Source of the DNA: Bacteroidaceae bacterium
GTDB taxonomy: Bacteria > Bacteroidota > Bacteroidia > Bacteroidales > Bacteroidaceae
Reading direction: 5' to 3'
NCBI GenBank assembly: GCA_017534815.1
Contig: JAFXVS010000068.1
Coordinates: forward strand, 1-40,186
DNA length: 40,186 nucleotides
Under the pieces are notes generated by a model, which was not told where the DNA came from, made no database searches, and saw nothing but the letters and a program-made list of their open reading frames with translations. This document shows, one piece after another, positions 1 to 40,186 of the stretch. Made by a program: the position numbers and the translations under genes. Position 1 is the first letter of the stretch. Each line of letters begins with the position of its first letter.

Positions 1-1
1 A

Positions 2-445
2 GATTTGGACGTATCAACTGCACAGCGAAACAAACAACAAGCTGATTTAAATGCGGCCAATGCACATGTCGACAAAGCCAATGCTGACATGAATGTAACT
101 TCTGCCAAGGGGGACAAACAATTGGCAGACCAAGATGTGGCGACTAAGAAGGGGGACAAAGCCAATGCTGACCAAGAATACAAGGATGCAAAAGTCAACA
201 AGAGAGAGGAAGATGCCAATGTGAGACAGGCAGAAAAAGAAGCCGAAGATGCAAAGAAGAGAGAGGAAAAGGCAAAAGAAAAGCTCGAGCACATCGATGA
301 TAAGCATCCCGTCAAAGATTTCGCCAAAGGTGTCGCTAAACCCGTCATACTGAACGAAGAAAAAGGTGCCATTAATAACTATTCAAACAAGGATAAGCCC
401 AAAGAAGATTACGATAAATATCTGGCTTTATTAGATGACATATAA
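2..445 (+). CDS. C-terminal part of a charged coiled-coil protein (5' end cut by window)
   Basis: The reading frame is open through the left edge, so only the C-terminal part is seen (a TTG at 5 is not a credible start). The visible 146 residues are extremely rich in Ala, Lys, Asp and Glu, with almost no aromatics before residue 60. They contain about five 14-residue units (two heptads each), which predicts a long alpha-helical coiled coil. The tail beyond residue about 100 is less repetitive and ends LLDDI. There is no signal peptide or membrane segment in the visible part. It lies 39 bp upstream of the ubiquitin-like gene on the same strand, so it is probably part of the same operon and may be a structural or scaffold component. 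I do not recognise a family, and a function should not be assigned from this fragment. Confidence 0.75.
   Translation, partial: DLDVSTAQRNKQQADLNAANAHVDKANADMNVTSAKGDKQLADQDVATKKGDKANADQEYKDAKVNKREEDANVRQAEKEAEDAKKREEKAKEKLEHIDDKHPVKDFAKGVAKPVILNEEKGAINNYSNKDKPKEDYDKYLALLDDI
32..241 (+). repeat. Five tandem 42-bp units encoding 14-residue helical repeats
   Basis: Units begin at 32, 74, 116, 158 and 200. The shared pattern is K-x-x-A-D-x-x-V-x-x-A-K-G-D, degenerating in the last two units. At DNA level an identical 18-mer occurs at 71-88 and 155-172, exactly 84 bp (two units) apart. This points to duplication of pairs of units. More units may lie left of the window. Confidence 0.7.
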
Positions 446-484
446 TACGAAATATACATACAATAATATAAAACCACACTGACT

Positions 485-811
485 ATGACAGACCAAGAAT
501 TTTATCAGGAAGAGTTTATCGTGCTGTTGACGATAGACGGCACGTCTTACGACGAGATTGAAGTGAAAGTGACTGATCCGAACAGAACGATTCGTGACCA
601 GATTAACAGCATCGTGCAGGTGTTCGAACTGCCTAAGATGGACAACGGAGGCAACCCCATCCAGTACCTGTTAGGCAAACTGATGGAGGACGACGAAGAG
701 CCTGCTATTCTGGAATTTGAAGATGAAAACGGCCGTGAAATGGCGCTGATCGACTACGACATTCAACCCATGGATCACCTACACCTCATCTCTGTGCCCA
801 TCGCTGGGTAA
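485..811 (+). CDS. Ubiquitin-like modifier protein, YukD-like beta-grasp fold
   Basis: A 108-residue protein with the pattern of a beta-grasp fold. A two-strand hairpin spans residues 9-28, a helix covers about 36-48, and then come a polar insert and a final strand pair ending HLHLISVPIAG. The stretch ALIDYDIQPMDHLHLI matches the 'L-x-dy-gI-x-dGD-x-L' pattern near the end of YukD-like and ubiquitin-like domains. The chain stops directly after a single Gly, so the carboxylate needed for adenylation is exposed without processing. Directly downstream are an E2, then a JAMM protease, a RING protein and an E1, which makes a role as a conjugated modifier very likely. Family assignment rests on pattern and neighbours; the substrates are unknown. 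The acidic insert at 70-77 (MEDDEEPA) is unusual compared with ubiquitin. Confidence 0.8.
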   Translation: MTDQEFYQEEFIVLLTIDGTSYDEIEVKVTDPNRTIRDQINSIVQVFELPKMDNGGNPIQYLLGKLMEDDEEPAILEFEDENGREMALIDYDIQPMDHLHLISVPIAG

Positions 812-848
812 TGCATTCTCTCAAACTTAATTTCTAAAACACAAAGAC

Positions 849-1511
849 ATGAATCCTGCAATCAAGAATTTTGACGAGAAAGATTTGTCAGGTCGCGATG
901 CGCGTCTGCTTCAGGAGTGGAAAGAACTCGATGCTGTGTGCACCAAACGCAGAGCCTCCAGTCCAGACATCCGCAAGCCTTCTCTCTCCTATATCATACG
1001 CCGTAAGAACGCGACAGGACTGCCTACTGAGTATGAAATCTGGTATCGCGTGAAATCCATCATTGGTGTTGAGGACACGGAACCACCCCGTAAACCCATC
1101 TTTGGCAATCTGCACAAGATGAGTGTAGTGCTACCCAACAACTACCCATCGGCTGATGGCAACCCCGTTTTCACATTCATTACGGACATCTGGCATCCAA
1201 ACATCCGCTATTCCGGTAGCTTCAAAGGACATGTTTGCCTCACCATCAAGGAGATGGGCGTATTGGCATCCATCAAGGACTTGGTGCTGCGCGTAGAGCG
1301 TTATCTGAAGTATCAGATGTATCATGCCCAAAACACCTATCCCTACCCAGAAGACCAGAGCGTGGCAGAATGGGTACGCGAGGAAGGCGAACCTAACGGT
1401 TGGGTGAAGTTCACGCAAGACACACCTGAACCAGAGGCACCCAAGCCTGTTGTGGAGACACCTGCGGAAGAGGCAAAACCCGCGAAGCCCAAGATTTCCT
1501 TGAGCATCTGA
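849..1511 (+). CDS. E2 ubiquitin-conjugating (UBC-fold) enzyme
   Basis: 220 residues. The core has the classic E2 signature: a YP strand region at 99-100, then WHPNI at 115-119 and, eleven residues after the Asn, GHVCL with the catalytic Cys130. The HPN tripeptide (116-118) supplies the Asn that supports the isopeptide reaction in canonical E2s. The UBC fold covers about residues 18-165. Before it is a short N-terminal helix, and after about 185 there is a flexible Pro/Ala/Glu/Lys-rich tail. The enzyme should accept the upstream ubiquitin-like protein from the E1 encoded at 8017 and pass it to a target, probably with the RING protein at 5594. It is cytoplasmic, with no signal peptide. The spacing of 37 bp from the modifier gene supports co-transcription. 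The fold assignment is strong; the partners are inferred from context. Confidence 0.9.
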   Translation: MNPAIKNFDEKDLSGRDARLLQEWKELDAVCTKRRASSPDIRKPSLSYIIRRKNATGLPTEYEIWYRVKSIIGVEDTEPPRKPIFGNLHKMSVVLPNNYPSADGNPVFTFITDIWHPNIRYSGSFKGHVCLTIKEMGVLASIKDLVLRVERYLKYQMYHAQNTYPYPEDQSVAEWVREEGEPNGWVKFTQDTPEPEAPKPVVETPAEEAKPAKPKISLSI

Positions 1512-1571
1512 TCTTTACCTCTGATTTTAATGAATCATCTTACTAATGACCCATTAACACCTATCACCAAC

Positions 1572-2630
1572 ATGAGAAGAACTGTTCTATTCATATTCAC
1601 ATTCTGCCTCTTCAGCCTCATTGCAATGGCCGACGAGCAGAAGAAGGTGCTTCTGAGCAATGATCAGAGCGAGCAGACAATCCAATTGGGCTACTGCAAC
1701 ATCTTTACAAAACTGAACGCAGATGATGAGTCTGGCACCGTGAGCATCGATTTGGAGAACCTTGATGAGTCAAAAGTCCTCATCGTTTTCGATCGTGCCT
1801 ATCCAGAAAAGGTCATCAAGAAAATGTCTAAGTCGATGTCTATTGTTTATGACAAGACCTTTGGCGGCAAGGCCAAGAACCGACTCATTGACCCTTGTAC
1901 CACTCCGATGGAAGGAGTGCAACTGGTCAACCCATCGGACAAAGCCCAGCTGACAGAAGTGACAGTGACCAATGGAGAAAATTCCGTGTGCCTTATCCCC
2001 ATCTACATTGCCAAGCAGAAAGGGAAGAAAGTGATGTTGCTGGAGAAGCAACTTATTGAGCTGAACATCGAAGCAGACCTGAAGCCGAGCGCTGAGTATG
2101 TGGCGATGGAGGACAAGTACACGGCTCTTGAGAAGGAGATTGGTCGCCAGATATTCTGCCCTAATCCCAAGCACAAGACCTCATTGGAAAAGCAGGAAGC
2201 TCCTTATGTGAAGAAGATAGCGGACATGAAGGCTGAGATTGACCAACTCATCGCTTCGCACAATTGGAAAGAGGAAGATGGTGGATACATCCGCTATACT
2301 GCTCTAAAGAACAAACTCGACGCCATTGATTTGAGTAGTCGTGAACGCGATTGCGGACGCCATAAAGGCGGTGGTGGTGCAAGTGGTCACAGCTGTTCCT
2401 ACTGCTCCTTGTCACTCCAGCAAATTTATCACAAGATGGATGATTACTACAAAAAGATCTACAGCAGCAGCGACCGCAAAGCAGCCAAAGCCAAGGTCAT
2501 CAAGGAGGTGAATGCACTCTACCAGTGCTGCACAGATCCTTCCTGCAGTAAACACGCCTCTGCATGGAAGAGCGGAGGTGAGTACAAAACTAAAATCATC
2601 GAACGCTACAACCGCATTTCCAACTTATGA
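1572..2630 (+). CDS. Secreted Cys-rich protein, paralogue of the next gene
   Basis: The open frame begins at 1530, but the ATG at 1572 gives a clean signal peptide (MRR, a hydrophobic stretch, then AMA before DEQ), so I choose it; this leaves 352 residues. The mature N-terminal half looks like a beta domain related to the one in the next gene: both carry an 'IPIYIA..(K)GK' / 'LPIYLA..EGK' strand followed by a basic strand. The C-terminal half is helical and has a Cys/His cluster (SGHSCSYCSLS, then QCC-TDPSCSKH) that could bind zinc or form disulfides in the periplasm. I do not recognise a named family. It sits between the E2 and the membrane proteins of the cluster, so it is probably a periplasmic part of the same envelope complex. 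Confidence 0.75.
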   Translation: MRRTVLFIFTFCLFSLIAMADEQKKVLLSNDQSEQTIQLGYCNIFTKLNADDESGTVSIDLENLDESKVLIVFDRAYPEKVIKKMSKSMSIVYDKTFGGKAKNRLIDPCTTPMEGVQLVNPSDKAQLTEVTVTNGENSVCLIPIYIAKQKGKKVMLLEKQLIELNIEADLKPSAEYVAMEDKYTALEKEIGRQIFCPNPKHKTSLEKQEAPYVKKIADMKAEIDQLIASHNWKEEDGGYIRYTALKNKLDAIDLSSRERDCGRHKGGGGASGHSCSYCSLSLQQIYHKMDDYYKKIYSSSDRKAAKAKVIKEVNALYQCCTDPSCSKHASAWKSGGEYKTKIIERYNRISNL

Positions 2631-4138
2631 CAATGCGCTTTTTCAAACTTATCTGCATAGGTGCGTTTGCCCTCAGTAGCGTGACTGCCTCTGCCAAAGA
2701 AGTGAAGGATACGCTCTACTCCAACTCTGGCGATCGCATCATCCTCACCTATAATGTCACCCATTCTGGCAATCAGATGAGCGTCCGCTTCACGGGTGCC
2801 CAAAAGAAACTCGGCCAAGGCAACCAGAAAAAGTACAAGAAACTAGACGAGGTTGCAGTGGTGTTCTTCGACCGCAACGGCAACTACCAGGACATGAAAT
2901 TCGACGGTATGGAAACCCGAGCCTTCATGGTACCAGCCAATGTGACTTATTCCCGTTCTGGAGATGGTTACTTCCTCATCAACGACAATCCCTCTCTGCA
3001 ATTCACAGTGGCACAGAACGAAGATGCCGTACTGAATCTGCCTATCTATTTGGCAAGTTACGAAGGAAAACGTCACTACAAAGTGTTCACCCAATGTGGC
3101 ACACTTGCCTTGAGTAGCAAGCAGACAAAGAAAAGTGGTGGTAGCCAAGGAGGTGGTAGCCGAAGTAACGGGGGAGGTGGCGGCGATATTCATGCTGCCA
3201 ATGCTGACAATATCCAAATAGAGGGCATCACCTCTGAAGAACTTGTGGATGAGGGACTTTCTCCGTCAGAAGAAGCGCTTATTCGCATCAATGGCGTGAA
3301 GTCCATGCTGGAGGAGGCTACAGAATATCCCTTCGATGAGGAACTGACACATGAAGTGTCCATGTTGCGCGAACTCCGTTTCAAGGTCACTGATGACGAG
3401 GACGTCAGCAAGCAGATAACAGAGGTGCTCGCACTCTACGACTCCAAGAAGAAAGAACTGGCTGGAGCTGCCAAAGCTGATCAGCAGGCACAAGCAGCAC
3501 AGCAAGCTCAAGCAGCACAAGCCGCTCAGGCACGAAGTGACTCCATCTCGGCTGCTCAGATTCTTCAGTCAGAGGAAGACAAAAAGAATATGATGTGGAT
3601 TGGAGGCGGCGTTGGTGCGCTGGTGCTTCTCTTCTTAGGTGGCAAGCAAATCATGCAAATGGTCAATCAGAATAAGCTCCAAAAGCAACAAAAGGCCATG
3701 ATGGAGAATATGATGAAGATGAGCCAGCAACCAACGAATCCTATGGCAAATATACCTGGCTTAAATGGTGTGTCAGGTGTGCCTGGAGCAGACGGAATGC
3801 CAGACCTTGCCAATTTAAGTGGAGCAGCTGCAGCTGTTCCAGGCGTGAAAGAGGCTCAACAAGCCATCCAAAACGCTAAGTCAACGGCTCAACAAATGCA
3901 GCAACAGACACGTACTATGAGCAAAGAAGCAGAGGCCGCTAAACAGAAGCTGATGAGCATGAGAGCTGCCAAACAAGGACAGGTTGACCCTGCTGCAGGG
4001 CCAGCCACACCATCACAAGGGGTAAACAACTCACACTCTGTGGCGACAAAACCTCAAGCGCACTCTTCCCTCAACGATGCCATTCCTGCTAAATTCAAAC
4101 GTCTGGCACCCAAACGAAAAGACACACCCAATACCTAA
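2627..4138 (+). CDS. Membrane protein: periplasmic beta domain, one TM helix, cytoplasmic coiled coil
   Basis: The ATG at 2627 overlaps the previous stop (ATGA), which suggests translational coupling; the ATG at 2633 is an alternative start. An N-terminal signal peptide ends near TASA (residue about 23). A beta-rich domain follows to about 160, paralogous to the previous gene's N-terminal half, then a Gly/Ser linker (about 166-187) and a helical Glu/Ala/Gln-rich section. A transmembrane segment starts at about residue 322 (MMWIGGGVGALVLLFLGG). The rest, about 160 residues, is rich in Met, Gln, Ala and Lys, probably a cytoplasmic helical tail. This single-pass layout resembles an envelope scaffold linking periplasm and cytoplasm. 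No named family is recognised. Confidence 0.75.
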   Translation: MTMRFFKLICIGAFALSSVTASAKEVKDTLYSNSGDRIILTYNVTHSGNQMSVRFTGAQKKLGQGNQKKYKKLDEVAVVFFDRNGNYQDMKFDGMETRAFMVPANVTYSRSGDGYFLINDNPSLQFTVAQNEDAVLNLPIYLASYEGKRHYKVFTQCGTLALSSKQTKKSGGSQGGGSRSNGGGGGDIHAANADNIQIEGITSEELVDEGLSPSEEALIRINGVKSMLEEATEYPFDEELTHEVSMLRELRFKVTDDEDVSKQITEVLALYDSKKKELAGAAKADQQAQAAQQAQAAQAAQARSDSISAAQILQSEEDKKNMMWIGGGVGALVLLFLGGKQIMQMVNQNKLQKQQKAMMENMMKMSQQPTNPMANIPGLNGVSGVPGADGMPDLANLSGAAAAVPGVKEAQQAIQNAKSTAQQMQQQTRTMSKEAEAAKQKLMSMRAAKQGQVDPAAGPATPSQGVNNSHSVATKPQAHSSLNDAIPAKFKRLAPKRKDTPNT

Positions 4139-4166
4139 TAACACTCTTCTCACACATTTTGACACA

Positions 4167-5582
4167 ATGAAAAAGAAACTTTTCTTATTCTTTTTAGTTG
4201 GCATCCTATCTGCAGGCTTTAACGTAACGTCGGCAAAGGAAGTGGAAAACGCCGTCATCATCTCAGCCTTCCGCCAACATATCGAATCCATTCCCTATCT
4301 GAATGAAGCCAACATGCAGACGCTGAATGCAGAAATCAGCGAGCATGTGAAGTGCTTGCAAAACTGGTCAGACAAGGAAGCATACATCAAAGACCATGAA
4401 CTTCAAGATTATCTGGATCGTCAAAAAGGCTCTCTAAAATACTATCAGAACAGTTCTTATGCCATGATTGATGACTTCCTGTTGCAATACGCAGATCAAG
4501 GCATTGAGAACGAGCAGGCCTGCCGAGATAGTCTGATGGCAATTCTCAACGATCGTACCGGTATGTGTGAAACCAACCTCAACCTATTGGAAAGAGAACT
4601 GAACAACAAAGAGGAGCAATCATTCCTCGACACCATCAACTGGACATGGGTAATTATCGTAGCAGTCCTCTTGGTCTGCATTATCTTGTTGATCTCGCTG
4701 TCAGGAAAGAAGCAGAAGGGCGTTGTTCCACAGCCTAAGCCCAATCCTTCCAATGGAGGTTCAAACGGCAACACAGCCGGTATTGTCGTACGTCGCAAGA
4801 CTGCCACCATTCTCAAGAAGCAAAGTCTGGAGGATGTAATGGAGAACCCTGCCTATCTGAAAGTGGATGCTATTGACTTCTGCGAAGAATCTGCTGTCAG
4901 AAGACTCTATATCAAGAACACATGCATCATCGATTTATACAACATGTACGCAAGTGACTTGGCCAATCCCAACAATGCCAAGGAGAATGGTTGCATGGTA
5001 TTGGGTCGATGGGTTCATGACACTGAGTCAGGCGAGTACTATGTATCACTTGAACATTTGGTGATGCCAGGCGACGATGCTGTCTTTAAAGAGTATGAGT
5101 TGAACTTTGGTGGAAAGATCAAGTTGAGCGTGCTGGAGCAACTGCGCCGTTTGCGCCGTGAGACCAACATGCAGTATGACCTCACCTGCTGGGTACATTC
5201 TCACCCTGGATTGTCTGTATTCTTCAGCAATTCCGACCTGAGTGTACAAATGCAGTTGAAACACCCGACTCACCCCAATTTCCTTACCGCTTTAGTGGTC
5301 GATACACTCACCCCAAAAGAAGATGTGGGCATCTTCACCTTCCGTCGCGATGGTAACATCAACTCGAAGAATGAACTGACGAAGATGTATTCACTCAAAG
5401 AATGGTATGCATGGGCACAGAAGAGTCTGAGGGAAACCGCTGCAGCACCAGAAGCACCTGCAGCGCCCGAAACACCTGCCGCACCTCAGGATTCTGCCAC
5501 ATCTACCCCTGAAGTGTCATCAACGGTGTCTTCCACCACGACAGCATCTGATGGAGCCAGTTATCAATATTCCAGCAACTAA
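4167..5582 (+). CDS. Membrane-anchored JAMM/JAB-domain isopeptidase (deubiquitinase-like)
   Basis: The frame opens at 4077, but the ATG at 4167 begins a typical signal peptide (MKKKLF plus hydrophobic core, ending TSA), so it is taken as the start (471 residues). Residues about 25-155 are an all-helical, presumably periplasmic domain. A transmembrane helix spans about 159-181. The JAB fold lies at about 225-410, with a complete JAMM zinc motif: H344-x-H346, seven residues, S354-x2-D357 (HSHPGLSVFFSNSD). The upstream catalytic Glu is probably near EHL in the strand before. The tail is Ala/Pro then Ser/Thr rich. In the family these metalloproteases cleave ubiquitin-like proteins from targets or trim precursors. 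Here the modifier already ends in Gly, so deconjugation is more likely than maturation. The predicted topology puts the protease in the cytoplasm. Confidence 0.88.
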   Translation: MKKKLFLFFLVGILSAGFNVTSAKEVENAVIISAFRQHIESIPYLNEANMQTLNAEISEHVKCLQNWSDKEAYIKDHELQDYLDRQKGSLKYYQNSSYAMIDDFLLQYADQGIENEQACRDSLMAILNDRTGMCETNLNLLERELNNKEEQSFLDTINWTWVIIVAVLLVCIILLISLSGKKQKGVVPQPKPNPSNGGSNGNTAGIVVRRKTATILKKQSLEDVMENPAYLKVDAIDFCEESAVRRLYIKNTCIIDLYNMYASDLANPNNAKENGCMVLGRWVHDTESGEYYVSLEHLVMPGDDAVFKEYELNFGGKIKLSVLEQLRRLRRETNMQYDLTCWVHSHPGLSVFFSNSDLSVQMQLKHPTHPNFLTALVVDTLTPKEDVGIFTFRRDGNINSKNELTKMYSLKEWYAWAQKSLRETAAAPEAPAAPETPAAPQDSATSTPEVSSTVSSTTTASDGASYQYSSN

Positions 5583-5593
5583 AGAATAGAACA

Positions 5594-7978
5594 ATGATAA
5601 AGAAACTATTGTTGATGGGCGCCTTGTGCGCTATGGTGCTGCAGGTGGCAGCACAAGACGTGTCGCGAATTGAGTTCTGCGACAAGAAATACGAGTATGG
5701 AATCGGACGTGACAGCATTACACTGTTCATGAAAGTGGTAGATTCTGAAGGTAAATCCTGCAAGGAACTATCACCCAGCGACTTGGAGAAATATCTGGTC
5801 ATATATGAGGACAAAGCCATCATTGCACCTGATCGCCGACAGATTTCGTTCGTAAGTTCTGGACAAAGAATTCCGTCAGACTTCACCTTCTCTGTGCTAG
5901 TCGATCTGAGTATTCCAGAAGAGGGGAAAGGTCAGATTTATGAAGCGTTTGGTCAATTGGTGGAAAGTGCTCCAGACAGCAGTGTCTATCTTTCCTTCTT
6001 TGGTGATGACGTGACAACCAGTCAATTAGTGACAAAACAAAATCTGAAGAATTTTGAATCGAAATTCAAGACACACTCAGAGAATAAATATTTCTATGGA
6101 GCACTCTATGCTAAATTGGCGGAGTTCAATGCCACAGGTGCGGAAATGGAAAGCGAAGTGAGCAAGGCGGAGGATTACACCCGCAATGCTGCTATCACAA
6201 CTCGTGCTCAACGCGCAAAAGACAAAAACATCCTGTTTGTCTTCACTGAGGGTAACAAACGTCCAGACGATGAAGCCATCTCATTCATTGAGGTGACAGA
6301 CTATCAGTCCGACGCATCGAAGCTGGTGCCACGAGTTTATGCTTTCTATTATACAGGTGAGGGCATGGATGAGAACGTCGAATTGACCTTACAAGGCGTT
6401 TCTGCTCCCCGCGATGCCAACGGCAAAGTGTTGAGCGACCGCAAGGGTTCCTATATCCCATCTGCCGACCTCGGCAATGTTTTGGCTAACTTCCAACAGG
6501 TGGTGAAGGACGCCATGTATGACTTTGCGTTCACTTATCGTGCAACAGAAGGCAAGGCATATACAGGACGAGTATCTTATTCTGCAGAATGGAAAGGAAT
6601 GGAGGCAGGAACGGGTGACTATTCCATCGGTACAGCTGAGACACCTTGGCCATTGCATGAAGAAAGTGCCGGCGACACTGTAACGAAGTTCTTGGTGGCA
6701 CTACTTGTAGCCTTCCTGACCATTGTTTTCTTCTTCCTCGTGATGAAGGTGCTGGTGCCATTCTTCAAGTCGAAGAGCTTTGAATCGAAATATTATAAGA
6801 AATATGTGCCCGAAGAGAATGTGCAGCGTCGCATCTGTACCTATTGCCGTCAGAATATTGAGCCTGGACAATTGGTTGTAACGAAGTGCAAACACATCAT
6901 CCATGTGAACTGCTGGCAGCAGAATGGTTACAAATGCGTGGAGTATGGTCAGAACTGCAAGGATGGTATTCAGGAGCATGTAGATTTGAAAGACATGTTC
7001 AGTGCCTCATCCATGAGAGAAAGCATGCAAGTGTTCTCTGGTATTGGTGCTGGTCTCGTCAGCTGGATTATCTTCGAACTGACGGGACGTGGTTTATTCC
7101 CATTCATCGGTGACCTCTTCGCCAAGACTTTCTTCCTGAATCAAGAACAAGCAGGCAACTTCTTCGATGACTGTTCTGGTAAGGTCTCAGCCTTCTTGAC
7201 GGTAGGTCTTTTGTTAGGTTTCTTCCTCTCATTGGTGTTCCGCTTCAACGACGAATACCGCAATAAGAGTGCCTTGATCTACCTGAAGATTTTCGGTCTT
7301 TCACTGCTCACTGGTCTCATCGGCATGATTGCTATGGCCATAGGTGGCATCATCTTCTGTCTACTCCTGTCGGCAGTTGGAACCACGTATATTCCTTGGT
7401 ACTGCTCATTGCCTGCCTATATCCTATTCTCTATCTGCACGGCATTGAGCCTCACCATCAAATCATCCATTCCTTTGAAGAGTGCCTTCCTTGGCGGTCT
7501 CTGCTCAGCAGTCATTGGTTTCATCGTGCTCTACTTCAGCGGCAGCATCAGCGGCAAATACGGATGGATGAACATGTTGCTCGACTTCATCATCTATGGT
7601 GGTGGACTGGGTGCCTCCCTCGTGACTGTACGTATGTTGGCTGAGAAATACTTCCTTGTCATCAAGAACGGCGTGAAGGCTGGTCAGCGTATTCCAATCC
7701 ACAAGTGGATGAACGCTACAGGAGGCGGCAAGAAGGTGTCTATCGGTATGACAGGCGAATGCGAAGTGCAGATGAACTGGGAGAAGAGCAGCAAGGTGGC
7801 AAAGGAACATGTGCAACTCTATATCGATCAAGTCAAGACGTTGCCAATGGTGAAGCCACTCGCTCCAGGCGTCATCTACAATGTGCGTTCAGAACTCACT
7901 GTAGGCAAACCGATGATTCTCTCGAATGGCGATACCTTCAAGATAGGTGACACCATCTTTGAATACGAAGAACAATAA
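5594..7978 (+). CDS. Multi-domain membrane protein: VWA, RING-H2 and FHA-like (candidate E3)
   Basis: 794 residues. A signal peptide (cleavage after VAA, about residue 20) precedes a periplasmic VWA-like domain (about 95-260) with a weakened metal site (DLSIP in place of DxSxS). A transmembrane helix lies at about 362-390. Next comes a zinc module with all eight RING-H2 ligands in order: C415-x2-C418-x13-C432-x-H434-x2-H437-x2-C440-x7-C448-x6-C455. The last knuckle is C-x6-C rather than the usual C-x2-C. Several hydrophobic helices follow (about 475-690). The C-terminus (about 705-794) matches an FHA fold (SIGMTGECEVQM, then SSKVAKEH, then NGDTFKIGDTIFEY). The usual FHA Arg after the Gly is Met719, and the usual Ser-Arg pair is Ala736-Lys737. 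It lies 11 bp after the JAMM gene. A role as membrane E3 coupled to kinase signalling is inferred. Confidence 0.85.
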   Translation: MIKKLLLMGALCAMVLQVAAQDVSRIEFCDKKYEYGIGRDSITLFMKVVDSEGKSCKELSPSDLEKYLVIYEDKAIIAPDRRQISFVSSGQRIPSDFTFSVLVDLSIPEEGKGQIYEAFGQLVESAPDSSVYLSFFGDDVTTSQLVTKQNLKNFESKFKTHSENKYFYGALYAKLAEFNATGAEMESEVSKAEDYTRNAAITTRAQRAKDKNILFVFTEGNKRPDDEAISFIEVTDYQSDASKLVPRVYAFYYTGEGMDENVELTLQGVSAPRDANGKVLSDRKGSYIPSADLGNVLANFQQVVKDAMYDFAFTYRATEGKAYTGRVSYSAEWKGMEAGTGDYSIGTAETPWPLHEESAGDTVTKFLVALLVAFLTIVFFFLVMKVLVPFFKSKSFESKYYKKYVPEENVQRRICTYCRQNIEPGQLVVTKCKHIIHVNCWQQNGYKCVEYGQNCKDGIQEHVDLKDMFSASSMRESMQVFSGIGAGLVSWIIFELTGRGLFPFIGDLFAKTFFLNQEQAGNFFDDCSGKVSAFLTVGLLLGFFLSLVFRFNDEYRNKSALIYLKIFGLSLLTGLIGMIAMAIGGIIFCLLLSAVGTTYIPWYCSLPAYILFSICTALSLTIKSSIPLKSAFLGGLCSAVIGFIVLYFSGSISGKYGWMNMLLDFIIYGGGLGASLVTVRMLAEKYFLVIKNGVKAGQRIPIHKWMNATGGGKKVSIGMTGECEVQMNWEKSSKVAKEHVQLYIDQVKTLPMVKPLAPGVIYNVRSELTVGKPMILSNGDTFKIGDTIFEYEEQ

Positions 7979-8016
7979 CAGCCAAACAAACATATTCACC
8001 AACAAACTCATTTCCT

Positions 8017-9219
8017 ATGGCTGAAGTGAAACTGGCTTACGAATGGGGCGACGGGGTCTATACCCTACTCTCCTGGTTCAAGAAAGAAAAAGTGAAGGAT
8101 GCACGGGTGCTCGTGGCTGGTGCTGGAGCATTGGGCAACGAAGTGGTGAAGAATCTGGCGCTCTTCGGTGTGGGGCACATCTATGTGGTCGATTTCGACC
8201 AGATAGAAATCTCCAACCTGACCCGTTCTGTCCTGTTCCGCGAAGAAGATGCTTACAGCCATGCCTTCAAGGCTGACATCGTAGCCAAACGGGCGATGGA
8301 GATCAACCCACAAATCAAGGTCACCCCCATTGTGGGCAACCTCTTCTCTGAAGTTGGCTTCGGCTTATACAACTCTGTCGATGTTGTCATTGGTTGTCTC
8401 GACAGCCGCATTGCCCGTTACCAACTCAACCGTCTCTGCATGCGAGCTGGTAAGACATGGATTGACGGCAGCATAGAAAACATGACGGGTGCTGTGAGGG
8501 TTTATGCTCCAGGCAAGAGTTGTTATGAGTGTGGGCTTTCACGTGAGGAGTTTAACAATATCATGCTTCGAACAGGTTGTGCCGATGTGGTTCGTACACA
8601 AGGTAAGGCTGGTCGTATTGCCACCACACCCATCAGTGCCTCCATCGTAGGTGCTATGCAGGTGCAAGAAGCCATGAAGGTCATCCACCAAGAAGAGGGG
8701 CAAGAAACGCCATTCAAGACCTTAGAGGGTAAAATGCTACGCTACGAAGGCATGACCAATACGATGAACATCTACAAGTTTGCCTCGTGGAAAAGTAGCT
8801 GCCCAGCACATGAACGATGGGACAAAATCACGCAAGGCATAGAGCTTTCAGCCACACAAACTGTTGCACAAGTGCTAAAGAAGTTGAAGGACGCACTCAA
8901 TGCAAACATGGTGGAAATCAACATGCGCAACAACAAATTCATTGACAAAATCATCTCAGACCATCCTGAGAAAGAGTTTGAGGTGATGATACCAGAGTCA
9001 AAACTCGATGCCTACATCAAACAGAATGAGGAATTGCGCAAACTTAGTTACCGCACGTTGTTCCATAAGCACTTTTACGAGAATATCGACAAGTCTTTCC
9101 CATATAAAAATCTGACGCTCCAACAGATTGGCATTCCACTTTTCGATGTTATCGAAGTGTCAACGGACAAAGGAGTATACCATGTGGAACTGACGGAGGA
9201 TGCCCGTCTATATCAATAA
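8017..9219 (+). CDS. E1-like ubiquitin-activating enzyme (ThiF/MoeB/UBA fold)
   Basis: 400 residues, cytoplasmic. The adenylation domain has the nucleotide motif GAGALG (35-40), the SNLTRS element that follows the acidic strand, and GCLDS. A structural zinc site is visible as C169-x2-C172 and C262-x2-H265. C188 (in TGCADV) lies where MOCS3/Uba4 proteins have their catalytic Cys, and is the best candidate for a thioester with the modifier. About 15 extra residues separate it from the following helix. After residue about 270 there is a 130-residue C-terminal extension. Its last strand region (IGIPLFDVIEVSTD) resembles the ubiquitin-fold domain that recruits E2 in eukaryotic E1s. Together with the neighbouring E2, this makes a true E1-E2 relay more likely than sulfur transfer. 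The gene ends 2 bp before the next ATG. Confidence 0.9.
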   Translation: MAEVKLAYEWGDGVYTLLSWFKKEKVKDARVLVAGAGALGNEVVKNLALFGVGHIYVVDFDQIEISNLTRSVLFREEDAYSHAFKADIVAKRAMEINPQIKVTPIVGNLFSEVGFGLYNSVDVVIGCLDSRIARYQLNRLCMRAGKTWIDGSIENMTGAVRVYAPGKSCYECGLSREEFNNIMLRTGCADVVRTQGKAGRIATTPISASIVGAMQVQEAMKVIHQEEGQETPFKTLEGKMLRYEGMTNTMNIYKFASWKSSCPAHERWDKITQGIELSATQTVAQVLKKLKDALNANMVEINMRNNKFIDKIISDHPEKEFEVMIPESKLDAYIKQNEELRKLSYRTLFHKHFYENIDKSFPYKNLTLQQIGIPLFDVIEVSTDKGVYHVELTEDARLYQ

Positions 9220-9221
9220 AG

Positions 9222-10118
9222 ATGCAAGAAAAGGTGACCTTACCACAACTGCTGCCTGCTGACATCAATGCCGAGTTGCTCTTGGCATATTACCCAGAGG
9301 GTGCCTGCAAAATATCGTTCAGTGGTTTACACAAACGTAACACCTATAACGATATTGTGGACATGGAACATTTGTCAAATGAGGCTATACACCTCACGCT
9401 TAGCCGCAATAGTCTTTACAATGCGCTCCCAGAGTACATGTTCCACCCCATCGACCGCTTTGACAACTTACCCAAATCAGAAGAGAAAGAGCGTTTCGAA
9501 CAAGAACTGGAGAAACAAGCGGAAGAGATTGCCAATGCCTACAAATTCTTCGCACCCATTGACATCCTGCTGTTCCGTCTAAGATCACAAGTGAGGGAAA
9601 AGGTCGAAACCTACGCCAAGGAAAATGTTATCATACAACAAATTGTGGGAGACACCATCACACCACAGCAATACAGCAACCGTTTCATTCAGAAACTGCT
9701 GCCCTATCTTCCGCAATGCAGACTGATCCGTGGCAACAAGACATTGCTCACGCTGATGCTCAGAAAGATTTTCCTTGAAGAAGGCCTTCGCATCCGTCCG
9801 GAAACACACTCCCTTCCTCAGCATGATGAATATCCACGCTATTCAGACAGCCTTGATATGGAGGTAGGCGACGGTTTCTTGGGACGAGATTATGATGACA
9901 CGGTGACAACATACAGTATTCAGTATTGGAACGAACAGGAATGTAGTGAAAACTTATTCCACCTTCTTGACGAGATAGAAGAACTCCGACTGTTTGTGCA
10001 AGATTACTTTCTGTCTGTCGAGGAAGAATTACGTTTCGACATTTCTCACGATGAAGCGCCAATGCAGCTGACAAATACAGACTCTTCTCATTATCTTAAT
10101 TATAACATCAACATCTAA
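9222..10118 (+). CDS. TssG-like T6SS baseplate component (tentative)
   Basis: 298 residues, no signal peptide or membrane helix. The stretch ANAYKFFAPIDILLFRLR (about 107-124) resembles the 'A-x-FF-x-PfD-x-x-lf-x-R' region of TssG-like proteins of Bacteroidota T6SS. A 'LLPYLPQCR...TLLTLMLRKIFLEE' region follows, typical of the segment leading to the TssG helix-strand repeats. The main support is position: the next three genes resemble TssK, TssE and TssF, and TssG is the remaining member of that baseplate wedge and adaptor set. It begins 2 bp after the E1 stop, so the conjugation and baseplate genes are in the same transcription unit. An unrelated adaptor is possible. Confidence 0.5.
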   Translation: MQEKVTLPQLLPADINAELLLAYYPEGACKISFSGLHKRNTYNDIVDMEHLSNEAIHLTLSRNSLYNALPEYMFHPIDRFDNLPKSEEKERFEQELEKQAEEIANAYKFFAPIDILLFRLRSQVREKVETYAKENVIIQQIVGDTITPQQYSNRFIQKLLPYLPQCRLIRGNKTLLTLMLRKIFLEEGLRIRPETHSLPQHDEYPRYSDSLDMEVGDGFLGRDYDDTVTTYSIQYWNEQECSENLFHLLDEIEELRLFVQDYFLSVEEELRFDISHDEAPMQLTNTDSSHYLNYNINI

Positions 10119-10133
10119 CATCTATACCATATT

Positions 10134-11108
10134 ATGTCAAAAAGAATTTGCTGGAAAAAGGGCATGCGCCTTACCGACGAAGTATTACTCGCTGCCGACA
10201 AATGTACAGCCGAAGCCATCAGCCAATCGCTCATGCTGGCATCTGCTGGACGTTTTGGTCTGCTGCCCTCGTTACGCCCATTCCAATTATCACTTAACAT
10301 TGCCAGTGGATATGTCGAAGTGACGCATCTTGACCTATTGGCCATCACACGAGCTGGCGATGTCATAGACCTCAACTTAGCTGGAGGTATTACTGACACA
10401 TCCAACACCCATATTCCACTTTCCAATGACGAGGAAGAATTGTTCTTGACCGTCAATGTGCAGTCTGAGGCGTGGAAAGATAACGAAGATGGTTATATGG
10501 AGCCCACCTATACGTTTGAGCTCGTCACTCCTCAAAGTGCCCTTTCTGAGCATGCGATGCCTATAGCCCACCTCATACACAATGGTGAATGGGAGGAGGA
10601 CACTACTCGTTTCCTACCTCCAGCCCTCTATCTTTCAGGACATCACCGTTGGGATGAGTTACGTGTTCAATTAGTGGACATACTGAAAAGCATTTGCGAA
10701 AAGACAAAACCACAAGCCCAATCGCTTGTCAAGACAGCCGTCAGTATCTATTGGCCCATCGTACAGAAGGAACTGATTAAAGCCAACACTGAGCATGAGA
10801 CCATGACACCTGCTACGTTGTTGGGAAGTATCCAGAACGTAGTGGGAGGTTTTGCGATAGCCTGTGAAGTGGACGAAATCCTGACATTGGAAGATGCCAC
10901 CATCTTCTATAATTTCACTCAGGTTCCGTACAACTACCAGAAAGCATATCTGCGCATTAAGCAGGGCATTGGCATGTGTCGCGCCATCAACGAAAAGATT
11001 GACAAGTTCAGTCTCTTGAGCGCACCACCAAAACCAGAACCGGAGCCAGCTCCTAAACCAGAACCCAAACCAGATCCACGTCGCAGTTGGTTAGGTAAGC
11101 AAATATGA
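10134..11108 (+). CDS. TssK-like T6SS baseplate/membrane adaptor
   Basis: 324 residues. The N-terminus (KRICWKKGMRLTDEVLLAAD) fits the TssK signature 'W-x-x-GM-x-L', followed by the FGLLPSLRPF element and the strand VEVTHLDLLAITRAGDVIDL, as in TssK of Bacteroidota T6SS. TssK links the baseplate to the membrane complex through a C-terminal domain, which here would be about residues 190-300. The protein ends with a Pro/Glu/Lys repeat (PEPEPAPKPEPKPDPRRSW). It is shorter than the proteobacterial TssK (about 440 residues). Its stop codon overlaps the next start (ATGA). The call rests on motif resemblance and neighbours. Confidence 0.65.
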   Translation: MSKRICWKKGMRLTDEVLLAADKCTAEAISQSLMLASAGRFGLLPSLRPFQLSLNIASGYVEVTHLDLLAITRAGDVIDLNLAGGITDTSNTHIPLSNDEEELFLTVNVQSEAWKDNEDGYMEPTYTFELVTPQSALSEHAMPIAHLIHNGEWEEDTTRFLPPALYLSGHHRWDELRVQLVDILKSICEKTKPQAQSLVKTAVSIYWPIVQKELIKANTEHETMTPATLLGSIQNVVGGFAIACEVDEILTLEDATIFYNFTQVPYNYQKAYLRIKQGIGMCRAINEKIDKFSLLSAPPKPEPEPAPKPEPKPDPRRSWLGKQI

Positions 11109-11602
11109 AATTCATCAGCACGCCATTGGTCTTCATCAACGATGGGTCACAAATGTTGCGTAACATTGAAGACCGTATCACCATGCTTGATAATCTGGTG
11201 GAGCTCATTGTATTCACGCCTCGTGGCAGTTTCGAGTCCGACCCTGACTTTGGCTTTGAGTATTGGAACCACGAGTTTTCCAATGTTCACTACCGTGAGT
11301 TCAACACCAACCAGAGTGGCTTAGCGATGCAGGGGGGGCTGAAAAATGAGGTGACACGCAAAGAATGCGAAGAAAGCATACGTATCAGTCTTGCCACTTA
11401 CGAGCCCATGCTTAAACAGGTGACCGTATCTATACAACTCGACTCGGCTGTGGCGAAACAACGACGCAAACGACGCATCGCTTCCAAATACGAGGTGAAT
11501 GTCATTGTAGAAGGAAGACTCGACGACGGACTGGGCACCATGCAACCCTATCACAAAAGCGTTGTGTTCTTGGTGGAACCCACCGTGCGGTGCAACCGAT
11601 AG
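11105..11602 (+). CDS. TssE/gp25-like baseplate protein
   Basis: 165 residues. It shows the gp25/TssE pattern. An N-terminal strand-helix segment leads to LVELIVFTPRGSFESDPDFG, where R-G-S-x-x-x-x-PDFG fits the conserved 'pGer-x-x-PdfG' loop. A central helix with IRISLATYEPMLK follows, where Y-E-P is the hallmark of the gp25 core, and then the strands VTVSIQL and YEVNVIVEG. In contractile machines gp25/TssE sits where the sheath meets the baseplate wedge and nucleates sheath assembly. The start overlaps the TssK-like stop, and the TssF-like gene begins 63 bp downstream. No sheath gene lies within the window. Confidence 0.75.
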   Translation: MKFISTPLVFINDGSQMLRNIEDRITMLDNLVELIVFTPRGSFESDPDFGFEYWNHEFSNVHYREFNTNQSGLAMQGGLKNEVTRKECEESIRISLATYEPMLKQVTVSIQLDSAVAKQRRKRRIASKYEVNVIVEGRLDDGLGTMQPYHKSVVFLVEPTVRCNR

Positions 11603-11665
11603 TTTTTCTTTTACATTCATTCTTTTTCTCTTCTCAAATCACAACAAATCTTCTTCCCATCATAT

Positions 11666-13456
11666 ATGGACGTAGAATTAGAAAAAGGTATCAACGAGGC
11701 AATGGCCGCTTTGCGCCAACTCTCGGTCGGCAACATCGACTTTTCCCAGCTTGACCCTGTGGCCAAGATGATGATTGTCACCCTTGTCTCTGAAACCAAG
11801 AAAATAAATGACTATGTGGACAGCATGGGACAAAGGCTCGTGGAGCGCTTCTGCACCGATTTCATACCCAGAAAGAAGGTGGAGGCTATGCCTGCCGTTT
11901 GTGTGCTCTGTCCTACACTCAAGAAGGGTTACGACGAGGCCATCAGCTATGTGGGGACAGATTCCTCCTTTGCCTACAAAATACCTCAGAGTAAGTCTCC
12001 ATTAGACTACATCCCTATCTTCAACACAGCCATCCTACCTCATAAAAGCCTCTATCTCATTACTCCCAACAAACTGTGGAGCGAGGAAGGTACGACGCGC
12101 ATTAAGATGCCCAAGACTAACCAAATATGGCTGGGTATCCGCACCCGTACTGAGGTTGATTGCCTCAAAGGGCTGTCTCTCTTCATCAAGGGCACGAACG
12201 GCATCACCCCAACGCATATATGCAGCGGCATCGATGACCATGAACTCGACTTTGCCACCATGCTGGAGATGGAAAACATTGAGATGGCGGAGCCTTTTGA
12301 CGCTCAGCAGACATCTGGACAGTTCTTCTCCTTCGTGGAAAGTTGGAAAGAATGCCTTCTGGCGATACCAGGAGCCGCTCTGATTTATTTGACCGATGAT
12401 ATTGTGGATCGCGATCACTTCAAACATCGTGCCTACCCACGTGTCTTCCAAGAATGGTTGGATAATGCCGTTTTAGAACAGCTCGACCCCTCCACCATTT
12501 GGCTTCGCATCGACTTTCCCGATGATTACGATGTGCCTGACACTTGTCAGATCCTGCTCAACGCTATGCCTGTGACCAACATTGATGTGTGTGACCTCAC
12601 CTTGACCCAGACACAGCCCATCGCCAAACTGCAGAATCAGGAGAATGCTTATTTCTTACGCATTTTGGAGACAAGCACAGATGCGCTTCAACAGGGTTTC
12701 AATTCCACCAACGACGAAATCGTGGTGCGCGATTTTGATGCAGCCTGCTACAGCAACGACGACCTCTATCGCGATGTGCGCAACTTATACAATCGCTTTA
12801 TCGATGATTACTATGCTTTCATCGAATACAATGGAATCAAGGATGGTGAGGTGCTGAAACAGTTGCGCGAGACCATCAACAAACTGGGGAAGAGCGTTGG
12901 TCAGCAAAATACAAAGTACAAGTTCGATAGTGGCACTTTCGTCATGAAGAACATGAATCAATACCCACCTTCACTCTCCACCAAGGTCACTTACCTGACC
13001 ACGATGGGCAAACTCGGCAATGCCCCTCAACGAGGAGACACGATGGAGAACCGCAAGCAACCTTGCCTCGAACAAAAGGTGAGCGTGCTCGTTGGTGCCA
13101 CAGGTGGAGCAGATAAGGCTACAGCCGACGAGCGGTATGAACTTCTCCGATACTATGCCTTGACTGGTGACCGTCTCTATACAAAAATGGACATCGATGC
13201 CTATCTACGCAAAGAGATACTCGCTGAATTTGGCAAAGACGAATTCAAACGTATCTTCATTAAGATCAGCATCGAGGGAACTGGCAACGAAAAGAATCTG
13301 CAACGTGGTCTCTACATTGACATCGAGTTCAAAGACCGCAAGAACTATGAACAGGCATGTGCCACATCGTTCGACCGACTGATGCAACAACGCATCACAA
13401 ACAAGTCGTGCATCGCCATGCCTATCATTGTCACATTAACAAACTTGGACGAATGA
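11666..13456 (+). CDS. TssF-like T6SS baseplate wedge protein
   Basis: 596 residues, about the usual TssF length. The N-terminus has the 'l-x-x-x-L-x-P-x-x-x-x-x-P' region (RLVERFCTDFIPRKKVEAMP) that opens TssF proteins. The middle contains IWLRIDFPDD followed by ILLNAMPVTNIDVCD, fitting the family's 'l-x-N-x-x-PvvN' signature. The C-terminal part has repeated beta strands (VSVLVGATGG, RIFIKISIEG). In T6SS, TssF dimers with TssG form the baseplate wedge together with TssE. The intergenic stretch before it is T-rich, and its stop codon overlaps the start of the following hydrolase gene. The four baseplate-like genes are in the order G, K, E, F. Confidence 0.7.
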   Translation: MDVELEKGINEAMAALRQLSVGNIDFSQLDPVAKMMIVTLVSETKKINDYVDSMGQRLVERFCTDFIPRKKVEAMPAVCVLCPTLKKGYDEAISYVGTDSSFAYKIPQSKSPLDYIPIFNTAILPHKSLYLITPNKLWSEEGTTRIKMPKTNQIWLGIRTRTEVDCLKGLSLFIKGTNGITPTHICSGIDDHELDFATMLEMENIEMAEPFDAQQTSGQFFSFVESWKECLLAIPGAALIYLTDDIVDRDHFKHRAYPRVFQEWLDNAVLEQLDPSTIWLRIDFPDDYDVPDTCQILLNAMPVTNIDVCDLTLTQTQPIAKLQNQENAYFLRILETSTDALQQGFNSTNDEIVVRDFDAACYSNDDLYRDVRNLYNRFIDDYYAFIEYNGIKDGEVLKQLRETINKLGKSVGQQNTKYKFDSGTFVMKNMNQYPPSLSTKVTYLTTMGKLGNAPQRGDTMENRKQPCLEQKVSVLVGATGGADKATADERYELLRYYALTGDRLYTKMDIDAYLRKEILAEFGKDEFKRIFIKISIEGTGNEKNLQRGLYIDIEFKDRKNYEQACATSFDRLMQQRITNKSCIAMPIIVTLTNLDE

Positions 13457-14469
13457 ACACACCTTTCTCGGTGATACGACACCTCTGCACGGCATGCCTC
13501 CTTTGCTTCTTCAGCATCGGGACATTCGCACAATCCTCTGCCGACATTCAGGAATACATCCGCCTGTACAGCAAGGCTGCGCTTGACCAAGAACGTGCCT
13601 TTGGCGTTCCTGCCTCCATCACCTTGGCACAGGGCATCCTTGAGTCGGGAGCGGGCAAAAGTGGATTGACACGCAACACCAACAACCACTTCGGCATCAA
13701 AGCATTGGGTGGATGGAATGGCCCTGTGTATTACGCTTGGGATGACGAACCCAACAAGAGCAAGTTCCGTGTCTATGCCTCGGCTGCCGAATCGTTTCGC
13801 GACCACTCCGAATTTCTGAGGAAAAACAGCCGCTACCAAAGTCTCTTCTCCAAGAGCGTCTATGACTATCGCGGCTGGGCCATCGGACTGCAGAAGGCAG
13901 GATATGCGACAGCCAAGAACTATGCGGCGGCACTCATCGGATTTATCGATGCGTACCGCCTTTATGCTGTTAATGGCGGCGTGAAACTCAAGGCAGGCAA
14001 GACTGTCATTGTAACCACCACGCCATCAACGGCTTCCGGAGGTACGACAGCACGACCCGTCTTCGATGCCTCTTGTCAACAGGATGAGGAGGAAGCCTCC
14101 GAAGAGGAAGAGAGTGTGGGAAATGCCATCCGCCGTTACGTTGTCGATATCAACGACGTGCGCTGCACTATCCTCTATCCAGGCATGACACTTTCATCCA
14201 TCGCCATGAAGTATGATATTCCCAAGCAGAAATTGCTGGAGTATAATGAGACCACCAGCGAAGATGATTTGAAGGAGGGCGACATTGTCTTCATCGACAA
14301 AAAGAAATCGAAATATACAGGCGCAAAAGACTTTCATCATGTAAAAGCCGACGAGACCATCTACAGCATTTCTCAAGAATACGGCATCAAGATGGAGAGT
14401 CTGATGAAGATGAACAAGTTAGATCTCTTTTCGCGTCTGAAAGAAGGTGATAAAATAAGACTGAAATAA
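13453..14469 (+). CDS. Secreted peptidoglycan hydrolase: glucosaminidase (GH73-type) with two LysM domains
   Basis: The ATG at 13453 overlaps the TssF-like stop (ATGA) and starts a signal peptide ending TFA before QSS; the frame extends upstream to 13357, but that start lies inside tssF. The mature protein has a glucosaminidase domain (about 30-180) with the signature ITLAQGILESGAGKSGL, in which E64 is the likely catalytic acid. A Thr/Ser-rich and acidic linker follows, then two LysM repeats: about 235-280 (ILYPGMTLSSIAMKYDI) and about 292-338 (HHVKADETIYSISQEYGI). It would cut glycan strands in the periplasm. Its place after the baseplate genes suggests it opens the wall for an envelope-spanning complex, as dedicated hydrolases do in several secretion systems. 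Confidence 0.88.
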   Translation: MNTPFSVIRHLCTACLLCFFSIGTFAQSSADIQEYIRLYSKAALDQERAFGVPASITLAQGILESGAGKSGLTRNTNNHFGIKALGGWNGPVYYAWDDEPNKSKFRVYASAAESFRDHSEFLRKNSRYQSLFSKSVYDYRGWAIGLQKAGYATAKNYAAALIGFIDAYRLYAVNGGVKLKAGKTVIVTTTPSTASGGTTARPVFDASCQQDEEEASEEEESVGNAIRRYVVDINDVRCTILYPGMTLSSIAMKYDIPKQKLLEYNETTSEDDLKEGDIVFIDKKKSKYTGAKDFHHVKADETIYSISQEYGIKMESLMKMNKLDLFSRLKEGDKIRLK

Positions 14470-14481
14470 CCAGCCAAAAAC

Positions 14482-14512
14482 CTCTAAACCCCAAACTCTA
14501 AACTCTAAACTT
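14482..14512 (+). repeat. Low-complexity AACTCTAAAC-type leader repeat
   Basis: The untranslated stretch ahead of the kinase gene is built from short units of the type CTCTAAAC, repeated about four times with one variant unit. A related stretch precedes the phosphatase gene, and a similar AT-rich one precedes the gene between them. Confidence 0.6.
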
Positions 14513-14518
14513 TTAAAA

Positions 14519-16012
14519 ATGCTTGACATAGAACAATTTGCAGAGAGCGGTGAACTTTTTGACGGACACTACAAACTCATCCGTCCGCTCAGCACCGATG
14601 GTGCCACTGCTGACGTATGGACAGCACTGGACACCAATACGATGAGTGACATTAGTCAACTCAACGAGATTGAAGGTCTCACCGAAGACGAGATTGAAGC
14701 CTACGGACTGGTCATCGCCATTAAAATTTATCGTCCACACAATGCACTTGACATCGAAGGTGAACAGCGGTTCCGTGACGAATACATGATTGTGTTCAAT
14801 TGTCACCACACCAACCTGATTCACCCCACTCACTTCTCCATCTTCCAAGGCATTCCCTATTTGGTACTGCCCTATTGCCGTTTCGGTTCCTCCGAACGTC
14901 TGATTGGTCGGGAGATAGACGAGAACGAAATCTGGAAATACATCCTCGATGTCTCCTCCGGACTTGCTTATCTGCATGCCCTCCAACCACCCATCATCCA
15001 TCAGGACATCAAACCGGGAAACATCCTTATCGACGACAACAACAACTTCGCCATCACAGACTTCGGCATCAGTTCCAAGCGTGGCGGACAGCATGGCTAT
15101 TACGAAGAGGAGAACAGCGGCACGATGGCTTACATGGCACCCGAACGCTTTGAAGAGGAAGTGGAGCCAGAGCCTGAAAGCGACATCTGGGCGGTCGGAG
15201 CTACCTTGTGCGAGATTCTGACAGGCAATGTGCCGTTCGGCGAAGAAGGAGGTTGGGCACAGTTGCAGGATGCCACCATTGGTATGCCTGCCCTTCCCAA
15301 GATTTCACCTGACTTGCAGAGGCTCATCTACGCTTGCCTTGCCAAGGACAAGACTCAGCGTCCCACAGCACAGCAACTCATCGAGTCTGCCAAGGCAAAG
15401 CAATACCCCATCAAGTCCAAGAAATCGCTCTACATTACCTTGATTATTATCGGCATCCTGCTCATCGGTGGTCTCTCTTTCGGCCTCACACGCTTCTTCA
15501 CAGAGCCAGAGGTGGTAGTGACACCTCCTGTACAAGAGACGCCCATCAATGAACGCTACGATGCAGCCTTGCGTAACATGAACAGTGAGAACCTTGACTC
15601 CCTCAACAAAGGTCTTCTTGAGATGGAGAAGTTGGCTGGCGATGATTATGTGCCAGCCCTCTACCAGATGGCTTTCACCTACGGCTGGTACTCCGACTCC
15701 ATTTCTGTCAAGCGCAAGCAGATGCTCGGCATTGAAATGGATGAGACTTATATCCCCAAGTCTGACCGCTACAGCAACAAGGCCGTGGCATTCTTCACCC
15801 GCATCATGGAATTGAACGACTCCACCTATGCCGACCTCAATGCCAATGCCACCTACCGTTTGGCTTGCTACTACGTGATGCCCAATAGCATCTACCAACC
15901 CAACTACGAGAAAGGCAAACGCTATCTCCTCCGTTCCAAAGAATGGGCCACAATCGCTGGTGACCAGACGCTCATCGAGAAGATTGACCGAGGACTGGCT
16001 ACATTCGAATAA
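14519..16012 (+). CDS. Transmembrane Ser/Thr protein kinase with periplasmic repeat domain
   Basis: 497 residues. The kinase domain (about 18-290) contains the ATP-binding Lys69 (VIAIKIY), the catalytic loop H161-Q-D163-I-K-P-G-N168, D181-F-G and the MAPERF motif. The catalytic loop has Gln where most kinases have Arg, and the Gly-rich loop is weak (STDGATADVW). About 35 acidic residues sit between the first strands and Lys69. A transmembrane helix starts at about residue 303. Beyond it lies a periplasmic, helical TPR/Sel1-like domain (about 350-497). This is the PknB-like layout with a sensor outside and a kinase inside. A PP2C phosphatase two genes away and the FHA-like domain in the RING protein make a phosphorylation circuit in this cluster likely. 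Confidence 0.9.
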   Translation: MLDIEQFAESGELFDGHYKLIRPLSTDGATADVWTALDTNTMSDISQLNEIEGLTEDEIEAYGLVIAIKIYRPHNALDIEGEQRFRDEYMIVFNCHHTNLIHPTHFSIFQGIPYLVLPYCRFGSSERLIGREIDENEIWKYILDVSSGLAYLHALQPPIIHQDIKPGNILIDDNNNFAITDFGISSKRGGQHGYYEEENSGTMAYMAPERFEEEVEPEPESDIWAVGATLCEILTGNVPFGEEGGWAQLQDATIGMPALPKISPDLQRLIYACLAKDKTQRPTAQQLIESAKAKQYPIKSKKSLYITLIIIGILLIGGLSFGLTRFFTEPEVVVTPPVQETPINERYDAALRNMNSENLDSLNKGLLEMEKLAGDDYVPALYQMAFTYGWYSDSISVKRKQMLGIEMDETYIPKSDRYSNKAVAFFTRIMELNDSTYADLNANATYRLACYYVMPNSIYQPNYEKGKRYLLRSKEWATIAGDQTLIEKIDRGLATFE

Positions 16013-16017
16013 CCCAA

Positions 16018-16062
16018 ACGACAGCCTCAATAATCAATAACCTATAACCAATAACCCATAAA
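16018..16062 (+). repeat. Low-complexity leader repeat (AATAACC-type)
   Basis: Four variants of a 7-9 bp unit containing AATAACC or TATAACC lie between the kinase stop and the next start. No promoter or terminator is apparent. It resembles simple-sequence spacers seen before other genes of this cluster. Confidence 0.5.
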
Positions 16063-16068
16063 TACTAC

Positions 16069-17835
16069 ATGAAAAGAATATCACTGGCACTTATGGCACT
16101 CATGGCCATCGCCACCACCCGTGCACAAATCGCCCATTGGGTCGTACCTCCCATCTATGATGTGATCCAAGCCACCAGTGGACAGAGCATGGTCATTGTC
16201 GATTCTGCGAACATCAGCATGCTCATGACCATCGACGGCAAGTGCATTGTCCGTTCCGACGATGTGCTGCATGCCGTAGGCGACGATATCTCCGTCACAA
16301 CCAAGCAGAGCACGCCCAACATCACAGGCTACTACACGCTCAATGGTCAGTTTAAGCCACTCGAAGGTTACCGCGTGGCACATAATTACCCCAGTTATTC
16401 TGAAGGGAATCTGCTCGTCAAGCAAGGGGCAGATTATCTCTATTTAGATGTGGACGGTAGGCCTGTCGGTGCTGCCGCTCAGGCACGTCCTTTCTTCCAC
16501 GGCTTCTCTGCCTGCCAGAAATATCCCAGCCTCGACAAGCGGAAAAGCCCTACATGGTGCCTCATCACCGGCGACATGCAACCCGCACAGATCCTGCTGA
16601 AAGGCAAGGAAGTGTCGGCTGGCGACATCGACTTCATCTCATCCGTCAACGGTGAAGGAAAATGCCTCGTCATCCTGAAAGGTCAACTCTACCTGTTCAG
16701 CGATTCAGACTGGTCACTCACCCCTGTATCAGGAGTGGAGAATGGTGCCCCAGCCAAGTTGGTGGGCAACATCACAGACTACATCAACGCTGACACCGAA
16801 AATGCTGTCACATTGAAAGCCAAGGGCAAGGGTGGCGATGTCAAGGTGCAACTCGATAAGCAGCTTATCCTCCAATCTGTTCAGAGCGGGAACAGCACAC
16901 AGACCTTCCCCACCGTCTCAGCCTTCAATGACCCCACATCCCGTCTCTCCATCACCAAGGACAAGGGTAAGTTGGGCATCGCCTACAATGGTACAGAAGT
17001 GCTGGCTCCGCAATTTGAAAGTGTTGACCTCTGCGCCAACAACCACGCTGCCATCAACCTCAACGGCAAGAGCGGCATCATCCACATAGACCCGAAGGAG
17101 CAGTTTGAGTTTTCCTTCAATGGGGGCAACGGACTGGCTTTCCGTCATCAGACCCTGCAGACCACCCTTCGACTCGACACACCACCAAGTGTCTCGATGG
17201 AGAGTGCTACCCTGCAATCGTCTCCCGACGGCACTTGCCGTTTCGATGCCACCTCGAAGAAGGCCAAGGACACTTCTTATGGCAATGCCATCCAGTATAA
17301 CTGTACGCTCACCATTCCTGAAGGACTCTCTGATGACATCACCGACGTAACTTTCCCTGTGCAGGTGGTCTATGAAGGGCTCACATCTGCCGTCATCTCC
17401 TGTCCAGCCAAGGCTTGGCACTACAAATATTTCTCCATCAACGTCCATGAGGACAAATCCATCATCAACGACGGCAATCTGACCTTCACATTCAACATCA
17501 AGGCAGAGCGTCGTGCTGGAGAGAAAGATGTGCCACATACCGTAAGTGTCCAGGCTGGCAACCGCAAGACCGACCTCACCAAGGTATCTGAGTCGCTATA
17601 CCGTTGTCAAGTCTATGGACTGCAGGAAGGCACGAACACCATCACCGTGCAAGTCACAGAGACGGGCTGTCCTCCTTCCTCCTATCCCTTCGAGGTGAAC
17701 TACGACAAGAATAAGGCGACGCAACAAGCCACACAGAAGCGACCAGTCAAGATTGTGAACAGGGTCAAACCGAATCCTGTGATCACTCAGCCGGCACAAC
17801 CTGCGAAACCCAACAGACCACATCTGGACATTTAA
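16069..17835 (+). CDS. Secreted protein with WG-repeat-like segment and C-terminal beta domain
   Basis: 588 residues. A signal peptide ends at TTRA before QIAH. The N-terminal 300 residues are a run of short strands. The section GKLGIAYNGTEVLAPQFESV (about 304-323) matches a WG (beta-propeller-like) repeat, and the next unit (GKSGIIHI) looks like a second one. Residues about 370-530 form one or two beta-sandwich-like domains with Cys pairs. The C-terminus is a basic Pro/Gln-rich tail. It has no transmembrane helix after the signal, so it is probably periplasmic or outer-membrane associated. It sits between the kinase and phosphatase genes and may be a partner of the kinase's periplasmic domain. 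The function is unknown. Confidence 0.75.
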   Translation: MKRISLALMALMAIATTRAQIAHWVVPPIYDVIQATSGQSMVIVDSANISMLMTIDGKCIVRSDDVLHAVGDDISVTTKQSTPNITGYYTLNGQFKPLEGYRVAHNYPSYSEGNLLVKQGADYLYLDVDGRPVGAAAQARPFFHGFSACQKYPSLDKRKSPTWCLITGDMQPAQILLKGKEVSAGDIDFISSVNGEGKCLVILKGQLYLFSDSDWSLTPVSGVENGAPAKLVGNITDYINADTENAVTLKAKGKGGDVKVQLDKQLILQSVQSGNSTQTFPTVSAFNDPTSRLSITKDKGKLGIAYNGTEVLAPQFESVDLCANNHAAINLNGKSGIIHIDPKEQFEFSFNGGNGLAFRHQTLQTTLRLDTPPSVSMESATLQSSPDGTCRFDATSKKAKDTSYGNAIQYNCTLTIPEGLSDDITDVTFPVQVVYEGLTSAVISCPAKAWHYKYFSINVHEDKSIINDGNLTFTFNIKAERRAGEKDVPHTVSVQAGNRKTDLTKVSESLYRCQVYGLQEGTNTITVQVTETGCPPSSYPFEVNYDKNKATQQATQKRPVKIVNRVKPNPVITQPAQPAKPNRPHLDI

Positions 17836-17870
17836 GCCTTAACCTTTAACCTCTCAACTCTAAACTCTAT
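17836..17870 (+). repeat. Low-complexity leader repeat before the phosphatase gene
   Basis: Units CCTTAACC, CTTTAACC, CTCTCAAC and CTCTAAAC follow each other just before the ATG at 17873. This is the same family as the leader at 14482-14512. It also matches the two in-frame copies inside cobT on the other strand. Confidence 0.6.
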
Positions 17871-17872
17871 AG

Positions 17873-18733
17873 ATGCAAGTTACCTTATCTGCCATCACGC
17901 ATCCCGGACACGAACGCACCAACAACGAAGATGCCTTCGCGTTCTGTCCTGATATTGCACATCCCCAGTGGATACACGACGCCAACACCGTTCATCAATC
18001 CCTAGGTGAATTGGGTGCCTTGTTGCTGGTGGCCGACGGCATCGGAGGGTTCAATGCGGGCGAAGTGGCATCAGGCATTGCCGCACACGCTATTGCTGAC
18101 ACCGTCACGGCTGAAGCTGCCACCAAGGCGGTTGCTGATGAGCACCAGGAAGCATGCTGCAAGGAACTGTTGCGTTCGGCCATCGCCAATGCTGATGAGC
18201 AAATCAACCAGCACATCCTTTCCGACTTCCACACCGTGGGGATGGGCACGACCATCGTCTTGGCGTGGATTCTCCCTCAACAGACATTCGTTGCATGGTG
18301 TGGCGACAGCCGCTGCTACCTCTACAACACCCACGACGGGCTTCGTCCCCTCACCCAAGACCATTCCTTCGTGCAGGAACTGGTGGACAAGGGAGAAATC
18401 ACCCCAGAGGAGGCACTTACACACCCTGACAACAACATCATCACACGAGCTCTTGGCGATGTGGAATGTCCATCCGAGCCTGAAGTGACCTCACTTCCCA
18501 CCCAGGCGGACAACACCCTCATCCTCTGCACCGACGGACTTTGCGGCTACATCACCGACCCCATCATCCAGCAGACCGTGCAGGCTCTTTATTGCGAGCC
18601 CGATAAGTGCTGCAAGGCACTTCTTCAATTAGCATTGGATGCTGGAGGCTTCGACAACATCGCCATAGGTGTGGCTCACCTCTCCGATGCCCGACCCAAC
18701 TTCTTTCAAAGACTTCTAAAACTTACGAAATAA
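17873..18733 (+). CDS. PP2C-family (PPM) Ser/Thr protein phosphatase
   Basis: 286 residues, cytoplasmic. The PPM metal-binding motifs appear in order: the N-terminal NNEDAF, VADGIGG with D55, the GMGTT strand, GDSR, a HSFVQELVDKGEI helix, CTDGL and finally GFDNIA. Both metal-ligating Asp positions are intact, so the enzyme should be active. It should remove phosphates placed by the kinase at 14519, as in other bacterial PknB/PstP-type pairs; that pairing is inferred from proximity. An extra loop (about 22-45, with a HPQW segment) separates the first two motifs. The stop codon overlaps the next start (TAATG). Confidence 0.92.
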   Translation: MQVTLSAITHPGHERTNNEDAFAFCPDIAHPQWIHDANTVHQSLGELGALLLVADGIGGFNAGEVASGIAAHAIADTVTAEAATKAVADEHQEACCKELLRSAIANADEQINQHILSDFHTVGMGTTIVLAWILPQQTFVAWCGDSRCYLYNTHDGLRPLTQDHSFVQELVDKGEITPEEALTHPDNNIITRALGDVECPSEPEVTSLPTQADNTLILCTDGLCGYITDPIIQQTVQALYCEPDKCCKALLQLALDAGGFDNIAIGVAHLSDARPNFFQRLLKLTK

Positions 18734-19593
18734 TGAAAAAAGTTCTTTCACTCTTAGTTTTTAGTTTCTCTCTGCTGACTGCTTACGCCCAGACCGATGA
18801 GCAGACAGACACCGTGCCCGACATCCAGGCAGCCATCCAAGCAGCCAACGAGGGCAATATCGATGCGCAATGCTTCCTCGGCATCGTCTATTCTGTGGGA
18901 CAATACGACGTGGAGCAGAACTACGCCGAAGCCATCAAATACTTCACGATGGCTGCCGAGAAGGGGGAACCCACCGCACAGTACAACCTCTCCCTCTTCT
19001 ACATCGAGGGATTTGGCGTGGAACCCGACACCGTTCAGGCTCAAAAATGGTATGATCTGGCACTCCAACAACGCTCGGATTTACCACCGCTCATCGTGGA
19101 GCGTCCTGCCACCAACGACATCGACCTGACCATCAACACCAAGAAGAAAGGGAAAAGCGATAAAATCACGTCCAAGACCAAGAACAAGTTCGCCAAAGCC
19201 ATCCCGACCTTCCGCACCCGTGCTGAAGCTGGCGATGCTGTTGCCCAATACAACCTTGGTGTTCTCTACTACGACGGAATCGGTACGGAACGCAACTACA
19301 AGGAGGCACTCAAGTGGTTCCGTCTGGCAGCAGCCCAAGGCGATGCCGATGCCCAGAACAATATCGGCATCATGTACTATCATGGACACGGTGTGGGCAA
19401 GAACTACAGCCAAGCCTTCCATTGGTACACGCAGGCCGCAGAACAGGGACATGTGGCTGCACAGTACAACCTCGGCATCATGTACGAGCAAGGCATAGGC
19501 ACAGAAAAAGACCGCGCAAAAGCCAAACAATGGTTCAGGAGAGCCGCTGACCAAGGATACGAGCCAGCAGAACAACGCATGCAGAATCTATAA
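18733..19593 (+). CDS. Secreted Sel1-repeat (SLR) protein
   Basis: The ATG at 18733 overlaps the phosphatase stop and starts a signal peptide ending AYA before QTD; an in-frame start at 18607 lies within the phosphatase gene and is rejected. The mature protein has two Sel1 repeats (about 30-105), a basic linker rich in Lys, then at least three more repeats (about 160-285). The typical motif is 'A-x-x-G-x-x-x-A-Q-x-x-L-G-x-x-Y-x-x-G', for example AQYNLGVLYYDGIGTERN. Sel1 repeats form helical scaffolds for protein binding. Being last in the cluster and secreted, it could bind the kinase's periplasmic domain or other envelope parts. The client is unknown. Confidence 0.9.
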   Translation: MKKVLSLLVFSFSLLTAYAQTDEQTDTVPDIQAAIQAANEGNIDAQCFLGIVYSVGQYDVEQNYAEAIKYFTMAAEKGEPTAQYNLSLFYIEGFGVEPDTVQAQKWYDLALQQRSDLPPLIVERPATNDIDLTINTKKKGKSDKITSKTKNKFAKAIPTFRTRAEAGDAVAQYNLGVLYYDGIGTERNYKEALKWFRLAAAQGDADAQNNIGIMYYHGHGVGKNYSQAFHWYTQAAEQGHVAAQYNLGIMYEQGIGTEKDRAKAKQWFRRAADQGYEPAEQRMQNL

Positions 19594-19604
19594 GCCACAC
19601 CCCT

Positions 19605-20909
19605 ATGATGGTGCTACAAAAACTCTTTGGCTTCGACCCCTCGAAGCACAGCGTCAAGACCGAGATCATGGCGGGTTTGACGTCCTTCCTCACGATGGCA
19701 TACATCCTTGCCGTCAATCCGGACATCTTCTCGAAACTTGCGCCTCAAGGCATGGACACTCCCGCCGTGTTCACAGCCACCGTGATTGCCAGTGTCATCG
19801 GCACCTTGGTGATGGCCATCTATGCCAAGTTGCCTTTCGGACTTGCGCCTGGTATGGGCTTGAACGCCTTCTTTGTCTATACAGTCTGTCTCACGATGGG
19901 CTACACTTGGCAGTTTGCCCTCACAGCCATCCTGCTCGAAGGCATCATCTTCATCATTCTGAGTGTCACGAAAGTCCGCGCCATGATTGTCAACGCCATT
20001 CCCCGACAACTCAAAGCCTCCATCTCGGTGGGTATCGGCGTGTTCATCGCCTCGCTGGGACTGAAGAACGCCAAGCTCATCGTCCCCAACGAGGCCACCT
20101 TCATCACGCTGGGCAATCTCTCATCGGGCACAGCCCTGCTTTGCTGCATCGGCCTCATCATCACCGCTGCATTGCTCATCTATAAGGTGAAAGGCGCCAT
20201 GCTCATCGGCATCCTCAGCACCACACTCATCGGCATCCCTCTCGGCGAGACAGAGTTCAACGGCATCATCGGTATGCCCCCAGACGTCTCCCCCCTGTTC
20301 ATGCAGTTTGAGTGGCACAACATCCTCACCCTCGACATGCTGCTGGTAGTCATCACCTTCCTCTTCATCGACATGTTCGACACCATCGGCACCATCATTG
20401 GCGTGATGAGTTCTGCCGATATGGTGAAGCCAGACGGCAAGATTGACCACGTGAACGAAGCCCTCCTCTCCGATGCAGTCGCCACCACGCTGGGAGCCTG
20501 CGTGGGAGCCTCGACCACCACCACCTACGTGGAGTCAGCTTCAGGTGTAAGCGAAGGCGGACACACGGGGCTCACCGCCGCATCCATCGCCTTCTTCTTC
20601 ATCATCTCCCTCTTCTTCGCACCGCTGTTCCTCGCCATCCCATCGGCAGCCACCAGCCCTGCCCTCATCATTGTCGGACTGATGATGTTCACCCACGTCG
20701 TTCACATCGACTTCAATTCGATGGAGGAAGGACTCCCCTGCTTCATCACCCTCTTCTCGATGGTTATGGCAAGCTCCATTTCCGACGGCATCCTCTTGGG
20801 CATCATCTCCTACGTGCTGCTCAATGCCGTTGCCCGCAGATGGGAGAACCTCAACTGGACCATCGTCATCCTGGCCATCATCTTCGTCATCAGATACGCG
20901 CTCCTATAA
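19605..20909 (+). CDS. Purine (hypoxanthine/guanine/adenine) permease, AzgA/PbuG type
   Basis: 434 residues with about 12-14 hydrophobic segments. Landmarks are the N-terminal GFDPSKHSVKTEIMAGLTSF, the APGMGLNAFF motif in the third helix region, and the stretch from FIDMFDTIGTIIG through GASTTTTYVESASG. These are characteristic of the AzgA/PbuG branch of the NCS2 superfamily, which imports purine bases with protons. It starts only 11 bp after the Sel1 gene, so it may be read by run-through from the upstream cluster, although its function groups with the two genes after it. The second ATG at 19608 is an equally good start. Confidence 0.92.
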   Translation: MMVLQKLFGFDPSKHSVKTEIMAGLTSFLTMAYILAVNPDIFSKLAPQGMDTPAVFTATVIASVIGTLVMAIYAKLPFGLAPGMGLNAFFVYTVCLTMGYTWQFALTAILLEGIIFIILSVTKVRAMIVNAIPRQLKASISVGIGVFIASLGLKNAKLIVPNEATFITLGNLSSGTALLCCIGLIITAALLIYKVKGAMLIGILSTTLIGIPLGETEFNGIIGMPPDVSPLFMQFEWHNILTLDMLLVVITFLFIDMFDTIGTIIGVMSSADMVKPDGKIDHVNEALLSDAVATTLGACVGASTTTTYVESASGVSEGGHTGLTAASIAFFFIISLFFAPLFLAIPSAATSPALIIVGLMMFTHVVHIDFNSMEEGLPCFITLFSMVMASSISDGILLGIISYVLLNAVARRWENLNWTIVILAIIFVIRYALL

Positions 20910-20943
20910 ACTGACACACAATCATTCTTAACGTTGACACACA

Positions 20944-22254
20944 ATGGGAGTTCAACAACAGGAAATCTATGACGCCCGCACCTTAGGACCTGTCAAGTTC
21001 ACAGTACTGGGCATCCAGCACCTCTTCGCCATGTTTGGCGCCACCATCCTTGTGCCCGCCATCACAGGACTGAACGTGTCAGCCACCCTGCTCTTTGCTG
21101 GTATCGGCACATTGCTCTTCCATTTCATCTCGAAGATGAAGGTGCCCGCCTTCCTTGGCAGTTCCTTCGCCTTCATCGGCGGCTATCTGTCCATCAAGGG
21201 ACTGGGTATGGAGAGAGGACTGCCCGAGTATCTTTCGCTCGACTACGCCTGCATCGGCGTGGCATGTGCCGGTCTCTGCTACTTCGTCATGGCGGCACTC
21301 ATCAAGTGGTTCGGCTCAGAACGTGTCCTTAAATATTTTCCACCTGTCGTTACAGGTCCCATGGTCATCTCCATCGGTCTGTGCCTCTCTGGCTCTGCCA
21401 TCACCAGCGCCAGCGAGGACTGGCTCATATCCTTGACAGCCATCATCGTTGTCATTGTGAGCAACATGTGGGGACGGGGCATCTTGCGCATCATACCCAT
21501 CCTGCTGGGTGTGGCGGTGTCGTTCGGATTGGCCGCATGCATGGGGAAGGTCGATTTCTCCGCATTGGACGAGGCTGCATGGGTAGGTCTTCCTGTGGCA
21601 CGTCAGAACACCATCTTGGCTGTGTTCGACCATCCTGACTACGCGCTCATCACCTCCAGCATCATTGCCATCATGCCCATCGCCTTTGCCACCATCATGG
21701 AACACATCGGCGACATGTGCGCCATCTCTGGCACCGTGGGAAAATTCTTTCTGACAGATCCAGGCTTGCACCGCACCTTGACGGGTGACGGCGTGGCCAC
21801 CACCCTTGCCTCCCTCTTCGGTGCACCAGCCAACACCACCTATGGAGAGAACACGGGTGTGCTGAACATCACCAAGGTGTTTGACCCACGTGTCATCCGC
21901 CTCGCAGCCATCTTCGCCATTCTCCTGAGTTTCTGTCCCAAGTTCGCCGTCCTCATCGGCCTGATGCCCGCAGCCACCATCGGGGGAGTGTCGCTCATCC
22001 TCTACGGCATGATTTCCGCTGTCGGTATCCGCAACATCGTCGAGGCAAGCATTGACTTTATGCAGATGCGCAACATCATCATTGCCGCCCTCATCCTTGT
22101 CATCGCCATCGGTGTCAAGTACGGCGCCAACGACTCCGTAGCCATCGGCTCCATCAACTTCTCAGGACTGGCATTGGCAGCCATCATCGGCATCCTCCTG
22201 AATGCTATTCTGCCCAACAGAATAGACATTGACATAGAACAATACACTAATTAA
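20944..22254 (+). CDS. uraA: Uracil permease (UraA-like, NCS2)
   Basis: 436 residues, about 14 hydrophobic segments. The N-terminus (GPVKFTVLGIQHLFAMFGAT) with the QH pair, the VPAFLGSSFAFIGG loop, the TIMEHIGD element and GAPANTTYGEN are diagnostic of UraA-type uracil:proton symporters. The Glu in 'MEHIGD' and the Glu in 'YGEN' correspond to the substrate-binding acidic residues of UraA. It follows the purine permease by 34 bp and precedes the Tsx-like barrel by 5 bp, forming a nucleobase uptake set. Confidence 0.93.
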   Translation: MGVQQQEIYDARTLGPVKFTVLGIQHLFAMFGATILVPAITGLNVSATLLFAGIGTLLFHFISKMKVPAFLGSSFAFIGGYLSIKGLGMERGLPEYLSLDYACIGVACAGLCYFVMAALIKWFGSERVLKYFPPVVTGPMVISIGLCLSGSAITSASEDWLISLTAIIVVIVSNMWGRGILRIIPILLGVAVSFGLAACMGKVDFSALDEAAWVGLPVARQNTILAVFDHPDYALITSSIIAIMPIAFATIMEHIGDMCAISGTVGKFFLTDPGLHRTLTGDGVATTLASLFGAPANTTYGENTGVLNITKVFDPRVIRLAAIFAILLSFCPKFAVLIGLMPAATIGGVSLILYGMISAVGIRNIVEASIDFMQMRNIIIAALILVIAIGVKYGANDSVAIGSINFSGLALAAIIGILLNAILPNRIDIDIEQYTN

Positions 22255-22259
22255 TAATT

Positions 22260-22985
22260 ATGAGAAAAATTACGCTTTTCGCGATGTTGCTCATCGTCAC
22301 CATCTGTGCCAACGCACAAAACATTCAATTCCACTACGACTTCGGTCGCCACATCTATTCCAATGAAGAGGCTGGCCGTCAGAAAATCACCGTCACCATC
22401 GAGCAGTTCAAAGCCGACCAATGGGGTTCCTGGTTCTACTTCGTGGACATCGACATCAACCGCCGATTCACCGAAAGTGCCTACACCGAAATTTCGCGCG
22501 AGTTCAACCTCGGCAAGCAGAGTCCTTTCGCCGCCCACATCGAGTACGACGGAGGTCTCAACCGCTCCCGCAGCTTCCAGCATGCAGCCCTCATCGGTCC
22601 CGCCTGGAACGGACACAGCGCCGACTTCTCCAAGACCTACTCCGTTCAGCTCATGTACAAGCAGTACTTCAAGAGCTACGCAGACACCCGTTCCTACGCC
22701 AGCTTCCAGCTCACCGGCGTGTGGGGCATCACCTTTGCCAACAAGGCCTGCACCTTCTCAGGATTCGCTGACCTCTGGCGCGGCGAGAAAGCCAACCGGC
22801 ACGGCCAGCTCGTCTTCCTCACCGAACCCCAGTTCTGGTACAACCTCAACACCCTCAACGGGATGGAGAACGTCAACCTGAGCGTCGGCACCGAAGTTGA
22901 AATCAGCAACAACTTCATCTTCAACACCTACAACAACAAGAACTTCTTCGTCAATCCGACATTAGCCCTCAAATGGACGTTCTAA
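22260..22985 (+). CDS. Outer membrane beta-barrel, Tsx-like nucleoside channel family
   Basis: 241 residues. A signal peptide ends near CANA before QNIQFHYDFG. The mature protein is a series of amphipathic strands with alternating polar and hydrophobic residues. The last strand ends in Phe (LALKWTF), the usual barrel-assembly signal. The opening FHYDFGRH, the WGSWFYFVDID stretch and the acidic/aromatic pattern resemble Tsx-type nucleoside channels and the related DUF5020-type proteins of Bacteroidota. Position 5 bp after the uracil permease supports a role in passing nucleosides or bases across the outer membrane. A strong hairpin follows 35 bp later. Confidence 0.8.
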   Translation: MRKITLFAMLLIVTICANAQNIQFHYDFGRHIYSNEEAGRQKITVTIEQFKADQWGSWFYFVDIDINRRFTESAYTEISREFNLGKQSPFAAHIEYDGGLNRSRSFQHAALIGPAWNGHSADFSKTYSVQLMYKQYFKSYADTRSYASFQLTGVWGITFANKACTFSGFADLWRGEKANRHGQLVFLTEPQFWYNLNTLNGMENVNLSVGTEVEISNNFIFNTYNNKNFFVNPTLALKWTF

Positions 22986-23020
22986 CGCCCAGCCATAAAA
23001 CAATCCTCACATCAACATAC

Positions 23021-23057
23021 AAGAACCCGTGCAGCATTCGTTGCACGGGTTCTTTGT
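23021..23057 (+). terminator. Rho-independent-type terminator after the nucleobase uptake genes
   Basis: A perfect 13-bp stem (AAGAACCCGTGCA at 23021-23033 with its complement at 23042-23054) encloses an 8-nt loop. It is followed by a short T-rich tail (TTCTTTGTTTC). It lies 35 bp after the barrel gene's stop. Confidence 0.85.
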
Positions 23058-23084
23058 TTCTTGAGCGATGGTTGAGGTGTCTGC

Positions 23085-23145
23085 AATAACCCCGCGTTAT
23101 TGGGAAATAAGCGTGCCTTATTGGGAAATAACCCTGCGTTATGGA
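23085..23145 (+). repeat. Three tandem 21-bp repeats
   Basis: Units at 23085-23105, 23106-23126 and 23127-23145 (the last is 2 bp shorter). Each begins AATAA, has a variable GC-rich centre and ends TTATTGGGA or a close variant. Each unit is itself partly palindromic. On the opposite strand they would read as a seven-residue repeat (NAGLFPN), but no credible gene is attached. Confidence 0.75.
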
Positions 23146-23171
23146 GCGGCAAATCCTGAGAAAATTTCAAT

Positions 23172-23346
23172 GAAAGTGACACGAGTGACAGTGACAAAAT
23201 GACAATAGGCACTGTCTTCCGATGTGCGGGAAGTAGGTAATATAAGAATATTATTATATTAATATAATAATAAAATTCTACTCCACCATTTTGGAGGTCG
23301 GGAACGACCTTATTGTCACTTTGTCATTTGTCACTTGTCACTTTTC
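23172..23346. repeat. Long imperfect inverted repeat around a 24-bp AT palindrome
   Basis: The left arm (23172-23207) and right arm (23311-23346) are inverted copies made of GTGACA/TGACAA units and match with a few small gaps. Almost concentric with them is a perfect 24-bp palindrome of A and T (23249-23272). A 6-bp hairpin with a GGAA loop lies at 23295-23310, and a smaller one at 23281-23296. The stretch 22986-23393 contains no gene; with the terminator and the 21-bp repeats, this structure fills most of it. It could be a small non-autonomous element, or the 3' end of mfd transcripts. Confidence 0.7.
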
Positions 23347-23393
23347 GCGCAAGTTTTGGGGGGCAAAAAGGGGCTATTTGGCCACCATTTTGG

Positions 23394-26750
<3,357 letters not shown>

Positions 26751-26766
26751 TCAACATCAAACGTTT

Positions 26767-26913
26767 TTACGCTACGCCCATCGCCATCTGTGGCTCATAC
26801 ATTCTTGCAAAGAGCTGGAGGAAAAACAGGGTGTCTTTCGACGGACGAACGATTTTATTCTTCAGTTCGATGATTCTGGATGTCTTGTTTTCAAAAGGAG
26901 TAGAATCTCTCAT
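26767..26913 (-). CDS. Small conserved-type protein, 48 residues
   Basis: An ATG at 26913 opens a 48-codon frame ending in TAA at 26767. The protein begins MRDSTPFENKTSRIIELKNK and continues with RPSKDTLFFLQLFARMYEPQ. The pattern 'PS-x-x-T-L-x-F-L-x-x-FAR-x-Y' resembles tiny uncharacterised proteins I remember from Bacteroidales genomes. It fills the gap between prsW and mfd on the same strand, ending 16 bp before the mfd start. It has no signal peptide or membrane segment, and its function is unknown. It could instead be chance coding, since it is short. Confidence 0.55.
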   Translation of the reverse strand: MRDSTPFENKTSRIIELKNKIVRPSKDTLFFLQLFARMYEPQMAMGVA

Positions 26914-26996
26914 AGGCAGTTGCTTTTACATTTCCTCTTTCTACTAACAATAACGAACCAGAAATGAGTTTATTATATGATGAGGAACTTTTATTT

Positions 26997-27713
26997 TTAT
27001 GCGGGTAGATTTCCTGTTTTGTCGAGCTCCACTTGTGCCATGATTCTCTTCTTGCACATCTGATGCATCTTGACGCAGAAGAAGATGAGCAGGGCGATGA
27101 TGGGCAGCACAAGGTATTCGTTGATGCCGACGTTCATCACAATAGCGTCGTAGATACCGTGCGCCAAGAAGGGCACGAAGAAGATGCTAATCCAGTTGAG
27201 GAACGAACGCTTCACGAAACGATATTGTGAGTAGTAATAGCCCATGAGCACGGCGAAAGCATAGTGGCCAGGCACAGAGAAGATGGCGCGCATCACACCG
27301 ACAGATGCCCAATCACCATCGCCAACCACATAGCCGATGTTCTCGATAGTGGCAAATCCCAAACCTATGCACACGGAATAGACGATGCCGTCGAAATGTT
27401 CATCGAAATAAGGATTTTTTCTCAACACCAACCACAGCGCCAGAAGTTTGAATCCTTCTTCGGGTAAAGCTGCCACCATGAAGGCGTCGGCACAATGACT
27501 GATGAAGGACTGCGCCTCGCCTCCATTGCCAAAGAGGACATCGCTGATGAAGGTCTCGGTGAAGATGATAGGGATGACTATCAGGGCGCCCAGAAGGAGG
27601 GCTAGCACAATCTTTCCGGTTGGTTCGGGCTTAGCATCTTTCTTGAGAATGTAAACCAGAAGCAAGACGGCAGGCAATACTGCAATTGCCAATGCAATAA
27701 AGAATGATAACAT
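26997..27713 (-). CDS. PrsW-family intramembrane metalloprotease
   Basis: 238 residues with about seven to eight hydrophobic helices. It shows the glutamic-type membrane protease motifs of the PrsW/CAAX-like clan: PEEGFKLLAL (EExxK) at about 79-88, FDGIVYSVCIGLGFATIEN (about 108-126), a GHYAFAV histidine helix and HGIYD near the C-terminus. In Bacillus, PrsW makes the first cut in the anti-sigma factor RsiW. In Bacteroidota the substrate is generally unknown, and no anti-sigma gene lies nearby here. The protein ends in a short basic cytoplasmic tail. Confidence 0.88.
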   Translation of the reverse strand: MLSFFIALAIAVLPAVLLLVYILKKDAKPEPTGKIVLALLLGALIVIPIIFTETFISDVLFGNGGEAQSFISHCADAFMVAALPEEGFKLLALWLVLRKNPYFDEHFDGIVYSVCIGLGFATIENIGYVVGDGDWASVGVMRAIFSVPGHYAFAVLMGYYYSQYRFVKRSFLNWISIFFVPFLAHGIYDAIVMNVGINEYLVLPIIALLIFFCVKMHQMCKKRIMAQVELDKTGNLPA

Positions 27714-27752
27714 GTTTTAATTGGATAAAATGAATAAATAGTCGTTTTGATG

Positions 27753-27785
27753 TTGCAAAGGTACGATTATTTTTCTTACCTTTGC
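27753..27785. promoter_or_regulatory. Face-to-face divergent promoter pair for prsW and mtaB
   Basis: On + a -33 TTG (27753-27755) and a -7 box TACCTTTG (27777-27784) are 21 bp apart and precede the mtaB start by 19 bp. On - the complement at 27756-27763 is an identical TACCTTTG, 42 bp before the prsW start. The two boxes form a perfect 9-bp inverted repeat (GCAAAGGTA and TACCTTTGC) with a 13-bp spacer. Confidence 0.75.
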
Positions 27786-27803
27786 ACACAAAGTAGGATA
27801 GAA

Positions 27804-29129
27804 ATGATAGATTCGAGCATATTGCAAGGCAAGAAGGCTGCGTTTTTTACGTTGGGATGCAAACTCAACTTCGCGGAAACGAGCACGGTGGCACAGGAAT
27901 TGATGCGCTGTGGAGTGACTAAGGCGGCGAAGGGTGAGGTGGCTGATCTGGTGGTGGTGAACACATGCAGCGTAACGGAGGTGGCCGACCACAAATGCCG
28001 GCAGGCGATTCACCGATTGGTGAAGGCGCATCCAGGGGCGTTTGTGGTGGTGACTGGCTGTTATGCGCAACTGAAACCGCAGGAGATCATTGAGACGGAC
28101 GGGGTGGCTCTGGTGCTGGGAAATGAGCAGAAGGCAAGCATCATCCCAATGATCATGGAGGGGATGACGGGTGCCCATACGGTGAGGACGGCGGACATCA
28201 AGACCTTTGCGCCGAGTTGTTCGCGAGGCGATCGAACCCGTTATTTTCTGAAAGTGCAGGACGGCTGCAATTATTATTGCACCTATTGCACCATTCCGAT
28301 GGCGCGTGGTCGGAGTCGGAACGGCAGCATCCAGTCGATGGTGGAGCAGGCACGTCAGGTGGCGTCGGATGGCGGCAAGGAGATTGTTATCACAGGGGTG
28401 AACATCGGCGATTTCGGACATTCCACAGGCGAGACGTTTTTCGACTTGGTGAAGGCGCTCGACGAGGTGGAGGGCATCGAGCGCTACCGCATCTCCAGCA
28501 TCGAACCCAACTTGCTGACGGACGAAATCATTGAGTTTTGTGCCCAGTCGAGAGCCTTCATGCCTCACTTCCACATTCCTTTGCAGAGCGGATGCGACGA
28601 AGTGCTGAAATTGATGCACAGGAAGTACGACACAGCCCTCTTCCGCCATAAGATAGAGAAGATTCGTGCCGTGATGCCTGATGCTTTCGTGGGGGTGGAT
28701 GTGATAGTTGGCACACGTGGCGAGACTGCCGAGTATTTCGAGAAGGCGTATGCGTTCATGGAGAGCGTCGATGTGTCGCAATATCATGTCTTTTCCTACT
28801 CTGAACGTGCTGGCACCAAAGCCCTCGAGATTCCTCATGTAGTAACACCTCAGGAGAAACACGAGCGCAGTCAACGGGTTCTGGCTCTCTCGACACAGAA
28901 AACTCATGACTTCTATGCTCGCTTCATCGGCACCACACGTCCTGTCCTCCTCGAACACGCCTCACCTCGAAAAACTTTCATGAATGGTTTTACTGACAAC
29001 TACATCCGTGTGGAATTGCCCAATATGCCCGACAAAGACAACCAGGTCATGCAGGTGAAACTCGGCGATTTCAACAAGGAAGGGGATGCGCTGTGTGGGG
29101 AGATGGTCAATGTAGAATGTGAAATGTAA
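27804..29129 (+). CDS. mtaB: tRNA t6A37 methylthiotransferase MtaB
   Basis: The ATG at 27804 is chosen (441 residues) because the -7 box lies just upstream of it; the frame opens at 27747, inside the promoter. The N-terminal domain (about 8-120) carries three cysteines for one iron-sulfur cluster: TLGCKLN, NTCSVT and TGCYAQ. The radical SAM domain has CNYYCTYC (CxxxCxxC) for the second cluster, and the TRAM domain sits near residues 375-435. The order GCKLN (rather than GCQMN) points to MtaB, which adds the methylthio group to t6A37 of tRNAs reading ANN codons, rather than to MiaB. It is followed by a glycosyltransferase gene 8 bp downstream. A 413-codon open frame on the other strand is treated as a shadow. 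Confidence 0.92.
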   Translation: MIDSSILQGKKAAFFTLGCKLNFAETSTVAQELMRCGVTKAAKGEVADLVVVNTCSVTEVADHKCRQAIHRLVKAHPGAFVVVTGCYAQLKPQEIIETDGVALVLGNEQKASIIPMIMEGMTGAHTVRTADIKTFAPSCSRGDRTRYFLKVQDGCNYYCTYCTIPMARGRSRNGSIQSMVEQARQVASDGGKEIVITGVNIGDFGHSTGETFFDLVKALDEVEGIERYRISSIEPNLLTDEIIEFCAQSRAFMPHFHIPLQSGCDEVLKLMHRKYDTALFRHKIEKIRAVMPDAFVGVDVIVGTRGETAEYFEKAYAFMESVDVSQYHVFSYSERAGTKALEIPHVVTPQEKHERSQRVLALSTQKTHDFYARFIGTTRPVLLEHASPRKTFMNGFTDNYIRVELPNMPDKDNQVMQVKLGDFNKEGDALCGEMVNVECEM

Positions 29130-29137
29130 GATGTAAG

Positions 29138-30190
29138 ATGAAGAAACTCGCAATCGTCATATTGAACTGGAATGGTGCTGAGATGATGCGCCAGTACTTG
29201 CCATCGGTGTTGAGGTGCAGCACGGGTGATGTCATCGTCGCGGACAATGCTTCGACAGATGGTAGCTTGGAGATGCTCCAGAAGGAGTTTCCGAAGGTGC
29301 CAGTGGTGGTGCTTGAGAAGAATTTCGGTTTTGCGGAGGGTTATAACAGAGCCTTGGCACAGTTGCCCGACTACGAATACTATCTACTGCTCAATTCCGA
29401 TGTGGAAATCAGGGATAAAGAATGGGATGCACCGATGATTCGCTACATGGACGAGCATCCCGAATGTGCGGCATGTCAGCCAAAACTGCTAGCTCTCATT
29501 CCCCCAGAAACGCACAACACTAACCCCTCAACGCTCAATTATTTTGAGTATGCAGGTGCTGCAGGAGGTTACCTTGACAAGTATGGCTACCCCTTCTGCC
29601 GAGGTCGGGTGATGAACACGATTGAGAAGGATGAGGGACAATATGACGAGACGGTGCCCTTGCTTTGGGGAACAGGTGCAGCGCTGATGGTTCGTGCCAC
29701 CGACTGGCAGGCGAGTGGGGGACTCGACAACCGGTTCTTTGCCCACATGGAGGAGATTGACCTCTGCTGGCGACTGCGCACGATGGGCAGAAACATCGTC
29801 TGCATCGCCCAAAGCAAAGCCTATCATTTAGGCGGTGCAACGCTCCATCAGGGGAATCCCCGCAAGACGTTCCTCAATTTCCGTAACAACCTCCTGATGC
29901 TCTACAAGAATCTGCCTGACCGGGAATTCAAGAGTGTCATGTGCGTCCGTTGCTTGTTCGACTACCTTGCGGCTTTCCAGTTCCTCCTCAAAGGCGACCT
30001 CAAAAACTTCTCCGCCGTTTTCAAGGCACGTCGCGCTTTCCATAAACTCCGTCCAGACTTCGACAAAGACCGTCGCTATATCCAGCAAATCCGTCAAAAT
30101 GAAGGTGTGCCCGAACGCACCAACTTCTCCCTCCTCTGGCAATATTATGTCAAAGGACACAAGACCTTCAAGGAGTTGATGACCGCTTAG
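29138..30190 (+). CDS. Family 2 glycosyltransferase (rhamnosyltransferase-like)
   Basis: 350 residues with a GT-A fold. The start VIVILNWNG-type strand (AIVILNWNGAEMM), ADNASTDGS (nucleotide-sugar binding), YLLLNSDVEI (NSD in place of DxD), and FFAHMEEIDLCWRLRTMGR (the ED-x-D/W acceptor region) are typical of GT2 enzymes of the WbbL-like, dTDP-rhamnose-using type. A positively charged helical tail, without a clear membrane helix, could bind the membrane surface. It most likely works on a cell-surface polysaccharide or lipid intermediate; the donor is inferred from family resemblance. The start is preceded by a short ATGTAAG duplication. The gene is convergent with cobS, with overlapping stop codons. 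Confidence 0.88.
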   Translation: MKKLAIVILNWNGAEMMRQYLPSVLRCSTGDVIVADNASTDGSLEMLQKEFPKVPVVVLEKNFGFAEGYNRALAQLPDYEYYLLLNSDVEIRDKEWDAPMIRYMDEHPECAACQPKLLALIPPETHNTNPSTLNYFEYAGAAGGYLDKYGYPFCRGRVMNTIEKDEGQYDETVPLLWGTGAALMVRATDWQASGGLDNRFFAHMEEIDLCWRLRTMGRNIVCIAQSKAYHLGGATLHQGNPRKTFLNFRNNLLMLYKNLPDREFKSVMCVRCLFDYLAAFQFLLKGDLKNFSAVFKARRAFHKLRPDFDKDRRYIQQIRQNEGVPERTNFSLLWQYYVKGHKTFKELMTA

Positions 30191-30939
30191 ATCAACAGCA
30201 TGAGATAAAACGAAAGTTCTGCGAGCAAACAAACGGCACCGCAGCAGTCACCCGTGTACCCATGTAACTTTCTTCCAATGAAGAAGAAGAGGAAGGTGAC
30301 GGTGACAATGGGTGCCAGGACGGCAAGCCACCACGTCACGTCAGTAAGAAGCATCAGCGGTAAGGAGGGCAACAGGCCCTGAAGGGCAAGACCGATCGTG
30401 CCCCACACACTGATGGGACGATAGATGGTCTTGTTCTTCGCATCCTCCTCACGCCGTGCATAGGGCATGAAGTTGACGATCTGGGCGGAGAACATTTTCG
30501 CCAATGGGTCAGCAGCAAAGATAGAAAGGACTGCGGTCATTGGTTTCAAGGACATCAGGACGCCACACAAGAGGGCAAAGTAGAAGATGAGGGCAATGAC
30601 GCCGTATGTGCCGATGTGGGAATCCTTCATGACAGTGAGGATGCGCTGACGGTCAGAGCCTCCTCCGAAACCATCAAAGAAGTCAGCAAGCCCATCCTCA
30701 TGGAGAGCACCTGTGAGGAACAGACGAACCACAATAGCGAGGATGACTGCGACGGGGAATGGGAATAGGTGACAAGCACCAAAGAGCGTCGCTGCCATGA
30801 TGCCTCCCGTCAGCCAACCCGTCAGCGGCCAATGTTCTACAACAGTGGCGTAGGCTTCCTTGGGCGGCTGATGAATGCGCCAGAAAGGAATTCGAGTAAA
30901 GAAGATGAAAGCAGCCAAGAGTGAATTAAAGAGTTTCAT
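30187..30939 (-). CDS. cobS: Adenosylcobinamide-GDP ribazoletransferase CobS
   Basis: The ATG at 30939 is the start (250 residues); a TTG at 30951 is a weaker alternative. The N-terminus AAFIFFTRIPFWR, the LTGALHEDGLADFFDGFGGG motif (the Asp/His-rich site for metal and substrate), KDSHIGTYGVIAL and about six to seven hydrophobic helices are all diagnostic of CobS. It joins adenosylcobinamide-GDP to alpha-ribazole or its phosphate in the membrane, the last step of cobalamin assembly. It is last in the - strand operon, 32 bp after cobT. Its stop overlaps the convergent glycosyltransferase stop. Confidence 0.95.
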   Translation of the reverse strand: MKLFNSLLAAFIFFTRIPFWRIHQPPKEAYATVVEHWPLTGWLTGGIMAATLFGACHLFPFPVAVILAIVVRLFLTGALHEDGLADFFDGFGGGSDRQRILTVMKDSHIGTYGVIALIFYFALLCGVLMSLKPMTAVLSIFAADPLAKMFSAQIVNFMPYARREEDAKNKTIYRPISVWGTIGLALQGLLPSLPLMLLTDVTWWLAVLAPIVTVTFLFFFIGRKLHGYTGDCCGAVCLLAELSFYLMLLI

Positions 30940-30971
30940 AAAGCAATACAATCGCCCAGCGCGTGGGTTGG

Positions 30972-32048
30972 TTAAAAATATTTGGTGATGTTTGCATGGT
31001 CAAAATTATTCATTTCGTTCATCATTCGGACAGCAGAGTCAACAAGAGGAAAAGCACAGAGCGCACCCGTTCCTTCACCCAGCCTCATGCCCAAGGAAAG
31101 GAGAGGTTCGGCACCCAGCGCGTCAAGCATCCGACGGTGACCACTCTCGTCACCACAATGACCGAAGATCATATATGCCTGCGCTTCAGGATAGAGTCGG
31201 CAGGCAGCCAAAGCACAAGCCGTCATGATGAAACCATCGACGAGGATGAGCATCTTCTGTTCGGCAGCACGAAGCATCGCGCCAATCGCTGCCACCATCT
31301 CAAAACCACCAAAGTAACGAATGATGTCGGTTGTTAGTTGAGAGTTGAGGGGCGAGAGTTGAGAGTTTTTGGGGGGCTGTTGCTCTAAGAAATGCTCGAG
31401 GGCTTGACGGAGGACATCACGTTTGTGACTGATGCCAGCGGAGTTAAGTCCCGCTCCAGCTCCGATGCACTCATCCAAAGGAATGTGACAGAAAAGACTC
31501 ATCCAAATGGAAGAGGGTGAGGTGTTGGCAATGCCCATCTCGCCGATGCAAAGGATGCGGCAACCTTCAGCGTGGCATTCATTCACTAAATCGACACCCA
31601 CATGAATGGTGCGGTCAAACTCGTCTTGGGTCATAGCAGGCTCATACAGAAAATTTCGAGTGCCCGGAGCAATCTTTCGATCGATGATTCCTGCGACCTG
31701 AGAAAGATCATAATCCACACCCACATCGACGATGCGGAGGTCGAAACCATGCTGACGGCAGAACATATTGACGCCACCCCCACCCTTGGTGAAGTTCACC
31801 ATCTGCTGCCAAGTCACCTCACGCGGCGAGACACTGACGCCCTCATGTTCGATGCCGTGATCACCACCCAACAACAGATGACAAGGATGCTCCAACGAAG
31901 GAGTGAGCGTCTGTTGAACAAGACAGATCTGCATGGCAAGGGTTTCGAGACGTCCCAACGAGCCCTTGGGCTTGTTGAGGTTATCAATCTTATCTTGGAT
32001 GATGGGGCGCAACGCCTCATCAGGAGAAGTTATATGGAATGTTTGCAT
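30972..32048 (-). CDS. cobT: Nicotinate-nucleotide:dimethylbenzimidazole phosphoribosyltransferase CobT
   Basis: 358 residues. NKPKGSLGRLETLA opens the protein, followed by LLGGDHGI, REVTWQQMVNFTKGGGGVN, GEMGIANTSPSS and GAGAGLNSAGI. The C-terminal part has LVDGFIMTACALAA and MRLGEGTGA, with the catalytic Glu in EGTGA. The enzyme makes alpha-ribazole phosphate from a base and nicotinate mononucleotide. Residues about 226-240 carry an unusual insert (NSQLSPLNSQL) just before the conserved GGFEMVAAIGAM helix. It is encoded by two copies of a 10-bp simple repeat and keeps the frame. The gene starts 14 bp after cobU. Confidence 0.96.
   Translation of the reverse strand: MQTFHITSPDEALRPIIQDKIDNLNKPKGSLGRLETLAMQICLVQQTLTPSLEHPCHLLLGGDHGIEHEGVSVSPREVTWQQMVNFTKGGGGVNMFCRQHGFDLRIVDVGVDYDLSQVAGIIDRKIAPGTRNFLYEPAMTQDEFDRTIHVGVDLVNECHAEGCRILCIGEMGIANTSPSSIWMSLFCHIPLDECIGAGAGLNSAGISHKRDVLRQALEHFLEQQPPKNSQLSPLNSQLTTDIIRYFGGFEMVAAIGAMLRAAEQKMLILVDGFIMTACALAACRLYPEAQAYMIFGHCGDESGHRRMLDALGAEPLLSLGMRLGEGTGALCAFPLVDSAVRMMNEMNNFDHANITKYF
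31337..31367 (-). repeat. In-frame simple repeat inside cobT
   Basis: Two identical copies of AACTCTCAAC (read on -) lie at 31337-31346 and 31358-31367, 21 bp apart. They encode the NSQL-type insert of CobT. The unit is related to the non-coding leader repeats at 14482-14512 and 17836-17870. Confidence 0.6.
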
Positions 32049-32062
32049 AAGATTTACAGAAC

Positions 32063-32569
32063 TTATCTGATTTTCACTGGAATACCGCTGACCATCAAAA
32101 TGACCTCATCAGCTTGCTGAGCCACATATTGATTCATCCACCCTTGCAGGTCGGTGAATTGACGTTGTACGGCATTGTCACTCACACCGCCAGAGCCAAT
32201 CTCGTTGGTCACGAAGATGAAGGTGGCATCCTGGGTCGTGAAACGGTCGAACTCGCCTTTCAGGGCATCAAGGGCTTTATCCACATCTTGTAATTCAAAA
32301 AAGAAGTTGGTGCACCAAAGGGTGATGCAATCGATGACAGCCACCCGACCTGTGATATCATGACGACTCAGGAATTTCTCTTCCTCGATGTTGTCCCATT
32401 CAGCTCCCCGTCGTTCTTGGTGCTTGATGACACGCTGACGGAACTCATCGTCCCAGACATGGGCTGTCGCCACATAGACAGGATTGGGAGTGAGGGAAAG
32501 GGCAAGACGTTCTGCATATTGACTTTTGCCTGAGCGTTGGCCGCCAGTGATGAGGATGATTTTCTTCAT
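32063..32569 (-). CDS. cobU: Adenosylcobinamide kinase/guanylyltransferase CobU
   Basis: The ATG at 32569 is chosen (168 residues), giving MKKIILITGGQRSGKSQ with the P-loop at the very start, as in other CobU proteins. The longer frame to 32659 overlaps cbiB. Further signatures are YVATAHVWDDEF, HQERRGAEWDNI (with the His that carries GMP), VIDCITLW and VTNEIGSGGVS. The enzyme phosphorylates adenosylcobinamide and attaches GMP, supplying the substrate for CobS. The length is normal. It lies 20 bp after cbiB and 14 bp before cobT. Confidence 0.95.
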   Translation of the reverse strand: MKKIILITGGQRSGKSQYAERLALSLTPNPVYVATAHVWDDEFRQRVIKHQERRGAEWDNIEEEKFLSRHDITGRVAVIDCITLWCTNFFFELQDVDKALDALKGEFDRFTTQDATFIFVTNEIGSGGVSDNAVQRQFTDLQGWMNQYVAQQADEVILMVSGIPVKIR

Positions 32570-32589
32570 ATATGGATAGGAGTTTGGAT

Positions 32590-33606
32590 TTATTGATAGA
32601 GGAGATATAGGCCAAGACCAACAAGATAGAACAAGAGAGGCACCAAAATTGCCACGCACTCTACCCTGCGGTTGATGCGGATAGCTGTCTGCATATCATT
32701 GGTGGTCAGGACACGATCGTTTTCGCCAATGAAAGGTTTGTCGAAGAGTTGTCCGAAGTAGGTATGAGGGCCACCAAAACGACAGTTGAGGATGCCTGCA
32801 AAGGCTGCTTCTGGATAGCCACTATTAGGGGAAGCATGCTTGGAGCCGTATTTGGCAACAAATTTCAGCAGGGAGAACCTGCCTGAAACTAACACCATCA
32901 AGAAGGCGGTGAGGCGGGCTGGAATGAAATTTGCCACATCATCGAGACGAGCTGCAAAGCATCCAAAGTCCCTATAGCGGGCGGTCTTATATCCAATCAT
33001 GGAGTCAAGCGTATTCACCATCTTATAGGCCAACATACCCGGTACCCCACCGATGGCCAACCAAAAGAGGGGGGCAATCACTCCATCGCTGAGGTTTTCT
33101 GAAAGGGTTTCGAGGGCTGCCGTTCGAATCTCCTGAGCAGAGAGTTCGGAGGTGTCGCGTCCCACGATACGAGCCACCTGCTTGCGTCCCTCTTCCAATG
33201 AGCGGTCAACAGCAAGGAACGTCTGGCGCACCTCCCGAATGAGGGTCGTACCAGCCAGACACCAGAAGATGACAAGGGAATGAAAGGTCACAAACAAAAC
33301 GAGCACAACTGGGTCTTCAGAAACGGCAAGCAGCAAAATCAAATCTATCATGCATGCAAGGAAAAAAACAAAAGACACCAAGAAGATGGTGAGCATAGCC
33401 CCTTTCAGTTTGCGGTGCTTACCCTGATTGAACCGCTTTTCTCCCCATGCAATCATCTTGCCGAAGCCCACAACGGGGTGTGGCATCCACAGAGGGTCGC
33501 CCAACCACAAATCGAGCGCCCAACCAATCAGTAGCGGCAGAAGAAGCATGATGCCGACCAGCATATAAATGGGGAATGTGTACATCAATGCATTCATGGG
33601 CGACAA
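32590..33606 (-). CDS. cbiB: Adenosylcobinamide-phosphate synthase CbiB (CobD of aerobic naming)
   Basis: 338 residues. LDLWLGDPLWMPHPVVGFGKMI near the N-terminus is the family hallmark. It is followed by SLEEGRKQVARIVGRDT, LSENLSDGVIAPLFW, and the KMVNTLDSMIGYKTARYRDFG and PARLTAF elements. Four to five hydrophobic helices fit a membrane enzyme. CbiB joins the aminopropanol (phosphate) arm to adenosylcobyric acid. Its start overlaps the end of the threonine-phosphate decarboxylase gene by 13 bp, so the two genes for this step are translationally linked. Met at 33594 is an alternative start. Confidence 0.95.
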   Translation of the reverse strand: MSPMNALMYTFPIYMLVGIMLLLPLLIGWALDLWLGDPLWMPHPVVGFGKMIAWGEKRFNQGKHRKLKGAMLTIFLVSFVFFLACMIDLILLLAVSEDPVVLVLFVTFHSLVIFWCLAGTTLIREVRQTFLAVDRSLEEGRKQVARIVGRDTSELSAQEIRTAALETLSENLSDGVIAPLFWLAIGGVPGMLAYKMVNTLDSMIGYKTARYRDFGCFAARLDDVANFIPARLTAFLMVLVSGRFSLLKFVAKYGSKHASPNSGYPEAAFAGILNCRFGGPHTYFGQLFDKPFIGENDRVLTTNDMQTAIRINRRVECVAILVPLLFYLVGLGLYLLYQ

Positions 33607-34577
33607 AGATATTGTTTAATGGCATCCACCAACGCATCATTCTCTTCTGGCGACTGCGTGGCGATACGGAAATGATGAGGGGTGAGTCCTCGGAAATTGG
33701 AAGCATCACGGATGAGGATGCCATGCTGTCGAGCCAGATCCTCTTTGAGTTCTGCGGCTGTATGAGGATGGATGGTGCAGAGGAAGAAGTTGGTTTGGGT
33801 GTCGAAGACAGTGATGCCCTCCAGCACATTCAGTTTTTCTTGAAGGCGGTGGGTCTCGTTCAGATAGGCAGCAAGGTTAGGAATGATACGAACACGATTA
33901 GCCAACAACCATTTGCCCGCCTCCACAGCAAGAGCATTGACCGCCCAAGGACGATACGGCTGTCGCAAGAAACGGATAATACCTGCCGAAGCCGTAATGT
34001 ATCCAATCCGCAGTCCAGGCACCCCATACTGCTTGGTCATGGAATGAATCTGGATGATGTTATTGGGACACAGCATATCGGCAGGGCCAGGCATGCGACA
34101 CATCGTATAATCCTCATAAGATTGATCCACCACCAGAAACTCATGTGCTGCCGATGCTTCAATGACCACATCCTCCTGCACGACCCTACCTGTCGGGTTG
34201 TTCGGATTACAGAGCCAACAAAGGGCTGCATCAGGACGCTCTTCATAGCCATACATGCGACACGCCTCTTCATATTCTGAGAACGTGGGCTGATAGACAT
34301 AAAAGGTCCTTCTGTCACGAAACGCCTGAGCAATCAAATAGATGGCATCCGTCGCTCCACTGGTCACCAACACCTCATCTGCATCAATACCATATTCATG
34401 AGCAATCATCGCTTCCAACGAATGGGGCGAGGGTTCTGGATAAGAGCGGATAACATTCATGTGACGACACAGATGCGCCTCCAACTCAGAAAGGTTGGCG
34501 TGGGCATAGATGTTCGAACTGAAGTTCATGCGGATGCCCTCATAGCTGTATATGTCGTCACCATGTCCGTCAATCAT
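33594..34577 (-). CDS. cobC: Threonine-phosphate decarboxylase (CobC/CobD-type PLP enzyme)
   Basis: 327 residues, a class I/II aminotransferase fold. NFSSNIYAHANLS and the RSYPEPSP stretch are typical of the histidinol-phosphate aminotransferase-like decarboxylases of B12 operons. VTSGATDAIYLIA, LCNPNNPTG and the PLP lysine in IHSMTKQYGVPGLRIGY are intact, and the C-terminal Arg is in HHFRIATQ. It should make aminopropanol phosphate for CbiB, the next gene. The name is CobD in Salmonella and CobC in Pseudomonas, so the symbol depends on convention. It overlaps cbiP by 8 bp. Confidence 0.92.
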   Translation of the reverse strand: MIDGHGDDIYSYEGIRMNFSSNIYAHANLSELEAHLCRHMNVIRSYPEPSPHSLEAMIAHEYGIDADEVLVTSGATDAIYLIAQAFRDRRTFYVYQPTFSEYEEACRMYGYEERPDAALCWLCNPNNPTGRVVQEDVVIEASAAHEFLVVDQSYEDYTMCRMPGPADMLCPNNIIQIHSMTKQYGVPGLRIGYITASAGIIRFLRQPYRPWAVNALAVEAGKWLLANRVRIIPNLAAYLNETHRLQEKLNVLEGITVFDTQTNFFLCTIHPHTAAELKEDLARQHGILIRDASNFRGLTPHHFRIATQSPEENDALVDAIKQYLCRP

Positions 34578-36006
34578 TGCCTTGTAAGATTTGGTAAAAT
34601 AAGTCCATATTCAGATACTGTCGCACATGGTCTGCCAATAGGTCGTATTGCTGGTCCTTGAAAGCGTGATAGTCGAACGTCTGGTCGTCCTCCTTGAGTT
34701 TCTCGGCAAAAGGAGCAAGCAGGTGGTCGATGATAGGAGCATTATCAAGGATGCCATGAATGTAAGTGCCCATGCAGCGATCAGTCTCGACAATAGCTGT
34801 TTGGGCAGTACTGACACCTTGATGGATTTCATACCCCTGACAGTCATGACCTTCAAATTGGAATGTCACCTGTCGCGTGGTCTTCTCCGCCGTGATGGTC
34901 GTAGTGACAGGCAACAATCCCAGTCCCGGTAGACGTTCCACCTCTCCCTCTATATGCAGCGGGTCGCACACTTCCGTGCCCATCATCTGAAAACCGCCAC
35001 AGATGCCCAAGACGGTAGTTCCCTCCCGATGCGCACGGATGATGGCCTGTGCCACCCCGTTGCGACGCAGTTCGTAGAGGTCACTGAGGGTTGATTTCGA
35101 ACCAGGCAGGATGATGATGTCACTCTTCTGCAAATCATCAATGTTATTCGTATAAAAGAGATGCACACGGGGGTCTCGTTCCAAAACATCGAAATCGGTG
35201 AAGTTGGAGAGATGCCGCAAGAGCACCACCGCCACATTCACCCGTCCCTGTTCGGCTGTGAAAGACTTCATCGCCAAATCCACGCTGTCCTCTTCCTCGA
35301 TGTGGATACCATGATAGTAAGGAACCACACCCAAGACTGGCACGCCACAAAGGTCTTCCAGCATCCGCCTCCCCTCTTCGAAGAGCCTCAGATCACCACG
35401 AAATTTATTGATGATGATGCCCTTGATGCGTTTTCTGTCCTCAGGAGTCTGCAAGCCGATGCTGCCATACACCGATGCAAAGACCCCTCCCCTGTCAATA
35501 TCACCCACCAATATCACATCCGCGTCAGCATGACGAGCCATCGGCATATTCACCAAATCGCTCTCTCGTAGATTGATCTCAGAAATGCTGCCTGCCCCCT
35601 CCATCACAATTGGATTATACTGCCGATTTAGACGGTCGAAGGCAGCACACACCTCACGTCTCAGTTCTTCCCTACCCTCCTTGCGGAAATAGTCATACGC
35701 ATCCCTATTCCCTATTGGCACCCCATTCAGCACCACCTGACTGGTATGGTCGCTCTGAGGCTTCAGCAACAGCGGGTTCATGTCCGTGTGACACGGAATG
35801 CCTGCCGCCTCTGCCTGCACAGCCTGCGCCCGTCCAATCTCCAAACCTTCAGGCGTGGCGAATGAGTTCAGCGCCATATTTTGCGCCTTGAACGGAGCGG
35901 GGTGATAGCCATCCTGCACAAAGATACGACACAACGCCGTAGCAAGGATGCTCTTGCCAACGTCGCTGCCTGTACCAGCCAACATGATGGGGTGAAGTCG
36001 TTTCAT
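34570..36006 (-). CDS. cbiP: Cobyric acid synthase CbiP/CobQ
   Basis: 478 residues, the usual length. The N-terminal DethiobiotinS-like ATPase part carries MLAGTGSDVGKSILATALCR (P-loop), FKAQNMALNSF, EIGRAQAVQA and the VMEGAGSISEINL region. The C-terminal glutamine amidotransferase part has LGICGGFQMMG with the nucleophile Cys, and HGILDN with the catalytic His. It amidates four side chains of adenosylcobyrinic a,c-diamide. The start overlaps the cbiA C-terminal fragment's stop (ATGA). Confidence 0.96.
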   Translation of the reverse strand: MKRLHPIMLAGTGSDVGKSILATALCRIFVQDGYHPAPFKAQNMALNSFATPEGLEIGRAQAVQAEAAGIPCHTDMNPLLLKPQSDHTSQVVLNGVPIGNRDAYDYFRKEGREELRREVCAAFDRLNRQYNPIVMEGAGSISEINLRESDLVNMPMARHADADVILVGDIDRGGVFASVYGSIGLQTPEDRKRIKGIIINKFRGDLRLFEEGRRMLEDLCGVPVLGVVPYYHGIHIEEEDSVDLAMKSFTAEQGRVNVAVVLLRHLSNFTDFDVLERDPRVHLFYTNNIDDLQKSDIIILPGSKSTLSDLYELRRNGVAQAIIRAHREGTTVLGICGGFQMMGTEVCDPLHIEGEVERLPGLGLLPVTTTITAEKTTRQVTFQFEGHDCQGYEIHQGVSTAQTAIVETDRCMGTYIHGILDNAPIIDHLLAPFAEKLKEDDQTFDYHAFKDQQYDLLADHVRQYLNMDLFYQILQGND

Positions 36007-36572
36007 ATAATATTATATATATGTGTGTAACTGGCCAACACATTTCCGCACTTGAACACGGGGGTTGGTACGGGTTCGCCTTTGGCGTCATAGACCTGCA
36101 CGACGGAGGGGGGAGTCGCGTCGAGGAACTGAGTGTAGTGAAACTCATGACCCCGGTATTCTTTCCCGTCGAGGATGAACCGCCGATAGCCCAAAGAGAG
36201 TTTTCGATCTGCCTTCCGTGCCGTAATTTTATAGGGCAGGACACCGCACATGGGGTATTCGCCATCATCGGTCACAATGCTCTGGCACAAGTACATCATG
36301 CCGCCACACTCTGCGATGATGCGTCCGCCACGTTCAGCATAGTCGCGAATGGCTGTGCGTGTCTGCTCCCTCATCACCAGCGTCTCCAGATGCTTCTCAG
36401 GATAGCCCCCTGGAAGGTAGAGCAGGTCGCAAGCGCTCAGGTCGGGCACGTCCTGTTCGGGGTCGAAGAAAGTCACACTTCCCTCCCATTCCCAACGATC
36501 TATCGTCTCCTGATAGTAGAAGGAGAACGATTCGGCATTCCTTGCCATCACAACGCTAACAGCCTTTCCCAT
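36003..36572 (-). CDS. cbiA: Cobyrinate a,c-diamide synthase CbiA, C-terminal (amidotransferase) part after frameshift
   Basis: 189 codons from an ATG at 36572. The protein starts MGKAVSVVMARNAESFSFYY, which is the linker strand normally found in the middle of CbiA (the 'FsFYY' element). It continues with LYLPGGYPEKH, IAECGGMMYL (nucleophile Cys) and the GHEFHYTQ His region. On its own it lacks the ATPase half. It overlaps the N-terminal fragment by 25 bp in another frame. It could be translated separately by coupling at its own ATG, but a single missing base explains the layout better. Confidence 0.85.
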   Translation of the reverse strand: MGKAVSVVMARNAESFSFYYQETIDRWEWEGSVTFFDPEQDVPDLSACDLLYLPGGYPEKHLETLVMREQTRTAIRDYAERGGRIIAECGGMMYLCQSIVTDDGEYPMCGVLPYKITARKADRKLSLGYRRFILDGKEYRGHEFHYTQFLDATPPSVVQVYDAKGEPVPTPVFKCGNVLASYTHIYNII

Positions 36573-37201
36573 CGTACGTTTTCCTCTAACAGTTTTACCA
36601 GTTCCTCACTCTTTGCCTCCACCGAGAAGTCAAGTCCCAGATAGCGTGAGCCCTGTTCCAGTCCCGCTTGTTTCGGCAGGAATCCGAAGCACTCCACCTG
36701 CAGATCATCACACACCTGTTGGAGCATCTTCCGATGACGTTCTGACCCTACCTTGTTGAAGATGACTCCGGCGATGTGCACATCTTCACGAAAATGGAGA
36801 AAGCCCATCAGCAGGGCGGCAACGGAGTAAGCTGCCGACCGGGCATCGACCACCAACACCACAGGGATGTCCAATACGTTCGCAATCTCTGCCGACGAAC
36901 CCTTGTCGCGGTCGTAGCCGTCGAACAAGCCCATCATGCCCTCGACGATGCACATATCTGCATCTGTTCCATAACGGGCAAAGAGTTCTCGGACATGTTC
37001 CTTCGATGCCATAAAGGTGTCGAGGTTGATGCTGGATCGTCCACAGACCGCCGCATGGAACTTTGTGTCGATGTAGTCGGGTCCGCATTTGAAGGGCTGC
37101 ACCACCTTCCCCTTCTGCACGAACAACGCCATCAGCCCTCGGGCAATCGTTGTCTTGCCTGAGCCACTCGCAGGTGCTGATATGAGAAAAGAATGTGCCA
37201 T
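36548..37201 (-). CDS. cbiA: Cobyrinate a,c-diamide synthase CbiA, N-terminal (ATPase) part, frameshifted
   Basis: The ATG at 37201 gives MAHSFLISAPASGSGKTT with the P-loop; the longer frame to 37231 adds an unlikely Phe-rich leader. FKCGPDYID, NLDTFM and VEGMMGLFDGYD are intact CbiA motifs. The frame leaves homology after EENVRW and stops seven codons later, while the homology resumes in the -1 frame. One extra G in the run at about 36568-36570 would join the two parts as VRW-GKAVSVV. Intact CbiA is about 430-450 residues; the two parts together would fill that. CbiA amidates the a and c side chains of cobyrinic acid. It is the first gene of the - strand operon. Confidence 0.85.
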   Translation of the reverse strand: MAHSFLISAPASGSGKTTIARGLMALFVQKGKVVQPFKCGPDYIDTKFHAAVCGRSSINLDTFMASKEHVRELFARYGTDADMCIVEGMMGLFDGYDRDKGSSAEIANVLDIPVVLVVDARSAAYSVAALLMGFLHFREDVHIAGVIFNKVGSERHRKMLQQVCDDLQVECFGFLPKQAGLEQGSRYLGLDFSVEAKSEELVKLLEENVRWERLLAL

Positions 37202-37208
37202 CGGAATG

Positions 37209-37216
37209 CAAAAGTA
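37209..37216 (-). promoter_or_regulatory. Candidate -7 box for the cobalamin biosynthesis operon
   Basis: Read on -, TACTTTTG fits TAnnTTTG and ends 7 bp before the cbiA ATG at 37201. If used, the transcript would have almost no leader. No -33 TTG lies at the right distance, so the call is weak. Confidence 0.4.
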
Positions 37217-37239
37217 GAAAAAAAAATCCAAAAGATGGT

Positions 37240-37267
37240 TTGGTTAATAAAAAAAGTTGTATATTTG
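37240..37267 (+). promoter_or_regulatory. Promoter of the riboswitch-btuB-cbiK unit
   Basis: A TTG (37240-37242) and TATATTTG (37260-37267) are separated by 17 bp, matching the Bacteroidota housekeeping promoter. Transcription would begin around 37272-37275, just ahead of the riboswitch. Confidence 0.75.
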
Positions 37268-37280
37268 CCGCCGAAATTGG

Positions 37281-37440
37281 TAATCGTGCGACGCTTTTGC
37301 CGCATCGACGCAAGGGAATCCGGTGTGAATCCGGAGCTGTACCTGCAGCTGTAATCCCCTCTTTTAACGTCTGCTCACAACAAGCCACTGATGAATCGGG
37401 AAGGCGAACGGACAGGGGGAAAGCCAGAAGACCTGCCAAG
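37281..37440 (+). ncRNA. Cobalamin (B12) riboswitch aptamer
   Basis: The conserved core is plain: AAGGGAATCCGGTGTGAATC (37312-37331), the following GGAGCTG stem, GCCACTG (37384-37390), and the B12 box AAGCCAGAAGACCTGCC (37421-37437). It precedes a TonB receptor gene, the standard target. Cobalamin binding is expected to lower expression of the receptor and cbiK. The exact outer stem boundaries are approximate. Confidence 0.95.
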
Positions 37441-37459
37441 ACACATGAATTGATGTACA

Positions 37460-37479
37460 CACGCACAGGACTATGCGTG
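37460..37479 (+). promoter_or_regulatory. Riboswitch expression-platform hairpin (kissing-loop partner)
   Basis: CACGCA (37460-37465) pairs with TGCGTG (37474-37479) around the loop CAGGACTA. The loop's CAGG can pair with CCTG in the aptamer hairpin AGCTG-TACCTG-CAGCT (37335-37350). The hairpin ends 16 bp before the btuB ATG, so it can control access to the start site. Confidence 0.6.
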
Positions 37480-37495
37480 ATAACACAACACACTT

Positions 37496-39634
37496 ATGAG
37501 TAAATGGATGATGGGATTGGCACTCATGTGCCTTACCCAGACATTGTTGGCACAAGACGTTCTGAAGGTTGACTCCCTGCAAGAAGTGGTCGTGACAGGT
37601 ACTGGTACCCAGCACCTGCTGAAGGATGCACCTGTGCAGACGGAGGTCATCACTGGGCAGATGCTGAAGAATTTCTCAGGCAGTTCTGTGGCTGACATCT
37701 TGTCGGGACTGACAGCTTCGTTTGCCTTCAACGAGGGCGATATGGGCAGCCAGATGCAGATGAACGGACTGGGCAATAACTATATCCTCATCCTCATCGA
37801 CGGCAAACGCATTCATGGTGACAACGGCGGCGAGAATGACCTCGGACTCATCGACCCGCACAACATCGAGAAGATTGAGATTGTGAAGGGAGCCTCATCG
37901 GCACTCTACGGAAGTGACGCCATCGCAGGTGTGGTCAACATCATCACCAAGAAGCACAGTACGGAGGGTTTCCTTTTAGAGAACACCACACGAGGCGGTT
38001 CCTATGGAGAACTGCGCCAACACAACGGCATTGCCCTGAACTTCGGCAGGCTGAGCAGCTACACCAACTTCCAGCTGCAGCACAGCGACGGATGGCAAAA
38101 CACGTCGAGGGAAGACCCCCACCAGACGGAATTTGTCATCACCGACTCACGCAACAAGACAGTGAACCGATACACCAACTGGCAAGTGGCAGAACATCTC
38201 ACCTACTCCATCAACAAAGACATAGAACTCTATGCTGACGGCAGCATCTACCGCAAACGCATCTACCGTCCCAGCGGCACACATCCTGGGGTGGACGTGA
38301 AGACGTATGACCTGCGCTACAACAACGCTTCTGCCTCCGTAGGTGGTAAGTGGAAACTCCGTGAAACGGATGCCATCACGTTGGATGTGGATTGGAACCG
38401 TCACGCTTACTATTATGACTTTACGGCTATCACGCTGACCGACGGATTCCACAACGGGCAACCCACTTCCTACTTCCCCTATTATCCAGGACAGTCACAA
38501 CTGCAGAGTGATCAGCAGAGAACAATGGCTCATCTGAAAGGCATATTCACTTTGCCATACGAGAATCGACTGAGTACAGGCATAGAGTGGCGATACGACT
38601 GGCTGAAAGCTCCGAACCGCGTGAAGGGGGGGAAGGCGACCGACAATACGGAAGCCCTCTATGTGCAAGACGAATACACTCCCCTTGACTGGCTCAACAT
38701 CACCACAGGACTCCGTCTGAACCGCAACGAGCAGTTCGGTTGGCGACTCACCCCCAAAGTGTCCACGATGATCAAGCTGGGTGACCTGCGTCTGCGAGCC
38801 ACTTGGAGTCAGGGTTTCAAGACCCCCACCCCCAAGGAACTCCACTACCGCTATGTACGCGACATGAACGGCACCTATCTCTTCCTTGGAAACACCAACC
38901 TCAAACCTCAAGCCAGCAACTACTTCTCGTTAGGCTTTGAATACAATCACGGTGGTTTCTCCGCTACCGCCACAGGATACTACAATCAGGTGGACGACAT
39001 GATTGCCCTCGTCACCATCCCCAACAGTGAGGCGCCCATTGACCTCTACACACAATATCTTCCTCTGAAGACACGACAATACAAGAACCTGGAATCAGCC
39101 AAGACATACGGTGCAGATGTGAGCCTGCGTTATCGCTTCAACCCCGAATGGACAGCAGGGATCAGTTACAGCTATCTGGACACAGACGCCAAGTTGTACG
39201 ACAGCGAGAAGGATATCTTGCAGAACGTGGTCATCGACGGTATGGCTCACCACAAAGGCAGCTGCTACGTGACGTGGAACCACACCATGAAGAATGACAA
39301 CACGTGGGGCGCAGGAGTCTATGGACGTGCTTCCACTAAACGATACTACCAACTCAACGGAAACGGTAAGGGTTATCAATTGTGGCGACTGACAGGCAAT
39401 TACTCTTTCTCCTCCAGACGCGGTAAGCAATCCCCCCTCGCCTTCAACCTCGAGGCAGGAGTGGACAACATTTTCAACTATGTGGATAAGACCGATCATG
39501 GACTCCACCTCGGCACCACCACCCCAGGCATCACTGTGTATGCCGCCTTTACCATCCGATTCAATCATGGAAAAAAGCTTTTCAATAATTTTAAGTCTAA
39601 CTCTTTAAATCAAAACGACAATGAAGACAATTAA
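37496..39634 (+). CDS. btuB: TonB-dependent outer membrane corrinoid receptor (BtuB-like)
   Basis: 712 residues. A signal peptide ends LLAQ before DVL, and a TonB box lies close to it (LQEVVVTG, residues about 28-35). The plug domain (about 40-150) contains ILIDGKRIHG and the IEKIEIVKGASSALYGSDAIAGVVNIIT signature, seen here at positions 37868-37951. The remaining residues form the 22-strand barrel, with the last strands followed by a short polar tail beyond the usual aromatic end (FTIRF). The cobalamin riboswitch directly upstream and the overlapping cbiK gene support corrinoid as the substrate. No BtuF, BtuC or BtuD transport genes are visible. The unusual tail (KKLFNNFKSN and on) is probably a result of overlapping the next gene. 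Confidence 0.93.
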   Translation: MSKWMMGLALMCLTQTLLAQDVLKVDSLQEVVVTGTGTQHLLKDAPVQTEVITGQMLKNFSGSSVADILSGLTASFAFNEGDMGSQMQMNGLGNNYILILIDGKRIHGDNGGENDLGLIDPHNIEKIEIVKGASSALYGSDAIAGVVNIITKKHSTEGFLLENTTRGGSYGELRQHNGIALNFGRLSSYTNFQLQHSDGWQNTSREDPHQTEFVITDSRNKTVNRYTNWQVAEHLTYSINKDIELYADGSIYRKRIYRPSGTHPGVDVKTYDLRYNNASASVGGKWKLRETDAITLDVDWNRHAYYYDFTAITLTDGFHNGQPTSYFPYYPGQSQLQSDQQRTMAHLKGIFTLPYENRLSTGIEWRYDWLKAPNRVKGGKATDNTEALYVQDEYTPLDWLNITTGLRLNRNEQFGWRLTPKVSTMIKLGDLRLRATWSQGFKTPTPKELHYRYVRDMNGTYLFLGNTNLKPQASNYFSLGFEYNHGGFSATATGYYNQVDDMIALVTIPNSEAPIDLYTQYLPLKTRQYKNLESAKTYGADVSLRYRFNPEWTAGISYSYLDTDAKLYDSEKDILQNVVIDGMAHHKGSCYVTWNHTMKNDNTWGAGVYGRASTKRYYQLNGNGKGYQLWRLTGNYSFSSRRGKQSPLAFNLEAGVDNIFNYVDKTDHGLHLGTTTPGITVYAAFTIRFNHGKKLFNNFKSNSLNQNDNEDN

Positions 39635-40186
39635 GTTTCTCATGACGGCAGCAGTAGCCCTCATGACGGCTATGAGCTTCACCGCTTGTAGCGACGATGA
39701 CAACAACCCATCGAATTACGAACGTTATCAGCAGGAAGTGAACGCATCTGTCAACAGCCAAAAGCACAGCGAAAAAGCCATCCTGCTCGTGGCCTTCGGT
39801 TCCACTTGGCAGCAGGCCTTCGACACCTTCGACACCATCCTCAAGGAGTACAAGCAGGAATTCCCCGGATGGGATGTCTATCTCTCCTTCTCTTCAGCCA
39901 TCTGCATCAATCAGGCACGTGCTGGTGAGAATGCCAATGACCCCGACTACCCTGCTGAGGTGCGTAAATATTACGATCCTGAGCACTGGCTCACCGCTCT
40001 TGGCAAAGCTAACTACAAGCAAATTGTAGTGCAGTCACTTCAGGTGATTCCAGGCGAAGAGTATCGCCGTGTACGCGACTCTTATGTTAAGGACTTCATG
40101 AACAACAAGAACGGCGACTTCACCGAGGACTACATGCATAGCATCGACAAGAAGGTGGCTGTCGGCATTCCATTGATGGGTTCTGA
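39621..40186 (+). CDS. cbiK: Lipoprotein-type sirohydrochlorin cobaltochelatase CbiK (3' end cut by window)
   Basis: The frame is open to the window edge (188 complete codons seen). An ATG at 39621 lies 14 bp inside the end of btuB. A lipoprotein signal is clear: a hydrophobic stretch, then SFTAC with Cys23 followed by SDDD, which suggests export and lipidation. The mature part opens AILLVAFGSTWQQAFDTFDT, the CbiK fold's first strand and helix, and continues with YLSFSSAICI and VVQSLQVIPGEEYRRV, which is family-typical. CbiK inserts cobalt into sirohydrochlorin; some bacteria have exported versions (CbiK-P). A periplasmic location with a riboswitch-controlled receptor may instead mean a metal-binding or tetrapyrrole-scavenging role. 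Confidence 0.88.
   Translation, partial: MKTIKFLMTAAVALMTAMSFTACSDDDNNPSNYERYQQEVNASVNSQKHSEKAILLVAFGSTWQQAFDTFDTILKEYKQEFPGWDVYLSFSSAICINQARAGENANDPDYPAEVRKYYDPEHWLTALGKANYKQIVVQSLQVIPGEEYRRVRDSYVKDFMNNKNGDFTEDYMHSIDKKVAVGIPLMGS

What the first reader, a model, noticed from the sequence alone, without database searches (positions are those of the whole stretch)
485..13456. Ubiquitin-like conjugation genes fused in one transcription unit to T6SS-type baseplate genes
The E1 stop and the TssG-like start are 2 bp apart, and TssK-, TssE- and TssF-like genes follow with overlaps or short gaps. I know of no described contractile system whose baseplate operon encodes its own E1-E2-RING-JAMM set. A testable idea: a baseplate, membrane or client protein is modified to license or stop assembly, with the membrane JAMM protein reversing it.
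Basis: partly seen in the sequence, partly recalled or inferred. Interest (0 to 1): 0.95.

Follow-up and report, generated by a model that had tools for sequence, protein, structure and literature searches.

The report
Ubiquitin-like tagging genes in injector operon
Many gut and rumen bacteria of the order Bacteroidales carry, inside the gene cluster for a toxin-injecting nanomachine (type VI secretion), a complete ubiquitin-like protein-tagging pathway, while the membrane-anchor genes that were looked for are nearly all missing, so the tagging pathway may control or help build how the machine is mounted in the cell envelope.

Summary
Window 485-9219 encodes a ubiquitin-like protein (Ubl), E2, two envelope proteins, a membrane JAMM protease, a membrane RING protein and an E1; TssG, TssK, TssE and TssF (9222-13456) start 2 bp after the E1 stop. 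This is not chance: of 70 related E1 loci, TssG follows E1 in 67 of the 68 with enough downstream DNA, and 59 of 61 long-enough loci keep the order E2-JAMM-RING-E1-TssG-TssK-TssF. Eight loci read in full also hold ClpV, TssB, TssC, Hcp and VgrG: a complete T6SS. Catalytic residues are almost invariant, and 60 of 61 Ubls end in Ala-Gly. TssN and TssO were above cut-off in 0 of 44 cascade genomes, TssR in one (weakly), TssL in 0 of 43. Stand-alone versions of the cascade exist in distant Bacteroidota without TssC. Most likely the cascade acts at the inner membrane to license or anchor the baseplate; substrate and activity are unknown. Against an essential role: one nested relative (G301) lost the cascade but kept its T6SS. 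Nine full-text searches of open papers found no description; subscription papers were not searched.

The parts
2..445 (+). C-terminal part of a PAAR-like (DUF4280) spike-tip fusion protein, cut by the contig end
   Evidence: Matches the same ORFs in L019, L038, L050 and L051 that carry the PAAR-like domain; DUF4280 2.7e-20 in the gene at that place in G248. The link is by position and these matches, not by a domain hit in the window piece itself
485..811 (+). Ubiquitin-like modifier (Ubl), 108 aa, ends ..PIAG at the stop codon
   Evidence: 60 of 61 T6SS-type relatives end in Ala-Gly; 3 of 23 members match YukD (best 4.6e-4) and 4 of 23 ubiquitin (best 1.3e-3); a profile search of the PDB returns only ubiquitins and ubiquitin variants or fusions among the 60 rows shown of 236
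849..1511 (+). E2 (Ubl-conjugating enzyme) with HPN motif and Cys130; low-complexity tail ending in Ile
   Evidence: UQ_con 1.5e-6; C130 65/65, H116 65/65; alignment; C-terminal Ile 57/64
1530..2630 (+). P1530: secreted/periplasmic protein with conserved cysteines, related to P2627
   Evidence: Signal-like hydrophobic start; invariant C210, C289, C333; profile match to P2627 3.1e-10; not recognised in the distant loci L077, L079, L080, L082, L083
2627..4138 (+). P2627: envelope protein, signal-like start, one TM near 321-343, tail after it
   Evidence: Hydropathy, alignment A5; not recognised in the same five distant loci
4167..5582 (+). Membrane-anchored JAMM protease (the mechanical ORF begins at 4077)
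   Evidence: Prok-JAB 0.002; E303, H374, H376, D387 all 67/67, numbered from 4077 (that these are the JAMM residues is recalled); TM
5594..7978 (+). Membrane RING E3-like protein: vWA-like N-terminal region, TM, C3H2C3 RING, more TMs, possible FHA-like C-terminus
   Evidence: RING 0.0018; VWA 1.7e-5 in the G046 relative, none in the window protein; eight Zn ligands kept in all or all but one of 69-70 rows; RING-H2 structures 0.001; C-terminus matches chain 6hc1 at only 0.44, that this chain is an FHA domain is recalled
8017..9219 (+). E1 (Ubl-activating enzyme) with C-terminal extension, Cys188 and a CxxC...CxxH site
   Evidence: ThiF 5.1e-52; C188, C169, C172 73/73, C262, H265 72/72; UBA1 and MoeB structures
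9222..10118 (+). TssG baseplate protein
   Evidence: hhalign to canonical Bacteroidales TssG 4.9e-31, one of which (G019) matches PF06996 8.9e-6; no direct PF06996 match in 21 relatives
10134..11108 (+). TssK baseplate/adaptor protein, low-complexity tail ending in Ile
   Evidence: TIGR03353 3.5e-4; hhalign 1.1e-24; solved TssK 1.2e-4; C-terminal Ile 59/64
11105..11602 (+). TssE (gp25-like baseplate protein)
   Evidence: GPW_gp25 3.8e-6, TIGR03357 0.0013
11666..13456 (+). TssF baseplate protein
   Evidence: hhalign to canonical TssF 1.1e-45; PF05947 in 4 of 21 relatives
13453..14469 (+). Glucosaminidase with LysM domains (peptidoglycan remodelling); the mechanical ORF begins at 13357
   Evidence: Pfam 1.5e-35 and 1.9e-16; found in 60 of 93 sources searched, many too short to reach it
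14519..16012 (+). Ser/Thr kinase with one TM
   Evidence: Pkinase 7e-42; TM; found in 57 of 93 sources
16069..17835 (+). WG-repeat-like secreted protein
   Evidence: WG_beta_rep 2.2e-4, below cut-off; signal-like start
17873..18733 (+). PP2C-type protein phosphatase
   Evidence: PP2C 6.9e-18; found in 29 of 93 sources
18733..19593 (+). Sel1-repeat protein, last gene shared with the G248 cluster
   Evidence: Sel1 3.5e-57; 94.8% identical in G248

Best explanation
This is a Bacteroidales type VI secretion system with its own ubiquitin-like conjugation pathway at the inner membrane. Shown by sequence: a complete and conserved E1, E2, RING, Ubl and JAMM set in the T6SS gene cluster, in a T6SS lineage where TssN, TssO and TssL were not found above cut-off and TssR only once, weakly. 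Inferred: E1 charges the Ala-Gly end of the Ubl and passes it to E2. E2, held by its C-terminal Ile tail, works with the cytosolic RING of a membrane protein whose vWA-like part faces the periplasm. The Ubl is attached to a protein at the junction of baseplate and membrane; TssK or the envelope proteins P2627/JAMM are my first candidates. Attachment licenses or holds the docked baseplate, the membrane JAMM enzyme removes the Ubl to reset it, and the kinase/PP2C pair of the operon adds a phosphorylation switch.
For: Order kept in 59 of 61 long-enough loci. Complete T6SS around the cascade in 8 loci read in full; TssC in 40 of 44 genomes. Catalytic and metal-binding residues near-invariant; Ubl ends in Ala-Gly in 60 of 61; purifying selection. 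Hydropathy of JAMM, RING and P2627. TssN and TssO 0 of 44 above cut-off, TssR 1 of 44, TssL 0 of 43. tssG and tssK adjacent, whereas tssN systematically sits between tssK and tssG in described T6SSiii (PMC10781749). E2 and TssK share a C-terminal Ile (57/64 and 59/64, against 9/176 of other mechanically called ORFs) on tails that vary upstream; canonical TssK 0 of 10, and TssK of the cascade-less G301 lacks it. TssC and TssF trees separate cascade from TssN systems; T6SS-linked E1s group (92/79).
Against: No substrate or activity is shown. G301, nested among cascade systems by TssC and TssF (a long branch in both), keeps the T6SS without cascade or TssN. Stand-alone cascades exist beside SrfB-like or STAND/ion-channel genes. 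P1530 and P2627 are not recognised in the five distant cascade loci. Profile comparison finds no kinship of cassette proteins to TssN/O/P/R. TssN's Pfam model misses some canonical systems (detected in 7 of 11), and G290/G374 have neither TssN nor E1. TssG (42/68), TssE (23/63) and the secreted WG protein (19/34) also often end in Ile, and the distant tail-less E2s do not, so the docking reading is not specific. No structure could be predicted.
Confidence: 0.55

Rival explanations
1. The cascade proteins are themselves the membrane complex. P1530, P2627, the JAMM and vWA-RING proteins replace TssNQOPR, and a conjugated free Ubl does the docking job proposed for the ubiquitin-like domain fused in TssN.
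For: TssN is reported to carry an EccD-like ubiquitin fold and to contact TssK (PMC10781749). Here TssN is not found and the Ubl has YukD matches in 3 of 23 members. The RING protein has a vWA-like region, as TssR does. No genome in the 393-genome census has both TssN and this E1.
Against: G301 has neither set but keeps the T6SS. No profile similarity to TssN/O/P/R, and none of the Ubl to TssN. P1530 and P2627 not recognised in five distant cascade loci. Stand-alone cascades have similar membrane parts without a T6SS.
Confidence: 0.25
2. The Ubl is attached to secreted cargo (Hcp, VgrG, PAAR fusion or effectors) as a loading or quality-control tag, and JAMM strips it before firing.
For: The cascade lies just after the VgrG, PAAR-like and, in Barnesiella sp. 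An22, effector genes.
Against: The genes between VgrG and Ubl differ from locus to locus while the cascade is fixed. The C-terminal Ile is not seen in the 11 Hcp or 13 VgrG genes listed.
Confidence: 0.1
3. The cascade is a defence or stress module (as proposed for Bil, Bub and CBASS) that acts on phage or incoming toxins and only shares the promoter with the T6SS.
For: E1 partly matches PADLOC E1-E2 models (6.6e-15); the operon's kinase and phosphatase match PADLOC models over their catalytic domains (mad6 9.1e-49, PDC-M21C 2.7e-10). A stand-alone relative sits beside STAND and ion-channel genes.
Against: Ubl, E2, P1530, P2627, JAMM and RING match no PADLOC model at 0.001. Fixed position between spike and baseplate genes in 59 of 61 loci. 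No E1 relative in the viral contigs; the RING protein finds nothing in plasmids.
Confidence: 0.07
4. Passenger: the cascade is a relic or neighbour without function in the T6SS.
For: One T6SS lives without it (G301), and one genome keeps the cascade without TssC (L033/G258).
Against: Catalytic residues near-invariant, low dN/dS, order kept across divergent families.
Confidence: 0.03

Closest known systems
T6SS subtype iii of Bacteroidota (TssNQOPR membrane complex; PMC10781749)
   Same: TssC (PF17541), TssD (PF17642), VgrG, ClpV and TssE/F/G/K homologous; no TssL found here either
   Different: TssN and TssO not found above cut-off, TssR only once and weakly; tssG directly followed by tssK; E1, E2, RING, JAMM and Ubl genes in the operon; other side of a branch in TssC and TssF trees, with G046/L082 lying nearest to the TssN side
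Stand-alone E1-Ubl-E2-JAMM-RING modules of other Bacteroidota (G016, G499, G593, L088; seen here)
   Same: Same enzyme set with SP-TM JAMM and vWA-RING proteins; E1 about 41-43% identical to the window's (Ubl of L088 not found)
   Different: TssC not found in those genomes; neighbours are SrfB/Virul_Fac genes (G016) or STAND and ion-channel genes (G499); 3 of 4 Ubls read in stand-alone loci (G016, G499, G593, G615) have residues after the last Gly, against 1 of 61 in T6SS loci; E1 group distinct
Bacterial Bil, Bub and CBASS ubiquitin-like systems
   Same: E1, E2, JAB/JAMM and Ubl-like logic; the E1 profile also finds Citrobacter BubCD (8.7e-9)
   Different: Single short Ubl, membrane RING and JAMM, located in a T6SS operon
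T7SS YukD/EccD ubiquitin-like proteins
   Same: Weak YukD matches of the Ubl; EccD-like fold reported for TssN (PMC10781749)
   Different: Here the Ubl is free, has a conserved Ala-Gly end and comes with a full conjugation cascade

Membership tests
Type VI secretion system | Sheath TssB/TssC, tube Hcp, spike VgrG, ATPase ClpV | tested here: met
   8 relative loci read in full; TssC 1.9e-170, TssD 1e-33 and Phage_base_V 3.7e-25 in G046; the window's own genome has Hcp, TssC, TssB and ClpV on contig C4; its VgrG was not looked for
Type VI secretion system | Baseplate TssE, F, G, K | tested here: met
   TssG by profile comparison only, 0 of 21 by Pfam
T6SS subtype iii | Membrane complex protein TssN | tested here: not met
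   0 of 44 genomes above cut-off, 3 sub-threshold in ORFs of 691-700 aa; detected in 7 of 11 TssC-positive genomes outside the cascade lineage, fragment G316 left out
T6SS subtype iii | TssO and TssR | tested here: not met
   TssO 0 of 44 above cut-off (1 below it), found in 3 of 3 controls. TssR 1 of 44 (G283, 30.8 bits, 573-aa ORF on another contig), found in 1 of 3 controls, so the TssR test is weak
T6SS subtype iii | TssP and TssQ | tested here: inconclusive
   TssP of G019 was the best hit of no ORF in the full-length loci; TssQ not tested
T6SS subtype i | TssJ/TssL/TssM membrane complex | tested here: not met
   DotU/TssL 0 of 43 genomes; TssJ and TssM not tested
Ubiquitin-like conjugation cascade (E1-E2-RING-Ubl with JAMM) | Complete active-site residues and a Gly-ended Ubl | tested here: met
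   which residues are catalytic is recalled from the families
Ubiquitin-like conjugation cascade (E1-E2-RING-Ubl with JAMM) | Beta-grasp fold of the Ubl | tested here: inconclusive
   Weak sequence matches to ubiquitin and YukD, none for the window protein alone; structure prediction was off
Ubiquitin-like conjugation cascade (E1-E2-RING-Ubl with JAMM) | Covalent conjugation to a target | not testable with these tools
   Needs biochemistry
Bil system | BilA with two consecutive Ubl domains (PMC11354881, passage) | tested here: not met
   Single 108-aa Ubl; of the seven cascade proteins only E1 had PADLOC matches, the 25 shown of 28 all to E1-E2 models

The most novel reading that the evidence does not exclude
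A type VI secretion system whose envelope anchor is built by protein conjugation. The fused ubiquitin-like docking domain of TssN has been replaced by a free YukD-like Ubl that E1, E2 and a membrane RING attach covalently at the membrane-baseplate interface, with a membrane JAMM to release it. It would be a new kind of T6SS mounting and, to my knowledge, the first use of a ubiquitin-like cascade to assemble a bacterial secretion machine.
Probability: 0.25. Interest if true: 0.97.

Novelty: new variant of a known kind. Interest (0 to 1): 0.92.

Why it matters
In the passages that I read, bacterial ubiquitin-like cascades are discussed as defence or stress systems. Here one is tied to a contractile injection machine across many gut and rumen species, including named strains (Barnesiella sp. 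An22, Palleniella intestinalis, Xylanibacter muris). It does not fit the published finding, from 443 systems in complete genomes, that TssNQOPR or part of it is found in all Bacteroidota T6SS (PMC10781749), and it gives a direct genetic test of what a bacterial ubiquitin-like tag does. It also bears on how the ubiquitin fold was reused in secretion machines (YukD, EccD, TssN).

Tried and rejected
Dead ends: a single-sequence PDB search with the Ubl found nothing useful. The TssF and TssG profiles found no credible solved structure, P1530 none (one match at 0.25). PF06996 found no TssG in the own genome and in 0 of 21 relatives, although profile comparison did. Clade-specific lysines in TssK (K8, K9), TssG (K182), TssE and TssF were looked for; TssK K8/K9 are frequent (62 and 61 of 68) but most of the distant rows printed lack them, so they are only weak candidates for the modified site. 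Promoter and terminator scans were near the shuffled numbers (24 against 21.2; 19 against 17.7). A missing TssK head domain (domain layout recalled) was considered as a clue and dropped, because canonical Bacteroidales TssK aligns with it over 22-376 of 405 positions.

Considered and rejected: cofactor-type E1 (MoeB/ThiF) as the function of this E1, because NCBIfam MoeB/ThiF models score far below their cut-offs and an E2, RING and JAMM accompany it; phage or plasmid origin (searches found nothing).


Full report
What is there. The window is a whole contig (G000:C2, 40,186 bp), so it cannot be extended to the left on the contig. From its left end to 19593 the genes assigned here are all on the + strand with gaps of at most 63 bp. 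The same-strand run goes on with two permease genes and a DUF5020 gene to 22985, but G248 has other genes there, so I end the cluster at Sel1. The first, cut ORF (2-445) is most likely the end of a PAAR-like DUF4280 fusion. Then come Ubl, E2, two envelope proteins (P1530, P2627), a membrane JAMM protein, a membrane RING protein, E1, TssG, TssK, TssE, TssF, a glucosaminidase/LysM protein, a Ser/Thr kinase, a WG-repeat-like protein, a PP2C phosphatase and a Sel1 protein. The left part of the T6SS is on another contig of the same genome: G000:C4 carries Hcp, TssC, TssB and ClpV at its edge. In the near relative G248 the cluster is contiguous from ClpV to Sel1.

Are the baseplate proteins real? 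The window's TssE matches gp25 and TssE models and its TssK matches TIGR03353 weakly. TssG and TssF alone match no T6SS family model, and 0 of 21 TssG relatives match PF06996, but their profiles match canonical Bacteroidales TssG and TssF at 4.9e-31 and 1.1e-45. TssK matches canonical TssK at 1.1e-24 and solved TssK structures at 1.2e-4. In the relative G046, TssK, TssE and TssF reach their family models directly (6e-12, 4.6e-9 and PF05947 8.1e-7).

Is the cascade intact? Across the relatives, E2 Cys130 is kept in 65/65, E1 Cys188 in 73/73, JAMM E303/H374/H376/D387 in 67/67, and each of the eight RING zinc ligands in all or all but one of 69-70 rows (rows include the stand-alone G016 and, where found, L088; the catalytic roles are recalled). 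The E2 has the HPN motif. Of 61 Ubls, 60 end exactly in Ala-Gly; the 61st (L023) has four extra residues after it, which a JAMM could remove (inference). In stand-alone loci 3 of 4 Ubls read have residues after the last Gly. Ubl family: Pfam ubiquitin in 4 of 23 members and YukD in 3 of 23, neither in the window protein. The profile search of the PDB gives ubiquitins in the 60 rows shown of 236, but mostly on about 22 C-terminal residues and with inflated scores for tandem ubiquitins; single units score about 0.004 to 0.1. So the beta-grasp assignment is likely, not proven. dN/dS between window and L020 is 0.00 (Ubl) to 0.12.

How wide is it? One scan of the genome collection (84,980 species) with the E1 alignment found 87 relatives and kept the best 80. 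Seventy (L019-L087, L089) are close relatives; by record title they are Bacteroidales or families or genera that I place there, except L039 and L047 (Bacteroidia) and L083 (Bacteroidetes). L088 (41%) is a stand-alone type, and L090-L098 are distant ThiF-type proteins (27-35%). The scan patterns came from T6SS-linked E1s, so the collection leans towards them. In these 70, TssG follows E1 in 67 of the 68 with at least 1 kb downstream (64 by strict distance, 3 with an upstream start call). RING precedes it in 64 of 65, Ubl is present in 56 of 56, TssE in 62 of 64, and the full order is kept in 59 of 61. The misses are L033 (cascade without baseplate; TssC not found in its genome) and L078 (= G242, locus split: Ubl, E2 and sheath genes on contig C30, E1 and baseplate on C2). 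P1530 and P2627 are not recognised in L077, L079, L080, L082 and L083, where other proteins lie at that place.

Independent census. In an even draw of 393 genomes of the order, TssC is found in 18, TssN above cut-off in 8 and this E1 (1e-60) in 6. E1 and TssN never co-occur. Five of the six E1 genomes have TssC; the sixth (G016) is a stand-alone cascade. Of the 18 TssC genomes, 5 have E1, 7 have TssN and 6 have neither: G301, G239, G290, G313 (contig of 6.6 kb), G316 (fragment) and G374. So TssN was detected in 7 of 11 TssC genomes outside the cascade lineage (G301 and G316 left out), and absence calls should be read with that sensitivity in mind. In 326 genomes drawn from the phylum the E1 was found in 4: the window's own, G499, G593 and G615.

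The membrane complex. I gave 44 genomes to these searches: 43 of those behind the loci (42 with the T6SS-type cascade, L033 among them, and the stand-alone L088/G288) and the window's own. TssC is found in 40; not in G247 (L019), G258 (L033), G274 (L062) and G288. TssN is above cut-off in 0, below it in 3; TssO in 0, below it in 1; TssR in 1, weakly and on another contig. TssL/DotU was found in 0 of 43, G288 left out. TssP of G019 was the best hit of no ORF in the full-length loci; TssQ was not tested. The published survey says that tssN sits systematically between tssK and tssG and that the complex or part of it is found in all the systems it detected (PMC10781749, sections 11 and 16 and passages read). 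Here tssG and tssK are neighbours. Sequence profiles show no kinship of the cascade proteins with TssN, TssO, TssP or TssR, though the TssO, TssP and TssR profiles held only 1 or 2 sequences.

History. TssC separates cascade systems (21 rows, two of them duplicates) from TssN systems (8 rows) by one branch with 100/100 support; TssF agrees with 74/97. G046/L082 lies next to the TssN side in both, so the place of the root decides whether the cascade systems are a clade. G301, a 99%-complete genome of the window's family, lies inside the cascade side in both trees, on a long branch. It has ClpV, TssB, TssC, Hcp, VgrG, a PAAR-like protein and TssG/K/E/F, but between the PAAR-like gene and TssG it has only a Tsi6-like gene and an M23 peptidase gene. 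This looks like a clean loss and is the strongest evidence that the cascade is not always needed. The T6SS-linked E1s form one group (20 rows, 92/79) beside 5 stand-alone ones, which fits a single recruitment.

Stand-alone modules. G016, G499, G593 and L088 carry E1, E2, JAMM and RING; the Ubl was found in the first three. G615 shows only Ubl and E1. TssC was not found in these genomes (G288 for L088). Neighbours are SrfB and Virul_Fac genes in G016, and STAND and ion-channel genes in G499. The module is thus older or broader than its T6SS use.

A possible physical link. E2 ends in Ile in 57 of 64 and TssK in 59 of 64 complete genes, P2627 in 32 of 58; other mechanically called ORFs of the same loci, some of them surely spurious, do so in 9 of 176. 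After thinning to 50 loci, E2 has Ile in 36 of 43, TssK in 39 of 43 and P2627 in 25 of 36, while the positions before it vary more. Canonical TssK (0 of 10) and TssK of G301 lack it. Against a specific meaning: TssG (42 of 68), TssE (23 of 63) and the secreted WG protein (19 of 34) also often end in Ile, most canonical TssGs end in Ile or Leu too, and the distant E2s without a tail lack it. I read the E2-TssK pair as a shared docking motif that ties the conjugating enzyme to the site of the baseplate adaptor; this is inference.

Mechanism. Hydropathy puts signal-like starts on P1530, P2627, JAMM and RING, one TM in P2627 and JAMM, and a TM before the RING with several after it. RING and JAMM must then face the cytosol to meet E2 and Ubl. 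The cascade would act at the inner membrane next to the baseplate. I commit to regulation or licensing of baseplate docking (0.55); the stronger reading, that the cascade is the missing anchor, gets 0.25. At least one relative looks armed: Barnesiella sp. An22 has a Tle1-like effector gene between spike and Ubl genes.

Literature. Nine open-access full-text searches found no description of a T6SS with its own E1, E2 and RING. For PMC10781749 I read sections 11 and 16 and passages; for PMC4714493, PMC3482391, PMC12694586, PMC13373217 and PMC11354881 passages only; other papers as listings. PMC4714493 mentions a putative T6SS in Prevotella stercorea, found only by added profile searches; it could be of this kind (not tested). 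A 2011 study of prokaryotic RING fingers is recalled as describing E1-E2-RING-JAB operons with YukD-like Ubls; it is not held, so the stand-alone module may be known. Subscription papers were not searched.

Noticed in passing
G301:C1 332674-348974 (L147): Member of the cascade T6SS lineage that has lost the whole cascade; a Tsi6-like gene and an M23 peptidase gene lie between the PAAR-like gene and TssG, and a separate zinc-ribbon/FHA protein lies downstream. What mounts this T6SS is unknown.
   Followed up: partly
G016:C685 1548-18543 (L149); G499:C65 103836-115669 (L178, L179); L088: Stand-alone E1-E2-JAMM-RING modules (Ubl seen in G016 and G499) in genomes where TssC was not found, next to SrfB/Virul_Fac genes (G016) or STAND and ion-channel genes (G499).
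   Followed up: partly
window 849-1511, 2627-4138, 10134-11108 and relatives: E2, TssK and often P2627 end in Ile far above background, on variable, low-complexity tails.
   Followed up: partly
L023, Ubl near 2.3 kb; G016, G593 and G615 Ubls: Ubls with residues after the last Gly: 1 of 61 in T6SS-type loci but 3 of 4 stand-alone ones, as if these needed processing.
   Followed up: partly
L079 / G284:C25 21012-22140: Two tandem E2-like genes after the Ubl.
   Followed up: no
G290:C4 53682-64630; G374:C146 18170-29173: Another Bacteroidales T6SS type with TssG directly beside TssK and neither TssN (Pfam) nor the cascade E1 found.
   Followed up: no
L033 (genome G258): Cascade genes kept although baseplate genes are not beside them and TssC is not found; possible decay or a gap in the metagenome assembly.
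   Followed up: no
G269:C2 43930-48885: Two TssC genes in tandem in one genome.
   Followed up: no
G278:C1 606173-608877; G248:C44 78805-80814: Tle1-like phospholipase effector gene with a DUF2931 neighbour in Barnesiella sp. An22; in G248 a TssD (Hcp) domain at the end of a 669-aa protein with a long N-terminal extension.
   Followed up: no
window 37261-37454: Cobalamin riboswitch (Rfam RF00174, 83 bits), outside the finding.
   Followed up: no
window 23394-26750: 1118-aa protein of unknown role whose 47% relative also lies near the T6SS cluster in G178.
   Followed up: no
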